54,925 nucleotides of DNA from Methanosarcinaceae archaeon. GTDB lineage: Archaea > Halobacteriota > Methanosarcinia > Methanosarcinales > Methanosarcinaceae. Position 1 is the stretch's first letter. Each line of letters opens with the position of its first letter. Shown one piece after another: positions 1 to 54,925 of this stretch. The notes below the pieces were generated by a model. That model did no database searches. It worked only from the letters and a program-made list of their open reading frames with translations, and was not told the DNA's origin. The position numbers and the translations under genes are program-made. Location of the stretch: contig JAUWQD010000014.1 of NCBI GenBank assembly GCA_030611265.1, positions 1-54,925 of the forward strand, read 5' to 3'.

Positions 1-176
1 GCTCGATTGTTTTCTTTGTTGGATTTGGGGAAATTCATGAGAAATTAAGCAAATCGATAGCAATAGAGTTTATGTTTTGATAGGGACTACAATTATATAG
101 CCGCACAGTACTGTTTTTGATAACATCTTTGAAAGTCAAGTCAGAGATTAACATTCATCTTACATACAAAATTCGT

Positions 177-446
177 TCACACATCATCCTGCACATAAAA
201 AACAACACCAACACGCCGGATATGGTCAATCAAGTTCGCATTATCAATATGCCCAAAAAGAGAAAGGTCGATGGTATAAGGTAATAACAGATCATCAATT
301 TGTATTTCAATACGATTGAGTTGTGCATGGCTTAACGTATCCCCTACCAGCGTCAGATCAATATCCGAGCCTTCTCGATAGTTACCTTTTGCGCGAGAGC
401 CATAAAGCCCGATGTTCTTTTTGTCATTTTCGACGTCATACCACCG
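177..446 (-). pseudogene. Headless minimal nucleotidyltransferase (MNT) relic
   Basis: Translating the minus strand downstream of the AI-2E gene gives an open stretch of about 89 codons containing GLYGSRAKG followed by GSDIDLTLVGD, the G-S-x(n)-D-x-D signature of the minimal nucleotidyltransferase fold. It continues through LLLPYTIDLS and IDHIRRVG to a TGA at 177-179. Such proteins are usually about 100 residues and are often MntA-type antitoxins paired with a HEPN toxin. This frame opens directly after the stop codon of the upstream gene and has no ATG, GTG or TTG before the signature, so the N-terminal helix is missing. I see no HEPN partner in the 176 bases to its left. It reads as a decayed remnant rather than a working gene. 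Confidence 0.6.
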
Positions 447-1505
447 TTAATCACTTGCCGGTTTTTCTTCAGTCTGCATCTGTTCCACATATACGCGGTA
501 TGCTGCAACCAATGCACCAAGCAACATCGGTGCAGCAAAAAGACCTGCAATTCCGCCTACAAAAGCACCGCCCAAAAATGCCAGCATCAATAAAAGTGGG
601 TGTATATTTGATTTTATGCTTGCAAAATATGGCTTAAGAACCAATTCCGGAGGTGCATAGATCAGGATTGACGCAACAACAAAAAAGATAGCAGCACTTT
701 GGAATCCTGCATCAAAGTAGCGAATAATAGAGAGTGGCAAGATGACCATATAACCTGCAAACATCGGGATTATAGATGCAATGAAAATAAGGGTTGCCAG
801 TGCAAGTAGGTGTGAAAAACCAAAAAAATAGAAAACAAAAAGTGATGTAATGCTGACAAAAAGTGCCGCATATGCATTCGCAATGAAAACACCATTAAGT
901 ATCATGTCAAGATGATATGAGTACCTTTCAACATTGCTTTGTTGACCTTTTGGAGTTAAACCTATAATCGCATTATACAACCCATCTCCGTCTGCAAGTA
1001 AGAAAAAGCATACTATTATAGATACCAGCAGATTTACGAAAAACATTGCGATGCTCTGCGCATATGAAAGAAAATCGATCCTGCCGATAAGGGGTAATAT
1101 TGTTGTTGAAAAATCCCATGTAAGTTGTTGGAGTTGCTGATGGATGCTTTCGGGAAAAGCAATATTTCTTATAAAATCGAACACACTTCCAATAACCTGA
1201 CCTTGATTATTCACTATCCACGTAATCTGGTTAATGATCTCAATTATTCCACTGCCAAGTATGAGTATTACCGGTGCGACAATAAACATTGTTGCAACAA
1301 ATGCCCCAATTTTCCGGTGATCTTTGAACTTTAAATATATCGGACGTGAAATATATGCGAAAACCAGTCCAAGTACAATGCCATCTGCAAGCGGTAATAC
1401 AACTATGACCGCAGTGAAAAGAAGGATTGCAATGACTATGCTTACTGCGATCTTCCACTTGTGATCTATAAGTACAGATATTCCGTCCGGTTTAGTGCTT
1501 TCCAT
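447..1505 (-). CDS. AI-2E family (UPF0118) membrane transporter
   Basis: This 352-residue polytopic membrane protein has about eight hydrophobic segments: a cluster near residues 18-55, one near 66-90, one near 150-170, and four or more between 205 and 345. It shows the family pattern of an N-terminal VLPLADGIVLGLVFAY-like helix pair and a C-terminal GGIAGLFAAPM motif. AI-2E family members are permease-like proteins. Autoinducer-2 export was proposed for one bacterial member and Na+/H+ antiport for others, so the substrate here is unknown. The ATG at 1505 has an AGGGG Shine-Dalgarno five bases upstream. It stands alone between the PAPS-reductase gene and the nucleotidyltransferase relic. Confidence 0.85.
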   Translation of the reverse strand: MESTKPDGISVLIDHKWKIAVSIVIAILLFTAVIVVLPLADGIVLGLVFAYISRPIYLKFKDHRKIGAFVATMFIVAPVILILGSGIIEIINQITWIVNNQGQVIGSVFDFIRNIAFPESIHQQLQQLTWDFSTTILPLIGRIDFLSYAQSIAMFFVNLLVSIIVCFFLLADGDGLYNAIIGLTPKGQQSNVERYSYHLDMILNGVFIANAYAALFVSITSLFVFYFFGFSHLLALATLIFIASIIPMFAGYMVILPLSIIRYFDAGFQSAAIFFVVASILIYAPPELVLKPYFASIKSNIHPLLLMLAFLGGAFVGGIAGLFAAPMLLGALVAAYRVYVEQMQTEEKPASD

Positions 1506-1595
1506 TGAACCCCTGTTTGATTTCCATGATCAATTGTAGTTACTATAATTAATATAACAGTATTAATAAGTCACCATTTTGACATGTCGTTCCTG

Positions 1596-3653
1596 TTATT
1601 TTCCACCGGTAGTTGACATTACAGCAGAATCCGGCATGAGTTTGTCAAAATATTTGATTACCACACAGGCTTCTGTGCATTTCCCACATCTTGTGCATGA
1701 TTCATCGATCTGCAACCCGCCATCTCCATTGCTGCCATCACTATCGTTGATTCGTATAGCATTTACGGGACAAACTTTGATACATATTCCACATTTTGTA
1801 CACTTGTTCACACGCATCAGTTGTTTTGCACAATCTTTAAAGAGCGCAAGCGCTTCATCTTTTGTATTAGCGTTTACCAATATGCTGCCTGTTGCAAAGA
1901 TATTGATGCTGCCATTATCAGCCTCTACCCGCAGCATGCCAAGTTCTTCCGAATAAACATTTTTCCCAATGATATTCATCACATTTGCAGCATCGCTTGT
2001 GGATACACCGCGCACGATACCTTCAACCGAAAATCCCCTTGCCTTGCATGGTGATACGCCTGATGTCACATGTATGCTGAATGATTCTCCAGTTTCCTTT
2101 TCTACCGGAATTATTCCAATACCAAGTTCCTCTGCAAGTTTGTGCATCTTTGGTGGCAGTTCCTTCCAGCGCCAGAATCCATGTTCTATGAAATCGTTGG
2201 ACAATCCATGATTATGCGCCCACTCAAGCAGGTAGTTGTTCCATCGCTCGTACATCTCCGGGTGCAACTCGCCCATTCTCTTGTATTCGGCAGACAATGC
2301 TGCAGGACACAGGTGGCATCCGACCCTCTCAAATCCCATGTCATATAGGGGATTGTATGCCAATCCGCGCCAGTGAATATACAACCACACCTCGATCGCT
2401 CTCCAATCGCGTATCGGGAATATGTTGAGTTGGTTCGGTACGAAAGGGTTCATCTCAGATGCAGCAACACGGGCGCGGGAGAATGATTCGTGTTTTCGCT
2501 TCCCATCAATCGTCAGGCAGACCGCTCCTGCCTTTGTACATTTTTCAATGACAGCGCTTGCAGGTGCGAGTTTACATACCTTGCAACACCACCTAAAATC
2601 CTTGGCAGGCGGACCAAAATTTTCCAGATGCTCCCAAAAGGCTTCACCTGCATTTGCTTCATGCAAGTCGATGTTGTTCTGTTTGCAGTAATTCCTTGCA
2701 AAGTCGATAGTTTCGGGAAATTCAAGACCTGTGTTTACAAGGAACGCTTTTACGGGTCTTTTCCTGAGTGCACTTTGTGCAAGGTCAAGTACGACAAGAC
2801 TGTCTTTCCCACCACTGAATGAGACATGTACCGGCAGGTTCTGGTGTTGTTTTTGGTTCGCAATCCCTTTTATGGTGTTCATGGCATTTTTGCCAAGTTG
2901 CCTGATGTATGGCAAGTTGGCATTTACGATATCACCCATAGTCGGTATTTTGGAATTCAGGACGGCAGGGTTGCTATCGATCTTCTTGATCTTCAGGACA
3001 GCGCCTTCTGTGGAACTGAGATCGGCACTGTCAGTGTATTCAGTCCCAAAACCGGTGAGATTTCCAGATACAACCAAAACGGGATCGCCTGTTTTGATAT
3101 CGTCTGTGTAACTTTCGATCTGGTCAAAACCAATGTTCTTGCCGCTGAGGTGTCGCTTTGATCGTTTAATTACAATGGTTTTTTTTTCTGTGTGCGCGAG
3201 AAGGACTTTTGCACCTTCCACCATGATATCAAATTTATAATCCATTATGGACATGTCAAAGCGCAAAACCCCGAAATGCAGTCCATCTACGATGACCTCA
3301 TCGGTCTTGTCATCGCCCGGGATCTTGTTCAGCAGGATAATCCTGTCGTCAAGGGGATCGCAGCCGTATGCCTTCACCAGTTGTTCAGCAAGTATCTCAC
3401 GCTCAAATGGTGAACAGAAACGAACATCTGCGGGTTGCGAGAGTTGCAGTCGGGTGCCGTTATTTTTACAGGTAAAACATTGCGGCTCGATGAGTGGAAC
3501 ATTGCATTCATGACACCAGAATATGTAGTCTTTTTCATAGGTAATGGGGCGATTGGTATGCTTTTTAGGGTGCCTGCGCTCTTGCGTGCTCACTGGATAT
3601 TTTGGGCGGGTATTTTTCTTTCTTGTACCAGTTTTGATTTTTTTTGGTTGCAT
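1596..3653 (-). CDS. PAPS reductase-family protein fused to zinc ribbon, PUA-like and 2x[4Fe-4S] ferredoxin domains
   Basis: This 685-residue protein has, in order, a basic N-terminus, a zinc-ribbon-like CxxC pair (C47/C50 and C59/C62), a PUA-like segment (about 75-230), an ATP-pyrophosphatase/PAPS reductase domain starting with the PP-loop SGGKDS (280-285), cysteine motifs RWCCKVCK (about 354) and GCHLCP (about 445), and a C-terminal ferredoxin with two CxxCxxCxxxC clusters. The fusion is typical of methanogenic archaea, where relatives are annotated as phosphoadenosine phosphosulfate reductases. A role in sulfate assimilation or in sulfur transfer/thiolation is possible, and the sequence does not decide between them. 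The start at 3653 has no clear Shine-Dalgarno site. Two palindromic sites lie 118-156 bases upstream. Confidence 0.8.
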   Translation of the reverse strand: MQPKKIKTGTRKKNTRPKYPVSTQERRHPKKHTNRPITYEKDYIFWCHECNVPLIEPQCFTCKNNGTRLQLSQPADVRFCSPFEREILAEQLVKAYGCDPLDDRIILLNKIPGDDKTDEVIVDGLHFGVLRFDMSIMDYKFDIMVEGAKVLLAHTEKKTIVIKRSKRHLSGKNIGFDQIESYTDDIKTGDPVLVVSGNLTGFGTEYTDSADLSSTEGAVLKIKKIDSNPAVLNSKIPTMGDIVNANLPYIRQLGKNAMNTIKGIANQKQHQNLPVHVSFSGGKDSLVVLDLAQSALRKRPVKAFLVNTGLEFPETIDFARNYCKQNNIDLHEANAGEAFWEHLENFGPPAKDFRWCCKVCKLAPASAVIEKCTKAGAVCLTIDGKRKHESFSRARVAASEMNPFVPNQLNIFPIRDWRAIEVWLYIHWRGLAYNPLYDMGFERVGCHLCPAALSAEYKRMGELHPEMYERWNNYLLEWAHNHGLSNDFIEHGFWRWKELPPKMHKLAEELGIGIIPVEKETGESFSIHVTSGVSPCKARGFSVEGIVRGVSTSDAANVMNIIGKNVYSEELGMLRVEADNGSINIFATGSILVNANTKDEALALFKDCAKQLMRVNKCTKCGICIKVCPVNAIRINDSDGSNGDGGLQIDESCTRCGKCTEACVVIKYFDKLMPDSAVMSTTGGK

Positions 3654-3770
3654 TTGAATAGAACAGTTGGTCTTATCTATAAAAATAGTTTGAGGTGGAG
3701 ATGGAATGTATTCAGTGTTTGTTGTCTATCCATAAAATGTTTAAGAAAATCAGCAAACACTATTTATAAA

Positions 3771-3809
3771 GTTTCGATCGAAACACTGTATATAGAATTT
3801 CAATAGAAA
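3771..3809. promoter_or_regulatory. Two related palindromes upstream of the PAPS reductase-like gene
   Basis: The perfect 14-bp palindrome GTTTCGATCGAAAC lies at 3771-3784. A related near-palindrome, TTTCAATAGAAA, lies at 3798-3809, exactly 26 bases after the matching core TTTCGATCGAAA. The area also contains AT-rich stretches that could serve as TATA boxes (TTTATAAA and TATATAG). The spacing and shared core suggest a tandem operator for a dimeric regulator of the gene starting at 3653. No regulator of this kind is encoded next to it. Confidence 0.4.
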
Positions 3810-3841
3810 AGCGTCAAAAAAGAACACGGACCCAAAAAGGA

Positions 3842-3979
3842 TCATTTTTTCTTTTTGGTTGCCTTTGCAAATTTTTTCTTTGCATCTTTGCTTCCGGATG
3901 CAGCCAGTTTTTCAAGTTCTTCTAATTTCGCTTTTTTCTTAGCGCTCTTTCTTTGTATATCCTTCTTAGACATTGCCAT
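3842..3979 (-). CDS. 45-residue lysine-rich small protein
   Basis: An open frame of 45 codons starts at ATG 3979, with a second in-frame ATG at 3973. The product is MAMSKKDIQRKSAKKKAK, then LEELEKLAASGSKDA, then a lysine-rich tail ending in KKKK. About 40% of residues are lysine or arginine, and a short acidic-leucine stretch in the middle may be helical. Composition and the clean frame suggest a nucleic-acid- or ribosome-associated peptide, but I recognise no family. There is no convincing Shine-Dalgarno site. It sits on the same strand as its neighbours, between the thioredoxin operon and the PAPS reductase-like gene. Confidence 0.55.
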   Translation of the reverse strand: MAMSKKDIQRKSAKKKAKLEELEKLAASGSKDAKKKFAKATKKKK

Positions 3980-4016
3980 AGGAATGATAATTTAAGCCTA
4001 TACTACTTAAATTATT

Positions 4017-4274
4017 CTAGAAATCTGCGCTAAGGACACTGCCCTGTGTGACACCTGTGAAACGTCTTGCTTCAACGCCATCCTTTTCCATTATAAGTGT
4101 TGAAACTACACGAATGCCATACTTTGCTGCAAGTTCCTGATTCTGGTCAACATCCACTTCCTTGATCTCAACCTTGTCGCCAAATTCCTTTTCAAGTTCC
4201 TCAAGGATCGGTTTCTGCATTCTGCACGGACCACACCATGTGGCTGTAAAATCTAATAATATCGGTTTGCCCAT
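4017..4274 (-). CDS. Thioredoxin-like protein with serine at the cis-proline position
   Basis: The 85-residue product begins MGKPILLDF and carries the redox motif ATWCGPCRMQKP (Cys at about 14 and 17), followed by the usual beta-alpha pattern and GIRVVSTLIMEKDG. In canonical thioredoxins the position before Thr in that strand is the conserved cis-proline; here it is serine. The C-terminal helix is also shorter than usual, ending GSVLSADF. I chose the ATG at 4274 because AGGTGAT lies just upstream; a GTG at 4283 is possible. It is the last gene of an apparent operon with a DUF2318 lipoprotein, an ABC ATPase and a permease, so it may serve that complex rather than general disulfide reduction. 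Confidence 0.85.
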   Translation of the reverse strand: MGKPILLDFTATWCGPCRMQKPILEELEKEFGDKVEIKEVDVDQNQELAAKYGIRVVSTLIMEKDGVEARRFTGVTQGSVLSADF

Positions 4275-4327
4275 TTGTATCACCTATTTGTCGTTATTAC
4301 CATTACTGCTACCATTACTGCTACCAT

Positions 4328-4837
4328 CTATCCCCTGATAACCGTGTTCTGATGGGCTGTTATGATATCATTGATATCCATCAGAAGTATCCCTCCGGAT
4401 TCGGTGTAAGGGATATTCTCTTTTGGATAATCCACACATGCGCCCTGTATACCATTTCCTGTTGTTGCATCAAACGTTGTGCCACAGGAATCGCAGACCA
4501 AAACCGCATCATCAAGTGTGAATCCAATTGAACGGCATGGAGGACAGACATTTGACCGAATAACGATCTCAACTCCGAGCACAAATGCCATCACAGCGAT
4601 CTTACCAAGTTCAGTGTTGGTGTTAACCTTAAAGTGTACATTAGTACTATCAGTCACCGCACTTACAGGGATCGACACAGTGTCCTCATTCACCTGTGCA
4701 GGGATCCATGTTGCTTTTACCGGACCTGCTTGTGCCGTTTTGGAATCTTCTCCGACACATCCAAGCCCAAATGCTGCAACAAGTAGCAACACCAATACTA
4801 TTCCAATTGATCTTACATTTTTTAAGTTAATTTTCAT
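4328..4837 (-). CDS. DUF2318 lipoprotein with CxxC metal-binding motifs
   Basis: The 169-residue product has an N-terminal hydrophobic segment (VLVLLLVAAFGLGC) ending in a lipobox-like cysteine, consistent with a lipid-anchored extracellular protein. The C-terminal half carries VCPPCRSIGF, then LVCDSCGTTFD and GIQGACVDYPKE, the diagnostic pattern of DUF2318, which is usually annotated as an Fe-S-containing or iron-transport-associated domain. I chose the ATG at 4837 because AAGGA is about ten bases upstream; an ATG at 4846 lies too close to it. The gene follows the ABC ATPase directly. Bacterial iron-uptake clusters of the P19/FTR1 type carry the same set: DUF2318, FtsX-like permease, ATPase and thioredoxin. 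Confidence 0.85.
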   Translation of the reverse strand: MKINLKNVRSIGIVLVLLLVAAFGLGCVGEDSKTAQAGPVKATWIPAQVNEDTVSIPVSAVTDSTNVHFKVNTNTELGKIAVMAFVLGVEIVIRSNVCPPCRSIGFTLDDAVLVCDSCGTTFDATTGNGIQGACVDYPKENIPYTESGGILLMDINDIITAHQNTVIRG

Positions 4838-4851
4838 ATTAATCATTCCTT

Positions 4852-5529
4852 TTATTCAATGATCTTTCCATCAAGTAAATTGATTATCCTATCAGACTGT
4901 GCACCAAGTTCACTATTATGAGTAACCATAACAACAGTCATCTCACCTGCCAGAGACTTCAAAAGCGAAAGTATCATCTCTCCGGTCTTGCCATCCAGTG
5001 CACCGGTCGGCTCATCCGCAAGCAATATCTTTGGCTTCATAACCAATGCACGTGCGACTGCGACACGCTGTTGCTCGCCTCCGCTAAGTTCATTTGGCTT
5101 ATGTCCGATCCTGTGAGACAATCCCACACGCTCCATCGCTTCTGTCACGCCATCCTGCCCCCTGTCACCTGCAAACACAAGCGGAAGAGCAACATTCTCG
5201 TAAGCCGTAAGCGATGGGATCAGATGGAACTGCTGGAACACAAAACCTGCAGTCCTGCGCCTGAAATTGACCAGTTCTTTCTGGGATTTTTTAGTGATAT
5301 CAACACCATCCAGCAGGATACTACCGCTGCTTGGGTGGTCAAGCATTCCTATCAGGTTCATGAGCGTTGTCTTTCCTGAACCCGAAGGACCCATGATCGA
5401 CACGAACTCACCGCCTTTAATCGTATGGTTGATCCCATGCAGGACTTCAACCTCACTTGACCCGATCCGATATGATTTAGACACGTTTTTCAATTCAACA
5501 TCAACTGTATTTTTTTCATTATCAGACAC
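4852..5529 (-). CDS. ABC transporter ATP-binding protein (LolD/MacB type)
   Basis: The product is a 226-residue ABC ATPase with Walker [11 protein letters not shown]-loop [16 protein letters not shown], signature [15 protein letters not shown] and Walker [13 protein letters not shown], followed by the VTHN switch histidine. The SLTAYENV and PTGALD forms are typical of the LolD/MacB/FtsE branch that works with FtsX-like permeases. The start is the GTG at 5529. It has GGAGGTG eight bases upstream and overlaps the permease stop by eight bases (GTGTCTGA), which shows translational coupling. It should energise the permease encoded at 5522-6727. Confidence 0.9.
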
Positions 5530-6727
5530 TTCGAAGCACCTCCGCAGGGTCAATATTAAGTGCATGCTTTGCCGGTATTACGGATGCTATCATTCCAACA
5601 GTAATCGAAACTCCTGCTGCCGCAGGCAGCAGTATCCATATCGGCGAAGGAGTAACTGAAAGCAATAAGGGTGCTGCAACAAACGAAACAAGTGTTCCGA
5701 GCACAAATCCAAGACTACCACCGATCGCACCGATGATAGCACCTTCAAGCAGCAGCATGGACACTATCTGCCTGTCGCTTGCTCCAACTGCACGCATGAT
5801 ACCTATCTCTTTCAACTTCTCGTTGACCGATGCAAGCATTGTTGACGCAACCGTAAGAGCACTCACAAGCAGCGTAATAATAGAGACTGCCATTGCCGAA
5901 GACTGGGTGCGTTTTATCAGTGCCATCTCACTCTGCACGATCTGGCTCATAGCCCTTGACTCCACGTTTGGAAGAGCGCCTTCGATCTGGCGGCTCATCT
6001 CCTCAACAGGACAATCATTACAAAGCGCCCGCACCTCAATGCTGCTCACTTTTCCTTCATTATCAAACAGGTATTGCGCTGTTTTTAGAGACGTTATGAT
6101 GTATCCATCTTCTGAACCGCCCGTAGTTTCGATCACTGCAACTACATCGCCATCAATCGAATTGTTCCCATTTGTAAGCGTGATGGTGGAACCGGCAACA
6201 AGCCCCAGTGGCTTTGCAATATCAGAACCAAGCATAACTTCCGTTCTCCCACCATCTTCGCCGGATATCCATCTGCCATCTAACTTCCACCATTGCTTGA
6301 TAATAGGTTCTTGTTCCGGGTCAACACCCATCATAATGACGGAAGAGGAAGTGGATAATGAAGAGGATAAAGACGAATTCCCGATCTTCGCGATCCCGTA
6401 CAATCGCGGTGCTACAACTGCAAGATTGGCACTGTTTTCAATGGTGTAGATGTCCGGTAGTTTTGACTCATCAATATAATTCTCGCCTGTCGAAATTGAC
6501 CCGACTGCAGTAGAACCTTCGATCAATGGTATCGAATTTGTTTCCGGTCTTATTATGATATTAGCACCGAATTTACTGGACTCTTCATAAAGGCTATCTG
6601 ATGCTGCAGTGAATGTAGTTATTACCGCAACAATTGCAGAAGCGGCAATAATGACACCCAGCACGCCAACCAGAAGTTTTGTTTTTCTACGAAATATATC
6701 TTTTAAGACAATAGAATGTAATCGCAT
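5522..6727 (-). CDS. ABC transporter permease, FtsX/MacB type
   Basis: This 401-residue membrane protein has the MacB-type architecture. An N-terminal segment (about 17-40) is followed by a large periplasmic-type domain (about 45-275), then three C-terminal transmembrane helices with the family motif KEIGIMRAVGASDRQI (about 305-320). It forms a transporter with the ATPase downstream, probably moving or mechanically acting on an extracytoplasmic substrate rather than importing through a classical channel. It is the first gene of the operon permease-ATPase-DUF2318-thioredoxin. A BlaI-like operator ends only four bases upstream of the ATG, so the divergent repressor probably controls it. Confidence 0.88.
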   Translation of the reverse strand: MRLHSIVLKDIFRRKTKLLVGVLGVIIAASAIVAVITTFTAASDSLYEESSKFGANIIIRPETNSIPLIEGSTAVGSISTGENYIDESKLPDIYTIENSANLAVVAPRLYGIAKIGNSSLSSSLSTSSSVIMMGVDPEQEPIIKQWWKLDGRWISGEDGGRTEVMLGSDIAKPLGLVAGSTITLTNGNNSIDGDVVAVIETTGGSEDGYIITSLKTAQYLFDNEGKVSSIEVRALCNDCPVEEMSRQIEGALPNVESRAMSQIVQSEMALIKRTQSSAMAVSIITLLVSALTVASTMLASVNEKLKEIGIMRAVGASDRQIVSMLLLEGAIIGAIGGSLGFVLGTLVSFVAAPLLLSVTPSPIWILLPAAAGVSITVGMIASVIPAKHALNIDPAEVLRSV

Positions 6728-6730
6728 GAC

Positions 6731-6839
6731 TATACACCTGGTGTAAAGCTATATCAACTTTACGTTTGGTGTAAACATGTCCGATACAACTAATTGTACA
6801 ATACGCGCAAGATTTATATCCATTTACACCAATTGTAAA
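6731..6839. promoter_or_regulatory. Four BlaI/MecI-like operators in the divergent promoter
   Basis: The 114 bases between the permease ATG and the blaI-like ATG contain four dyads built on TACA/TGTA half-sites: TATACACCTGGTGTAAA (6731-6747), TTTACGTTTGGTGTAAA (6759-6775), TACAACTAATTGTA (6785-6798) and TTTACACCAATTGTAAA (6823-6839). BlaI/MecI repressors of bacteria bind TACA-N-TGTA dyads, so these match the regulator encoded alongside. The outer sites abut both start codons, which fits repression of both transcription units. Confidence 0.75.
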
Positions 6840-6841
6840 CC

Positions 6842-7201
6842 ATGGTGAAGATAGATAGGATCAATATCTCGAATGAAGGATTGACCAAGTTCTTTAGCCC
6901 CATTGAAGCACAGATAATGAAAGTGCTGTGGGAAAACAATGAGTTGATGACATCAGAGATCACTAAAAAAACCAACATCCCACTGTCCAGCGTAGCTGGT
7001 ACACTGGATCGGCTTGTAAAAGCTGACTTCGCGCAGCGGAGGGTGGAGAATCAGGGACAGCGTGTCCGATATATATACTCGGCAACCACAACTGCTGATA
7101 ATGCTGCAAATGCGATCACAACCCGCATACTTGACAGTCTCGTTGACACTTTTGGCGCTGTTGCTATCGAGAACTTCTCCAGCTACAAAAAAAGTAAGTG
7201 A
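6842..7201 (+). CDS. BlaI/MecI family transcriptional repressor
   Basis: The 119-residue winged-helix protein has FSPIEAQIMKVLWENNELMTSEI followed by a recognition-helix region PLSSVAGTLDRLVKADFAQR and a wing ending YIYSATTT, matching the Penicillinase_R (BlaI/MecI/CopY) family. The C-terminal half supplies the dimerisation helices. The gene is divergent from the permease operon, and an operator ends three bases before its ATG, so autoregulation is likely. In bacteria such repressors are inactivated by a membrane metalloprotease. Here a membrane HExxH protein is encoded just downstream, which suggests a BlaI/BlaR-like pair. The inducing signal is unknown and could be iron- or redox-related given the target operon. 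Confidence 0.85.
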   Translation: MVKIDRINISNEGLTKFFSPIEAQIMKVLWENNELMTSEITKKTNIPLSSVAGTLDRLVKADFAQRRVENQGQRVRYIYSATTTADNAANAITTRILDSLVDTFGAVAIENFSSYKKSK

Positions 7202-7213
7202 TCATTGTCACTT

Positions 7214-7274
7214 CGAGAAAAATCTCCCTCCGATCGATTTAGCTCGAACTATATAATTCTATAAATTATATACT
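7214..7274 (+). repeat. 61-bp hairpin/AT-dyad element, copy A
   Basis: This copy starts CGAGAAAAATCTCCCTCCGA and ends AATTATATACT. One half folds as CGAG/CTCG plus AAATC/GATTT stems around an 11-base loop. The other half is an AT-rich inverted repeat of 11-bp arms around TATAG. It fills the gap between the blaI-like gene and the metalloprotease gene and ends ten bases before the latter's ATG. Copy B lies in opposite orientation on the far side of that gene. Confidence 0.85.
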
Positions 7275-7283
7275 TTGAAAGAT

Positions 7284-7961
7284 ATGATATCCATAGCAGA
7301 TGAGATCATATGTTACGCTGAATGCGTCAACAATTCAGACCTTTTACCGTTGATTACGTTCTTGATAGTTGTATCTTTATTTCTTTTCACATTTTATCTA
7401 AAAACCAAAACCCCGATCCATAGAGTAATTTCATTTGCAGGTGCACAACTGTCAATGGTTGGTGCAATCGCCGCAACCTTTTCAACAATGGAATGCAGCC
7501 GCATGCTGACAATTGAGGTTTATCTTGCATACGTGTTGATCTCAACAGGTGTCATGCTGTTTCTGCCTGGATTATATTACAAGATACTTATCAGACGCCA
7601 CAATGCACGTCCGATCTCAGAGATCGTTGACTGGGCAGATGATTTTGTGAACAAGCTTGCCAACAATTCGCAGATATATTATTTTGATTCCGCAATCCCA
7701 AAAGCGTTCGCATCAGGCAAGGCGATCTTTGTATCAGTAGGCATGCTTGAAATTTTTGATCAACAGGAATTAAAAGCCGTGCTCGCCCATGAAGCATGGC
7801 ATCTACGCCACAACAACAAGACTCCGATCTTGCGGCAACTGTCGCTGATGACATTCACAAAATACCGACCTGAACAGGAACTTGAACTGATGGCAGATAG
7901 GTTTGCTGAAGAAATTGTTGGCAAGGGACCACTTGAGTCAGCACGGGCAAAACTCATTTAA
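7284..7961 (+). CDS. Membrane M48/M56-type zinc metalloprotease
   Basis: The product is about 225 residues, with three hydrophobic segments in the first half (about 20-40, 48-70, 78-98). A cytosolic domain follows with the zinc motif HEAWH within LKAVLAHEAWHLRH, and a downstream ELELMADRFAEE that supplies the third, glutamate ligand. This is the M48 (HtpX/Ste24) or M56 (BlaR1) arrangement, but shorter than either and without a penicillin-sensor domain. Its position after a blaI-like gene suggests it relieves repression by cutting the repressor. The start could be ATG 7284 or TTG 7275; neither has a Shine-Dalgarno site. The gene is flanked by inverted copies of the 61-bp element. Confidence 0.75.
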   Translation: MISIADEIICYAECVNNSDLLPLITFLIVVSLFLFTFYLKTKTPIHRVISFAGAQLSMVGAIAATFSTMECSRMLTIEVYLAYVLISTGVMLFLPGLYYKILIRRHNARPISEIVDWADDFVNKLANNSQIYYFDSAIPKAFASGKAIFVSVGMLEIFDQQELKAVLAHEAWHLRHNNKTPILRQLSLMTFTKYRPEQELELMADRFAEEIVGKGPLESARAKLI

Positions 7962-7982
7962 GTTAAATTACTCTTTTTTAAG

Positions 7983-8043
7983 AGTATATAATTTGTAGAA
8001 TTATATAGTGCGAGTTAATGCGAACGAAGTGAGCATTTTCTCG
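7983..8043 (-). repeat. 61-bp hairpin/AT-dyad element, copy B
   Basis: Reading on the plus strand, the AT dyad comes first (AGTATATAATTTGTAG...), then CGAG-TT-AATGC, the loop GAACGAAGTGA, and GCATT-TT-CTCG. Relative to copies A and E, the inner stem has changed from AAATC/GATTT to AATGC/GCATT while staying fully paired. It lies just after the metalloprotease stop codon, inverted relative to copy A. Confidence 0.85.
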
Positions 8044-8185
8044 TAATCGGGAGCAATAACAACAAAAGCACCCCATAACTATATATACTAAATATATTCA
8101 TAAGTATAATTACACAGATGTGCCGGTAATGAGGATGGCTGGTGCAAATAAAATGTGCAATGCTACTAAATTCGGAGGGACAATA

Positions 8186-8314
8186 GTGACAATTACAGAG
8201 ACACAAAAAACGGCGACAAAAGAAAAACGAACGAATCATAACACAAAGACCGACCCATTGAAAGAAGGTTTCCAGACTTCATGCGGTCAGGCGTACATAC
8301 GTTTTGATAAATAG
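8186..8314 (+). CDS. Possible 42-residue small protein
   Basis: A GTG at 8186 is preceded by CGGAGGGACAATA, a strong Shine-Dalgarno seven bases away. It opens a 42-codon frame: MTITETQKTATKEKRTNHN, then KTDPLKEGFQTSCGQAY, then IRFDK. The first half is polar and probably disordered; the second half has a single cysteine. I recognise no family. The same frame extends upstream to an ATG at 8129, but without comparable ribosome-binding support. It lies alone between the metalloprotease and the convergent cofE gene. It could be a real small protein or an untranslated remnant. Confidence 0.4.
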   Translation: MTITETQKTATKEKRTNHNTKTDPLKEGFQTSCGQAYIRFDK

Positions 8315-8394
8315 CAAGTTTAAATTTTAACTTAAACTTTTTTATTGTTTTGTCAAAAATACATGGAATGTTGGATGAGCATAAATTGCCAGTC

Positions 8395-9171
8395 TCACTT
8401 TCTTTTTATGTTACTATAATACATACACTCATCACTTGAAAACAGCGGCATCTCGACCGCATCTTCTATCACTTCAACAGGCGCACCCCGAACAAGCACA
8501 CACGGCACTCCTTCTCCTGCTTCCCCCATCAATACCTGCGATGCTGAAACAAGATTATCCGCAACCGCCTTTTGTGTGACATGCAACGTCTTGCCGAAAA
8601 GGTCACATGACCCTCTCGCATCTTCAACCGGTACAATTCCCGACGTTCCAAGCGCGATCCCAACACAGCCGAGCCGCAGTGGCTGTGTTCGGCTGTCCCC
8701 GATAATCACCCCAACGCGGCAGGAATATCGTTTTTCAATACCAGCGCGTATGAGTGCTGCACTTTTTTGCGCATCCTCTGGAAGCAATACCACGCACCCT
8801 TCAGGTGCATTGGAACCATCGATCCCCGCATTAGGGGACAGGGTGCCGTTAGTGATAGTAAGTGCCGCGCCCGGAACGCCTCCGAAGACCTCGTCACATT
8901 CTTGCAGGATGAGTTCCATCTCCCGTGCATCAAGTTCGTACTTTTGTGCAAGTTCCTTTGCTTTTGCGGTTGGTGCAACGTCACAAAGTTGAACAACCCT
9001 TTTTTCCGCTGTAGCCACGGCAGATTCTGCAAGGACAAGTATGTCACCATCTTGCGGCATACATTCCCCATTCTCAAACGCATCCGAGAGGATTTCCACT
9101 ATGTCGTCACCAGCTTTTATGAGTGCAGTCCGTATTCCGAACATCTGCATAGAAGGAGACCCAGAATCCAT
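8395..9171 (-). CDS. cofE: Coenzyme F420-0:L-glutamate ligase
   Basis: The product is about 258 residues and matches CofE/FbiB-N: MFGIRTALIKAGDDI at the start, GDILVLAESAVATAEKR, then GIDGSNAPEGCVVLLP, then GVIIGDSRTQPLRLGCVGIALG and a C-terminal GVPCVLVRG. CofE adds glutamates to F420-0 using GTP, giving the poly-glutamylated hydride carrier of methanogenesis. It follows thiC in an operon. Candidate starts are ATG 9183 (overlapping the thiC stop by 11 bases), ATG 9171 (GGCGGT just upstream, chosen) and ATG 9150. Confidence 0.92.
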   Translation of the reverse strand: MDSGSPSMQMFGIRTALIKAGDDIVEILSDAFENGECMPQDGDILVLAESAVATAEKRVVQLCDVAPTAKAKELAQKYELDAREMELILQECDEVFGGVPGAALTITNGTLSPNAGIDGSNAPEGCVVLLPEDAQKSAALIRAGIEKRYSCRVGVIIGDSRTQPLRLGCVGIALGTSGIVPVEDARGSCDLFGKTLHVTQKAVADNLVSASQVLMGEAGEGVPCVLVRGAPVEVIEDAVEMPLFSSDECMYYSNIKRK

Positions 9172-9172
9172 A

Positions 9173-10420
9173 TCAACCGCCATTTGAGAGATAATCGCCC
9201 ATGATCTTGATGGCGCAGTATTCACCGCACATTGAGCATGGTCCTTCCACCGGGCACATATTCTTTGGTTTATCGGGATCTATCGCAAGTTCGACCTGAC
9301 CGTCCCAGTCAAACTTCGCACGCCTTTTCGCAAGCATCAGATCCCTGTCACTCAAGCCGTATTTGATGGAATCACCAATATGTGCCGCGACCTTGAATGC
9401 AATAAGTCCCTCTCTCACCTGTTCAGGTGAAGGAAGTGCCAGATGTTCCGATGGTGTGATATAGCACATATAATCCGCACCGGCACTGATTGCCATACTC
9501 GCACCCACCGCACCTGCGATATGGTCATAACCAAGCGCAATATCGGTAGGCAGAGGGCCTGCAACAAACAGCGGGAAATCGGACTTTGATTTGTAGAACT
9601 GTACGGATTCGGGAATATTGTTTGCCTGCACATGTCCGCCCATGCCTTCTATGATGACCTGCACCCCCTGTTCATTTGCATCCTTTGCAAGACGAACATT
9701 GGTATCGATCTCCATCTTCTGTGCACCATCGCAAAGATCATGAATACAACCGCTCCGCATGGTATTTCCAAGTGACAGCACAACATCGTTTTTCTTTAGT
9801 ATCCCGAGCACCTCGTCAAAATTTTCGACAAAAGGATTTTCGCATCCGTTCGACAACATATAGACACTCGTGAAAGAACCGCCCTTTGACACCATACCCA
9901 TCACACGCCCAGTGCCCCTTAATTTTTCAAGCATGCTCTTCTCCACACAATGGAGAACAACTGAACTTACTCCCTCGTTCACATGCTCTTTGAGATTTGA
10001 AAGTATATCATCCTCACTTACATCCTTCATGCCGTGCTCAACAATTGACTGGTAAATAGGAACTGTTGTGATTGGAAGTGTAGTGTTCTCAAATACCATC
10101 CTACGAATCTCGGAGATGTCCCCTCCCATCGAAAGATCGGTTATGGTATCTGCCCCGTATTTATCTGCGATCTTCACTTTTTCTATCTCAGCAAGGGGAT
10201 CGATCGATGCTGATGACGTGCCAAGATTGACATTGATCTTTGTGCTCACACCCTTTCCAATGGCAACAGGACGGCATCCATTCCGCACCATTATGACAAG
10301 ACTGCCGTTTGCGACATTCGACAGGACTGTATCTTCGTATATTCCTTCAGTCTTTACGACCTGTTCCATTTCAGAAGTGAGAGTTCCGTTTTTTGCGTGA
10401 TTGACTTGTGTAAATTTCAT
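9173..10420 (-). CDS. thiC: Phosphomethylpyrimidine synthase ThiC
   Basis: This 415-residue protein of the short ThiC class has GADTITDLSMGGD (about 88-100), LPITTVPIYQ, EGMGGHVQANNIPE (about 260-272), the AGPLPTDIALGYDHIAGAVG block and a C-terminal iron-sulfur motif CSMCGEYC. ThiC is a radical-SAM enzyme that converts aminoimidazole ribotide to HMP phosphate for thiamine. The cysteine motif reads CxxCxxxC, one residue shorter than the CxxCxxxxC of well-studied bacterial ThiC; I cannot tell whether that is normal for this archaeal group. Methanogens often carry two ThiC paralogues, so a lower-ligand or cobamide role cannot be excluded. No TPP riboswitch is evident upstream. Confidence 0.9.
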   Translation of the reverse strand: MKFTQVNHAKNGTLTSEMEQVVKTEGIYEDTVLSNVANGSLVIMVRNGCRPVAIGKGVSTKINVNLGTSSASIDPLAEIEKVKIADKYGADTITDLSMGGDISEIRRMVFENTTLPITTVPIYQSIVEHGMKDVSEDDILSNLKEHVNEGVSSVVLHCVEKSMLEKLRGTGRVMGMVSKGGSFTSVYMLSNGCENPFVENFDEVLGILKKNDVVLSLGNTMRSGCIHDLCDGAQKMEIDTNVRLAKDANEQGVQVIIEGMGGHVQANNIPESVQFYKSKSDFPLFVAGPLPTDIALGYDHIAGAVGASMAISAGADYMCYITPSEHLALPSPEQVREGLIAFKVAAHIGDSIKYGLSDRDLMLAKRRAKFDWDGQVELAIDPDKPKNMCPVEGPCSMCGEYCAIKIMGDYLSNGG

Positions 10421-10666
10421 TGATTATTCACTCTATCTGTTTTTAGTTTAGGGATTTCTGAAATAGCACTTATTTTGCAATATTAGATTATGTGTTTTCT
10501 ACCTTAAAAATCAACCTCTTACCTACCACAGTACTTCAGATTACACATAGTTTCGAGTGTGTATAATTTTACACAGTCACAAAATACGCGAAAATCTCCA
10601 TTTTACGACCAAAAGAACCCAACCGTCTATACACTCATCCCGAAACAAACTTTTTCTTTTTTTCAT

Positions 10667-10728
10667 AGTATATAATATGTAGAATTATATAGTTCGGGTT
10701 AATCCGACCGACAGGGAGATTTTTCGAG
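10667..10728 (-). repeat. 61-bp hairpin/AT-dyad element, copy C
   Basis: The AT dyad AGTATATAATATGTAG...ATATAGT is followed by CGGGTTAATCCGACCGACAG and GGAGATTTTTCGAG. The inner stem is reduced to AATC/GATT with a 12- to 13-base loop, and the outer CGAG/CTCG stem is not kept. It is adjacent to copy D in the same orientation. Confidence 0.8.
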
Positions 10729-10729
10729 T

Positions 10730-10786
10730 AGTATATATTTTATAAATATATGGTGCGCGTTAATGCGAACGAAATAAGCATTTCCA
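10730..10786 (-). repeat. 61-bp hairpin/AT-dyad element, copy D (degenerate)
   Basis: The dyad is AGTATATATTTTATAAATAT, followed by CGCG-TT-AATGC, the loop GAACGAAATAA, and GCATT. The inner stem matches that of copy B (AATGC/GCATT), while the outer stem has decayed. It ends about 57 bases after it starts and directly follows copy C. Confidence 0.75.
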
Positions 10787-11016
10787 GATTCGCACAGTGA
10801 ACAATATCAATTCATTCTGAATAACTGCGTGAACACTCTAACAGATTGTATAGTATGCCCACAATCACACAAAAACCTATTATACGTTAGACTTGTTCAT
10901 TATATGCAGGCAATATTTGCCGCATTTATAAAAAAATATGAGTGCATGGATTGTTACTATAATTCTTATTATCAGTGCTTTAGCCGGCATACCATGTGCT
11001 TATGAGAGAGGAAATT

Positions 11017-12528
11017 ATGAGAGTAAGCAATATACTGATAATTAGTACAATGGTATTAATTGTATTTTCAGGCATGGCATCAGCAGCGATGGACCATAGT
11101 TTTATAGAAGGCCCATTCGAAACTGGACCACAGGTGACGGTAAAATGTATCACTTGTCATCCCGATGCAGCAAATGAGATGCTGGATTCAGCTCACTGGA
11201 ACTGGGTAGGTCCGACACCTGATGTAGTGGGCCACGAAACTGAAACAACCATTGGAAAAGCAAATGTCATTAACAATTATTGTATCGCAGTGCCATCAAA
11301 TGAACCAAGATGTACTTCATGCCATGCAGGATATGGCTGGAAAGACAGCACTTTTGATTTCACAGATAAGACAAATATAGATTGTCTGGTCTGCCACGAT
11401 GGCACAGGAACCTACAAGAAAATACCAACCGGTGCAGGAGCAGTTGATGCCGGAGTAGACCTTGAAGCAGTTGCACAGAGTGTGGGACTACCAGATCGCG
11501 ATAATTGTGGGGGCTGTCACTTTAACGGCGGCGGTGGCGACAATGTAAAGCACGGTGACATGTCTTCGGCATTGAGCACTCCTTCAGAAGATCTTGATGT
11601 GCACATGAGTGGTGCTGATGGCTTATTGTGTCAGGATTGTCACACAACTACTGACCATAAGATCGCAGGATTTAGTACTGCAGTCCCTGTAACCGAAGGT
11701 AGGGTTGACTGTACGGATTGCCATGATGCTGCTCCGCATACCGGACCATTCAAGGAAACACTGGATACACATGCCAATGCAGTAGCATGCCAGACTTGTC
11801 ATATCCCGAAGGTTGCACAGGCTGTACCAACAAAGTTGAACTGGGATTGGTCAACAGCGGGACAGGACATTGACCCATTACCAGTAGATGAGTATGGCAA
11901 AGCAACATACAACAAACTGAAAGGTGACTTTGTATGGGGAATGGATGTAGTACCATCATATGCATGGTACAATGGTAAGATCGAGAGGTACATACTTGGT
12001 GATGAAATAAAATCCGATGAGATGAACAATTTAGTTAAACCGGTCGGAGATATAAGCGATCCGGATTCCAAGATATACCCATTCAAGATACATTCAGCTA
12101 TCCAGATCAGCGATGCAGTAAACAAGTATCTGATTGTACCAAAACTGTTTGGAGAAGGTGGATACTGGAAGACCTTTGATTGGAATGCAGCAGCAGAACT
12201 TGGAATGGAGGCAGTAGATCTGGAATACAGTGGTGAATACGAATGGGTAAACACCGATATGTACATGGCCCTAAATCACCAGGTTGCCCCGAAAGAAGCG
12301 ACTCTGGGTTGCTCTGACTGCCACACAGATGGTGGCAGGATCGACTTTGTTGCACTCGGATACTCAGGCGATCCGGTGAACGCAGGTCCCAGATTTGCAG
12401 CAGAAGAAGAACCTGAAGTTCCTGCTGACATTGTAGAAGAGGAAGCACCTGCAGGTACTCCCGGATTTGAGGTTGCACTTGCTGTTGCAGGATTGCTTGG
12501 CGCAGTTTTGCTTGCAAGACGTGATTAA
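11017..12528 (+). CDS. Secreted octaheme cytochrome c, tetrathionate-reductase (OTR) family, with PGF-CTERM-like anchor
   Basis: The 503-residue product has an N-terminal signal peptide (ILIISTMVLIVFSGMASAA) and eight CxxCH motifs: CITCH, CTSCH, CLVCH, CGGCH, CQDCH, CTDCH, CQTCH and CSDCH. The third, CLVCHDGTGTYKK, resembles the OTR-family site in which a lysine is the distal haem ligand. The tail runs through an acidic, proline-rich spacer to TPGFEVALAVAGLLGAVLLARRD (given here as TPGFEV, a hydrophobic helix, then ARRD), a PGF-CTERM sorting signal for archaeosortase and lipid anchoring. The protein should sit outside the membrane and carry electrons or reduce N/S oxyanions. The substrate is unproven. 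ATG 11017 is chosen because GAGAGG lies six bases upstream; an upstream in-frame ATG at 10996 lacks one. Confidence 0.9.
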   Translation: MRVSNILIISTMVLIVFSGMASAAMDHSFIEGPFETGPQVTVKCITCHPDAANEMLDSAHWNWVGPTPDVVGHETETTIGKANVINNYCIAVPSNEPRCTSCHAGYGWKDSTFDFTDKTNIDCLVCHDGTGTYKKIPTGAGAVDAGVDLEAVAQSVGLPDRDNCGGCHFNGGGGDNVKHGDMSSALSTPSEDLDVHMSGADGLLCQDCHTTTDHKIAGFSTAVPVTEGRVDCTDCHDAAPHTGPFKETLDTHANAVACQTCHIPKVAQAVPTKLNWDWSTAGQDIDPLPVDEYGKATYNKLKGDFVWGMDVVPSYAWYNGKIERYILGDEIKSDEMNNLVKPVGDISDPDSKIYPFKIHSAIQISDAVNKYLIVPKLFGEGGYWKTFDWNAAAELGMEAVDLEYSGEYEWVNTDMYMALNHQVAPKEATLGCSDCHTDGGRIDFVALGYSGDPVNAGPRFAAEEEPEVPADIVEEEAPAGTPGFEVALAVAGLLGAVLLARRD

Positions 12529-12540
12529 ACAAAATCCATG

Positions 12541-12575
12541 ATGTGTGCTTTTGCACACATTCTTTTTTTCTTTTA
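12541..12575 (+). terminator. Intrinsic terminator after the octaheme cytochrome
   Basis: ATGTGTGC-TTTT-GCACACAT is a perfect 8-bp stem with a four-base loop (12541-12560), followed by TCTTTTTTTCTTTT. It begins 12 bases after the cytochrome stop codon. Confidence 0.8.
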
Positions 12576-12712
12576 TTGAATTTTTTCATCGGACTTTGTG
12601 TTAAAAGTCGGATTGTGGTCTAACCTTCTACACATGAGCGTTTTTCCACACAAAAAAGTGAATAGCGAAACTATATATTTTATGACTGATATGATAATAT
12701 TTACTTATTGAA

Positions 12713-12880
12713 ATGTTGAATATTGTTGCTAAATTGCCGAGATCTATTACGGACAAGATTAAAAATAGCAAAGATGAGATGTCATATACAGGCTTTGGAC
12801 TTAGGTCTGGGTACAGTGACTGCATACATGCTCGTTCTTATGCTCCCGTCGGCATTGTCAAAAAACATCTTAAAATCTAA
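12713..12880 (+). CDS. Possible 55-residue small protein
   Basis: ATG 12713 opens a 55-codon frame: MLNIVAKLPRSITDKIKNS, then KDEMSYTGFGLRSGYSDCI, then HARSYAPVGIVKKHLKI. Its base composition is closer to the core genes than to the very AT-rich TPR gene that follows. I see no Shine-Dalgarno site and recognise no family. It may be a genuine small protein or the surviving piece of a larger gene. Confidence 0.3.
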   Translation: MLNIVAKLPRSITDKIKNSKDEMSYTGFGLRSGYSDCIHARSYAPVGIVKKHLKI

Positions 12881-13101
12881 AAATTAGGCGCGAAAAGTAA
12901 AATCAAATATATTTTCCAGCTAGATTATTGGATAGTAAAAATATAATTATATTTATTGTTGTATAAGATGTTAACACTAATTATAATGGAGAAAATAGTC
13001 TGTCTATTTTAGATAACTGGCAAATAATCCCTGATTCAATACAAGATATTAAATCCATTTTTCCAAGAAATTATATATTTATTATAGCGATTATTTTCAT
13101 T

Positions 13102-15222
13102 TTGTATCTATATTATAGAAATGATAAAAAAAATATTGATGAAAAACTTTTCAACTTGAAAAATTACATAAAAATTAATCATAAAAAAATAAAATCCATT
13201 CTCTTAATAATTCTTTTTGGAATTATTCTCATATCTTTAATATATAATCTCAATCTTTTCCCAACCAAACCTCCAGAAGATAAATTAGTAGTTGCAATTT
13301 CACCTTTTTACAGTGTAGATTCTGGAACTATTGGATATGATGATTATATTTCAAAACATTTAAAAGAAAGATTAGAAGCCGAAAATAATCCTGGAATAAA
13401 GATTATAATATTAGATAAACTGCTAGACAATCCTCCAATACGTAATTTGGAAGATGCAAAGTTTCAAGGAAAAAGAAATGGAGCACATTTAGTCGTTTAT
13501 GGGGAAATAAAAAAGAACACATTAGGTATAATAGAAATAAAATATAATATCTTTCCAACATCTAGTTTAGAAGTAATACCTTCAGATATTCAATTTTTAG
13601 AAAATGAAGGAACTGAATATTCAAATAGCTTTATCACTGGAAAATACACATTTTCATTTGGAATAGATGAACCCATTACAATTATTGAATCGTTGAAAGA
13701 AAATGCATCTTCTGTTGTTTGCGGAATCGGTGCGCTTGAAAATTATGAAAAATCGAAATTCACTTTAGCTATTGACTTCTTCAATTCCATCAAAAATTAT
13801 GAAAATAATTCCATAATACTATTTTATATTGCAAACTCTTATGGTTATAATAATGAGTTACAGAAAAGCTTACTATATTTTAACAAAGCCATCGAAACAA
13901 ACCCAAGAAATGTAGATGCATGGAAAAATAAAGGAGCCATTCTCATTAAATTGGAGCGATATGAAGAAGGCTTAGATGCTTCTGATAAAGCCATTGGAAT
14001 AAATCCTCAAGATGCCGGTGCATTGAACAATAAAGGAATAGCTCTCGATAATTTAGGCAGGCACGAAGAAGCTTTAGTCGCTTATGATAAAGCCATTGGA
14101 ATAAATGAGCTTGATGCCGGGACATGGAGCAATAAATGTCTGGCATTCGCTAATTTAGCTATGTACGAAGAAGCAATATATTCTTGTGATAAAGCAACGA
14201 AAATAAATCCAAATTTTGCAGAGGCGTGGTTTAACAAAGGAGTTGCTTTCGATAAATGGGGCAAGTATAATGAATCAATATCAGCTTATGATAAAGCCAT
14301 CGAAATAGATAGACAATTTATAGATCCATGGTTTAATAAAGGTGTCATCCTCGCTAATTTGGGTAAGTATAATGAATCAATATCAGCTTATGATAACGCC
14401 ATTAAAATAAATCCAAAATTTGCAAAGGCATGGAATAACAAAGGGGTGGCTCTATCTAATTGGGGCAAATATAATGAATCAATATCAGCTTACGATAATG
14501 CTATCAAAATAGATCAACAATATGCAAATTCATGGACTAATAAAGGGGTAGACCTCGCTAATTTGGGTAAGTATAATGAATCAATATCAGCTCATGATAA
14601 AGCCATTAAAATAAATCCAAAACTTGCAGAAGCATGGAATAACAAAGGAGTGGCTCTATCTAATTGGGGCAAGTATAATGAATCAATATCAGCTTATGAT
14701 AATGCGATCAAAATAGATCAACAATTTGCAGAGGCATGGAATAACAAAGGGGTGGCTCTATCTAGATGGGGCAAATATAATGAATCAATGTCAGCTTATG
14801 ATAAAGCCATCGAAATCGATCAACAATATGCAAAGCCATGGACGAATAAAGGAGCATTGTTTTATAATTTGGGCAATTACAAAGATGCTTTGGAATCTTC
14901 CAATAAAGCCATTGATTTGAATCTACTAGATGCAGGGGCGTGGAAAATTAAAGTGTCTGCTTTATTTTATCTGGGTAGATACGAAGAAGCTTTAAAAGAT
15001 AATGATAGAGCTATCAATTTAAATTCAAATGATGCAGAGTTGTGGAACTTAAAAGGTTCTACTTTAGGCAGTTTGGGTAGGTATGAAGAAGCTTTAATAG
15101 CTTTCGATAAAGCCATTGAAATAAATCCAAATTTTGCAGAGGCGTGGAGACATAAAGGGTTGGCTCTGGTTAAATTAGGAAGAAATGAAGAAGCAAATGA
15201 AGCATTTGAAAGAGCACGTTAA
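13102..15222 (+). CDS. Membrane-anchored TPR-repeat protein
   Basis: This 706-residue protein has a hydrophobic anchor (ILLIILFGIILISLIYNL), then a domain beginning DKLVVAISPFY with AKFQGKRNGAHLVVYGEI that resembles FlgO/CsgG-type extracytoplasmic domains. About 13 tetratricopeptide repeats of 34 residues follow (about 250-706), each with the pattern AW-NKG--L--LGKY-ESISAYDKAI-I-P. TPRs form protein-binding solenoids, so this is a scaffold of unknown partner. DNA of the central repeats is nearly identical (14260-14840). GC content is low (about a third), which suggests acquired DNA. The TTG start at 13102 is uncertain: the frame stays open upstream to 12968, encodes a second hydrophobic helix and lacks a standard start codon. 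Confidence 0.75.
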   Translation: MYLYYRNDKKNIDEKLFNLKNYIKINHKKIKSILLIILFGIILISLIYNLNLFPTKPPEDKLVVAISPFYSVDSGTIGYDDYISKHLKERLEAENNPGIKIIILDKLLDNPPIRNLEDAKFQGKRNGAHLVVYGEIKKNTLGIIEIKYNIFPTSSLEVIPSDIQFLENEGTEYSNSFITGKYTFSFGIDEPITIIESLKENASSVVCGIGALENYEKSKFTLAIDFFNSIKNYENNSIILFYIANSYGYNNELQKSLLYFNKAIETNPRNVDAWKNKGAILIKLERYEEGLDASDKAIGINPQDAGALNNKGIALDNLGRHEEALVAYDKAIGINELDAGTWSNKCLAFANLAMYEEAIYSCDKATKINPNFAEAWFNKGVAFDKWGKYNESISAYDKAIEIDRQFIDPWFNKGVILANLGKYNESISAYDNAIKINPKFAKAWNNKGVALSNWGKYNESISAYDNAIKIDQQYANSWTNKGVDLANLGKYNESISAHDKAIKINPKLAEAWNNKGVALSNWGKYNESISAYDNAIKIDQQFAEAWNNKGVALSRWGKYNESMSAYDKAIEIDQQYAKPWTNKGALFYNLGNYKDALESSNKAIDLNLLDAGAWKIKVSALFYLGRYEEALKDNDRAINLNSNDAELWNLKGSTLGSLGRYEEALIAFDKAIEINPNFAEAWRHKGLALVKLGRNEEANEAFERAR
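14250..14840 (+). repeat. Near-identical tandem 102-bp TPR-coding units
   Basis: Units of 102 bp (34 codons) share stretches such as GGGCAAGTATAATGAATCAA and TATCAGCTTATGATAA with few mismatches. This points to recent expansion by unequal recombination. The flanking TPR units are much more diverged at the DNA level. Confidence 0.75.
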
Positions 15223-15546
15223 CACCTGAATTTGAAATCTATAATCATGCAAATCGACAGATAAATCAAAATCGTGAGCATCCTCGCGGATGTATTCGAA
15301 CCTCTGGTCCGAAGTCGACGACGAATCATAATTGCACAACTCTGTTTTAAAAATCCATCTTAACACATACATTCCCAACTTCTCACACAAATCCTCACCA
15401 CCGATTACACTTATATAGAAGTGCTTGCATTTAGATTGACCACAGCGTACACGGACTGTACACTATCGAGAAAAATGACAATCACATTTTGGATTAGATT
15501 TTAGATCAATATCATAATTCACTAATTGTAATAAGGAGGTTATAAT
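15223..15546. other. Intergenic region with the thermosome promoter
   Basis: GC content rises sharply after the TPR stop. A minus-strand frame (15175-15390) with a segment like SSTSDQRFEYIREDAHDFDL is open but partly overlaps the TPR gene and has no ribosome-binding site, so I do not call it. ACTTATATAGAAG near 15408 could be the TATA box for the chaperonin gene. GGAGGT at 15537-15542 is its ribosome-binding site. Confidence 0.5.
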
Positions 15547-17184
15547 TTGGCAGGACAAATGGCTGGACAGCCAATCTTTATCATGGCAGAAGGAAGTAAG
15601 AGAACACGCGGCAGGGATGCCCAGAGTAACAATATATTAGCAGCAAAAGCAGTTGCAAGTGCAGTGCGTACAACACTTGGTCCAAAAGGTATGGACAAGA
15701 TGCTCGTAGATTCCATGGGAGACGTTGTGATCACGAACGATGGTGCAACCATTCTTAAAGAGATGGACATTGAACACCCGGCTGCAAAGATGATCGTCGA
15801 GGTTTCAAAGACACAGGATGACGAAGTTGGGGATGGTACCACAACCGCAGCTGTCCTTGCAGGTGAACTTCTAGCAATGGCTGAAGACCTCATTGAGAAG
15901 GGTGTACACCCAACACTCATTGCTGCAGGTTATAGGAATGCTGCAAAAAAATCCGCAGAGATCCTTGATACTATAACGATCAAAATTTCCACAGATGATA
16001 CTGAAGCACTTAAAAATATCGCAGCGACTGCGATCACAGGAAAAGGTGCGGAAGCATATAAGGAAAGCCTGTCCAAACTTGCTGTGGATGCGGTAACGGC
16101 AGTCGCCGAAAAGACCGATTCCGGCATGACTGTTGATGTGGATGACATAAAGATCGAGAAGCAGACCGGCGGAAGCATACAGGATTCAAAAATGGTCAAT
16201 GGTGTCGTGCTCGACAGGGAGAGGGTACATCCAAATATGCCCGAGTCAATGAAAAACGCAAAAATATTGCTCCTTAGCACTCCAATTGAACACAAGAAAA
16301 CCGAGACGAACGCTGAGATCAAGATTACATCACCTGACCAGATGCAGATGTTCGTTGACCAGGAAGAGAAAATGCTCAAGGAATCTGTTGACAAAGTTAT
16401 AAAAAGCGGTGCAACTGCGGTATTCTGCCAAAAAGGTATTGATGACCTTGCACAGCATTACCTTTCAAAAGCCGGTATCTATGCCCTCAGAAGAATAAAG
16501 AAGAGCGACCTGGATCAATTATCCAAAGCAACCGGTGCCAATATCATCCAGAACCTTGATGAGATCACGGACTCTGATCTTGGTGATGCAGGACTTGTGG
16601 AGGAGAATGACGTGGGCGGTCCAAAGATGACATTTGTCACCAAATGCAAGACCCAAAAAGCCATATCAATTATCCTGCGCGGCGGTACAGATCAAGTTGT
16701 TGCAGGACTTCAGCGTGCACTAAACGATGCCCTCCGGGTTGTCGGTGTTGCGCTTGAAGACGAAAAGATCGTTGTTGGTGGCGGTTCACCTGAGATAGAA
16801 CTTGCACTCCGGCTCAGGGAATATGCTGCAACTCTCAAAGGCAGGGAGCAGCTTGCTGTAAGTAAGTTCGCAGAAGCGCTTGAGATCATTCCACAGACAC
16901 TTGCAGAAAACGCAGGACTTGACCCTATTGACAAGTTGGTCGATCTTCGTTCCCAACACGAGCAGGGTAATAAGAACGCAGGACTCAATGTCTATACAGG
17001 TGATGTTATTGATATGTGGGAGAACAATGTTGTAGAACCACTTCGCATTAAGACCCAGGCAATCAATGCAGCTGCAGAAGCAGCCGTTATGATTCTGAGA
17101 ATTGATGATGTAGTATCGGCAAGTCCAGGCGGATCGGGTGGTGCCCCAGGTGAAATGCCTGATCAGGCAGACATGGACTTCTGA
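15547..17184 (+). CDS. ths: Thermosome subunit (group II chaperonin)
   Basis: This 545-residue ATP-dependent chaperonin folds non-native proteins in a double-ring complex. Diagnostic features are [19 protein letters not shown] (about 38-56), [19 protein letters not shown], the ATPase loop [19 protein letters not shown] (about 94-112), a GGGSPE motif (about 415) and a C-terminal Gly/Met tail ending DQADMDF. The start is TTG 15547, preceded by GGAGGT with six bases of spacing. An ATG at 15559 is too far from that site. A terminator follows the gene, so it is probably monocistronic, with stress-dependent expression as in relatives. Confidence 0.95.
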
Positions 17185-17215
17185 GTTTAGGTTCAGTCGA
17201 ATCAAAACTCTAATT

Positions 17216-17255
17216 TGCCGGATAACATCATCCGGCACTTCTTTTTCTTTCCTTT
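17216..17255 (+). terminator. Intrinsic terminator after the thermosome gene
   Basis: TGCCGGAT-AACATC-ATCCGGCA is a perfect 8-bp stem (17216-17237), followed by the pyrimidine-rich CTTCTTTTTCTTTCC. Confidence 0.8.
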
Positions 17256-17334
17256 CGTTAGAGGATTTGAAATCCTCGTTAATTTTCAAAAACCCTGTAT
17301 ACATGCTGGATGTGGGCAGTAAGATTTAAGAATA

Positions 17335-17910
17335 ATGTCAACCATTCAACCGACAATGGTTAACAATATAGATTTTAGTTCCACCACCAACGCCCCGGAT
17401 TTGAGAAAAATGGTTTTTGCATCGCTTTTTGCGGCAATGACAGCCGTTGGCGCGTACATAAAAATACCAATACCAATCGGACCGGTCCCACTTACATTGC
17501 AGGTATTGTTCGTACTTCTGGCAGGCATTATGCTCAAAAGTAAATGGGGAACAATAAGCATGCTCATATACGTGCTCCTTGGGATTGTCGGACTTCCGGT
17601 ATTTGCAGGCGGTGCTTCAGGGCTTGGTGTACTCTTTGGACCCACAGGCGGATACTTGATCGGTTTTGTGGCAGCGGCGTTTGTTGTCGGTTTCCTGGCA
17701 GAGCGTAAGCAAACCTCCAATCCCCTGCTAAATGCTGTTTTCATGACTGTCGGGCTTGGTGTGATATACCTGCTTGGTGTGGCACAACTGGCAATCGTTG
17801 CGAAGTTGACTATCATGCAGGCGATCGCTGTAGGTATGCTTCCTTTCTTGATCGGGGACTTTATGAAGATAATAGCGGGTGCTTACATCGCATCAAAATA
17901 CGAGATTTAA
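17335..17910 (+). CDS. bioY: Biotin transporter substrate-binding component BioY
   Basis: This 191-residue integral membrane protein of the BioY (ECF S-component) family has KIPIPIGPVPLTLQVLFVLLAG (about 43-64, shown here only as IPIGPVPLTLQV), then GLPVFAGGASGLGVLFGPTGGY (key residues GG-SG--FGPTGGY) and about six transmembrane helices. BioY binds biotin with high affinity and works with an ATPase and EcfT module, both encoded directly downstream. The ATG at 17335 lacks a strong Shine-Dalgarno site. The gene is 17 bases from ecfA and should be co-transcribed. No BirA-type operator is obvious. Confidence 0.93.
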   Translation: MSTIQPTMVNNIDFSSTTNAPDLRKMVFASLFAAMTAVGAYIKIPIPIGPVPLTLQVLFVLLAGIMLKSKWGTISMLIYVLLGIVGLPVFAGGASGLGVLFGPTGGYLIGFVAAAFVVGFLAERKQTSNPLLNAVFMTVGLGVIYLLGVAQLAIVAKLTIMQAIAVGMLPFLIGDFMKIIAGAYIASKYEI

Positions 17911-17927
17911 GATTTGACCACAACAGT

Positions 17928-18797
17928 ATGATCCATATCAATAACTTAAGTTACCGATATCCCGATGGAACCCTCGCACTTGATGGCGTGGATATGTCCA
18001 TCGAAAAAGGTGAATTTGTAGCACTTATCGGCAAGAACGGATGCGGAAAAACCACACTTGTCCGCCACCTAAACGCACTTCTCACCCCCACAGAGGGTTC
18101 GATTTCCGTGTTTGGAATGGATACAAAAAACAAATCCGGTGTCTGGAATATCCGACAGACTGTCGGAATGGTGTTCCAAAACCCCCAGACCCAGTTCGTT
18201 GGCACGACTCTTGAAGAGGATGTTGCATTCGGTCCCGAGAACCTGACACTGCCTCCAAATGAGATTCGGAAACGGGTAGACAGGTCACTCCGCAAGGTCG
18301 GGCTCTTGGAATACAAAACCCATGCACCAAAAGCACTGAGCGGAGGGCAGATGCAGCGCGCTGCAATTGCAGGCGTGCTCGCAATGGAACCCGAATGCAT
18401 TGTTCTTGACGAGGTTACGTCCATGCTCGACCCCGAGTCAAGGGGGAATGTGCTGGATACCATCCAACAACTCCATCAAAGCGGAAAGACCATCATATAC
18501 GTCACTCAGCGAATAGAAGAGATTCTGCCGCTTGCAGACAGGATCGTTTCCATGAACAATGGCAAGATCGAGTTTATGGGCACACCGCACAAGTATCTGG
18601 CATATGTGGAATCCGATATTCCTGCGATCACCAATCTTATGAGGAAACTCAAAGCCAAAGGATTCGATGTGAGAGATGATGTTTTTGCAGTTGATGATGC
18701 GTTTTTGGAGATTATGAAAGCGTGGGGGATGGGAAAAGAAGTGGACGGGGTGGACATGTTGGACGGGGCAGACAAGGTGAACACAGACGATGGATGA
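17928..18797 (+). CDS. ECF transporter ATPase (EcfA/CbiO/BioM)
   Basis: This 289-residue ABC ATPase has Walker A GKNGCGKTT (about 36-44), Q-loop FQNPQTQFVGTTLEEDVAFG (the ECF-type Q-helix), signature LSGGQMQRAAIAGVLAM and Walker B CIVLDEVTSMLD. The Q-helix sequence after the Q-loop distinguishes energy-coupling-factor ATPases from other importers. As only one ATPase gene is present, it probably forms a homodimer under EcfT to drive BioY. It ends eight bases inside ecfT, so the two are translationally coupled. The last 30 residues are rich in Asp and Val and poorly conserved. Confidence 0.9.
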   Translation: MIHINNLSYRYPDGTLALDGVDMSIEKGEFVALIGKNGCGKTTLVRHLNALLTPTEGSISVFGMDTKNKSGVWNIRQTVGMVFQNPQTQFVGTTLEEDVAFGPENLTLPPNEIRKRVDRSLRKVGLLEYKTHAPKALSGGQMQRAAIAGVLAMEPECIVLDEVTSMLDPESRGNVLDTIQQLHQSGKTIIYVTQRIEEILPLADRIVSMNNGKIEFMGTPHKYLAYVESDIPAITNLMRKLKAKGFDVRDDVFAVDDAFLEIMKAWGMGKEVDGVDMLDGADKVNTDDG

Positions 18798-19560
18798 ACT
18801 TATCCTCTCTTACGTTCCCGGAACTTCACCACTTCACAAACTTGACCCGCGCACAAAGTTGGTTGCGTTGATGGTCACAAGCATACTTGTCCTCCAGACT
18901 GCCACTTTTCCAAAACTGGGTTTGTTTGCTGCTTCTTTCGTGTTGCTTGCATATCTCTCAGGTGTGGGCACAGGGGTATTTGTACGCTCTATCAGACCCA
19001 TGCTTGTGTTTTTTACATTCATATTCCTGATGCACCTGTTTCTGACAGAAGGAGACCCCATATTCCGGATAGGTGTGATCCGCCCGACATTCGAGGGTTT
19101 GATGGCGGGAACACTCATCACCGCAAGATTTGTGCTGCTGATACTGTTTGCATCCCTGCTCACTGCAACCACCCGCTCAACCATGATAACAAATGGGATA
19201 GAGCGATTACTTCGCTCTCTGCCACTGAAACGAATCGGCCTGTCATCTTTCGATATTGCGACAATGATGTCGCTGTCAATTCGTTTTGTGCCTGTACTTC
19301 TGGACAATGCACGTCAGATACGTTATGCGCAAATCGCGCGCGGGCTGGACATCAGACACAACATATTCCGCACGGCATCAACAACGATCACGCCAATGAT
19401 CAGGGAATCCGTAAGCACTGCCGATGAGCTGGCAACAGCCATGGAGAGCAGATGTTATCAAGGAGATTTCCGCACGTCCCTTTTCGAACTCAAAATGAGG
19501 GCGGCAGATTGGGGTGTGCTGTGCGGGATAGGCGGGTTGGCAGTTTTATCGTATGTTTAG
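18790..19560 (+). CDS. ECF transporter transmembrane component EcfT (BioN)
   Basis: This 256-residue membrane protein begins with SYVPGTSPLHKLDPRTKLVAL (key residues G-SPLHKLDPRTKL), the EcfT N-terminal hallmark. It has about five transmembrane helices and carries the coupling motif AQIARGLDIRHN (ARG, about 178-180) that contacts the ATPases. With BioY and the ATPase it completes a biotin uptake system of BioMNY type. Start ATG 18790 overlaps the ATPase stop. A hairpin terminator follows 20 bases downstream. Confidence 0.9.
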   Translation: MDELILSYVPGTSPLHKLDPRTKLVALMVTSILVLQTATFPKLGLFAASFVLLAYLSGVGTGVFVRSIRPMLVFFTFIFLMHLFLTEGDPIFRIGVIRPTFEGLMAGTLITARFVLLILFASLLTATTRSTMITNGIERLLRSLPLKRIGLSSFDIATMMSLSIRFVPVLLDNARQIRYAQIARGLDIRHNIFRTASTTITPMIRESVSTADELATAMESRCYQGDFRTSLFELKMRAADWGVLCGIGGLAVLSYV

Positions 19561-19579
19561 TTTTTCCACTCCACATGAA

Positions 19580-19612
19580 ACCGCCGTAGGCGGCGGTTGT
19601 TGTATTGGTTTT
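19580..19612 (+). terminator. Hairpin terminator after ecfT
   Basis: ACCGCCG-TAGG-CGGCGGT forms a 7-bp GC-rich stem (19580-19597), followed by TGTTGTATTGGTTTTAG. The stem is strong but the T-tract is interrupted. Confidence 0.6.
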
Positions 19613-19660
19613 AGTTTCAGTTAAAAAACACATATTGCCCTTCTGATAGGTTAAGTATTA

Positions 19661-19684
19661 ATATATGAACAAATGTTCATATAT
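19661..19684. promoter_or_regulatory. ArsR/SmtB-type operator
   Basis: ATATATGAAC-AAAT-GTTCATATAT is a perfect inverted repeat with 10-bp arms, ending two bases before the ArsR start codon. The core TGAACA-N2-TGTTCA matches the 12-2-12 operators bound by SmtB/ArsR-family metal sensors. Confidence 0.8.
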
Positions 19685-19686
19685 TC

Positions 19687-20037
19687 ATGAATGATGCATG
19701 CATCCGCGTCGATAAAACATTAATAGAGCAAATGAAACAGAACCTTCCCGATGAACAAACGATCAACAGGATATCCGCCATATTTCAGGCACTCCAATCA
19801 GATACCCGTCTAAAGATACTGTTCCTGCTATCCAAAAAGGAGATGTGCGTGTGTGAACTTGACTGTGCACTTGATGTCACACAATCAGCTATCTCACACA
19901 GCCTGCGAACCCTACGCCAGCTTGATCTTGTTCGTGTGAAAAAACAGGGGCGGTTTGCGATATATTACCTTGCGGACGAACATGTCAAAATATTGATCGA
20001 TCTTTGCAATAAACATGTAACGGAGTGCAGCGCATGA
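19687..20037 (+). CDS. ArsR/SmtB family metal-responsive repressor
   Basis: This 116-residue winged-helix protein has ALQSDTRLKILFLLSKKEMCVCELDCAL (key residues D-R-KIL-LL and CVCEL), then VTQSAISHSLRTLRQLDLV and a wing GRFAIYYLAD. The CVC pair in helix alpha-3 plus Cys residues at positions 5 and 114 suggest thiolate binding of a soft metal such as Cd, Zn, Cu or As(III). The gene overlaps the permease gene by four bases, and its own operator touches the start codon. Autorepression relieved by metal is the expected logic. Confidence 0.88.
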   Translation: MNDACIRVDKTLIEQMKQNLPDEQTINRISAIFQALQSDTRLKILFLLSKKEMCVCELDCALDVTQSAISHSLRTLRQLDLVRVKKQGRFAIYYLADEHVKILIDLCNKHVTECSA

Positions 20038-21164
20038 CATTGGCAGAGATGTTGACAAATCTGACAGCCTTAATTGTGGGGATTGCGGGTGCTACATGGG
20101 AGATATTCACAGAAGCTGCACCTTACCTATTTTTGGGCTTTGGAATTGCAGGACTTCTACATGCGCTGATCCCTGATGAGAAGATTGTCAGTTATCTTGG
20201 TGCGTCAGCCGGAAAGGTAAGGTCTGTCATCAATGCGGCAATTGCAGGTGTTCCGCTTCCACTGTGCTCATGCGGAGTTGTTCCAACTGCGATATCCCTG
20301 CAAAAACGGGGTGCAACAAAAGGAGCAACAGTCTCATTTTTGATATCTACACCGGAAACAGGGGTGGATTCAATTGCAGTAACCTATGCACTTCTCGACC
20401 CGATAATGACAATATTTAGACCCATTGCAACGCTTGTCACTGCTATTTCTGCAGGTATCATGGAAAACCTGCTGGTAAAGGACAATACCGGTGCACAAAC
20501 ACGCAACCTGCCTTTAAATTTACAAACAATACCCCTTGCAACAGTATCGGAAGACGAAGATGATGCTTCGTGCTCATGTGGCGGCGCTTGCAGCATTCCT
20601 GCACCGCAGGGGCAGAGTCTTTCGCAGCGAATTTACGGTGGCATAAAATATGCATACGTAGAACTGCTCGGAGATATTTCCAAATGGCTCATGGTTGGGA
20701 TCGTTATTGCAGGCATAATATCATATGCAATACCTGATAGTTTCATCCTCTCCTATCTGGGGGGAGGAGTAGGATCCATGCTTGTTATGCTTGTTATCGG
20801 AATCCCACTCTACATCTGTGCAACAGCATCCACACCGCTTGCAGCAGCCCTTATTGCAAAAGGGATGAGTCCCGGAACTGCATTTGTGTTCCTGCTGGCA
20901 GGTCCTGCGACAAATGCCGCAACGATTACAATGGTAACAAAATTTTTGGGAAAACGCTCGGCTGCAATCTATCTTGCATCAATTGGCACATTCTCAATAG
21001 CCTTTGGTCTTTTGCTGGACTTCATTTATGTAAAAATGGGGATCGAAGCAACATCGATCGTTGGTCATGCCAGCGAAATATTGCCTGATGATGTGAAAAT
21101 GTTATTTGCAATACTGATGCTTCCACTTATTGCAAATGGTATCTATCACGAGATGCGGGAATAG
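20034..21164 (+). CDS. SO_0444/ArsP-type permease, probable heavy-metal efflux
   Basis: The product is about 376 residues and has two homologous membrane halves. The first carries GVPLPLCSCGVVPTAISLQKRG (key residues PLPLCSCG-VP) and STPETGVDSI; the second carries IPLYICATASTPLAAALIAKG (key residues P-YICAT-STPLA) and GPATNA. Between them is a cytosolic loop with CSCGGAC, a likely metal-binding site. This is the family annotated as SO_0444 Cu/Zn efflux transporters, related to ArsP. Start ATG 20034 overlaps the arsR stop (ATGA) and has GGAG nine bases upstream. It is the obvious target of the upstream repressor. Confidence 0.85.
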   Translation: MTLAEMLTNLTALIVGIAGATWEIFTEAAPYLFLGFGIAGLLHALIPDEKIVSYLGASAGKVRSVINAAIAGVPLPLCSCGVVPTAISLQKRGATKGATVSFLISTPETGVDSIAVTYALLDPIMTIFRPIATLVTAISAGIMENLLVKDNTGAQTRNLPLNLQTIPLATVSEDEDDASCSCGGACSIPAPQGQSLSQRIYGGIKYAYVELLGDISKWLMVGIVIAGIISYAIPDSFILSYLGGGVGSMLVMLVIGIPLYICATASTPLAAALIAKGMSPGTAFVFLLAGPATNAATITMVTKFLGKRSAAIYLASIGTFSIAFGLLLDFIYVKMGIEATSIVGHASEILPDDVKMLFAILMLPLIANGIYHEMRE

Positions 21165-21208
21165 TGAAAATACATATGACAGTCTGCATTCTATAATGTG
21201 CAGCCGGA

Positions 21209-21430
21209 TTATTTTTTGTTTGCTTCACGGGATATGATGTCTGCAATCCTGTGCTTAAATGTCTCTACCAATTCATCGATCTCTGCGTTTACATCAATAT
21301 GAGGTGCTCCCTTCTCAACCTTCTTAATAGATTTATCGATTGCCTTTGATCTTATTGGAACAAAATCTCCAGAAATGTTGTTGGAAGTGGAATCGCTTTC
21401 ATCCCAAATGAAATCTCCATTATCATTCAT
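21209..21430 (-). CDS. 73-residue acidic hypothetical protein
   Basis: From ATG 21430 (GGTGAT six bases upstream) the product is MNDNGDFIWDESDSTSNN, then a middle with RSKAIDKSIKKVEKGAP and a C-terminal amphipathic helix ELVETFKHRIADIIS. No signal or membrane segment is present. I do not recognise a family. The open frame extends upstream to 21577, but that part looks unlike protein. It is convergent with the metal-efflux operon. Confidence 0.55.
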   Translation of the reverse strand: MNDNGDFIWDESDSTSNNISGDFVPIRSKAIDKSIKKVEKGAPHIDVNAEIDELVETFKHRIADIISREANKK

Positions 21431-21598
21431 CGTATCACCAAAAATTTTATTTACATTAATGCATCTCATTTCCAAATATATAAGGTTTGCTGTTGACTTT
21501 GGTTTCTGTGTACGTAGATTTAGAACTGATGTGGCATAACAGGAAAAAGTATATCCAAACCACTTTTTGAAAGACATGCAGATATCAAGGTGTTATTC

Positions 21599-21700
21599 AT
21601 GGAACTTGAAGTAAAATTGCTAAAAACTATCTCACACAAACGTACCGATTGCGGATGCGGTGTTGCCGTTATACCAGTAGACCCAAGCCCAGACCACTGA
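21599..21700 (+). CDS. Possible 33-residue cysteine-containing peptide
   Basis: ATG 21599 with AAGGTG seven bases upstream opens a 33-codon frame: MELEVKLLKTISHKRTDCG, then CGVAVIPVDPSPDH. The CGCG motif could bind metal or form a disulfide. The frame ends TGA at 21698-21700. The good ribosome-binding site and compact frame support translation, but I know no homologue. Confidence 0.4.
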   Translation: MELEVKLLKTISHKRTDCGCGVAVIPVDPSPDH

Positions 21701-22012
21701 CCTACAAAAAATAGTATTTGTTTAGTCCATGCACCGTCGTGTCGTGGTGCAGGCGGTTTAACGAATTCAGGATAAAAACGGTGCTACCACATGCGCGCAG
21801 CGCGGCGCTGTCCTCCACTACTTCCCAAAAAGGCAAATATATGATATATTTTCCGAACCCGTGCACAAGTTTGAGTTTTATGACGATATGCGTTCTTACA
21901 ATATACATCAGGTATGTTCAATTTTCATACGCACAGGAAGAGTATTTTGTAGGATTTTCATGGTAATGTAGGAACACGCGCGCTTCGGGTGATAATAGCA
22001 CCAGTGTTTTAT
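21701..22012. other. Gene-poor stretch before the tRNA-Pro duplication
   Basis: I see no supported gene. The region holds a GC-rich hairpin-like stretch (GCGCGCAGCGCGGCGCTG near 21791) and short open frames without ribosome-binding sites on either strand. Confidence 0.5.
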
Positions 22013-22209
22013 TTTGCTCAATACCTCACTAATCACCAATCTAAAACCAAGTGAATAAAAAAACAAAATATGATGGGACCGCGGAGATCTTCACCCAGAT
22101 TACGCTTCTGGAGCGCGAACCGAGGCATTTCGCTTTGCTCAATACCTCACTAATCACCAATCTAAAACCAAGTGAATAAAAAAACAAAATATGATGGGAC
22201 CGCGGAGAT
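22013..22209. repeat. 76-bp direct repeat including the 3' end of tRNA-Pro
   Basis: Bases 22013-22088 recur identically at 22134-22209, separated by 45 bases. The right copy includes the last 15 bases of the tRNA-Pro gene (TGGGACCGCGGAGAT) plus its downstream flank; the left copy carries the same 15 bases without the rest of a tRNA. A duplicated tRNA 3' end is the usual scar of integrase-mediated insertion, but the enclosed DNA is far too short to be an element, so a tandem duplication is equally possible. Confidence 0.85.
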
Positions 22210-22269
22210 TTGAACTCCAGTCGCAAGACCCCCAGCCTTGCAGGATGGACCAGGCTACCCTACGGTCCC
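22195..22269 (-). tRNA. tRNA-Pro (anticodon GGG)
   Basis: The minus strand folds as a tRNA: acceptor stem GGGACCG/CGGTCCC (7 bp, perfect) with discriminator A, D arm GGGTAGCCTGGTCCATCC, anticodon stem CAAGG/TCTTG around the loop CTGGGGG (anticodon GGG), and T arm TGGAG-TTCAAAT-CTCCG. CCA is not encoded. The length is 75 bases. No intron is present. Confidence 0.9.
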
Positions 22270-22304
22270 ACAGGAATAGTTACTTTAAACACGTTTTGAG
22301 TATT

Positions 22305-23045
22305 TCATTCTTTCGTGCGCATCCATTCGTTGTATGCGTCCACGATCTCGCTGCCTTCAAGGAATACCAGGTCGCGGTCTTTTGCATACGTCTTTGCGTC
22401 CTCTTTTGACAATGCTCTGCCGCTGTTCTCATCAAGCATCTCGCACACGACCATTGCAGGAGTTATTCCTGCCATTTTGGCAAGTGCGATCGAGAGTTCG
22501 GTCTGACCCATGCGCTCATTGACCAACCCTTCAGCCGCGCGCAGGAGGGCGACATGTCCGGGAGTTCGGAACTCTGAACCAAAAACTACATTCTCGCCGG
22601 AATTTGTTCTGTCAATGATCTCTGAGAGTTTGTTTATTGTCAGCGCGCGGTCATTGTCAGGTATTCCTGTGCGAGTGTTCCTGTGATTCACCCATAGTGA
22701 GAACGATGAGCGGGTGTCATACGCAAGGTCGCCGCTTTTTTCTACGGTTGTCTTGAGTGAATTGTTGTTGTTTGGTGCATTGCGGAGAACATCGGAAATG
22801 AATGGAAGACCAAGTTTTTTTGATGCGTCTGTATCCAGCGCGACGCATATCAGACCGCCGCCGTCCTTGCGCATCCATTTCACATCGTTTGGTGTCACTG
22901 CACTTGCAGGTATTGTGAAATCGGTTTCGCCTTCGCGTCCTTCGGAATCAAAGATGAATATCATTTCGTCATTTTGGATCGCTTGTAGTGCACGTGCTAT
23001 ATTTTCAGTATAATTTGTATCATTGGAACTCATTGTATCACTCAT
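22305..23045 (-). CDS. ribB: 3,4-dihydroxy-2-butanone 4-phosphate synthase
   Basis: The 246-residue product has the RibB landmarks FIFDSEGREGETDFTIPA (acidic metal-binding DSEGREGE), MRKDGGGLICVAL, SFSLWVNHRNTRTGIPDNDRA (key residues VNHR-TGI-D-DRA), FRTPGHVALLRA and GLVNERMGQTELSIAL. The enzyme makes the four-carbon precursor of riboflavin from ribulose 5-phosphate. The gene lies three bases after ribK on the same strand, so the two are co-transcribed. It ends about 35 bases before the tRNA-Pro gene, which is on the same strand. Confidence 0.94.
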   Translation of the reverse strand: MSDTMSSNDTNYTENIARALQAIQNDEMIFIFDSEGREGETDFTIPASAVTPNDVKWMRKDGGGLICVALDTDASKKLGLPFISDVLRNAPNNNNSLKTTVEKSGDLAYDTRSSFSLWVNHRNTRTGIPDNDRALTINKLSEIIDRTNSGENVVFGSEFRTPGHVALLRAAEGLVNERMGQTELSIALAKMAGITPAMVVCEMLDENSGRALSKEDAKTYAKDRDLVFLEGSEIVDAYNEWMRTKE

Positions 23046-23048
23046 CTT

Positions 23049-23717
23049 TTACTCGCTTTTATCATTTCCAACTATTATTTTGATCTCATCCCCGTCCTTC
23101 AAACCAAGAGTTTTACGTAAGTTTACGGGTGCGATGATCTCAAGCAGGTCATCGGGGTAGTGCGACCTGTCCGGTATAATAACTGCGCCATCTATTTCTT
23201 CAATCTTTACGGGATAACATTTCCCGCCACCAAAAGTGCGCTCCCCATCGATAAATCCAGACACTGTGGCGGCATGTATCATGTCGATCCTATTGCGCAG
23301 GGAGTTACTGAGGTCTGTAAGTTGCACGTTCAATGTGCCCGGAAATGGTGTAAAATCCAGTATTTTCTCAAACTGGTGTTTGTAGCCATCTAAGCCTATG
23401 TAGTATTGCCCTTCGCCAAGTCCTGTTATTAGATTTCCGTGCAATTCTACTGCTTCGCATTTGTTGCAGAAAATGTTCCGGTAATCCGCATGTTCGGTTT
23501 TTAGAAGTTTAACTCCGTGGTTTGTAATTGTGACAATCTGCCCACCTGATACCAGTTTCCTGTCAATGAATCCCTCGTCCTCCAGATTCTTCAACATCCT
23601 TGCGGCAGTCTTGGAACTGGACGAGATGTGTTCTGAAAACTCGCTGGATGATATCTTGATCGGCGTGTCGATTGCACCGAGAAGGGCGAGTTTCTTTAAG
23701 GATTCGATAACCGGCAT
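23049..23717 (-). CDS. ribK: CTP-dependent riboflavin kinase with N-terminal HTH (RbkR type)
   Basis: The 222-residue product has an N-terminal winged helix (about 1-80, ISSSEFSEHISSSSKTAARML as the recognition region) and a C-terminal archaeal riboflavin kinase domain. That domain is marked by GEGQYYIGL, FTPFPGTLNVQL (about 128-139) and DGERTFGGGKCYPVKIE. The kinase uses CTP to make FMN. In archaea this fusion (RbkR) also represses riboflavin genes. The ATG at 23717 has GAGGT seven bases upstream, and a dyad operator sits immediately before that, consistent with autoregulation of the ribK-ribB operon. Confidence 0.9.
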   Translation of the reverse strand: MPVIESLKKLALLGAIDTPIKISSSEFSEHISSSSKTAARMLKNLEDEGFIDRKLVSGGQIVTITNHGVKLLKTEHADYRNIFCNKCEAVELHGNLITGLGEGQYYIGLDGYKHQFEKILDFTPFPGTLNVQLTDLSNSLRNRIDMIHAATVSGFIDGERTFGGGKCYPVKIEEIDGAVIIPDRSHYPDDLLEIIAPVNLRKTLGLKDGDEIKIIVGNDKSE

Positions 23718-23730
23718 TTTGTTGACCTCT

Positions 23731-23746
23731 ATCTCAATTGTGAGAT
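23731..23746. promoter_or_regulatory. Candidate RbkR operator upstream of ribK
   Basis: ATCTCA-ATTG-TGAGAT is a 6-bp inverted repeat with a four-base centre, placed 14 bases before the ribK start and next to its ribosome-binding site. Assignment to RbkR is by position only. Confidence 0.5.
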
Positions 23747-23843
23747 GGTTCTCAAATATGAGGTGGGGTGAGATAAAGGTTTTGATGTGGGTGGAAAACT
23801 TGAATCTATGTTTGCAACACTACGACACTACAGTATTACAAAC

Positions 23844-25256
23844 TTATATGTAGTCATCAAGTGTGAGCAGCAAAAATCCTTCTTCTTTTGCCATCCTTTT
23901 CATCCCATCCGTAAATCCGGATTTGCTAATAATTGCAAAATAGTCTTTTCTATCAGGTAACCATTTCACAGATTTGGCTTTTTCTACAAGTTTTTCGTAA
24001 ACATCGATATCGATAGTCTTATTCTTCCATTTACATTCGAAAAAGAGAATTTCCTTTGTATCACTATTGATGGCGGCAATATCGATCTCATAATCATTGT
24101 GCCCTTTTGGAGCATGCGGGATCTTGCCCCACTGTCTGCCGAGTTTTTGGAATCTAAAAGGCAGTTTATCTTTTGAATTAAGATAGAGCAACATCTCTCT
24201 TCCGATCTGTTCAAATGTTTCTCCCAGATAGTTGTTATAGGCATTCTTCAAATCTTCGATCGCAGACTCTTTGTCTCCCTGTTCCAGTTCATCCTTATGC
24301 GATAATACGAAACGGAACCAAAAACGCAAAAACTCGTCATCGATTCTGTAGATGGTCTTTTTTGTGGTGGTTTTTTCTGTGATCGGATGTTCTTTTCTCA
24401 CAAACCCAAGTTGTATGAGTGTGTCCAGATAATATGTCAGATCTTTTGGTTCCAAAAATGATCTGGATGCTATCTCGCTCAACCTCACTGTGCCTTTTGA
24501 GATCGCAAACAGTATGTTCATATAAGTGGCAGGTTCCCTTAATTGTTCACGCAGCAGGAATTCTCCTTCTGCATAGAGCACTGATTCTTTTGCAAACAAT
24601 ATATTTTTTAGATTATCGTAAAAAGAATGTTCTTCATTAAAGAATGACAGGTAAAATGGTACTCCTCCTGCCGCTCCATATATGTTTACAATATCCTCTG
24701 ATGACAATTTCGGGAAGAACTCATGAATGTGTTTGAACAGCATCGGTTTTATCAGCATTTGCCCGGTTCTTCTTCCATACAGTGGACTTGAATACGCAAG
24801 CGTGCTTTTTTCCATCATTGATATGGATGAGCCGCACAATATGAGGTGGAATGGACCTCCCTTTATTATTTCATCAACAATAAGTTGGAATACCGAGGGA
24901 ATGGAATCATCTACTTGCGCCAGATATGAGAATTCATCTATGACAATTACAAGTTTCTCTTTTCCATTCCATCTTGTTTTGATGTACTCAAAGACCTGAT
25001 CGAATGTTTCCAGATTTGGCTCATAATCACCAAACAGGTCTGCTGCTCTTTTCCTGAACCTGTATAGATTCGACAACGTCCCTCTCTTGTCTGCCAGGAG
25101 GTATATGTGCGGCTTATCCATCTGGAATTTGTGTATCAGTTCGGTCTTGCCAACCCGTCGCCGCCCGTAGATGACGGTGAAAGACAATGCATCGGTTTGG
25201 TACTCGCGGTTTAATACTTCTAGTTCTTCTGTGCGGTTTATAAATTTTCGGATCAT
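23844..25256 (-). CDS. Archaeal AAA ATPase with DUF234 nuclease-like domain
   Basis: The 470-residue product has an N-terminal ATPase_2/AAA domain with INRTEELEVLN (about 6-16), Walker A YGRRRVGKTELIHKF and Walker B LVIVIDEFSYL. A middle helical and winged-helix region follows, then a C-terminal DUF234 domain with DYEIDIAAINSD and ILFFECKWKN, a D...E-x-K pattern typical of PD-(D/E)XK folds. Such ATPases are abundant in archaea, often near mobile DNA, and their role is unsettled. A 17-bp dyad, ATCATAATTATTATGAT, overlaps the start codon. It is divergent from the restriction-type operon. Confidence 0.85.
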   Translation of the reverse strand: MIRKFINRTEELEVLNREYQTDALSFTVIYGRRRVGKTELIHKFQMDKPHIYLLADKRGTLSNLYRFRKRAADLFGDYEPNLETFDQVFEYIKTRWNGKEKLVIVIDEFSYLAQVDDSIPSVFQLIVDEIIKGGPFHLILCGSSISMMEKSTLAYSSPLYGRRTGQMLIKPMLFKHIHEFFPKLSSEDIVNIYGAAGGVPFYLSFFNEEHSFYDNLKNILFAKESVLYAEGEFLLREQLREPATYMNILFAISKGTVRLSEIASRSFLEPKDLTYYLDTLIQLGFVRKEHPITEKTTTKKTIYRIDDEFLRFWFRFVLSHKDELEQGDKESAIEDLKNAYNNYLGETFEQIGREMLLYLNSKDKLPFRFQKLGRQWGKIPHAPKGHNDYEIDIAAINSDTKEILFFECKWKNKTIDIDVYEKLVEKAKSVKWLPDRKDYFAIISKSGFTDGMKRMAKEEGFLLLTLDDYI

Positions 25257-25327
25257 AATTATTATGATTTAAATCCGAATAATAGATATAACTTTCGGAA
25301 TTCAATCATTATGATTGTAATCCGAAT
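25252..25327. promoter_or_regulatory. Duplicated dyads around the ATPase promoter
   Basis: ATCATAATTATTATGAT (25252-25268) spans the ATPase start codon. A second dyad, AATCATTATGATT, lies at 25304-25316. Each is followed on the plus strand by the same AATCCGAAT motif (25272-25280 and 25319-25327), so the unit is a direct repeat about 48 bases apart. It is probably an autoregulatory operator. Confidence 0.5.
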
Positions 25328-25549
25328 CTTTGATATTGGAGCTTTTTTGATGCTGAGTCAGGAAGAGGCAGCGCATTTGTTTATTATAACAAATCTTCAT
25401 TTTGGGTGTGGTGGTTTAAGAATAGAAGCATTGATTAAATGAATTTAACAACATCTACAAAAAGAAATTAAAAATAAATTGGAAATTCATTTAAGTAGCT
25501 ACTTTATACAGGTATAAATTATATTATAATAAAAAGGAAGATAATCTCC

Positions 25550-28500
25550 ATGACTACTGATTTAACATTTATCACAAACGAGGAAAACAACAAGTTGGTA
25601 GATAGGTTTGCTAAACTTATCAAAGATTCTCAATTTTTTGATTGTTTGGTGGGTTATTTCTACACAAGTGGTTTTCATTCATTATATGAGTCATTAGAAG
25701 AAACTGAAAAAATAAGAATATTAGTTGGTATTAGCACAAATAAGGAAACTTTTGATTTAATCCAAGAATCACAGAAACAAGTTCAAACAGAACTAAAATT
25801 GTCGCATAAAGAAACAAAAATCGAATTTTCCAACGAAGTTACAATGGAATTTGAAGAATCCGCTGACTCGATTGAAGTGGAAAGTGGCACAAAAAAATTC
25901 ATTGAATGGATTAAATCCGATAAATTGGAAATCCGAGTATATCCGGCCGAAAAGATACATTCGAAAGTCTATATCATGACTTTTAAGGAAGGAGATCGTG
26001 ATGCCGGAAGAGTGATTACCGGATCAAGTAATTTCACACAATCCGGATTAAGGAATAATCTGGAATTTAATGTTGAATTAAAGAATAGTTCTGATCACAA
26101 ATTTGCATTGGATCAATTCAATAAGTTATGGGAAAATTCGGTTGATGTTTCTGAAGAATATATTGAAACCATTGATACAAAGACATGGTTAAACGATAAA
26201 ATCACGCCTTATGAACTATATTTGAAATTCCTTTATGAATATCTTGAAGAAAAAATAAATCTGGATTTAGAGGATATAGATGATTTCTATAGTCCACCGA
26301 ATTTTATGGATTTGAAATATCAAAAAGATGCGGTTCAGGATGCAAAGGTAAAACTCTTGGAATACGGCGGAGTATTCATTTCTGATGTTGTAGGTCTGGG
26401 CAAGACGTATATTGCTACAATGTTGGCTCAACGATTAGACGGCAGAACACTGGTAATTGCGCCTCCTGTTTTAATTGATAGGGACAACCCCGGGTCATGG
26501 ACAAATGTTTTTGAAGATTTTGGAATTAAGCAGAGTTATATCGAATCTCGTGGGAAATTGGATGATATCATCAGAAGAATTACTGATACTGACAAAAATC
26601 AATATTACAAAAATGTAATTATTGATGAAGCACACAGTTTTAGGAATGAAGCGACTCAATCTTATGAAAAATTAGCTCAAATTTGCAGAGGAAAAAGAGT
26701 TATTTTAGTTTCTGCAACTCCTCTTAATAACACTCCACTTGATATTTTAAGCCAGATCAAATTGTTCCAAAATGCTAATAGATCGACACTTCCAAATCCA
26801 AAAGTAAAGGATTTAGAGAGATATTTCAATGGATTGCAAAGTCGATTAAAAGGGCTTGATAGAAAAGAAGACAAAGAAGAGTATCTTTCAGTTGTCAAGA
26901 ATAATGCGGAAGACATTCGTAAAAATGTTCTTTACCATTTGATGGTTAGACGTACCAGATATAGCATTACGGAATATTACGGTGATGATCTGAAAAAACA
27001 AAATTTAAAGTTCCCGGAAGTTGGAGACCCTGAACCAGTAATATACAACTTTAATGACGAACTTGATGTGATTTTTAATGATACTGTTGATATGATCGTT
27101 AATCAGTTCAAATATGCGAGGTACACTCCGATATTGTATCTCAAAAAAGAGCCTACAAGTACAGAAAAGACATCCCAACGAAACATGCAGGGTTTTATGA
27201 GGGTTTTGTTGCTAAAACGATTGGAGAGTAGTTTATTTGCGTTTAATAAATCGATATCAAGATTCATTAATTCTTATGAAAAATTCATTGAGCAATTCCA
27301 TAAAGGGAATGTGTATGTTAGTAAAAAACATATCAATAAGATTTTTGAGTATTTGGATGACGATAATGATGAATCGATCCAAAAATTGATCGATAACGAA
27401 AAAGCATCAAAATATGAGTCTGAAGATTTCATTGATGAATTTATTGAAGATCTGGAAACGGATCTGGAGGCTCTGAAAAACATTCAGACTTTATGGAGCA
27501 ATGTGAAAACCGATCCTAAACTTGAAAAATTCATCGAACTTTTGAAAACTGACACTGTTCTTAGTGAAAATAAGTTAATCGTTTTTACTGAATCAAAAGA
27601 AACTGCTCATTATCTTGAAGATATGTTAAACCCTGAATTTGACAACAAAGTAAGGGCTTACTCCAGTATATCATCTCCTGCTGATAGAATAGAGATCATC
27701 AATAATTTTGATGCAAAAGTGTCGAATAAAAAGGATGACATACGTATTCTAATTTCAACTGAGATCTTAGCGGAGGGTGTCAATTTACATCGTTCAAATG
27801 TGGTTATTAATTACGATATTCCATGGAATCCTACAAGAATGATGCAAAGGGTTGGACGTATCAATCGTGTGGATTCGAATTTTGATAAGATATATACGTA
27901 CAATTTCTTCCCGGCAGGACAAATCAATGAGAATATTAGTTTAGAAGAGGCAGCAGAAGCAAAGATCGAGGCATTTATAGAAATGCTCGGAAATGATGCA
28001 AAACTGTTGACTGATGAGGAAATAAAATCTCATGACTTGTTTAAGAGATTAACATCTAAAGAATACATTACCGGAGAAGATGAAGAGGATGATCCTGAAC
28101 TTCGTTACTTGACATACTTAAGGGATATCAGGGATGCCGATAAGGAATTGTTCAATAAGATCAAGAGAATTCCTAAGAAAGCAAGAACCGCGAAGAAATA
28201 CGATGAAGATCATACTTCCACTGTGACATTTCTCAGGAAAGGAAAGGTCAGGAAGGTCTTCAAAACTACAGGGAATGATTCGGGTATTTGCTCTGAAGAG
28301 ATTGATTTTAACACGGCTGCTGGGATCCTTGAGGCGGATATTGATACTAAACGGGAAAAGATCGAGCCGGAATTTTATAAGCACCTTGAGTTTAATAAGA
28401 AAGAGTTTGCAGATGTGTTCATTAAGGAATCCGAATTGCTTAAGCCAATTGGAAACCGGGGAAATAAAGCCAAGCTCATTAAATTGATCAGGGCGATAGA

Positions 28501-28762
28501 AAATAGTCCAGAATTTACCAGTGTAGAAAACGATTATATTGCAGATGTTATGAATCTCCTGCGAGATGGAAGTTTGCCGAAAGCGACAATAAAAAAGATA
28601 ATTGATGGGACAAAGGATGAAATTAATCCTTTTAAAATATATGCAAAAATCAAATCCGGCATTCCCGATCAATTTTTCCAGTCGGCTATTGTTACCAGTT
28701 CGGCTGATACAAGAGGAAAAAAAGAAGTGATTCTTTCAGAGTATCTACATAAAGGGGAATAA
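25550..28762 (+). CDS. PLD-domain SNF2-type helicase of a restriction-like operon
   Basis: The 1070-residue protein starts with a phospholipase-D-like nuclease domain: KIHSKVYIM (HxK at about 136) and VITGSSNFTQSGL (about 155-167). An SF2/SNF2 helicase core follows, with Walker A VVGLGKTYIA (about 279), DEAH-type IIDEAHSFRN (about 357), SATPLNNTP, and the C-terminal helicase motif QRVGRINRVD (about 765). PLD-helicase fusions act as restriction translocase-nucleases. The ATG at 25550 has AGGAAG upstream. The methylase gene begins two bases after the stop, so the genes form an operon. GC content is lower than in the housekeeping genes. Confidence 0.88.
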   Translation: MTTDLTFITNEENNKLVDRFAKLIKDSQFFDCLVGYFYTSGFHSLYESLEETEKIRILVGISTNKETFDLIQESQKQVQTELKLSHKETKIEFSNEVTMEFEESADSIEVESGTKKFIEWIKSDKLEIRVYPAEKIHSKVYIMTFKEGDRDAGRVITGSSNFTQSGLRNNLEFNVELKNSSDHKFALDQFNKLWENSVDVSEEYIETIDTKTWLNDKITPYELYLKFLYEYLEEKINLDLEDIDDFYSPPNFMDLKYQKDAVQDAKVKLLEYGGVFISDVVGLGKTYIATMLAQRLDGRTLVIAPPVLIDRDNPGSWTNVFEDFGIKQSYIESRGKLDDIIRRITDTDKNQYYKNVIIDEAHSFRNEATQSYEKLAQICRGKRVILVSATPLNNTPLDILSQIKLFQNANRSTLPNPKVKDLERYFNGLQSRLKGLDRKEDKEEYLSVVKNNAEDIRKNVLYHLMVRRTRYSITEYYGDDLKKQNLKFPEVGDPEPVIYNFNDELDVIFNDTVDMIVNQFKYARYTPILYLKKEPTSTEKTSQRNMQGFMRVLLLKRLESSLFAFNKSISRFINSYEKFIEQFHKGNVYVSKKHINKIFEYLDDDNDESIQKLIDNEKASKYESEDFIDEFIEDLETDLEALKNIQTLWSNVKTDPKLEKFIELLKTDTVLSENKLIVFTESKETAHYLEDMLNPEFDNKVRAYSSISSPADRIEIINNFDAKVSNKKDDIRILISTEILAEGVNLHRSNVVINYDIPWNPTRMMQRVGRINRVDSNFDKIYTYNFFPAGQINENISLEEAAEAKIEAFIEMLGNDAKLLTDEEIKSHDLFKRLTSKEYITGEDEEDDPELRYLTYLRDIRDADKELFNKIKRIPKKARTAKKYDEDHTSTVTFLRKGKVRKVFKTTGNDSGICSEEIDFNTAAGILEADIDTKREKIEPEFYKHLEFNKKEFADVFIKESELLKPIGNRGNKAKLIKLIRAIENSPEFTSVENDYIADVMNLLRDGSLPKATIKKIIDGTKDEINPFKIYAKIKSGIPDQFFQSAIVTSSADTRGKKEVILSEYLHKGE

Positions 28763-28764
28763 TT

Positions 28765-31700
28765 ATGGATCCACAAAACGCAAAAACGTTATTAGATGAT
28801 ACATTTAACAATGGTTATGATGAAGGTAAGTTTTTAAATTTTATCAATGAACTATTCAATGGATTTGATGCAAGTAAAAAAAAGTATCTTGTTCCTGATG
28901 CATATAAAGAATATATTGATTCTGACAATTATAAATCTCTGGGAGAGTATAAGGATGGTTCCGGGAAGTTAATTGATGTTCTTGCTATAAAGCTTAAGAA
29001 AAGTACTTCCAGAGATCGGGCAAGAACAATGCAGCGAAATTTGGTTGCAAAATACTTGTCTGAGAATAACAAACATGCGGCACTTGTAGCATTTTACGGT
29101 TACGATCCTGATGATTGGCGTTTTTCATTTGTCAAGTTGGATTATCGCCGTGAGAAAGACGATTCTGGAAGGGTTAAAACTGTTGAAGATTTGACACCTG
29201 CTAAAAGATATTCATTTTTGGTTGGTGTATATGAGCCGAATCATACTTGCAGGTCGCAATTCCTGAGACTCGTAGAAGAAGAGAATAAAAATCCTTCTTT
29301 TGAAGAAATTGAAACGGCATTTAGTATCGAAAAGGTTACAAAGATTTTCTTTGAAAAATACAAAGGATTATTCTTGGAATTAAAAGATGCTCTGGATGCT
29401 GCTATTGAAAAAGACCTGTATATCAAAGAGGATTTTGATAACAAGGACCTTTCCACTGTTGATTTTGCTAAAAAGTTACTTGGGCAGATCGTTTTTCTTT
29501 ATTTTCTTCAGAAAAAAGGCTGGCTGGGTGTTGAACGGGATAAAAATACGGGTAAGTTTAAGGAATGGGGCAGCGGTCCCAAAAATTTCCTTAAAAAACT
29601 GTTTAATAAAGAGATCGTTCAGTATGACAATTTCTTCAACGATGTGCTGGAACCTTTATTTTATGAAGCTTTAGCAAGGGAGCATGATGGTGATTATTAC
29701 AGCAGGTTCGAGTGCAAGATCCCATTCTTAAACGGTGGATTGTTTGAACCAATAAATGATTATAACTGGCAAGAGACTGATATTTTACTGGACAATACAA
29801 TTTTTGAAAAAATCATTGGCACATTTAATGAATTTAATTTCACAGTTAAGGAAGATGAACCATTAGAAAAGGAAGTCGCCGTTGACCCTGAGATGCTCGG
29901 AAAAGTTTTTGAGAACCTTCTTGATGTGAAGGACAGGAAATCTAAAGGGGCGTTCTACACACCAAGGGAAATTGTACACTATATGTGTCAACAGAGCCTT
30001 ATCAATTATCTTGAAACGAATACAAAGGATAAGAAAATATCAAGAGAAGACCTTGAAATGTTTATTCAATTCGGTGATTATTCAAGTTCAGCCGACCAGA
30101 GATATTTGATCGAGATCAATAAACTGCTACAGGATATAAGATCAGGAATATCGAAGAACGTAGTAAAGTCACAAGCACATGTACAGGATCGTATAAGCAA
30201 ACTGACGCTTCCAATTTCGATTATCTCAAACAAAGAATTGATTGATAGATTACTTGCAGATATTAAAGTCGTTGATCCTGCTGTGGGTTCAGGTGCTTTC
30301 CCTGTCGGAATGATGAACGAGATCGTAAAAGCGCGGTCTATTCTGACATTTTTTTGGTTTGATGACGCTAAATCCAGTGAACGAACAACTTACAATATAA
30401 AAAGGCAGACAATCCAGAATTGTCTTTATGGCGTTGATCTCGATTCATCGGCTGTTGATATTACGAAGTTGAGATTCTGGTTATCATTGATCGTTGATGA
30501 AGATGACATGGAACATATCCAACCACTCCCGAATTTAGATAATAAGATTATGTGCGGGAACAGCCTTCTCGAAGAGTTTGAAGGGATCAAATTGTTTGAT
30601 GAGAATATGCTTGGAGAACCAGTCATCGACCATAGTTTTGAGATCGAACAAATCGATTCAAAGATCGAGGGATTAAATCAGGAACTTAACAAGATCTATA
30701 CTGGAAAGACCACTGATGATGAAGATCCAAAACAGGTCAAGAAGCAAATCTTCAAACTTGAAAACGAAAAGAAGAAACTCTTGTCATCTCCAAAGGAAAA
30801 GACCCAGCAATTAAACTTGAGTGATGCAGATAATTTTAGAATAAAACAATCCCAGCGTAAATTAAGAGGACTAAGGGCACTGCAAAAGCAATTTTTCGAT
30901 GCCCAGAGCAAGAAAGATAAAATCAAATTACGAGATGATATTGATAATCTTGAATGGGAACTGATAGAAGAAACACTAAAAGAAAATGGAAACGAAGAAT
31001 CTATTCAGAAACTTCAGCAATACAAAAAGGCAAAATCAAAACCTTTCTTTTTGTGGAAGTTGTATTTTGCAGAAGTGTTCCAGAGAGAAAATCCAGGATT
31101 TGATGTTGTTATTGGAAATCCTCCTTATGTGAAAGAATACACCAATAGAAGTGCTTTTGATGGTTTAAGAAATTCTCCATATTATCAAGGTAAAATGGAT
31201 TTATGGTATTTCTTTGGGTGCATTGGGATTGACTTGCTTTGTGAAGATGGAATTGAATGTTACATCGCACCAAATAATTGGATTAGCAATGCTGGAGCAT
31301 TAAAATTTAGAAATAAAATTGTTGCTGAAAGTCAAATGTTATCATTTATTGATTTTGGAAATTACAAAGTATTTACCGCTGGAATTCAAACGATGGTATA
31401 CATAATCAAGAAAAATCATCAAATTAATAATTATAGTTTAACTTATTCGAAACTCCAAAGTGATGATATAAATTCCGATGCACTTTCTACGTTTTTGTAT
31501 AGAAAAGAGCCTTTAGATTACTTCTTGAAGTACAGTTCTGATTTCAAACGCGAGGATTTTGAGAATCGATATATCACATTTTACAGAAGGGAAATTGGAG
31601 CAGTATTATCAAAAATAAAGATGATGGGAGACACATATCTCAATAAATCCGAAACTGCTCAAGGAGTTGTAGCACCTCAGGATTCATTAAATAAAAAAAA

Positions 31701-32454
31701 TGCTGAAAAATTAGCCAATCAATATAAAGTTGGAGATGGTATTTTCATATTATCTGATAAAGAAAAAGCCAATATGGATTTTTATGAAAAAGAACTAGAA
31801 CTGATTAAACCTTATTATACAACAAATGAACTGCACAAATATTATGGAACTGCTAATAATCAATATTGGTTGATATACACTAAATCGGGTATAAATAGAA
31901 ACATCTCTAAATATCCGCATATAAAAGACCATCTTGAGAAGTTCAAGCCAATTATAACTTCTGATAATAAACCTTATGGATTGCATCGAGCAAGAAATGA
32001 GTACTTTTTCACAGGGGAAAGTATAGTTTCATTAAGAAAATGTTCAGAACCTACATTTACTTACTGCGATTTTGATTGTTATGTTTCTCAAACTTTCGTT
32101 GTCATAAAAACAGATAGAATCGATTTAAAGTATCTGACAGGAATTTTGAATTCACAACTAATTAAGTTTTGGCTTTATTATGAAGGTAAATTACAAGGGA
32201 ACAATTATCAAGTTGATTCAGAACCTTTAATGAATGTTCCGATAAAAGTAGGTTCAGATGTTGAAAATGAAATGGTAGTTGATCTTGTAGACCAAATCCT
32301 CGTCATCACAAAAAACCCAGATTACCTCGAAAACTCTGGCAAGCAAGCCAAAGTGAAAAACTTAGAAAAACAAATCGACCAGTTCGTCTACGAACTCTAC
32401 GATCTAACTCCCAAAGAGATAGAGATTGTTGGAAAATTCAATGGGGGGAAATAA
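28765..32454 (+). CDS. Eco57I-type N6-adenine DNA methyltransferase with TaqI-like specificity domain
   Basis: The 1229-residue protein has an N-terminal helical region, then the methylase core: FYTPREIVHYM (about 394), SAM-binding motif I VDPAVGSGAFPVGMMNEI (about 502) and catalytic motif IV VIGNPPYVKEY (NPPY at about 782). A C-terminal target-recognition region of TaqI_C type follows (about 950-1160, with SQTFVVIKT and a LNSQLIKFW-like helix). It should methylate adenine in host DNA and set the sequence specificity of the system. The ATG has AAGGGGA upstream inside the helicase gene end. Base composition drops inside the specificity region and recovers near 32280. Confidence 0.88.
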   Translation: MDPQNAKTLLDDTFNNGYDEGKFLNFINELFNGFDASKKKYLVPDAYKEYIDSDNYKSLGEYKDGSGKLIDVLAIKLKKSTSRDRARTMQRNLVAKYLSENNKHAALVAFYGYDPDDWRFSFVKLDYRREKDDSGRVKTVEDLTPAKRYSFLVGVYEPNHTCRSQFLRLVEEENKNPSFEEIETAFSIEKVTKIFFEKYKGLFLELKDALDAAIEKDLYIKEDFDNKDLSTVDFAKKLLGQIVFLYFLQKKGWLGVERDKNTGKFKEWGSGPKNFLKKLFNKEIVQYDNFFNDVLEPLFYEALAREHDGDYYSRFECKIPFLNGGLFEPINDYNWQETDILLDNTIFEKIIGTFNEFNFTVKEDEPLEKEVAVDPEMLGKVFENLLDVKDRKSKGAFYTPREIVHYMCQQSLINYLETNTKDKKISREDLEMFIQFGDYSSSADQRYLIEINKLLQDIRSGISKNVVKSQAHVQDRISKLTLPISIISNKELIDRLLADIKVVDPAVGSGAFPVGMMNEIVKARSILTFFWFDDAKSSERTTYNIKRQTIQNCLYGVDLDSSAVDITKLRFWLSLIVDEDDMEHIQPLPNLDNKIMCGNSLLEEFEGIKLFDENMLGEPVIDHSFEIEQIDSKIEGLNQELNKIYTGKTTDDEDPKQVKKQIFKLENEKKKLLSSPKEKTQQLNLSDADNFRIKQSQRKLRGLRALQKQFFDAQSKKDKIKLRDDIDNLEWELIEETLKENGNEESIQKLQQYKKAKSKPFFLWKLYFAEVFQRENPGFDVVIGNPPYVKEYTNRSAFDGLRNSPYYQGKMDLWYFFGCIGIDLLCEDGIECYIAPNNWISNAGALKFRNKIVAESQMLSFIDFGNYKVFTAGIQTMVYIIKKNHQINNYSLTYSKLQSDDINSDALSTFLYRKEPLDYFLKYSSDFKREDFENRYITFYRREIGAVLSKIKMMGDTYLNKSETAQGVVAPQDSLNKKNAEKLANQYKVGDGIFILSDKEKANMDFYEKELELIKPYYTTNELHKYYGTANNQYWLIYTKSGINRNISKYPHIKDHLEKFKPIITSDNKPYGLHRARNEYFFTGESIVSLRKCSEPTFTYCDFDCYVSQTFVVIKTDRIDLKYLTGILNSQLIKFWLYYEGKLQGNNYQVDSEPLMNVPIKVGSDVENEMVVDLVDQILVITKNPDYLENSGKQAKVKNLEKQIDQFVYELYDLTPKEIEIVGKFNGGK

Positions 32455-32455
32455 G

Positions 32456-34447
32456 ATGACAAAAACCAGATTTGATACGAAAGGAATAAAATCTGCTTTA
32501 AGCAAATTGCAATTCACGGAAAATAATTTTTATAAATCCATTACAGAGTTTATTTGGAATGGATTTGATGCAAAAGCTTCAATTGTTGAATTATCATATG
32601 AAATTTATCAAACTAATAAAGACGGAAAATTCAGGGAATTGGAAATCAAAGATAATGGTTCTGGAATTAACCAAAAAAGATTGGGAAAAACTTTTGAACC
32701 AATTTATGAATCCGAGAAAATCGGTGATAATGGTTTAGAAAAAAATCATTCCACAATTCATGGAAAAAACGGGGTCGGAAGATTAACCTTTTTCACATTT
32801 TCTAATTTTGCAAAATGGTACACAATATACAATGAAGATGGAATGAATTATAAGTGTGAAATTGAAATTGATGCAAATAAGCTAAATTTCTTCACAGGTG
32901 AGAACAAAACACTCGAACTGATAAATGAAAAAACGGGAACAACAGTTGTTTTTTCAAGGTTCTTTAGATTGAAGAATCCTAACATTGAAAATGATCTGTT
33001 AAATAACTTAAAAAATGAATTCGGTTGGTTTTTAGAATTAAATAAATCAAAAGGCTATCGTTTAATAATTAATGGTAAGGATTTAGATTATTCAGATATG
33101 TTGGAAGACCGTGAAATTTTTACAATAAACCACCAGAGTTCAGGAGAATCATTTAGAGTTGAATACATTAGATGGGCGGCAAAACTAAAGGGTGAGTACT
33201 CTCGATTTTATTATTTAGATGAAAAAAATAATGAGGTCTGGAAAGAATACACAAAATTAAATAAACAGAGAGATGATTTTTACCACAGTGTATATATTAA
33301 CAGTGAATATTTCAAGTATTTTAATTTCAGTTCTAAAGAAGATTCACCCTATAAAGGTTTAGGCGGTGGACGTTCAGATGAAATATTCAAATATTTATCA
33401 AACGAAATATACAAATTTCTCAAAAGCAAACGAAAACCGTTTTTAAAAAAACATTCCAAAAAAATAGTCGAAGAGTATAAAAAGGAAGGGGGTATAATTG
33501 TTGATGAAAAAGACCCTTTCGAATTGATACAGGCAGAAGAACTTGATAATGTTTTACAAGAAGTATATGTTATACAACCTAAATTTTTTGCACGTTCGAA
33601 TAATGAGCAAAAAAGGATTTTTATCGGTTTTTTAAAATTACTTTTAAAATCAGATGAGAGGGAGCAAGTTTTAAACATCATTGCCAGCATAACCGAATTG
33701 GATTCAAATGAAAGAAAAGAGTTAAGTGAAATTCTCAAAGTCACAAAATTGAACCGAATTATCAAAACCATTAATTTGATAAATGACAGATATAAAGCTG
33801 TCGAGATTTTAAAACAGCTTGTCTTTAACAAATCTTTGAAGGCAAATGAAAGGGACCATTTACAAAAAGTTGTTGAAGAAAATTATTGGCTCTTTGGAGA
33901 ACAATACCATTTGGTATCAAAAGATGAAGGTTTTCAAAAGGCGCTGGAGGAATATACTTATCTGTTAGATGGAGAGAAATCTAAACCAAAATTTACGGGA
34001 AATAATAAGACAAAAAGAATGGATATTTTCATGTGCCGGAAATGGAAAGGTGCTGAATCAATTAAAAATGTGATAATAGAACTTAAACGGCCAACTATAA
34101 TTCTTGGTTCGGAGGAACTTTCTCAAGTTCACGTATACAGAGAGACGATTTTAAATGAGCCGCGATTCAATTCTAACGTAGCAACATGGGATTTTATTTT
34201 AATTGGAAATCAGTTTGACAATTATATTGCAGACCAAATAGAAAATGCGAAGGTTCATGGAGAAAGAAGTCTGGTTTATAAAGTTAATAATTTTAAGATG
34301 TATGTAAAGAATTGGAGTGACGTTTTTGATGAATTTGATATTGCTCATGAATTCTTAAATAAAAAGTTGAAATTAGATAAGGAGAACGTGATTGGGGAGA
34401 TAGCTTCTGCTAAAGAGGGGATCAAATCATTAAAACAAAGAGACTAA
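32456..34447 (+). CDS. GHKL (MORC/MutL-like) ATPase with C-terminal PD-(D/E)XK nuclease-like domain
   Basis: The product is about 663 residues. The N-terminal half has the GHKL ATP-binding motifs: ITEFIWNGFDAKA (N-box, about 29-41), EIKDNGSGI (G1, about 62-70) and HGKNGVGRLTF (G2, about 101-111). The C-terminal region has VVEENYWLFGEQYHLV, then KRMDIFMCRKW and NVIIELKRPTI, a D...E-x-K nuclease pattern similar to Shedu/DUF4263 domains. MORC-like GHKL ATPases are known partners of prokaryotic restriction-modification operons. ATG 32456 is chosen because GGGGGGAAATAAG precedes it and it lies one base after the methylase stop. The gene is very AT-rich. Confidence 0.82.
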   Translation: MTKTRFDTKGIKSALSKLQFTENNFYKSITEFIWNGFDAKASIVELSYEIYQTNKDGKFRELEIKDNGSGINQKRLGKTFEPIYESEKIGDNGLEKNHSTIHGKNGVGRLTFFTFSNFAKWYTIYNEDGMNYKCEIEIDANKLNFFTGENKTLELINEKTGTTVVFSRFFRLKNPNIENDLLNNLKNEFGWFLELNKSKGYRLIINGKDLDYSDMLEDREIFTINHQSSGESFRVEYIRWAAKLKGEYSRFYYLDEKNNEVWKEYTKLNKQRDDFYHSVYINSEYFKYFNFSSKEDSPYKGLGGGRSDEIFKYLSNEIYKFLKSKRKPFLKKHSKKIVEEYKKEGGIIVDEKDPFELIQAEELDNVLQEVYVIQPKFFARSNNEQKRIFIGFLKLLLKSDEREQVLNIIASITELDSNERKELSEILKVTKLNRIIKTINLINDRYKAVEILKQLVFNKSLKANERDHLQKVVEENYWLFGEQYHLVSKDEGFQKALEEYTYLLDGEKSKPKFTGNNKTKRMDIFMCRKWKGAESIKNVIIELKRPTIILGSEELSQVHVYRETILNEPRFNSNVATWDFILIGNQFDNYIADQIENAKVHGERSLVYKVNNFKMYVKNWSDVFDEFDIAHEFLNKKLKLDKENVIGEIASAKEGIKSLKQRD

Positions 34448-34480
34448 TTTACTAAGAAAAATAACAAATCTTCGAAAAAT

Positions 34481-34538
34481 AATTATACCTGACCCCCGAA
34501 GAGATTAAAATTGTTGAGGAATTCAATGAGGAGAAATG
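34481..34538 (+). pseudogene. Relict 3' end of a second Eco57I-type methylase
   Basis: Just after the GHKL gene, a frame reads LY-LTPEEIKIVEEFNEEK followed by TGA. It closely parallels the extreme C-terminus of the intact methylase (LYDLTPKEIEIVGKFNGGK, stop at 32454). The DNA matches over about 50 bases with scattered differences. It is a fragment only, with no upstream methylase sequence. Confidence 0.7.
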
Positions 34539-34609
34539 AGAGCGTTAGTTAAAAAAGGATAATCGGGATTGATAAAAATAACGGAAATGATCAATTCGGA
34601 CGGGATGTA

Positions 34610-34665
34610 CCGGATTTACAGGATGCAACGCCGCATCGAAATCCGGTCCATACTGTAAATCCTGT
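34610..34665. repeat. GGATTTACAGGAT-type inverted repeat, copy 1
   Basis: Two nested inverted repeats are present: GGATTTACAG (34612-34621) with CTGTAAATCC (34653-34662), and ACCGGATTT (34610-34618) with AAATCCGGT (34639-34647). A related structure occurs at 41616-41668. Confidence 0.7.
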
Positions 34666-34721
34666 CAAATTATTGGCTGAATGTACAAACAAACTAAAAC
34701 CCAATTAAGGAGCCATAAATA

Positions 34722-34865
34722 ATGACAACAATAGAAATGGATGCTGAGAACGATAAAACCACCAAGAACTTTGACAGGTACAAGTTTACTAATGGTACGG
34801 TAAACGGAAGCGTTTACCTTCCAAAAGGTATCAGTAAGGTCAAGGTTACGATCGAATACGAATGA
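34722..34865 (+). CDS. 47-residue small protein
   Basis: ATG 34722 with AAGGAG nine bases upstream opens MTTIEMDAENDKTTKNFDRY, then KFTNGTVNGSVYLPKGIS and KVKVTIEYE. The second half predicts two to three beta strands (GSVYLP and KVKVTIEY), like short archaeal proteins found beside mobile DNA or toxin genes. Its function is unknown. It ends 11 bases before a second small gene with which it probably forms an operon. Confidence 0.65.
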   Translation: MTTIEMDAENDKTTKNFDRYKFTNGTVNGSVYLPKGISKVKVTIEYE

Positions 34866-34876
34866 GTGGGCGAAGG

Positions 34877-35023
34877 ATGTGCAAGTTGAAAAGTAATGTC
34901 TCAAAAAAACACTGCGCTGTTTGTAATTCAGTAGTAAATAGGGGTGAAGAGATGTATTTCAATCACAGGCTCATCCATCGAAAATATATTCAGATTGCAA
35001 TGGCTATATGGTATAAATTATGA
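34877..35023 (+). CDS. 48-residue small protein with a C2H2-type zinc-finger pattern
   Basis: ATG 34877 opens MCKLKSNVSKKHCAVCNS, then VVNRGEEMYFNHRLIHRKYI and a hydrophobic tail ending IWYKL. The spacing C-x2-C-x13-H-x3-H is close to a classical zinc finger (C-x2-C-x12-H-x3-H). The upstream GGGCGAAGG is a weak or closely spaced ribosome-binding site. It follows the 47-residue gene by 11 bases and precedes the Bro-N gene. Confidence 0.5.
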   Translation: MCKLKSNVSKKHCAVCNSVVNRGEEMYFNHRLIHRKYIQIAMAIWYKL

Positions 35024-35045
35024 CAGAGATGACAAAAATAACAAA

Positions 35046-35912
35046 ATGACGGAAAATCAGATGGATTCGGAAAAATCATTAATCGTCTTTCAGGACAAGA
35101 AAATAAGAAGAGTTTGGCATAATGAAGAATGGTTTTTTTCGGTTATAGATATAGCTGCAGTTCTGACTGAGCAAGATGATGCCCAAAAAGCAAGAAAGTA
35201 CTGGAATAAACTAAGCCAAAGGCTTAGAGAAGAGGGTAGCGAAGTGGTGACAAATTGTCACCGGTTGAAATTACCTGCTGAAGATGGCAAACTAAGAAAA
35301 ACTGACTGTGCGAACACAAAAACAATATTCAGGATAATCCAGTCGATCCCTTCCCCTAAAGCAGAACCATTCAAGCAATGGCTTGCAGAAGTAGGATATG
35401 AAAGAATACAGGAAATAGAAAATCCGGAACTTGCACAGGACAGGGTCAAGGATTATTACGAGCTTAAAGGATACCCTGCGGACTGGATTGAAAAGAGACT
35501 CAGGGGCATAGCAATCCGGCAGGATTTGACCTATGAATGGAAAAACAGGGACATTCAACAACAAAAAGACTTTGCGATACTTACAAATGAGATATCGAAA
35601 GCGACATTTGGCAAAACAGTAGGCGAATATAAAAAATTCAAAAACTTAAATAGAGACAACCAAAACCTTAGAGACCATATGACTGACTGGGAGTTAATCC
35701 TCACAATGGTTGGCGAAAAAGCAACAACAGACATCACAACATCAAAAGATTCACGGGGATTTAATGAATGCAAAGATTCTGCTCTTGAAGGTGGTGCTAT
35801 CGCAAAGAATACACGGAAAGAAATAGAGGAAAAAACTGGAAATACTATTGTTTCAAATGAGAATTATCTTCACTTAACTGAGAAGAAATTGAATAATCAA
35901 ATCAAAGATTAA
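35046..35912 (+). CDS. Bro-N domain (phage antirepressor-like) protein
   Basis: The product is about 288 residues. The N-terminal Bro-N domain (about 15-125) contains KKIRRVWHNEEWFFSVIDIAAVL (key residues W--EEW-FSV-DI--VL), then KARKYWNKLSQRL, TIFRIIQSIPSPKAEPFKQWLA (key residues R-IQSIPSPKAE-FK-WLA) and ERIQEIENPELA. The remaining, polar C-terminal region carries GYPADWIEKRLRGIAIRQDL. Bro-N proteins are found in viruses, prophages and plasmids and often act in DNA binding or antirepression. The start is uncertain among ATG 35046, ATG 35061 and a longer frame from 34944. Its presence marks this stretch as mobile-element-derived. Confidence 0.75.
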   Translation: MTENQMDSEKSLIVFQDKKIRRVWHNEEWFFSVIDIAAVLTEQDDAQKARKYWNKLSQRLREEGSEVVTNCHRLKLPAEDGKLRKTDCANTKTIFRIIQSIPSPKAEPFKQWLAEVGYERIQEIENPELAQDRVKDYYELKGYPADWIEKRLRGIAIRQDLTYEWKNRDIQQQKDFAILTNEISKATFGKTVGEYKKFKNLNRDNQNLRDHMTDWELILTMVGEKATTDITTSKDSRGFNECKDSALEGGAIAKNTRKEIEEKTGNTIVSNENYLHLTEKKLNNQIKD

Positions 35913-36004
35913 TCAATCGTAATCATAACCGGAAAGCGATATTAATCGGCTCGTCTACAAATTCTACAACCTGATTCCCTAATATCCCTAAATTGTCAGG
36001 GAAC

Positions 36005-36688
36005 TTAATTTCGAACTCGCGCCATAACTCCAAGATGATCCTCATGGAACGGCATGAGCTCCCGACTATCCAGCACCTCAAACCCGACATCAAAGTCATT
36101 TTCCAGTTTCCTGACCTCATCCTTGAATACCTTCTTCGGATTTGCGGCAGTATCGATGCTTCGCGCCTTGATGGAAAGCAACAGATGCCCGTCTTTTTTC
36201 AGGAATTGCTTCGCATTCACTGCTGCGATCTCACTCTGGTTCGGCTGCGCAACATCCTGGAATATCACATCCACTTCCTCGACAATATGCGCATAAGATT
36301 GCGGTCTATTGGCATCTGCAAGTATTGGAACAATATTTGGACGCTCGTCACAAAGTCCGATCAGGTCTCGCATAGTGCGCTGTGAGAATTCCACGGCATA
36401 TACGATGCCGTCTGAAACGATATCGGAAACATGGCTCACGCTCGTACCCGACGCGGCACCCAGATACAGAACCTTTGAATCCCTTTTTATCGGAATGTTG
36501 AACTTTTTGATTACCATTGCGGCAAGTTTGCTGCGTTTGGGGTTCCATATCCGATACTCGCAACCCTCGATCTCAATGAGTTTTTCCCCATAAACACTCA
36601 TGCCGTGAACAAGATTTTTGGTAGCAAGTTGCTTCCCGCCTCTTTCAGTGATCTCAAAAACACCGGAGGATACTTCTTTTGCTGCCAT
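36005..36688 (-). CDS. flpA: Fibrillarin (box C/D sRNP 2'-O-methyltransferase)
   Basis: The 227-residue SAM-dependent methyltransferase has EYRIWNPKRSKLAAMV (about 45-60), motif I VLYLGAASGTSVSHVSDIV (about 73-91, key residues LGAASGTSVSHVSD) and motif IV VDVIFQDVAQPNQ. Archaeal fibrillarin methylates ribose 2'-OH in rRNA and tRNA under guide-RNA control, with NOP5 and L7Ae. The ATG at 36688 directly abuts the NOP5 stop, giving the usual NOP5-fibrillarin operon. Between its stop and the convergent Bro-N gene lies a short frame, KFPDNLGILGNQVVEFVDEP, that I cannot assign. Confidence 0.95.
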   Translation of the reverse strand: MAAKEVSSGVFEITERGGKQLATKNLVHGMSVYGEKLIEIEGCEYRIWNPKRSKLAAMVIKKFNIPIKRDSKVLYLGAASGTSVSHVSDIVSDGIVYAVEFSQRTMRDLIGLCDERPNIVPILADANRPQSYAHIVEEVDVIFQDVAQPNQSEIAAVNAKQFLKKDGHLLLSIKARSIDTAANPKKVFKDEVRKLENDFDVGFEVLDSRELMPFHEDHLGVMARVRN

Positions 36689-37741
36689 CTATCTTCTGCC
36701 TCCCGCTTTTTTGTTTTGCATTTTGTTTTTATTTTTATATTCGCCCTTTCCTTTTCCACTGCCACCTTTGCTCTCCCGCTTTGGCGGTTTTGGGTGGGTT
36801 GCCTTGATACTCTCAATTTTCGCATCAAGTTCGGTCTTTATCGATTCATTAAGTCCGCCGCCGGAATACACATCCATGCGAACTGCAAGGGATATCTTTG
36901 CAGCAAGTGCCCGTGCGATCTTCCCCCTCTGCCACCACGGAGAATTCTTTATCTGCGGATGATTGAATATGATTCCGTGTTTTGGAGACGGCGCGCGTGC
37001 GCGTAGATGTTTGAAAAGTGCCCTGTTCGCACCGATCACCTGAATGGTGCTTGATGGGAAACGTGCCAGTTTTTCAAGTCCACCTGCCATGCTTACCAAT
37101 CTGGCACCGATAAGTGCGCCTGCGATATTGACAAGATTCGGGGCAGTAGTTTCCATGCTTTTTACAAGATACTCTTCGAGACGGCTTCGGCTGTCGTACA
37201 GGGTGCATATATTCTCTGCAAAACCCTTGACAAGTTCCTCGTCCAATCCCGTAAGTTCAGCCCCCATCGAAGAGGTCGCTTTCTCATATAGGCGGTCGTC
37301 AGGCGAAACATTAGACCTTGAACCATATTTAGCAACGAACCGCGCAAGCGGTTCGGAAGACAGCCCCACTTCAGGGAAATACATTCCATACCATTCCGCT
37401 AGTCGCTCGGACAGGGTGTTTGCAGTCTCATCAATGTCATCCAGCGCCTCAACCGCCTGAATGATACCCATATCCGGCGTACCGCTTGATATTTGTTTCT
37501 TTGCTGCACGGATGCTCACATCCCTCAGGAGATTGTCGTATTCGTCATCCGATGCTACAAAACCACATTCGATTGCAGCAGCGCGAATGTCAAAACCGGC
37601 AGGCGGTATATCCATGTCCGCTTCTTTTGGCTGGATCAACCTCTCTGCGAGCGCATCTGTATCTTTGGAAAACATATCCCATTCCACCACCTTGCCGCCA
37701 TCATCAAGTGTAAGTGTCCCAAACCATGTAATGATCTTCAA
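36689..37741 (-). CDS. NOP5/NOP56-family box C/D sRNP core protein
   Basis: The product is about 350 residues. After an N-terminal domain starting MKIITWFGTLTL it has the coiled-coil region and the Nop domain with ETTAPNLVNIAGALIGARLVS (key residues APNL--IAGALIGARL), GGLEKLARFPSSTIQVIGAN (key residues L-K-P-S-IQVIGAN) and KHGIIFNHPQI. The C-terminus is Lys/Gly-rich and probably disordered. NOP5 bridges L7Ae-bound guide RNA to fibrillarin. The start is TTG 37741, with GGAGG six bases upstream, directly after the beta-RFAP synthase stop. A longer upstream frame exists but lacks support. Confidence 0.93.
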   Translation of the reverse strand: MKIITWFGTLTLDDGGKVVEWDMFSKDTDALAERLIQPKEADMDIPPAGFDIRAAAIECGFVASDDEYDNLLRDVSIRAAKKQISSGTPDMGIIQAVEALDDIDETANTLSERLAEWYGMYFPEVGLSSEPLARFVAKYGSRSNVSPDDRLYEKATSSMGAELTGLDEELVKGFAENICTLYDSRSRLEEYLVKSMETTAPNLVNIAGALIGARLVSMAGGLEKLARFPSSTIQVIGANRALFKHLRARAPSPKHGIIFNHPQIKNSPWWQRGKIARALAAKISLAVRMDVYSGGGLNESIKTELDAKIESIKATHPKPPKRESKGGSGKGKGEYKNKNKMQNKKAGGRR

Positions 37742-37742
37742 A

Positions 37743-38708
37743 TCAAGCCTCCGTGTTTGTAATTGTTGCACCGCTGTTGTTCGCACGTGTGATGATAACA
37801 CTGCCGCCAATGGTCTCATCCAGCATATCTTGCACATCCCTTTGTATCTGCTTACCTTGTGTTTTGCTGTCAACAAACCCGTACACGGCAGGTCCAAATG
37901 AACTCATGCCTGCTCCGTAGGTGCCGCTGTCCTGCATAAACTCAATAATATCCCTGACTGACTGCGGCTGGAGATCAACCTCAAGTTTCTTGAACCCCAC
38001 GGTCTGGATATGGTTCACCGCGCACCCGAAACTTTCAATGTCGCCTTCCATGATCGCAGGCATCATCTGCATCAGGATCGTATGTGAAACATCCTGTACC
38101 TCACGCAGTGGGATCGGGCATTCCTGCTTGAATATATCCACTTCCTGCACATCATGTGCACCTTTTGTGTGGGGAATTGCGAGCACAATATCCCAATCTG
38201 GAAAATCATGCCTGAACAGGATCGGTGCAGGGTCTGCACGGCTCGCAGCAGATGGGGAGAATGCGCCTTTGTCGCTGAACCTGTGTCCGCCGTCCACCAA
38301 AAACCCGCCGCTTTCAAATGAAGCAACACCAATACCTGACGTGCCTCCGCGACCGACCGCGATTGCAAGTTCCCTTGCACTCATTTCAAGTCCGTATAAA
38401 TCATTAACAGCAGCAGCGGCGCACAATGCGGATTGGGTGCCTGAACCAAGCCCCACATGGTCCGGCATATCTTCTTCAATAGTAATCCTGATGCCCTCAC
38501 TATCCGGCAGGATGGCTTCTGCTGCTGCCTGCATTCTGTCGGAAAGGTGTGATTTGCCGATAATCTCAGTGGAATCCGCTTTTTCGGCTGATATTTGTAT
38601 GTGTGGCGAATCCAGCGTTATCCCGACACCGCCATCAACTCTGCCGATCTCGGCGTTTAGGTCGATGAGGGTTAGGTGGAGTCTGGATGGGGACGTTATT
38701 TTTATCAT
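37743..38708 (-). CDS. Beta-ribofuranosylaminobenzene 5'-phosphate synthase (methanopterin pathway)
   Basis: The 321-residue GHMP-superfamily protein has SPSRLHLTLIDLN at its start, GGVGITLDSP, the ATP-like loop DHVGLGSGTQSALCAAAAV (key residues GLGSGTQ, about 85-91) and GRGGTSGIGVASFESGGFLVD (key residues GRGGTSGIG). It condenses 4-hydroxybenzoate or pABA with PRPP in the first step of the tetrahydromethanopterin arene branch. It precedes NOP5 and fibrillarin on the same strand with overlapping signals, so it may be co-transcribed with them. No convincing Shine-Dalgarno site is visible at ATG 38708. Confidence 0.92.
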   Translation of the reverse strand: MIKITSPSRLHLTLIDLNAEIGRVDGGVGITLDSPHIQISAEKADSTEIIGKSHLSDRMQAAAEAILPDSEGIRITIEEDMPDHVGLGSGTQSALCAAAAVNDLYGLEMSARELAIAVGRGGTSGIGVASFESGGFLVDGGHRFSDKGAFSPSAASRADPAPILFRHDFPDWDIVLAIPHTKGAHDVQEVDIFKQECPIPLREVQDVSHTILMQMMPAIMEGDIESFGCAVNHIQTVGFKKLEVDLQPQSVRDIIEFMQDSGTYGAGMSSFGPAVYGFVDSKTQGKQIQRDVQDMLDETIGGSVIITRANNSGATITNTEA

Positions 38709-39048
38709 GTTGTTTCAGGTGTTGTTGTTCATCTGTGTTTGTTTGTTTGTTCGTTCTTGGTTCCGAGTTAACAACCCGCCGCATGCGGTGCACCTCGTCG
38801 CCACCAATGAATTGCAGTCCAATGCATGACAAAGTAATCGTTTTCCAATTCGGCATAGTTATGGAATTGACTAAATTGATTATTATGTTTTTTGTAGGTT
38901 AGTGATGACGGTGGAATGTGCCACCTACGGCTGTCATAATATTAGTTTTCGTTTTTTAAACAAATACGTTTATCTTATTAAATATTGGTACTTGATTTTG
39001 TGTGATATGTATCATCGGCATTTTAGTATGCAATGATCACGCTGGAAT
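38709..39048. other. Intergenic stretch upstream of the beta-RFAP synthase gene
   Basis: No gene is supported. It has a GTTT-rich run near 38740, short GC-rich inverted repeats (CCGCCGCATGCGG near 38772) and an AT-rich stretch near 38960-39000 with possible TATA boxes. A short minus-strand frame beginning MPNWKTITLSCIGLQF (start at 38856) is open but lacks a ribosome-binding site. Confidence 0.5.
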
Positions 39049-39109
39049 CGAGAAAAATCTCCCTTCGGTCGATTTAACTCGAACTATATAATTCTATAAA
39101 TTATATACT
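39049..39109 (+). repeat. 61-bp hairpin/AT-dyad element, copy E1
   Basis: The plus strand begins CGAGAAAAATCTCCCTTCGG and ends ATAAATTATATACT. The reverse strand folds as CGAG-TT-AAATC, loop GACCGAAGGGA, GATTT-TT-CTCG, then the AT dyad. It is the same length as copies A and B. Confidence 0.88.
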
Positions 39110-39110
39110 A

Positions 39111-39151
39111 CGAGAAAAATCTCCCTTCGGTCGAATTAACTCGCACTATAT
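39111..39151 (+). repeat. 61-bp element, truncated copy E2
   Basis: The first 41 bases of the element follow copy E1 in tandem (CGAGAAAAATCTCCCTTCGG...CACTATAT). It breaks off inside the AT dyad exactly where transposase-derived sequence begins, so the insertion sequence or its deletion cut this copy. Confidence 0.8.
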
Positions 39152-39994
39152 GTTTAATCTAGTCACCGACGTTTGTTTTCCTTTATATTTCCGCTTCTTG
39201 TATGTAATTTCAACCATCACATCAAGCACATTTCTTTTAAGATGTGGGAGTACATCTTTTATTTTTTTGCCTTCAACCGCGATAGAATTTCCACAACATA
39301 TATTGTTTAATTTGACGATTGTCGGATTGGCATTAGCTTTCAGTCTGCTAACAAAATAACCGTTACATTTATCAATTTTGTTGAAAATGCCATATTTAAA
39401 GAATCCAAGATCAATAAGAAGTATCCGATTTTTAACCCATGGACCAATTTTAAGTGTTTTAATCTCAGCAACTCTTTCTGGAAATATTTTCACAGATTTC
39501 GGACCATTTGCAATCGCGCTGACTACACACGAAACTTTAACACCTGCTGCAGCTTTCCTTGATCGGGCAGCAGGGCATTTGTCAGAAAGAAACTCGTGCA
39601 ATCTAATGATTGAACTGTCCTGAATTACGATGTCTTTGAAACCATCCAATTTTTTACCTAATGCACGAGATGGTTCCTGTGCTTGAAATTCAATTGCATG
39701 AATAACACATTGGTGGAAAAATGTTACCATCTCTGGTGTAAATCGAGCATAGAAGCTACTTATGCTTATTTTTGTACCTGATTCAACCTCATATTTTCGA
39801 TTCAATGACCGAATTGATCTAAGAAAATCGACACCGTATCCAAGGACAAAAACCCAGTATTATATTACAGAATCAATCTTACGTTCACGTTTAAAAGCGC
39901 CTGTTTCACGAGCAGTTTTCCAGATGAACTCTTCCGGAAATATCTGAAGAAGAAGTTTGACAGTTGGATCTACTTCTTTTTTATGGCTAACCAT
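39146..39994 (-). pseudogene. IS4-type transposase remnant with in-frame stop, truncated
   Basis: The minus-strand frame begins MVSHKKEVDPTVKLLLQIFP at ATG 39994 and runs to RKIDSVI, where a TAA stops it. It then continues in the same frame as YWVFVLGYGVDFLRSI...NRKYEVESGTKISISSFY and on to DIVIQDSSIIRLHEFLSD, KVSCVVSAIANGPKSVKIFP and ILLIDLGFFKYGIFNKID. These are the first two DDE blocks of an IS4-family transposase. The third block with the Y-R-E signature is missing, because the frame ends within repeat copy E2. The gene is therefore dead by both nonsense mutation and 3' truncation. Confidence 0.85.
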
Positions 39995-40149
39995 GTCATC
40001 ACACCTCATTAACCATAATTATTTTCACTATATATAAATATAACAATTGTAATACAATCTGTTAACCGAACACCGATGAAACAGTTTTATACTGAAGTGG
40101 CTGTGGGGTTAATTTTTGAATATAGTAATTGAAACACTATGAAATATAC

Positions 40150-41436
40150 CTATATCCCAAGCAGCCATTTCCAGAGTGGGTAGTACCGTATCATCAATCC
40201 ATCCGTTTCAATAATATTTTCGACATCCTCTGTGAGTATCATACCATCTGAAAGTCCAAACTCTTTGCATGCGTGGCAAAGTGAACGTTCTTCCCGCAGC
40301 CGTGTTTTTTTGTTTTTCACATCCCATGAGACCTGTATCAATGTTTGCACACCCTGACCGTTTTTTACCACAAAATCGACTTCAAATCCGTCTTTGCTTT
40401 TCCAGTAATATATCTCGTCAGAGCGCCTTTTGAGTTCGAGAAAAACTGCATTCTCGGCAAGTTTACCTATGTCTGATGTAAACCTGAATGAAACTTCATT
40501 TCGAAGTCCGGTATCGATGGCGTATGTTTTTTTGTTTTGCTTGAATTGACTCTTTAGTTTATACGAAAAAAGTGGCAGGTCCATTATCAGCAGGGATTCT
40601 TTGAGGTATCCGATGTATTTTTCGGCAGTCTCAACCGCCACATGTGAAGCTTTGGCAATGCTGTTAAATGAATATTCTCCTGTGGTATTTGTGAGCATCA
40701 ACTGGCATATCCTGCCTGTGACATCATAGGATGCACCAAACCTTGAGGTTATGTCCCTTGCAATTATGTCATTGTAGAGCATTGTCAATATTTTTTTGTG
40801 GTTGAACTTGTCTACGCCAGCAGATTCGGGAAACCCTCCTTCTTCAAGATAGGTATTTTGGTAATGCAGGAGTTTTTCCCTGTTGTAGATTAGATTATCA
40901 GGTTCAAGATTATCCCATCCCCTCAATTGGAGATATTCGGTAAATGATAGCGGCATTACTTCAAATGTGATGTGCCTGCCGGACAACACTCGACCGATGT
41001 CGTATGAGAGTAGACTTGCAGATGAGCCGGATAGGAATATCTGGGCAAATCGTTTGGTGTCGTAGAGCACCCTGACCCATTGTTCCCACCCATCCTTTTG
41101 CTGTATCTCATCAAGGAAAAGATGCGAGATATCGGGATTGATCTTGTAGATGTCAGTCAGGATCGTGTCCAGTGATGTAGCGTTGATCGTGGGGTCATCA
41201 AAGTTTAGGAACATGATGTTTTTTGGAGGGACACCGCTGTTTATGAGATGGTCTGCCACCTGATAGAGCACCGTGGTCTTACCCGAGCGCCTGACTCCGA
41301 TAACGTCTTTTATGTGCGCGGTTTCAAGTGTCTTTATGATGGAGTCTGTTACCTCTCGTTTTATTCCGGTAAGTTCATGTGGCACTTTTTTTTCTGCCCA
41401 CCATGGGTTCCACTGACGTATTGTTTGTTCAAGCAT
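40150..41436 (-). CDS. AAA_14/DUF4143 ATPase, paralogue 1
   Basis: The 428-residue product begins MLEQTIRQWNPWWAEKKVPH. It has Walker A IGVRRSGKTTVLYQV, Walker B HLFLDEIQQKDGWEQWV (key residues LDEIQ), sensor LSGSSASLLS, and EVMPLSFTEYLQL. A winged helix and a C-terminal DUF4143 region follow, with FLELKRRSDEIYYWKSKDGFEVDFVV (key residues YYWKS-DG-EVDFVV), a nuclease-like ExK/D pattern. This family is abundant in archaea and has no settled function. It is divergent from a paralogue at 41772. The inverted repeat AGCATATAT/ATATATGCT (41432-41440 and 41463-41471) covers its start codon. Confidence 0.85.
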   Translation of the reverse strand: MLEQTIRQWNPWWAEKKVPHELTGIKREVTDSIIKTLETAHIKDVIGVRRSGKTTVLYQVADHLINSGVPPKNIMFLNFDDPTINATSLDTILTDIYKINPDISHLFLDEIQQKDGWEQWVRVLYDTKRFAQIFLSGSSASLLSYDIGRVLSGRHITFEVMPLSFTEYLQLRGWDNLEPDNLIYNREKLLHYQNTYLEEGGFPESAGVDKFNHKKILTMLYNDIIARDITSRFGASYDVTGRICQLMLTNTTGEYSFNSIAKASHVAVETAEKYIGYLKESLLIMDLPLFSYKLKSQFKQNKKTYAIDTGLRNEVSFRFTSDIGKLAENAVFLELKRRSDEIYYWKSKDGFEVDFVVKNGQGVQTLIQVSWDVKNKKTRLREERSLCHACKEFGLSDGMILTEDVENIIETDGLMIRYYPLWKWLLGI

Positions 41437-41615
41437 ATATGTTCATTTAGTGAAGTTAGTATATATATGCTTCGAGAGTCGTAGAGGATAATTGGGGATT
41501 ATTGTCGAGTTGTATAGAGGAAAATATGGATTAACGGGATTTTATCTCGATTTCAAAATGCATTTAATTCTGAATCTCATCAACATTAAATGGGTGTGTA
41601 TTAGACGGGATGAAT

Positions 41616-41668
41616 AGGATTTACAGGATGAGGCGAGCTATCTGTATCCTGTAGATCCTGTAAATCCT
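41616..41668. repeat. GGATTTACAGGAT-type inverted repeat, copy 2
   Basis: AGGATTTACAGGAT (41616-41629) pairs perfectly with ATCCTGTAAATCCT (41655-41668) across a 25-base loop that also contains a further ATCCTGTA direct repeat. The same core occurs at 34612-34662, and both copies are preceded by GACGGGATG. Confidence 0.8.
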
Positions 41669-41693
41669 CTCCTTCTCTTTCCACCCTACCCAA

Positions 41694-41750
41694 TTATTAC
41701 TATCATAATAGCAATAAATATATACATTATTACTAATATGATAGTAATAA
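41694..41750. promoter_or_regulatory. 14-bp inverted repeat upstream of the second DUF4143 ATPase
   Basis: TTATTACTATCATA (41694-41707) and TATGATAGTAATAA (41737-41750) are perfect complements 29 bases apart. The right arm lies about 20 bases before ATG 41772, and the segment between arms is TATA-rich, so the dyad brackets the likely promoter. Confidence 0.55.
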
Positions 41751-41771
41751 CTAAAAAAGGTGCACATCAGC

Positions 41772-43127
41772 ATGGTATACGAACAAAGCATCATCGAGAG
41801 AAACCCGTGGTGGGTGACGGGGAAAGTGCCTGAAGTACTGCATGGCATTCGTCGCACAGAATATCTTGAAAAAATAGACGGGCGGCTCAAAGATCGGAAG
41901 ATACTTGCAGTGCTCGGAATTCGAAGGAGTGGTAAGTCTACACTTTTGTACCAGTCGATAAGCCAACTTCTGGCATCAGGTGTGAATTCTAAAAACATAT
42001 TTTACATCAATGCGGACGATTTGCGAAAACCTGCAAGAGAGAATCTTGAGCGTGCATTGGATTTTTGCCAGCAGAAGAACATGGTTTCGCTAAAAGACGA
42101 GAAGACTTATGTTTTCATTGATGAGATACAGAATGTCAGGGAATGGCAGTTGCTCTTGAAAAAGTATTATGACTTGAAATATGCCGCAAAATTTGTTGTA
42201 TCGGGGTCATCATCCAGCCTGATCTATAAGGATTCATCCGAAAGCCTTGTTGGAAGGATAGATTTCCTTGATGTATTTCCGCTCACTTTCAGGGAATTTC
42301 TGCAATTCAATAATGTAAGTGTGCCTGAAGTGAAACTTGACCTTCCATCATTAAAAGATGCATACTACGAACTTTCGTTGAAGCAGAACGAGATACTGGG
42401 TTATCTCGCACAGTATCTCAAAGTCGGAGGATTTCCCGAATGGTTTGAGGTAAAGAATGAAGAAAGGTGGTTTAAGATATTATCTGAGGAATACACGAGC
42501 CTACTTTTGTACAGGGATATTGTAAAGGCGTTCAACATACGTGACCCCCTTCTTCTTGAATCTCTTTTTAAGTTCGTAGCTTCTCATTCAGGAGAACGGT
42601 TCAGTTATCTTGGGATGGCAAAGGAAATAAGTGCCGATAAGGAAACCTCAAAACAATACCTGTATCATCTTGCCAATTCGCGTATGGTATACCTGTCAGG
42701 CTATTACACAAAAAGCAAAAAAGCGGCAGAGAGAAAGGAAAAGAAGATATATTTCTGTGATATCGGACTTAAAAACTCTTTTGTAAGGGAGCAGGATATA
42801 GGTTTTGATGCTGAAAATTCCGCATTCCTACATTGCATGAAAGGAGTTTCACAAGACCTGTTCGGAAAGGTGTTTTACTGGTTTGACAAAAACAGATATG
42901 AAACTGATATCATAATGAGTTGTAAATCAAAGGTAACGCCGATAGAAGTAAAATATAGGGAGAGGGAATCATTCGATGCAAGAGACCTCAAAGGTCTTGT
43001 AGGTTTTTGCAAGGAATTCGATAACAAGCATGCATTTGTTGTAACAAAATCAATGCTGGATGAGAAGAATATCGAAGATATTCGAGTTACGTTTGTTCCT
43101 CTCTGGTTATTTTTGCTTGCGTTCTGA
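41772..43127 (+). CDS. AAA_14/DUF4143 ATPase, paralogue 2
   Basis: The product is about 451 residues, beginning MVYEQSIIERNPWWVTGKVP, with Walker A LGIRRSGKSTLLYQS, Walker B YVFIDEIQNVREWQ, sensor VSGSSSSLI and the DVFPLTFREFLQF motif. Its C-terminal DUF4143 part has FYWFDKNRYETDIIM and VTPIEVKYRERESFD, a D...E-x-K nuclease-like pattern. The NPWW-KVP N-terminus is shared with the divergent paralogue at 40150. I chose ATG 41772; GTG 41760 is possible. The gene is followed at once by a convergent housekeeping gene. Confidence 0.85.
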   Translation: MVYEQSIIERNPWWVTGKVPEVLHGIRRTEYLEKIDGRLKDRKILAVLGIRRSGKSTLLYQSISQLLASGVNSKNIFYINADDLRKPARENLERALDFCQQKNMVSLKDEKTYVFIDEIQNVREWQLLLKKYYDLKYAAKFVVSGSSSSLIYKDSSESLVGRIDFLDVFPLTFREFLQFNNVSVPEVKLDLPSLKDAYYELSLKQNEILGYLAQYLKVGGFPEWFEVKNEERWFKILSEEYTSLLLYRDIVKAFNIRDPLLLESLFKFVASHSGERFSYLGMAKEISADKETSKQYLYHLANSRMVYLSGYYTKSKKAAERKEKKIYFCDIGLKNSFVREQDIGFDAENSAFLHCMKGVSQDLFGKVFYWFDKNRYETDIIMSCKSKVTPIEVKYRERESFDARDLKGLVGFCKEFDNKHAFVVTKSMLDEKNIEDIRVTFVPLWLFLLAF

Positions 43128-43132
43128 CATCA

Positions 43133-43984
43133 CTATGATAAATCTAAAAACGTATCTCTCAACAACACCGCATCCCCCTCCAGATTCGGACTCTCGCATA
43201 TCACAAGCCCTTTGATACTAAAATCGGAAAATGCCTGCATCAGTTCAACGTACTTAAAATCCGAATCCTGAAGGATCAGGTGGTTCTTCTCACCCTTTCT
43301 GCCATATTCGATGCCTGAAACATGGATATGCATATCATCCAGACCCTCGCGCCCGAGTGTATCCTCGACCTTGCCCAGTGTCGCAGCAAACTCCTCATAG
43401 GAATTCTCGGCACCCGCGCTTCTTGCATGCAGGTGAGAAAAATCGACACACAGCATGACGCCTTCAAGTTCGCTGCTAAGTTGCAGCAACTCGTCAAGAT
43501 TGCCGAATTGCGAAGGTTTTCCCGTGGTTTCAGGGCGGAGTACGGCATTGATACCTTCATCATCAAGACGCGCCGCAAGGTCGCCCAAAAGTCCTGCCAC
43601 CCTTGCAGACACTACTTCGCTACTGTTCTTAAGATAAAATGCCGGATGGAACACAATGGACTGCGCCCCGCACAGAGCACCGATGCGTGCGGATTGGTAT
43701 ATTCGCTCAACACTTGCATCGATCTTTTCCTGCTCTTTCGAATTGAGATTGATGTAATACGGCGCGTGCACGCTGAGTGCCACATCTGCGTCCCGGGCGG
43801 TCTCGCAAACGACCTGCGCAGTCGCTTCCCCCATCCGCACGCCGCGCACGAACTCAAGTTCCATGCAGCCAAGCCCGAGTTCACGTATGCGCACAATTCC
43901 TGCAGCACTGCTTCTTTCTTTCGTGCTCAAAGGCGTACCTGCGGTTCCGAACAGTAAACTCTTGTGTGGCATGTGTGTCCCCAT
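43133..43984 (-). CDS. Endonuclease IV-like / xylose-isomerase-type TIM-barrel protein
   Basis: The 283-residue TIM-barrel product has LLFGTAGTPLSTK, then LSVHAPYYINLNSKEQEK (key residues SVHAPYYINL), SIVFHPAFYLKN, VLRPETTGKPSQFG, VMLCVDFSHLHARS and MHIHVSGIEYGRKGEKNHL (key residues H-H-SGI-YG-KGE--H). These match the AP endonuclease 2 superfamily with metal ligands H, E and D in the expected strands. It could be an apurinic endonuclease or a sugar isomerase; archaeal members are usually annotated as Nfo-like. ATG 43984 has AGGAG close upstream; ATG 43972 is the alternative. Confidence 0.85.
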   Translation of the reverse strand: MGTHMPHKSLLFGTAGTPLSTKERSSAAGIVRIRELGLGCMELEFVRGVRMGEATAQVVCETARDADVALSVHAPYYINLNSKEQEKIDASVERIYQSARIGALCGAQSIVFHPAFYLKNSSEVVSARVAGLLGDLAARLDDEGINAVLRPETTGKPSQFGNLDELLQLSSELEGVMLCVDFSHLHARSAGAENSYEEFAATLGKVEDTLGREGLDDMHIHVSGIEYGRKGEKNHLILQDSDFKYVELMQAFSDFSIKGLVICESPNLEGDAVLLRDTFLDLS

Positions 43985-44003
43985 TCCGCTCCTATTCTAT
44001 TTA

Positions 44004-44336
44004 TCAAAGAATTCCAAGATAATCCTTTAACTCATCGGCACGTTCGGAGGATATCTTTTCGGCAATTATCTCCATCAGGACATCAACGTCTTCAGGATCG
44101 AGTGACCGTACTTCCTCTTTTCCTTCAAGTATGAGGTCAGAAAGAAGATCAAGTTCCTCTGTATCCAGCCTGTTGAGCCTATCTCCAAAATCCTCGGACG
44201 ATTCTGCAAACTTGTGGGATATGGGGCGCAGGATGAAAGGATAAGGGTGGCCCATTTGTGAGTTCATGCTTCCGCCTGCTTCCGGTGCGAGTTTGTTGAA
44301 TATCTCAACTTCCTTGTCAGTGAATTCGCGATGCAT
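44004..44336 (-). CDS. 110-residue conserved-looking acidic protein, function unknown
   Basis: The product begins MHREFTDKEVEIFNKLAPEA. It has a central HPYPFILRPISHKF and a helical acidic C-terminus with LDPEDVDVLMEIIAEKISS. There is no signal peptide, membrane segment or cysteine. The charged, all-helical character suggests a small protein-interaction domain. It lies 20 bases upstream of the TIM-barrel gene on the same strand and may be co-transcribed with it. Confidence 0.65.
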   Translation of the reverse strand: MHREFTDKEVEIFNKLAPEAGGSMNSQMGHPYPFILRPISHKFAESSEDFGDRLNRLDTEELDLLSDLILEGKEEVRSLDPEDVDVLMEIIAEKISSERADELKDYLGIL

Positions 44337-44679
44337 ATAGAGTTGTTATGCTGAATGGATTTATAAATATTGATTGTTTGTTTTTTCGTGTTTTTTGCCT
44401 GTTTGTTCATTTGTCAATATTCGTTCGGTACGACATATGCGTGGATGTAAAAAAGAGACGTGGGAGTAGCGGATATAAAAAACCGATGCAGTCACGCGCG
44501 TTAGCGCGGCGCAACCTTGCATCACCATGAAACGTATCGAATTTTTATTATGAAGGATTTCTATCGAAACCATCTATGGCTCGATTATTATGAGGGTAGT
44601 GTAAAAGAATCATATGTGCTGAATGTGATTGGAACGCGCCGCCCGCGGCGGGTTGTTGTTTTGTTTTCCCAATCATTAT
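44337..44679. other. Intergenic region with GC-rich hairpins
   Basis: Two structured spots stand out: GATGCA/TGCATC (44485-44490 and 44518-44523) enclosing CGCG-TTAG-CGCG, and CGCCGCCCGCGGCG near 44638-44651 followed by GGTTGTTGTTTTGTTTT. The second resembles the ecfT terminator in both stem and tail. A plus-strand frame starting MKDFYRNHLWLDYYEG (44550) runs through the second hairpin and is not called. Confidence 0.5.
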
Positions 44680-45141
44680 TTATTTCTTTAAATGCCCGTG
44701 TTCATCGATCTCGCCGCATGCGATCCGTGTTGAGGATATCGGCACTTCATCATCTGCCATCACGTATTCAACATTGACGATCTCGATCTTACTGCATCCT
44801 GCCTGCTCACGTAATTCATTGATCTTAAGCGCAACCGGAAGTGTTTCGGGTGATACTACAATATAATCAAAATCATCGATAAGGGTTGTGCCATAGGGGT
44901 CTGTCAGTTCCACAACGGTATACTGTTTATTCGGAAGATTGAGACCTTCGATGTACTGCAAAAGATTAGCCTTGCGTATCTGGCAATCATCAACATCGCG
45001 ACTGCGTTGCCGTGCCATTTCGTTGGAGGTCAACCCTATATAAACCTCATCTCCGTCTGCAAGTTCGAAAGCCTTTTTGATAAGGGCTTTGTGACCGTCA
45101 TGGAGATATTCGAATGTTCCGCCTACTGCGACCTTTGACAT
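44680..45141 (-). CDS. coaD: Archaeal pantetheine-phosphate adenylyltransferase
   Basis: The 153-residue nucleotidyltransferase has KVAVGGTFEYLHDGHKALIKKAF (key residues GGTFEYLHDGHKAL, the T/HxGH motif), then VYIGLTSNEMARQ and VVSPETLPVALKINELR, and a C-terminal ISSTRI (the SSTxxR/K motif). This is the archaeal/eukaryotic PPAT type that makes dephospho-CoA. The gene is monocistronic, with its promoter facing that of radA. Confidence 0.93.
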   Translation of the reverse strand: MSKVAVGGTFEYLHDGHKALIKKAFELADGDEVYIGLTSNEMARQRSRDVDDCQIRKANLLQYIEGLNLPNKQYTVVELTDPYGTTLIDDFDYIVVSPETLPVALKINELREQAGCSKIEIVNVEYVMADDEVPISSTRIACGEIDEHGHLKK

Positions 45142-45300
45142 GGTTGGAAATAGGGGTCAAGTAAAATAAGTGTTTTGTCAACCATCCTTCAATCATTCTC
45201 ATATTACACCGGTATGAACATCGGCATCGGTTGACATGGAATACTTTCACCCCGCTTGCCTCAATTATATATACTCACAAAACTATATTGCCTTGATAAA

Positions 45301-45328
45301 ATGTGCACCTAAACTAACCATGTGCACC
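45301..45328 (+). promoter_or_regulatory. ATGTGCACC direct repeat in the radA leader
   Basis: ATGTGCACC occurs at 45301-45309 and 45320-45328, 19 bases apart start to start. Each contains the palindrome GTGCAC. They lie downstream of the likely TATA box (AATTATATATACTC near 45266) and just before the radA ribosome-binding site, a position suited to a repressor. Confidence 0.4.
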
Positions 45329-45345
45329 GAGAGGAGTTACTAAAA

Positions 45346-46323
45346 ATGTCTGAAATATTATTAGAGGAACTACCGGGTGTTGGTCCGGCAACGGCAGAGA
45401 AGTTGAAAGAAGCAGGGTTCAATACCATTGAAGCGGTTGCGGTTGCATCACCTGCAGAACTTGCGAACACTGCCGAGATAGGAGAATCAACGGCAGCAAA
45501 GATCATCAATGCTGCGCGACAGTCTGCTGATATTGGCGGGTTCGAGACAGGGGATATGGTCCTTGAGCGCAGGAAACTTGTCGGGAAACTATCAACCGGA
45601 TGTGTTGAGTTTGATGAGATGATGGGCGGGGGAATTGAGAGCCAGGCGATCACAGAGATGTATGGCGAATTCGGTTCGGGAAAGACCCAGGTTGCACACC
45701 AGCTTGCTGTTAATGTTCAACTCCCAAGAGAACAGGGAGGATTGGACGGTTCCGTAATAATGATAGATACGGAAAACACATTCAGACCTGAGCGGATCAA
45801 ACAGATGGTACAAGGTCTCTCGGAAAGAGAGGGTGTTGATTACGATCCTGAGGAATTCCTTAAAAATATACACGTGGCACGCGCATATAATTCAAATCAC
45901 CAGATACTTCTTGTCGATTCTGCAATGGAGCTTGCAAATGAACTCAAGGAAACCGATAAACCAGTTCGATTATTGATCGTGGATTCGTTGACAGCACATT
46001 TCAGGGCAGAGTATGTGGGCAGGGGAACCCTTGCTGATAGGCAGCAAAAACTCAACAAGCACCTGCACGGGCTTCAGCGGTTCGGTGACCTCTATAATTC
46101 CACAGTGGTTGTTACGAATCAGGTCATGTCAAAACCCGATGCATTCTTTGGCGATCCGACAAAACCGATAGGTGGACACATATTGGGACACACTGCTACA
46201 TTCAGGCTGTATCTCAGGAAATCAAAAGGCGACAAGAGGATCATACGTCTTGTGGACTCACCGAATTTACCTGACGGAGAGGCTATAATATCTGTAACGA
46301 CCGAAGGTTTGGTTGATCAATAA
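45346..46323 (+). CDS. radA: DNA repair and recombination protein RadA
   Basis: This 325-residue recombinase has an N-terminal helix-hairpin-helix domain ([18 protein letters not shown], about 7-24), Walker [17 protein letters not shown] (about 107), Walker [18 protein letters not shown] and L2-region motifs [12 protein letters not shown] and [17 protein letters not shown] (key residues GG-ILGH--T-R-YLRK). RadA forms filaments on single-stranded DNA and drives strand exchange. ATG 45346 has GAGGAG ten bases upstream; the longer GTG frame from 45322 is less likely. Confidence 0.96.
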
Positions 46324-46404
46324 TACCAACAATAACAACAATACCACTGATATTGGATTGGATATAGGGCAATTGTTTAATCCATGCGATGCAATCTATT
46401 GGGT

Positions 46405-47085
46405 ATGAAGTTCAAAGCCATTGTTCTGGATATTGACGGTACGATCACACACAAGGACCGACGTTTGAACCTTCGGGCAGCAGAGACGCTTCGTACCCTT
46501 AATATTCCCGTTGTGCTGGCAACAGGCAACATATCCTGTTATGCAATGGCTGCTGCAAAGTTGATAGGTCTTAATGGTTATGTTATCGCTGAAAATGGTG
46601 GATTGGTTTTTACCGGATACTATAAACCACCCATTGTTTCTAATAATATTGAGGAATGTGAAAAAGCATTTACGTTCCTGTCACAGCACTATAAATTGAC
46701 AAAGCTGGATCCTGAATATCGCAAAACTGAAATCGCTCTTAGCAGGGATTTTGATATGAAAGAAGCTAAGGGTTTGCTCAAGTCTCAGGATTTTGAGGTT
46801 GAGATCATCGATACCAAGTATGCGATCCATATCAAAAGCAATAAAATTAACAAGGGTACAGGCTTAAGAAATATAGCAAAAATTATGGGTTTGACCCCAG
46901 CTGATTTTGTTGCGATCGGAGATTCTGTAAATGACGCTGAAATGATCCAATTTGCAGGTTTTGGAATCGCTGTTGCAAATGGGGATGCTGAAGCTAAAAA
47001 GGCTGCAGATTATGTGACGAAAGCATCCTTTGGCGATGGTGCGGTAGAGGCTATTGAATATGTGAGGTCAAAGGGCTGTATATAG
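46405..47085 (+). CDS. Archaeal phosphoglycolate phosphatase (HAD superfamily)
   Basis: The product is about 226 residues, with HAD motif I AIVLDIDGTITHKDRR (catalytic DxDGT, about 8-12), motif II VVLATGNIS, a type IIB cap region (about 80-150) and motifs III/IV KGTGLRNIAKIMG and FVAIGDSVNDAEMI. Archaeal enzymes of this group dephosphorylate 2-phosphoglycolate. ATG 46405 gives the usual length; ATG 46384 would add seven residues. The gene stands alone between radA and the PRC-barrel gene. Confidence 0.88.
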   Translation: MKFKAIVLDIDGTITHKDRRLNLRAAETLRTLNIPVVLATGNISCYAMAAAKLIGLNGYVIAENGGLVFTGYYKPPIVSNNIEECEKAFTFLSQHYKLTKLDPEYRKTEIALSRDFDMKEAKGLLKSQDFEVEIIDTKYAIHIKSNKINKGTGLRNIAKIMGLTPADFVAIGDSVNDAEMIQFAGFGIAVANGDAEAKKAADYVTKASFGDGAVEAIEYVRSKGCI

Positions 47086-47148
47086 ATACATCCCAAATCA
47101 TCTTCGATCAATTGCCAAATTTAACTCTTAACTTAACCTAAATTAGAC

Positions 47149-47430
47149 TTATGCAATTGCTTCTATAACTTCTGCAGGTAATCCTTTTGCAAGCGTTTTG
47201 TCCACAACGATATAATCTTTTATTGCACGGACGGCTTCAAATGGCACGACTATATATTGATCATCTGTATGATACTTTGATGTATCCAGTGCCAGATCAG
47301 GTTTTACAAGTAAGTCCACCAGATTACCGGTCTTTACATCCATAACCATATTAAACAATACACCCAGTTCAGTCCCATCCGTAGCCATAACTTGCTTGCT
47401 GGACAGGTTTTTTGCAAACACTTTTGACAT
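47149..47430 (-). CDS. PRC-barrel domain protein
   Basis: The 93-residue product begins MSKVFAKNLSSKQVMATDGT. It has ELGVLFNMVMDVKTGNLVDL (key residues G-LFN-V-D--TG-L--L), and ends with IVVPFEAVRAIKDYIVVD, the PRC-barrel pattern. The fold is shared with RimM and photosynthetic reaction-centre H subunits; short archaeal members are of unknown role, perhaps RNA-associated. ATG 47430 has GGAG eight bases upstream. It lies next to cdc48 on the same strand. Confidence 0.82.
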   Translation of the reverse strand: MSKVFAKNLSSKQVMATDGTELGVLFNMVMDVKTGNLVDLLVKPDLALDTSKYHTDDQYIVVPFEAVRAIKDYIVVDKTLAKGLPAEVIEAIA

Positions 47431-47468
47431 ATTCATCACTCCATAAATTATAGTTATTAGTCGTATCT

Positions 47469-49694
47469 TTACCTATATCCTATATAAGAACTTGGTTCTG
47501 CGCTCTGTATGCCGCCTTTGAACAGGTCTTGCATCTTCTCGTAGTACTCGACCATGTTCTCAGATATTGTTGGTCTCACTTTTTTGAGTGCTTCCTCGAA
47601 ATGTGCCATTGTTACGATATTGGTCTCAAAGTCACTTCGAAGCGCAAGCATAACTGCTTCCCTGCACACGGATTCAAGATCAGCGCCAACATACCCTTCA
47701 GTCATGTCTGCAAGCGTTTCAATGTTAACATCATCCGCGAGCGGAATACCTTTTGTATGTATCTTGAATATCTTGATCCTTCCCTGACGTGCAGGCGGAC
47801 CTACCAGAACCAGCCTGTCAAAACGTCCCGATCGCAAAAGTGCAGGGTCAATGATATCAGGTCGGTTGGTTGCAGCAATAACAACTATATCTTTTAACGC
47901 TTCAAGTCCGTCAAGTTCGGTCAGAAGTTGGTTGACAACGCGCTCTGACACCTTTCCGTCCTCTGACGTTGCGCTGCGCATTGGTGCTATTGAATCGATC
48001 TCATCAAAGAATATGATACACGGAGATACCTGTCTGGCTTTCTTGAACGTTTCACGTATCGCTTTTTCTGATTCCCCAACCCATTTTGAAAGCATTTGTG
48101 GTCCCTTTATGCTAATGAAATTCGCATTCGATTCGTTTGCAACAGCCTGTGCTACCAGTGTTTTTCCGGTACCGGGAGGACCGAATAGCAGAATGCCTTT
48201 TGGAGGTTTTATTCCCATTTCGACAAACTTTTCAGGTCTTTTAATAGGCCATTCAACAGCCTCGACGATTTCCTGTTTGACATTGTCAAGTCCGCCCACA
48301 TCATTCCAATCGACAGATGGGATCTCAACCAGCACTTCACGCATGGCAGATGGTTCGATCTCCCATAGGGCACTTTCGAAATCCTCGGCTGATACGATGA
48401 TCTCATCCAGTTTTTCCTGTGGGATGTCTTCATCCAGATTGAAATCAGGGAGGAATCTTTGTAGAGAGCGCATGGCTGCTTCTTGTACCAGTGACAAAAG
48501 ATCGGCACCAACAAAACCCTGTGTATGATTTGAAAGGTATTCAAGATCCAAGTCTTCTCCAAGCGGCATTCCTCTTGTGTGTATCTGCAATATTTCAAGC
48601 CGATCTGCGCTGTCTGGAACCCCGATCTCGATCTCACGGTCAAACCTGCCTGGTCTGCGGAGTGCGGGATCGATAGCATCAATGCGGTTAGTTGCGCCAA
48701 TAACTACTACCTGACCACGCTCAACCAACCCATCAAGCATTGTTAGAAGTTGGGCAACGACTCTTCGTTCCACTTCACCTGTGACGTTTTCACGTTTTGG
48801 TGCTATTGAATCGATCTCATCAATGAAAATAATGGATGGAGCATCTTCTGTGGCTTCCTCGAATAGTTTACGGATACGTTCCTCGCTTTCACCGTAATAT
48901 TTCCCCATAATCTCAGGTCCTGCGATGTAGATGAAATTTGCACGTGATTCGCTTGCAACAGCCTTCGCGATCAAGGTTTTTCCGGTACCCGGTGGACCAT
49001 ATAATATTATGCCCTTTGGTGGTTCTATATTAAGTCGCCGGAATATTTCAGGATGCTTGAGCGGAAGCTCGATCATCTCACGAACACGCTGGATCTCATC
49101 CCCAAGCCCTCCAATATCTTCATAGGTAAATCCCCTTGCTGCGCTTTCATATCCCCTGACAGGTTTTTGGCGCAGTTCTACCTCTGTCATTTCATTTATG
49201 ATCAGGATACCTTCTTCGGGATCGGTTTCGATTGCGATCAATGGAATTGCCTGTCCGCTTGCCATTGGACCAGCCATTGGCTGGGTCATTGAACTTACTA
49301 TTGGTATAACGTCGCCTTTGATAACAGGACGCTTGAGGATGTTGTGTTTAATTATATCGCCTGTGTTTTCCCCAAATTCCACATCCACGCCTTCGGGTGG
49401 AGCCAACAGCACACGCTCTGCAGGAATAACCTCGGTTTTTCTGATAGTGACACGCTCACCGATACCGACTCCCGCATTCTGCCTGATAAAACCGTCAATT
49501 CGAATGATGCCTTGTCCCCAGTCCTGCCTGTCTGCTCTCCAGACCTTTGCAGCCGTCTTTTTCTTACCCGTAATCTCTACAATATCGCCGGGGGATAGTT
49601 GCAGACTTAAAAGAGTGCTTGGGTCAAGACGAATGATGCCACGTCCGAAGTCGCTCGGATGTGCTTTTTCAACTTTTATCTGTATTTCATCCAT
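47469..49694 (-). CDS. Cdc48/VCP-like AAA+ ATPase (VAT)
   Basis: The product is about 741 residues. It has the N domain ([19 protein letters not shown], double-psi barrel, 1-180) and two AAA modules, each with Walker A GPPGTGKT (about 225 and 500), Walker [16 protein letters not shown] / [15 protein letters not shown], and [20 protein letters not shown]-type second regions. It unfolds substrates, often feeding the proteasome. The C-terminus ends SSYIGYR, resembling the HbYX-type tail (hydrophobic-Tyr-x) that docks ATPases to the 20S proteasome. I chose ATG 49694 because GGGATGA lies upstream; ATG 49703 is also possible. Confidence 0.94.
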
Positions 49695-49851
49695 TGAGTT
49701 CATCCCGAAAAACAATTTTGTTTATGATTTTGCAGTATATATGGTATACAATCAATATATAATCAGTAAAATTATGTTATCTGATGCTTATATTCTATCC
49801 AATACATAAAAACTATATGGTTTCAAATTTATTGGTTGATAGTGATTTTTG

Positions 49852-51045
49852 ATGCAGGCATTGATATTTGACCCTTTTTCGGGCGCTTCGGGAGATATGA
49901 TAATTGCAAGTCTGGTCGACCTTGGGGCAGATGCAACCGCAGTGCGTGAGGCAATGGAATCGGCTGCTGATGTCTCGGTTTCCGTTGATCGTGTAATAAA
50001 ACGCGGTATTGATGCAGTTGATGTCAAGGTTAACGTCAACGTTAATGGTGAAAAAGAACATTCCCGCAGTTATTTTGAATTGATAGATGAGATAAAGTCA
50101 GCATCCCTGGCCGAAAAGGTGGAAATGGACACACTTGCGGTTTTTTCCCTGATGGCAGATGCGGAATCAAAGGTTCACGGGCAGGACCTTGAGAGCATCC
50201 ATTTCCACGAGGTCGGGCAGAATGATGCGATCGCTGATGTCGTTGGCGCATGTACTGCGATCCATGAACTTGAGTGGGAGAAGATACACTGCACGCCAAT
50301 TACTGTTGGCAGTGGCTTTATTGAATCGGCACACGGCATATTGCCGGTTCCGGCACCCGCAACCCTTGAGATACTGCGCGTCAGCAGGATGTTGTTCAAA
50401 GGAGGCGCAGTCGAGCGTGAACTGCTGACCCCAACGGGCGCAGCGTTGTTGTCTCATTTTTCAACACCCGTGGATTCATTTCCTCAATCCACTCCAACTC
50501 GCATAGGTTACGGCGCAGGGGATGCGGACACGCCTCATCCAAACGTACTGCGCGCGGTTTTGGCTGATGTGGATGATGCACTGATTCAGGATCACATTGA
50601 GGTGCTTGAAACCAATGTTGATGATGTCACGGGTGAAGTCCTTGGAAACCTGATCGATGAACTGCTTTTGATGGGCGCGCGGGATGTTACGATAACCCCT
50701 GCGACTATGAAAAAAGGCAGGACCGGTCATATTATCCATGTCATTGCAAAGTCACACGACACTTCAAAACTTGCACGCAAGATCATCACTGAGACCGGCT
50801 CGCTGGGGGTTCGTGTGATCCCGACGCGCCATCGTTTGATAGCAGATCGGCGTATGAGTAGTGTTAAGATAACGATTGAGGGGCAGGAATTTGAGATCGC
50901 TGTCAAGATCGCGCAGGATACGCACGGCGCGTTGCTCAATATCTCGGCTGAATTTGAGGATTGCAAGAAGGTGGCTAAGGTTTGTGGGGTGCCGCTTAAG
51001 GATGTTATCCGAAGGGCTGAAGGGATGGCGTGGGAGAGGTTTTAG
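49852..51045 (+). CDS. larC: Nickel-pincer cofactor biosynthesis-type protein LarC (DUF111)
   Basis: The 397-residue product begins MQALIFDPFSGASGDMIIA (key residues FDPFSGASGDM). It continues with IHFHEVGQNDAIADVVG (key residues HFHEVG--DAIADV), ELLTPTGAALL, IGYGAGD and the C-terminal VLETNVDDVTGEVLG, with PTRH. This is the LarC family. In lactobacilli LarC inserts nickel into the pincer cofactor of lactate racemase using CTP. In methanogens the target enzyme is not established. No larB, larE or larA is nearby. ATG 49852 has only a weak ribosome-binding site (GTGAT). Confidence 0.9.
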   Translation: MQALIFDPFSGASGDMIIASLVDLGADATAVREAMESAADVSVSVDRVIKRGIDAVDVKVNVNVNGEKEHSRSYFELIDEIKSASLAEKVEMDTLAVFSLMADAESKVHGQDLESIHFHEVGQNDAIADVVGACTAIHELEWEKIHCTPITVGSGFIESAHGILPVPAPATLEILRVSRMLFKGGAVERELLTPTGAALLSHFSTPVDSFPQSTPTRIGYGAGDADTPHPNVLRAVLADVDDALIQDHIEVLETNVDDVTGEVLGNLIDELLLMGARDVTITPATMKKGRTGHIIHVIAKSHDTSKLARKIITETGSLGVRVIPTRHRLIADRRMSSVKITIEGQEFEIAVKIAQDTHGALLNISAEFEDCKKVAKVCGVPLKDVIRRAEGMAWERF

Positions 51046-51131
51046 GTTAATGTAATAACTGTGTAAGCACAGATACCTGTGAATGCAAATGTTTATATGT
51101 TTGTAACTCCGATATATCTTAAGGTGACATT

Positions 51132-51287
51132 ATGTCTACAATAACAGTATCAATGCCAAGTATATTCAACAAGACAAAGGCTGAATTTCCAGACATAAAT
51201 TGGAATGAAGTGATGAAAGCGGGAATACTGAAACGTTTGAATGAGTTGAAAAGATTTGAAGAACTCAAAAATAAGGGTGTGTTGTAG
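51132..51287 (+). CDS. 51-residue antitoxin-like protein
   Basis: ATG 51132 with AAGGTG upstream opens MSTITVSMPSIFNKTKAEFP, then DINWNEVMKAGILKRLNEL and KRFEELKNKGVL. The pattern of a short N-terminal strand followed by INW-EV-----KR and a charged helix is shared with the first half of the next gene. That makes it a paralogous antitoxin of the VapB/RelB type. It ends immediately before the next GTG start. Confidence 0.65.
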   Translation: MSTITVSMPSIFNKTKAEFPDINWNEVMKAGILKRLNELKRFEELKNKGVL

Positions 51288-51578
51288 GTGGTAAATGTAG
51301 TTCTAACTGTCTCCGATCATGTAAAAAGTGAATTGGGACATTTTTCTTGGATTAACTGGTCTGAAGTTGCCAGAGAAGAAGTTTTTAAAAGGGCAACATT
51401 CGAAAAATACCTTAAAACCGGTGAATTAAGCGATGAGGACTGGGAATTTTGCGATAGGATTGACTGGCACCCTGTTGATGACCTTCCTTTGAAAAAAGAA
51501 TTTATTGATAGATTGAAGAAAGCTGATGAAGGCAAATTTATTAAAGTGAATTCCATTGATGATATATTCGAGGATTAA
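51288..51578 (+). CDS. 96-residue antitoxin of a RelE-type module
   Basis: The GTG at 51288 directly follows the previous stop. The product has VNVVLTVSDHVKSELGHF, then INWSEVAREEVFKR, matching the upstream 51-residue protein, plus an added acidic C-terminal part (KTGELSDEDWEFCDRIDWHP...VNSIDDIFED) that probably wraps and neutralises the toxin. It is two bases upstream of the toxin gene, the usual antitoxin-first order. As in related modules it probably also binds its own promoter. Confidence 0.75.
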   Translation: MVNVVLTVSDHVKSELGHFSWINWSEVAREEVFKRATFEKYLKTGELSDEDWEFCDRIDWHPVDDLPLKKEFIDRLKKADEGKFIKVNSIDDIFED

Positions 51579-51580
51579 AG

Positions 51581-51838
51581 ATGGATTGCTTTATTGAAGA
51601 AATTTGTAAAAGGAAGATCAATAAAGCTTGTAAAAAGAATCCAGATCTAAAAAACGCCATTGAACATAAAATATCTGAAATACTCGTTTTTCCTGAACAT
51701 TTTAAGCCATTGAAGTATCCTGATAAGGGAAAAAGAAGAGTACACATATTGAAGAGTTTTGTTCTAACTTATAAAATAAATGATGGTTATGTTTATTTCA
51801 TTGATTTTGACCACCATGATAGGATATACAAAAAATGA
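51581..51838 (+). CDS. RelE/ParE-superfamily toxin
   Basis: The 85-residue basic product has KACKKNPDLKNAIEHKISEI, then FPEHFKPLKYPDKGKRRVHI and LKSFVLTYKINDGYVYFIDF, ending DHHDRIYKK. The arrangement of two helices followed by beta strands with R-RVHI--SF-L-Y and DHHD-IY is typical of RelE/YafQ-like mRNA interferases. The His/Asp C-terminal motif and Arg residues could form the active site. It is translationally linked to the antitoxin. Confidence 0.8.
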   Translation: MDCFIEEICKRKINKACKKNPDLKNAIEHKISEILVFPEHFKPLKYPDKGKRRVHILKSFVLTYKINDGYVYFIDFDHHDRIYKK

Positions 51839-52057
51839 TTCAGATTGATGTTTTATGGGTTTATTAGTTGAACTTTATTGGATATTTATATCAATTTCAA
51901 TTGTTAAACTTGCATCCGTATCAAATGTGTTAATAGTTTCGATAGAGATAATTATATAAGTGGTTTTAATTTATATGGTTATAAAAAATTCAGAAACGAC
52001 TTGATTTTTTTGTTCTATGCTTTAAGTGAAATGTACACTAATAAAAAGGGATTGTAA

Positions 52058-53536
52058 ATGAAAACATCAAATATAATCATCATCAGTATCTTGCTTATTA
52101 CCCTTCTTTTTTCGACATCTTCTTTTGCTCAACCAGATTATTCTCAAGAAGTTAATTCATCTGACATTTTAAAGCAAATAGAAAACGGCGAGGATGTATA
52201 CATCAGTGATTCCGTCATCAAAGGAAAACTTAATTTAAGCAATGCAAATTTGAGTGAAGATGAAGAAAGTGGTTTAAAAATAGTTAGAAGTAAAATAACA
52301 ATTGTAAATTCACGTTTTGAAAAGGCTGCTGATTTTTCAAATGCACAATTTGAAAATAAAATTGAATTTAATAACTGTAATTTATATAAGGTCGATTTTA
52401 GTAAATCTCATTTCAAACAAGATGTCAATTTTAAACAATCGGAGTTAATTTATTGCAATTTTTCGAAAGTTATTTTTCACAAAAAAACCGATTTTAGGGG
52501 AACAGATATTTTTGAATCACATTTTGATAATTCAATCTTCAATGGTCTCACTTTATTTGATGGATCTACTTTAACGGGGACGATTTTTTATTATGTAACA
52601 TTCACAAACCAGTCATTTTTTGATGGTGCAACTTTTAAAACTTTTGGTGATTTTCGAAAATCAACTTTTAGCAACTTCACTTCTTTTTATAATGTACATT
52701 TTGAGGATATAAACGTTGAATTCACTGATTCTAATTTTAACGGATTGACAACGTTTCGTGATGCAAAATTTAGCAGTGATGCTTATTTCACTAATACTAC
52801 TTTTCTAAATAACGTGGATTTCAGTAAAGCGGTTTTCACTGATAGTGCTTATTTTGACAGTGCAACTTTTAAAAAGAAAGCTGATTTTGAAAGAGTAGAA
52901 TTTAATGAAGTGAATTTCCTTAACACAAGATTTGAAGATGTTTCATTGACCAAAGCAGATTTTTCAAAAATGTATGTTGAATGGGACAATATCAAAGATT
53001 CGTTGACTTTCGATGGTCAACTTTATCTAAAACTCAGAGAGAACTTCATCAAACTTGAGAAATATACGGATTCTGATGATGTTTATTATAATTATAGAAA
53101 AAATATAAGGGATGATAAATATTCAATTATGTGGTTTTTAGACCGGGCGGTGTTACTTATATGTGGTTATGGCGTTAAACCACTGAATTCAATAGGTACA
53201 GGTTTTATTGTTGTATTAGGGTTTGCAGGATATTATTATTTTAAAGAGCACGAGATATCAAGTTTGAGATTGTCGGAAAAGTGGCAAAATCGAAATATTT
53301 CAACCAATATTGCTAAAAAAAACGATGTGCTGTATTTATTAGGTAAGTTGAAAGTATTTTGTAAAGATTATTGCGATGCTTTTTGGTTTAGTATTGGGCG
53401 ATTTATTGGAACTGATTATGAAAGTTCATATTCAAAAAATAGATATCAAAAAGCAGTTATGCTAGAGAAAATCATAGGTTCATTAATTTTCACCTTGTTT
53501 GTTGTGACTCTAGCGAATGTAATGATTCGGATATAG
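52058..53536 (+). CDS. Secreted-start pentapeptide-repeat protein with C-terminal channel-like membrane domain
   Basis: The 492-residue product has a signal peptide (NIIIISILLITLLFSTSSFA), then about 250 residues of degenerate pentapeptide repeats with the pattern A(D/N)F-(S/N)-(A/S)-F (for example ADFSNAQFENKIEFNNCNLY), which build a right-handed beta helix. The C-terminal third has a helix after RAVLLICGYGVKPL, a second segment GTGFIVVLGFAGYYYF and a final helix GSLIFTLFVVTLANVMIRI, with an AFWFSIGRFIGTDY-like loop between them. This resembles two-helix ion-channel (Ion_trans_2) domains fused to pentapeptide repeats. GC content is low. It stands alone beside an insertion sequence. Channel function is inferred only. 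Confidence 0.75.
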   Translation: MKTSNIIIISILLITLLFSTSSFAQPDYSQEVNSSDILKQIENGEDVYISDSVIKGKLNLSNANLSEDEESGLKIVRSKITIVNSRFEKAADFSNAQFENKIEFNNCNLYKVDFSKSHFKQDVNFKQSELIYCNFSKVIFHKKTDFRGTDIFESHFDNSIFNGLTLFDGSTLTGTIFYYVTFTNQSFFDGATFKTFGDFRKSTFSNFTSFYNVHFEDINVEFTDSNFNGLTTFRDAKFSSDAYFTNTTFLNNVDFSKAVFTDSAYFDSATFKKKADFERVEFNEVNFLNTRFEDVSLTKADFSKMYVEWDNIKDSLTFDGQLYLKLRENFIKLEKYTDSDDVYYNYRKNIRDDKYSIMWFLDRAVLLICGYGVKPLNSIGTGFIVVLGFAGYYYFKEHEISSLRLSEKWQNRNISTNIAKKNDVLYLLGKLKVFCKDYCDAFWFSIGRFIGTDYESSYSKNRYQKAVMLEKIIGSLIFTLFVVTLANVMIRI

Positions 53537-53692
53537 TGTTATATAAATGTCTTTAGGATAGAACAGTATCTCCGAAGAACTACTATACTTTGTTTAATAT
53601 GTCCTCCCTGCCCCTAATTTTTGAACTCTAATCGATTATACTCGATCAAATATCGTAATTTTTATATACATGGGATATCCATAGGATATCCT

Positions 53693-53845
53693 ATGAAAAA
53701 AGTAGAGATACAACCACAAAATCATCTGGAAATAAAAGGAATCGAAGGATTTATAGTTCGTAAAGTAACAAAATTTGGAAATAGCGCCAAAGTTGATTGT
53801 CCAAAAGAGTATCTTGGACGCACGGTTTATCTGGTGATAGTATGA
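53693..53845 (+). CDS. DUF2080 transposase-associated protein
   Basis: The 50-residue product has MKKVEIQPQNHLEIKGIEG, then FIVRKVTKFGNSAKVDCPKE and YLGRTVYLVIV. The GFIVRKVTKFGNSAKV motif is diagnostic of DUF2080, small AbrB-like proteins encoded just before archaeal transposases. Start ATG 53693 lies within the palindromic GGATATCC repeat region. It overlaps the transposase start by four bases. Confidence 0.85.
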   Translation: MKKVEIQPQNHLEIKGIEGFIVRKVTKFGNSAKVDCPKEYLGRTVYLVIV

Positions 53846-54891
53846 CAATTGATCCAACTCGGACTTTTAGAACGCTAAAAACATTGGACACATTCATCGA
53901 TCGTTCTTTAGATCTAAAACCAAAAGGAAAATTTCTTTCCGGATTTCATTATGAGCGAGATATCCTAAAAGCTTCTGTTGCAAACACTTACATAGAAACC
54001 GTTGGAAATCGTGCCGATTCACTTCATTTGGCCATAAAAAAAGTACCAATATCAAACATTTACTGGGAATACCTGAAAACTGTAGAAATATTGGGAACAC
54101 GATTTGGACTAAATGAGAAAGATGTCGTATTAGCATTTGATTATACCGATGAGGATTTCTATGGCGACCCACAAGGGTTTTGGATTCACGGCTGGACTGG
54201 TGAAAAAGCAGTAACTGGTAAATGGAAGTTCTTGACATGTGCAATAGTCAGTTCTGACATTCCTCAAAAAATCCCGTTGATATCCGTACCGGTAAGGATG
54301 GGACATAATATGGCACATACTGTTGCATGGTGTTTGAGTGTGATAGAACCATTGGTGAAATCAATATCACTAATTTTATTCGATCGAGGATTTTACAGCA
54401 AGGAACTTATGCTAACGTTGGCAAAAATAAAGCACCCGTATTTGATTTTTGTTCCAAAGAATTCAAAGATCCGAGATGAACTTGATGATATGAAGGACAA
54501 TGAAAGAAAAACATTGCAACATAAGTTCAAACTCAATAAAAATAAAACAGTTCTCCGAGGTGAAACTACTCTTGCACTTTTAAAACAAATATTCGACAAG
54601 AGGAGTGATAAATCATATGACTGGGCGTTTGCCACAAACCAATCATCCATAAATCTGGATTATATTATTGCATCGTATAAACGGAGATGGAGAATTGAAA
54701 CTGGTTTCCGTGTTCAGGATGAGGCATGTATAATGTCAAAATCAAAGGATGTCAGTATCAGGTATTTTTATTTTGCTTATGAACAAGTGTTGCAACTGCT
54801 ATGGGTTGTATTGTATAAAGAGGAGGTAAGTTTCAAAGTGTTCATGATTGATATGTACGAAGAGTGCGTAGCACGATCAAAGAATATATGA
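53842..54891 (+). CDS. DDE transposase (IS4/ISH3-like)
   Basis: The 349-residue product begins MTIDPTRTFRTLKTLDTFID. The DDE triad is readable: VVLAFDYTDEDFYGD (first D), LILFDRGFYSKEL (second D) and YKRRWRIETGFRVQDE, in which Y-x2-R-x3-E is the IS4-superfamily signature with the catalytic E. The frame is intact, so the element may be active. The ATG at 53842 overlaps the DUF2080 stop (ATGA). It differs clearly from the dead transposase at 39146. Confidence 0.88.
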   Translation: MTIDPTRTFRTLKTLDTFIDRSLDLKPKGKFLSGFHYERDILKASVANTYIETVGNRADSLHLAIKKVPISNIYWEYLKTVEILGTRFGLNEKDVVLAFDYTDEDFYGDPQGFWIHGWTGEKAVTGKWKFLTCAIVSSDIPQKIPLISVPVRMGHNMAHTVAWCLSVIEPLVKSISLILFDRGFYSKELMLTLAKIKHPYLIFVPKNSKIRDELDDMKDNERKTLQHKFKLNKNKTVLRGETTLALLKQIFDKRSDKSYDWAFATNQSSINLDYIIASYKRRWRIETGFRVQDEACIMSKSKDVSIRYFYFAYEQVLQLLWVVLYKEEVSFKVFMIDMYEECVARSKNI

Positions 54892-54925
54892 TTAGATGGC
54901 CGTTTCCATGACTCCAGTACTTCCG

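Follow-up and report, generated by a model that had tools for sequence, protein, structure and literature searches.

A predicted extracytoplasmic soft-metal or thiol-redox module associated with a BlaI-family repressor in Methanosarcinaceae

A stretch of 54,925 nucleotides from the genome of a methane-cycling archaeon of the Methanosarcinaceae (the window) was found to carry an operon for a permease, an ATPase and a DUF2318 lipoprotein, divergent from genes for a BlaI-family repressor and a membrane zinc protease. Gene neighborhood and predicted folds point to a module that handles soft metals or thiol redox outside the cytoplasm and is governed by a proteolytic switch of the BlaR1 kind, a reading to which we give a probability of roughly 0.55. 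The gene layout, its conservation, the repressor footprints with their loss alongside BlaI and the missing linkage to P19 and FTR1 are seen in the sequences; the Rieske fold and the topology of the protease are model predictions, and from these together we infer repressor cleavage, the metal or thiol signal and the redox task.

Layout of the locus

The initial annotation had described, in this order, a permease, a LolD-type ATPase, a DUF2318 protein and a thioredoxin, and all four genes were found on the minus strand as described. Its gene set was correct but had missed the protease gene at 7275-7961 and three operator sites. The features of the locus, in window coordinates, are as follows.

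5522-6727, minus strand: FtsX/MacB-type (type VII) ABC permease, 401 aa (PF02687 and PF12704)
4852-5529, minus strand, in an open reading frame that opens at 5565: LolD/MacB-type ABC ATPase (PF00005)
4328-4846, minus strand: DUF2318/FtrD-like lipoprotein (PF10080)
4017-4274 (ATG at 4274) or to 4283, minus strand: thioredoxin-like open reading frame (PF00085)
6842-7201, plus strand: BlaI/CopY-family winged-helix repressor gene (PF03965)
7275-7961, plus strand, likely ATG at 7284: membrane M48/M56-like zinc protease, BlaR1-like
6731-6747: putative operator O1, TATACACCTGGTGTAAA, adjoining the permease start
6759-6775: putative operator O3, TTTACGTTTGGTGTAAA
6823-6839: putative operator O4, TTTACACCAATTGTAAA, between a TATA-like TTTATAT (6813-6819) and the blaI ATG

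The blaI-family gene is divergent from the permease operon and is followed on the plus strand by the protease gene. DUF2318 and PF03965 are each represented by a single gene in the host genome (2.86 Mb, 98% complete), the blaI-family gene being the only PF03965 match there. Among named relatives, MAG B4-05 (L074) is the nearest, at 84 to 95% identity.

BlaI and its operators

The repressor gene passed the Penicillinase_R model (PF03965) with 38.5 bits against a cut-off of 22.6 bits. The TrmB and MarR models were also passed, more weakly, and the NCBIfam BlaI/CopY equivalog cut-offs were missed; a profile search of the PDB returned AF2008 as the sole match. Within the 114-bp intergenic region (6728-6841), three palindromes fit the motif TTTACAnnnnnTGTAAA with no more than one mismatch each. 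Dinucleotide shuffles gave a mean of 0.04 sites, and none of 500 reached three.

Two to four copies of TTTACAnnnnnTGTAAA were present in the BlaI-linked intergenic regions of 15/15 loci (not all independent), and none was detected in the seven Methanococcoides intergenic regions, which belong to loci that have kept the permease-ATPase-DUF2318 trio and lost blaI. Individual sites retained their own signatures (usually TATACA in O1, TTTACG in O3), the O1-O2-O3 spacing was 25 plus 28 bp at the majority of three-site loci, and at most loci only 2 to 3 bp separate O4 from the start of blaI downstream of it. In two ANME-2 genomes the blaI-M48 pair is unlinked, on another contig, yet sites were observed at both loci: two at the trio operon and one directly upstream of blaI, the latter a 17-mer identical to O4 of the window. 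Genomes with the module have a BlaI orthologue, and none was found in 20 genomes of the family that lack DUF2318. An apparent deletion allele was detected in a genome of the same genus (G121, L219 3514-4926), where the permease, ATPase, DUF2318 and BlaI residues 1 to 74 are missing together and the thioredoxin, a BlaI stump and an intact protease are retained. Taken together, the footprints in linked and unlinked loci, their absence without blaI, the co-occurrence and the joint loss in G121 make it very likely that BlaI controls the trio, presumably by binding at these predicted sites, giving strong support to the apparent BlaI control proposed in the initial annotation. Zero-mismatch matches to the motif elsewhere in relatives (e.g., at L135/L136 and L137) lay inside coding sequence and were set aside.

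The locus resembles BlaI-BlaR1 and MecI-MecR1 systems in that a PF03965 repressor gene precedes a membrane zinc protease gene and the target operon is divergent; the operator footprints, TACA/TGTA palindromes at both the repressor's own promoter and the target promoter, suggest autoregulation through such half-sites. It differs from these systems in having a 5-bp rather than a 2-bp half-site spacer, a target other than a beta-lactamase or penicillin-binding protein and an M48-like protease with three transmembrane helices and no penicillin-binding domain. The BlaI repressor family also includes the copper repressor CopY. The CopY/CopR systems share the repressor family and the TACA/TGTA half-site with the archaeal locus; the archaeal repressor, however, has no cysteine and no CxC metal motif, uses the 5-bp spacer and is accompanied by a separate protease. 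The description of the repressor as beta-lactam-type is misleading, given the membership of CopY in the family and the lack of a penicillin-binding domain in the protease.

The membrane protease

Like BlaR1 and MecR1, the product of the gene beside blaI is an integral membrane HExxH zinc protease (H172-H176, three predicted transmembrane helices). It comprises 228 aa and ends after the protease domain, and therefore has no penicillin-binding sensor domain. An AF2 model of middling confidence (pLDDT 77) gave weak fold matches to ZMPSTE24 and Staphylococcus aureus BlaR1 (E about 7e-3), with BlaR1 among the top matches. In 12 sequences from three families, HExxH, C13, C17, M72, C74 and M77 were invariant, as were R50, F54, Q58 and Y86 of the N-terminal half. 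The positive-inside rule predicts an N-out topology, in which C13, C17 and C74 would face outward and the catalytic C-terminal domain would be cytoplasmic. By analogy, the protease and BlaI may form a BlaR1-like relay in which a soft-metal or thiol sensor triggers repressor cleavage. A literature search on archaeal BlaI/M48 pairs returned nothing relevant.

Permease and ATPase

A transmembrane scan of the permease identified one N-terminal helix, a large extracytoplasmic domain and a C-terminal helix bundle. The likely GTG start of the ATPase at 5529 overlaps the permease stop, and the NCBIfam LolD/MacB matches of the ATPase fell below cut-off. The combination of MacB_PCD and FtsX domains with a LolD-type ATPase (PF12704, PF02687 and PF00005) is that of type VII (MacB/LolCE) transporters. 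Permease identity was 88% to MAG B4-05, of the same genus, and 62 to 68% to other Methanosarcinaceae. The trio is conserved across families: it is kept in Methanolobus, Methanosarcina, Methanococcoides and further Methanosarcinaceae and occurs in ANME-2, with more distant versions in Dehalococcoidia/Chloroflexota and one euryarchaeal MAG.

Like MacB and LolCDE, the module has an extracytoplasmic domain after the first transmembrane helix, a C-terminal FtsX bundle, a LolD-like ATPase and a lipoprotein partner; unlike them, it operates without an outer membrane and without MacA or TolC, and its lipoprotein has a predicted Rieske fold (see below). Relatives of MacB take part in the efflux and sensing of antibiotics (PMC5985334), and a MacB-family permease encoded with BlaI and a BlaR1-like protease could be an envelope-stress or antimicrobial exporter, induced when the sensor detects membrane-active compounds. 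We consider this quite improbable, as the locus has neither adaptor nor exit duct, the exporter would have an obligate cysteine-rich Rieske-fold partner, and the sensor is rich in invariant Cys and Met and has no penicillin-binding domain.

The DUF2318 lipoprotein

The lipoprotein scored 36 bits with PF10080, for which the cut-off is 26. Taking CxxC-x13-CxxC-x14/15-C as the Fet-type motif, the protein has this arrangement as CxxC-x13-CxxC-x15-C (C100, C103, C117, C120 and C136), and none of the five cysteines varies across sequences that range from Chloroflexota and Methanosarcinaceae to Methanoperedens-like FTR1-DUF2318 fusions. An AF2 model (pLDDT 81) matched Rieske-type proteins in Foldseek with a best E value of 5e-5, and alignment to 1vm9 with VIA-align gave a Z score of 11.5 and 2.5 A over 105 residues; among the 50 matches listed by Foldseek and VIA-align, all were Rieske-type. 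At the sequence level, comparison with Pfam gave no Rieske match, only zinc-ribbon noise, and a profile search of the PDB returned 2i7f alone, at an E value of 0.9.

Rieske proteins bind a [2Fe-2S] cluster through Cys2His2 ligands. The DUF2318 protein resembles Rieske ferredoxins in the fold of its model but has an all-cysteine motif (Cys-x2-Cys...Cys-x2-Cys and a fifth Cys) in place of Cys2His2 and lacks a sequence match at curated thresholds. Since Cys2His2 is usual in Rieske proteins and five cysteines are present here, the DUF2318 protein is predicted to be a Rieske fold with an all-cysteine site. The signal peptide is of Sec type and, by sequence, without a twin arginine, which makes it unlikely that any cluster is preassembled in the cytoplasm. 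A literature search on FtrD together with Rieske found no paper stating a DUF2318-Rieske relationship; the predicted fold with its five invariant cysteines appears to be new here, as does a protease sensor half whose invariant positions are mainly Cys and Met with a predicted outward orientation.

Relationship to Fet iron uptake

The same CxxC-x13-CxxC-x15-C motif has been reported for Campylobacter jejuni FetA (PMC6083913). In that organism, iron limitation makes fetA-D and fetEF necessary together with FetM and FetP, and fetA-D mutants are iron-sensitive (PMC10783030). The archaeal operon had been likened to the accessory set of P19/FTR1 iron uptake, and the DUF2318 motif and the FetBCD-kind ABC genes bear out part of that likeness; the association with P19 and FTR1 was not borne out. 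Both genes are missing from the window, as had been noted. A search of the host genome located FTR1, unlinked, at two loci on other contigs, and did not find P19. One FTR1 copy is intact, and the second (L003, contig C94:12844-13215) is broken, being shortened and containing an in-frame TAG. P19 was detected in 0/24 genomes of the order by a search that does match the control genome, Haloferax volcanii, and FTR1 is missing from 5/10 genomes with a BlaI-linked module, two of these five being single-contig assemblies.

In FetMP-FetABCDEF of C. jejuni, as in the archaeal module, a five-Cys DUF2318 protein is encoded next to an FtsX-type permease and a LolD-type ATPase, with a thioredoxin nearby. 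The Fet system, however, clusters with FTR1 (FetM), has two permeases (FetB and FetC), a polytopic FetA, membrane-associated or periplasmic thioredoxins and Fur; the archaeal module has one permease, a short lipoprotein and BlaI in place of Fur. In permease trees the archaeal module branched as a separate clade, and the Fet-like permease pairs found in the same order fell outside it.

A sequence scan of the archaeal thioredoxin found no transmembrane helix and no export signal. It adjoins the trio only in the window's own genus (the L155 locus, by tblastn, and the G121 deletion allele, by open reading frame search). A second host copy, beside copZA on another contig, shares 96% identity with the one in the window. 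The window copy has Ser in place of the conserved cis-Pro and lacks four C-terminal residues that its sister copies retain. We regard this cytoplasmic, genus-restricted protein as a recent and possibly decaying passenger. The single permease, the short lipoprotein, the separate permease clade and the cytoplasmic, lineage-specific thioredoxin, like the distribution of P19 and FTR1, do not support reading the module as a P19/FTR1 accessory set.

Methanoperedens-type genomes (L144, L145 and L146) encode FTR1-DUF2318 fusion proteins, and in L146 (4967-9252) genes for two FtsX permeases, an ATPase and a DtxR-like protein come after the fusion, which constitutes a Fet-like locus within the same order. 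This locus, the iron-sensitive fetA-D mutants, the shared cysteine motif and the unlinked FTR1 of the host would fit an accessory role in which DUF2318 and the ABC proteins give redox power or iron handling to FTR1 elsewhere in the genome. Such a role is unlikely in view of the distribution of P19 and FTR1, the single permease in its separate clade and the fact that the locus shows no sign of a regulator of the iron type. The absences of P19 and FTR1 and the separate Fet-like locus suggest instead that the BlaI-linked module is a Fet relative able to work without FTR1 or P19.

Genomic contexts of relatives

A plasmid search with FetA returned mostly EfeU matches, and a query with the DUF2318 domain reached Pelobacter, whose plasmid pPRO1 carries a DUF2318 relative in an operon with CsoR and a heavy-metal ATPase. 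In the f5 genome, blaI-M48 is located beside cupredoxin, DsbD and CcmH genes. At an ANME-2 locus (L134 2497-5588), the gene for a BlaI paralogue (33%) diverges from those for a DsbH-like thioredoxin and DsbD, and three operator copies are present. These Pelobacter, f5 and ANME-2 neighborhoods suggest metal or thiol redox.

On contig C88 of the host (L156 9574-9817), a BlaI-type operator with one mismatch precedes the copZ-copA operon, placed between copZ and a TATA-like box. This site, the TACA/TGTA half-sites common to CopY and BlaI (PMC7253601), the Pelobacter heavy-metal operon and the Cys/Met sensor cluster of the protease would be consistent with BlaI acting as an archaeal functional analogue of CopY, governing a copper or soft-metal regulon to which the module and, in this genus, copZA would belong. 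The probability of this is low: the copZ site decays to two to three mismatches in same-genus relatives and is absent from other genera, and a reversed-pattern control indicated that one-mismatch matches in the genome are mostly due to chance. As the site is unconserved outside the genus, copZA was kept only as a weak lead for regulon membership.

Contexts diverge in other relatives, with iron loci in the Methanoperedens type and sulfur/cysteine and Fe-S operons in Dehalococcoidia. In the latter (L086-L104), the trio lies inside a cysteine/Fe-S cluster, among genes for a Cys/Met-metabolism PLP enzyme, a hexapeptide transferase, a PALP enzyme, a NifS-like aminotransferase and NifU, and its DUF2318 protein reaches 56% identity with that of the archaea. 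Those neighbors could indicate a module for cysteine or sulfur export or one related to Fe-S clusters, but they are not conserved in archaea, and a Sec-exported protein is unlikely to receive a cluster from cytoplasmic NifU; this was the least probable of the readings weighed.

Proposed mechanism

In the favored reading, of a soft-metal or thiol-redox module, BlaI would bind the three 17-bp palindromes and repress both the blaI-protease and the permease-ATPase-DUF2318 operons. A signal at the outer Cys/Met cluster, either thiol oxidation or a soft metal (for example Cu(I)), would switch on the protease, which would cut BlaI and derepress the operon, in the manner of BlaR1-BlaI except for the sensor. 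The type VII ABC complex might then work mechanically, on the outside of the membrane, upon or by way of the lipid-anchored Rieske-fold protein, whose five invariant cysteines may bind a metal center or cycle between dithiol and disulfide. Its most likely task would be to handle metals (Fe/Cu) or thiol redox outside the cytoplasm, with kinship to Fet iron uptake but no dependence on it.

Bacteria use the BlaI-BlaR1 type of switch against penicillin. To our knowledge, archaea have neither murein nor a penicillin target. We tentatively suggest, with the odds somewhat against so specific a version, that in these murein-less archaea the BlaI/M48 pair serves as a surface metal or thiol sensor in which an outward Cys/Met site replaces the beta-lactam receptor, and that it controls a type VII ABC motor servicing an all-Cys Rieske-fold lipoprotein, distinct from iron uptake. 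Organisms without a beta-lactam target would then possess a proteolytic switch of the BlaR1-BlaI type that carries a candidate sensor site for metals or thiols. If true, such a surface redox system would also explain the role of DUF2318 and FetBCD in bacterial Fet systems, for which the stand-alone archaeal module with its predicted all-Cys Rieske-like fold offers a testable model free of FTR1 and P19. The operator motif allows the regulon to be read, and tests are feasible because several cultivated strains of Methanolobus, Methanosarcina and Methanococcoides hold the module, with and without BlaI.

Flanking genes

A lysine-rich open reading frame of about 45 aa (3842-3979, minus strand) lies directly downstream of the thioredoxin, and a PAPS-reductase-like protein with a C-terminal 4Fe-4S domain (PRK13795 type; 1596-3653, minus strand) is encoded just downstream of the operon. 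Beyond the protease gene, an octaheme cytochrome gene occupies 10996-12528 on the plus strand; its product belongs to the tetrathionate-reductase family (562 bits with TIGR04315) and carries a PGF-CTERM surface anchor.

What the first reader, a model, noticed from the sequence alone, without database searches (positions are those of the whole stretch)
25550..34447. Three-gene restriction-type operon with a MORC-like GHKL ATPase-nuclease
A PLD-SNF2 helicase, an Eco57I-type methylase with its own specificity domain and a GHKL ATPase carrying a Shedu-like D...ExK domain are tightly coupled. MORC-type ATPases in restriction operons are described, but the combination with a second candidate nuclease domain and two nucleases in total (PLD and ExK) is uncommon. 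Whether it acts by classical restriction or abortive infection cannot be told from sequence.
Basis: partly seen in the sequence, partly recalled or inferred. Interest (0 to 1): 0.65.

Follow-up and report, generated by a model that had tools for sequence, protein, structure and literature searches.

The report
Restriction system plus inserted Shedu-type nuclease
In a methanogen-family archaeon, a known type of two-gene DNA restriction system has a separate, single-gene antiviral ATPase-nuclease spliced in directly behind it, so the apparent three-gene system is two neighbouring defences rather than one new machine.

Summary
The three genes are real, intact and almost touching (gaps of 2 and 1 bp): a PLD-SNF2 helicase-nuclease, an Eco57I/type IIG-like adenine methylase with a TaqI_C specificity region, and a GHKL ATPase with a C-terminal Shedu-like D..ExK nuclease.

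They do not form a conserved three-gene system. The PLD-SNF2 + methylase pair recurs without the GHKL gene; in G018 and G045 the methylase runs directly into a BRO-N gene. GHKL homologues mostly stand alone: in an 80-locus scan none lies beside this pair, and six sit behind a type I hsdR. In a same-genus genome (G183), the end of a relic methylase continues directly into sequence that, in the window, lies beyond the GHKL gene; the window carries a second methylase 3'-end copy there. The GHKL gene therefore looks imported with a piece of methylase tail.

Most likely there are two independent defences: (1) an ATP-dependent restriction-modification pair whose methylase sets specificity; (2) a GHKL-type Shedu (paraMORC3), like V. 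cholerae VcSduA, which protects alone and without abortive infection. Both kinds are known.

Side observation: the ~75-bp methylase 3' tail recurs in many related archaeal genomes, usually directly before defence-associated accessory genes.

The parts
25550..28762 (+). PLD-SNF2 restriction subunit (1070 aa): single HKD-type half (H137-S-K139 ... GSSN 158-161) followed by SNF2 helicase (GLGKT, DEAH, SATP, QRVGR)
   Evidence: Pfam PLDc_2, SNF2-rel_dom, Helicase_C; motifs intact and conserved in four orthologues
28765..32454 (+). Type IIG-like adenine methylase with fused specificity region (1229 aa): motif I DPAVGSGAF, motif IV NPPY, TaqI_C domain
   Evidence: Pfam Eco57I 2.2e-34 and TaqI_C 6.4e-8; PADLOC REase_MTase_IIG 4.7e-194; no conserved D..ExK in residues 1-250
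31165..32364 (+). Hypervariable target-recognition region of the methylase (residues about 801-1200)
   Evidence: 14-40% identity to orthologues, against 41-81% per block over residues 101-800 in the close orthologues and 50-69% in the last 29 residues
32290..34486 (+). Segment inferred to be imported: last ~165 bp of the methylase gene plus the whole GHKL gene
   Evidence: Identity to the same-genus relic G183 is 88-100% up to ~32295, then 68-82% to 32455; G183 lacks 32457-34486
32456..34447 (+). GHKL ATPase-Shedu nuclease (paraMORC3 / GHKL-SduA), 663 aa from ATG 32456
   Evidence: HATPase_c_3 7.5e-12; N, G1 and G2 box residues invariant in 79 sequences, E31 in 77; AF2 pLDDT 82, Foldseek to Hsp90, Topo II, MutL, MORC3
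33848..34369 (+). Shedu-like PD-(D/E)xK nuclease domain (residues ~465-638; D523, E542, K544, Q557)
32404..32456 (+). Direct repeat copy 1: true 3' end of the methylase gene
   Evidence: the repeat finder D1
34489..34541 (+). Direct repeat copy 2: orphan methylase 3'-end relic (LTPEEIKIVEEFNEEK*), 77% to copy 1
   Evidence: continues into 34540-34937, the whole stretch 86.5% identical to G183
34944..35912 (+). BRO-N gene (PADLOC PDC-S13), the kind of gene that directly follows the methylase in relatives G018 and G045
   Evidence: Pfam Bro-N, PDC-S13 8.1e-116
35949..36001 (+). Third, decayed copy of the methylase 3' tail, after the BRO gene

Best explanation
Two independent defence modules sit back to back. 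Module 1 (25550-32454) is a two-gene ATP-dependent restriction-modification system. The methylase protein reads and methylates an adenine in a site chosen by its hypervariable C-terminal region; at unmethylated sites it engages the PLD-SNF2 protein, which uses ATP to move on DNA and cuts with its metal-independent PLD site. Module 2 (32456-34447) is a single-protein GHKL-type Shedu: ATP binding closes the GHKL dimer as a clamp on invading DNA and licenses the C-terminal D..ExK nuclease. Module 2 was brought in with a piece of a related methylase's 3' end by recombination in the conserved methylase tail, between the methylase and a BRO gene. Shown here: gene structure, intact motifs, absence of the third gene beside relatives of the pair, empty site in the same genus, flanking repeats. 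Inferred: complex formation, translocation, cleavage, clamp action, mode of import. No activity was tested.
For: PLD-SNF2 + methylase pairs without GHKL in G045, G017, G087, G026, G093, G046 (some contigs end inside the locus), G327 and G417, and on plasmids of Lactococcus and Microcystis; methylase followed directly by BRO in G018 and G045. Same-genus G183: relic methylase end (= window 31976-32456, 89.8%) runs directly into the sequence at window 34487-34937 (86.5%); G183 has no GHKL homologue. Identity to G183 drops at ~32290. 53-bp repeats flank the GHKL gene. GHKL homologues: single genes in four order relatives and mostly so in 80 GTDB loci, none with an adjacent pair. Specificity region 14-40% identical while the PLD-SNF2 partner stays at 36-90% per block. 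VcSduA works alone, needs E27 and K557 and preserves host viability (PMC12137116). The pair was already noted on Lactococcus pLd8 (PMC6098607).
Against: The 1-bp methylase-GHKL spacing, with a G-rich ribosome-binding-like stretch inside the methylase tail, would allow co-translation. GHKL homologues directly follow hsdR in 6 of 80 loci and precede hsdS in some, so an RM-linked role recurs. The contig comes from a fragmented assembly (108 contigs) and contigs often break at the tail repeat, so a chimeric join near 32290 cannot be excluded without reads. G183's assembly is incomplete.
Confidence: 0.78

Rival explanations
1. One three-protein restriction system: methylase gives specificity, PLD-SNF2 and GHKL-Shedu act together as helicase, clamp and two nucleases.
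For: Near-touching genes on one strand; recurrent placement of GHKL-Shedu inside type I operons; Iyer 2008 (PMC2292703) argues MORC/paraMORC act with SFII helicases and nucleases in RM systems.
Against: Relatives of the pair without GHKL, GHKL homologues without the pair, empty site in the same genus; VcSduA defends alone.
Confidence: 0.1
2. GHKL-Shedu is a backup guarding the RM pair: it acts when RM is inhibited or bypassed, explaining repeated recruitment behind R or M genes.
For: Recurrent RM neighbourhoods across unrelated RM types; accessory genes are typical of these loci.
Against: Most GHKL homologues have no RM neighbour; simple clustering in defence islands explains the rest.
Confidence: 0.15
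3. The methylase-GHKL junction is an assembly artefact created at repeated methylase tails.
For: Several contigs end at or near the tail repeat (e.g. G000:C36 ends on it); identity to G183 changes within homologous sequence.
Against: Both ORFs stay open across the junction; the 34487 side continues 450 bp in agreement with G183; copy 1 and copy 2 are only 77% alike, so they share no long identical word.
Confidence: 0.07
4. Loss rather than gain: the ancestral locus had the GHKL gene, and G183 lost it by recombination between the tail copies.
For: Recombination between flanking tails would leave the same empty site.
Against: G018 and G045, in other families, also run methylase to BRO directly; the identity drop over 32296-32455 marks imported sequence.
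Confidence: 0.1

Closest known systems
VcSduA, GHKL-type (type I-D) Shedu / paraMORC3 (PMC12137116; PMC2292703)
   Same: N-terminal GHKL ATPase, middle region, C-terminal D..ExK DUF4263-like nuclease in one protein; usually a stand-alone gene
   Different: Here it lies 1 bp behind a methylase gene; the window protein itself gives no Pfam or PADLOC SduA hit and is linked only through the family profile; no activity tested; VcSduA was not aligned directly
PLD-SNF2 + type IIG-like methylase pair of Lactococcus plasmid pLd8 orf33/orf34 (PMC6098607)
   Same: PLD, SNF2 and helicase_C in one protein; Eco57I-type methylase with pfam12950 specificity domain and no nuclease domain found
   Different: Archaeal host; BRO and GHKL-Shedu cargo downstream
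DISARM class 1 (DrmD + DrmMI + PLD DrmC)
   Same: SNF2 helicase resembling DrmD (140 bits, cut-off 610), Eco57I-like methylase, PLD nuclease
   Different: PLD fused to the helicase; no drmA or drmB found beside it
Type I operons with GHKL-Shedu behind hsdR (L085, L086, L088, L096)
   Same: GHKL-Shedu embedded with almost no gap behind the restriction subunit of an RM operon
   Different: Type I HsdR/M/S instead of PLD-SNF2 + fused methylase and specificity

Membership tests
Shedu type I-D (GHKL-SduA) / paraMORC3 | GHKL ATPase motifs with catalytic Glu | tested here: met
   E31, N35, D38, D66-G68-G70, G103/G106/G108; fold matches Hsp90, Topo II, MutL, MORC3
Shedu type I-D (GHKL-SduA) / paraMORC3 | C-terminal PD-(D/E)xK nuclease of the SduA_C/DUF4263 kind | tested here: met
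   D523, E542xK544, Q557 in 79/79; hhalign probability 90, E 1.5e-6; PF14082 hits 3/40 and PADLOC SduA 10/40 family members. The window protein alone gives no SduA hit
Shedu type I-D (GHKL-SduA) / paraMORC3 | Protects against phage as a single gene | not testable with these tools
   Shown for VcSduA; homologues here are mostly stand-alone
MORC (proper) | S5-domain motif GhXhhpXXRh | tested here: not met
   0 of 40 family members
Type IIG restriction-modification | Methylase and specificity domain fused | tested here: met
   Eco57I + TaqI_C, PADLOC type IIG model 4.7e-194
Type IIG restriction-modification | Nuclease domain in the same protein | tested here: inconclusive
   No conserved D..ExK in residues 1-250; AF2 model gives no confident PDB match, best E 7e-3. 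No nuclease supported
PLD-SNF2 + IIG-like methylase pair | PLD-SNF2 subunit encoded directly beside the methylase | tested here: met
   2-bp gap; same pair in many relatives and plasmids
DISARM | Core drmA, drmB, drmC | tested here: not met
   None of the ten flanking proteins scanned with PADLOC was drmA/B/C; only cross-hits of the helicase and methylase to Drm models, far below NCBIfam cut-offs
BREX | PglZ and BrxC beside PglX | tested here: not met
   No BREX component among the ten flanking proteins scanned; PglX cross-hit 72.5 bits against cut-off 500

The most novel reading that the evidence does not exclude
The conserved 3' end of this methylase gene works as a docking site for accessory defence genes in Methanosarcinales: a ~75-bp coding tail is carried as a repeat at the front of mobile gene cassettes (BRO, DinD-like, RhuM, Fic, Schlafen-AlbA, HepT/MNT, YhcG, GHKL-Shedu), supplies the ribosome-binding site, and lets cassettes pile up behind restriction genes by recombination at the tail.
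Probability: 0.25. Interest if true: 0.62.

Novelty: new member of a known kind. Interest (0 to 1): 0.4.

Why it matters
It separates what is one system from what is neighbourhood: operon-like spacing alone would have produced a spurious three-gene, two-nuclease system. It documents a GHKL-Shedu in an archaeal genome placed directly behind an RM operon, with a same-genus empty site, and points to the methylase 3' end as a place where accessory defence genes are swapped. If the tail-cassette idea holds, it would explain how unrelated accessory genes keep arriving behind restriction genes.

Tried and rejected
A viral-contig scan with the GHKL protein gave no relative. PADLOC found no family for the window GHKL protein. 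A direct PDB sequence search with the GHKL protein gave only a histidine kinase at E 0.84. The idea that the methylase carries a third nuclease at its N-terminus was tested by alignment, AF2 and Foldseek and not supported. MORC proper was rejected on the S5 motif. A tail-like repeat beside GHKL homologues elsewhere was sought and not found, so the donor locus is unknown. Sigma-70 and terminator scans gave only chance-level matches and suit bacteria, not archaea.

Full report
Observation. The window is a whole contig (G000:C3) of a 2.86-Mb assembly. Gaps are 2 bp and 1 bp. The 673-aa figure comes from an in-frame TTG inside the methylase gene.

What the proteins are. P0001 has PLDc_2 at 52-194 and SNF2/Helicase_C, with one HxK..GSSN half-site and all tested SNF2 motifs intact and conserved in orthologues. 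P0002 is an Eco57I-type methylase with a TaqI_C specificity region, closest to PADLOC type IIG. Its N-terminal 250 residues carry no conserved D..ExK across seven sequences and give no confident PDB fold match, so a nuclease in the methylase is not supported. P0003 is a GHKL ATPase with a C-terminal D..ExK domain. In 79 sequences D523, E542, K544 and Q557 never vary, nor do N35, D38, D66, G68, G70, G103, G106 and G108; E31 is kept in 77. The model (pLDDT 82) matches Hsp90, topoisomerase II, MutL and MORC3 over the ATPase. The C-terminal profile aligns with SduA_C-containing relatives from the same class at hhalign probability 90, E 1.5e-6, pairing the D and ExK columns. The MORC S5 motif is absent from all 40 tested. 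This is the paraMORC3 arrangement of Iyer et al. 2008 (PMC2292703), today a GHKL-type Shedu; VcSduA needs both its ATPase Glu and nuclease Lys and restricts phage while preserving host viability (PMC12137116).

One system or two. Relatives of the first two genes were fetched from the class and phylum. The PLD-SNF2 + methylase pair recurs without a GHKL gene; several contigs end within the locus, so not every one shows both flanks. In G018 and G045, whose methylase 3' ends are intact, the next gene is a BRO-N gene overlapping the methylase end. A BRO gene of the same kind lies in the window at 34944-35912, beyond the GHKL gene (81% identical DNA to the G018 copy over 674 bp); it is PADLOC candidate PDC-S13. 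More distant pairs carry other cargo between or beside them: Schlafen-AlbA in Prevotella, nucleotidyltransferase and SLATT in Microcystis, and a spare specificity cassette with a DNA invertase in Lactococcus pJM1F. The pair was described on Lactococcus pLd8 (PMC6098607).

Conversely, GHKL homologues in order relatives are single genes. The GTDB scan returned 80 loci; none has the pair as neighbour. Six sit directly behind a type I hsdR (L085, L086, L088, L096, L116, L121), with an hsdS confirmed next in L085 and L096. RM proximity recurs, but the partner differs.

The empty site. In same-genus genome G183 a relic of the operon survives: PLD-SNF2 residues 1-430 fused in frame to methylase residues 1044-1226. 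Its methylase end, matching window 31976-32456, continues directly into the sequence that lies at 34487-34937 in the window. The window holds two copies of the methylase 3' end, at 32404-32456 and 34489-34541, 77% alike. Identity between window and G183 is 88-100% to ~32295, falls to 68-82% over 32296-32455, and is about 87% after 34487. The simplest reading is import of a unit of methylase 3' end plus GHKL gene at about 32290-34486. G183 has no GHKL homologue. Caveats: both genomes are draft assemblies, contigs often end at tail repeats, and reads were not available.

How it probably works. Along the methylase, close orthologues are conserved over residues 101-800 (41-81% per block), fall to 14-40% over residues 801-1200, and recover in the last 29 residues (50-69%). 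That is the pattern expected when the methylase carries the sequence specificity and the restriction subunit follows it. I infer methylase-guided, ATP-dependent cleavage by the PLD site. For the GHKL protein I infer ATP-dependent clamp closure on DNA followed by D..ExK cleavage, by analogy with VcSduA. None of this was assayed.

The tail. A 78-bp probe from the methylase 3' end found copies in 27 of 238 class genomes (the weakest are probably chance), with at most three scored per genome. In the fetched stretches there are 55 copies; nearly all lack an in-frame methylase upstream, and by my count about 35 directly precede a BRO, DinD-like, RhuM, Fic, Schlafen-AlbA, HepT/nucleotidyltransferase, YhcG or (in the window) GHKL gene. 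Orphan copies differ mainly at third codon positions (186/828 against 63/829 and 61/826), so they diverged as coding sequence before being cut off. Upstream homology mostly stops within about 30 bp of the probe start. This fits repeated recombination at the tail, or simple relics of decayed methylase genes; I cannot separate the two.

Verdict. Real genes, correctly described domains, composite origin. Both modules belong to known kinds.

Noticed in passing
window 32377-32452, 34487-34539, 35949-36001; L154-L179, L034: A ~75-bp methylase 3' tail recurs as direct repeats, often several within a few kb, mostly just upstream of BRO, DinD-like, RhuM, Fic, Schlafen-AlbA, HepT/MNT or YhcG genes in related archaeal genomes; contigs often end at these repeats.
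   Followed up: partly
L035 (G183:C49) 466-2274, - strand: In-frame fusion relic: PLD-SNF2 residues 1-430 joined to methylase residues 1044-1226 by an internal deletion of about 5.1 kb, with ~10 bp overlap at the join.
   Followed up: partly
L032 (G045:C42) about 4422-4645: The methylase N-terminus (about residues 1-152) is out of frame with the rest in G045, so that copy is frameshifted or misread.
   Followed up: no
L193 (Lactococcus cremoris pJM1F) 1728-10230: PLD-SNF2 + methylase pair followed by an inverted spare TaqI_C specificity cassette and a Mpi-type invertase: a likely phase-variable version of the same RM pair.
   Followed up: no
window 23844-25256, 40150-41436, 41760-43127: Three genes near the locus match PADLOC phage-defence candidates PDC-S27 (a DUF234 ATPase) and PDC-S01 (two), so the region looks like a defence island.
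   Followed up: no
window 34722-34865: A 47-codon ORF (MTTIEMDAENDKTTKNFDRYKFTNGTVNGSVYLPKGISKVKVTIEYE), nearly identical in protein in G183, with no Pfam match.
   Followed up: no
L085, L086, L088, L096: GHKL-Shedu embedded directly behind type I hsdR, in two cases followed by hsdS, with almost no gap to hsdR.
   Followed up: partly
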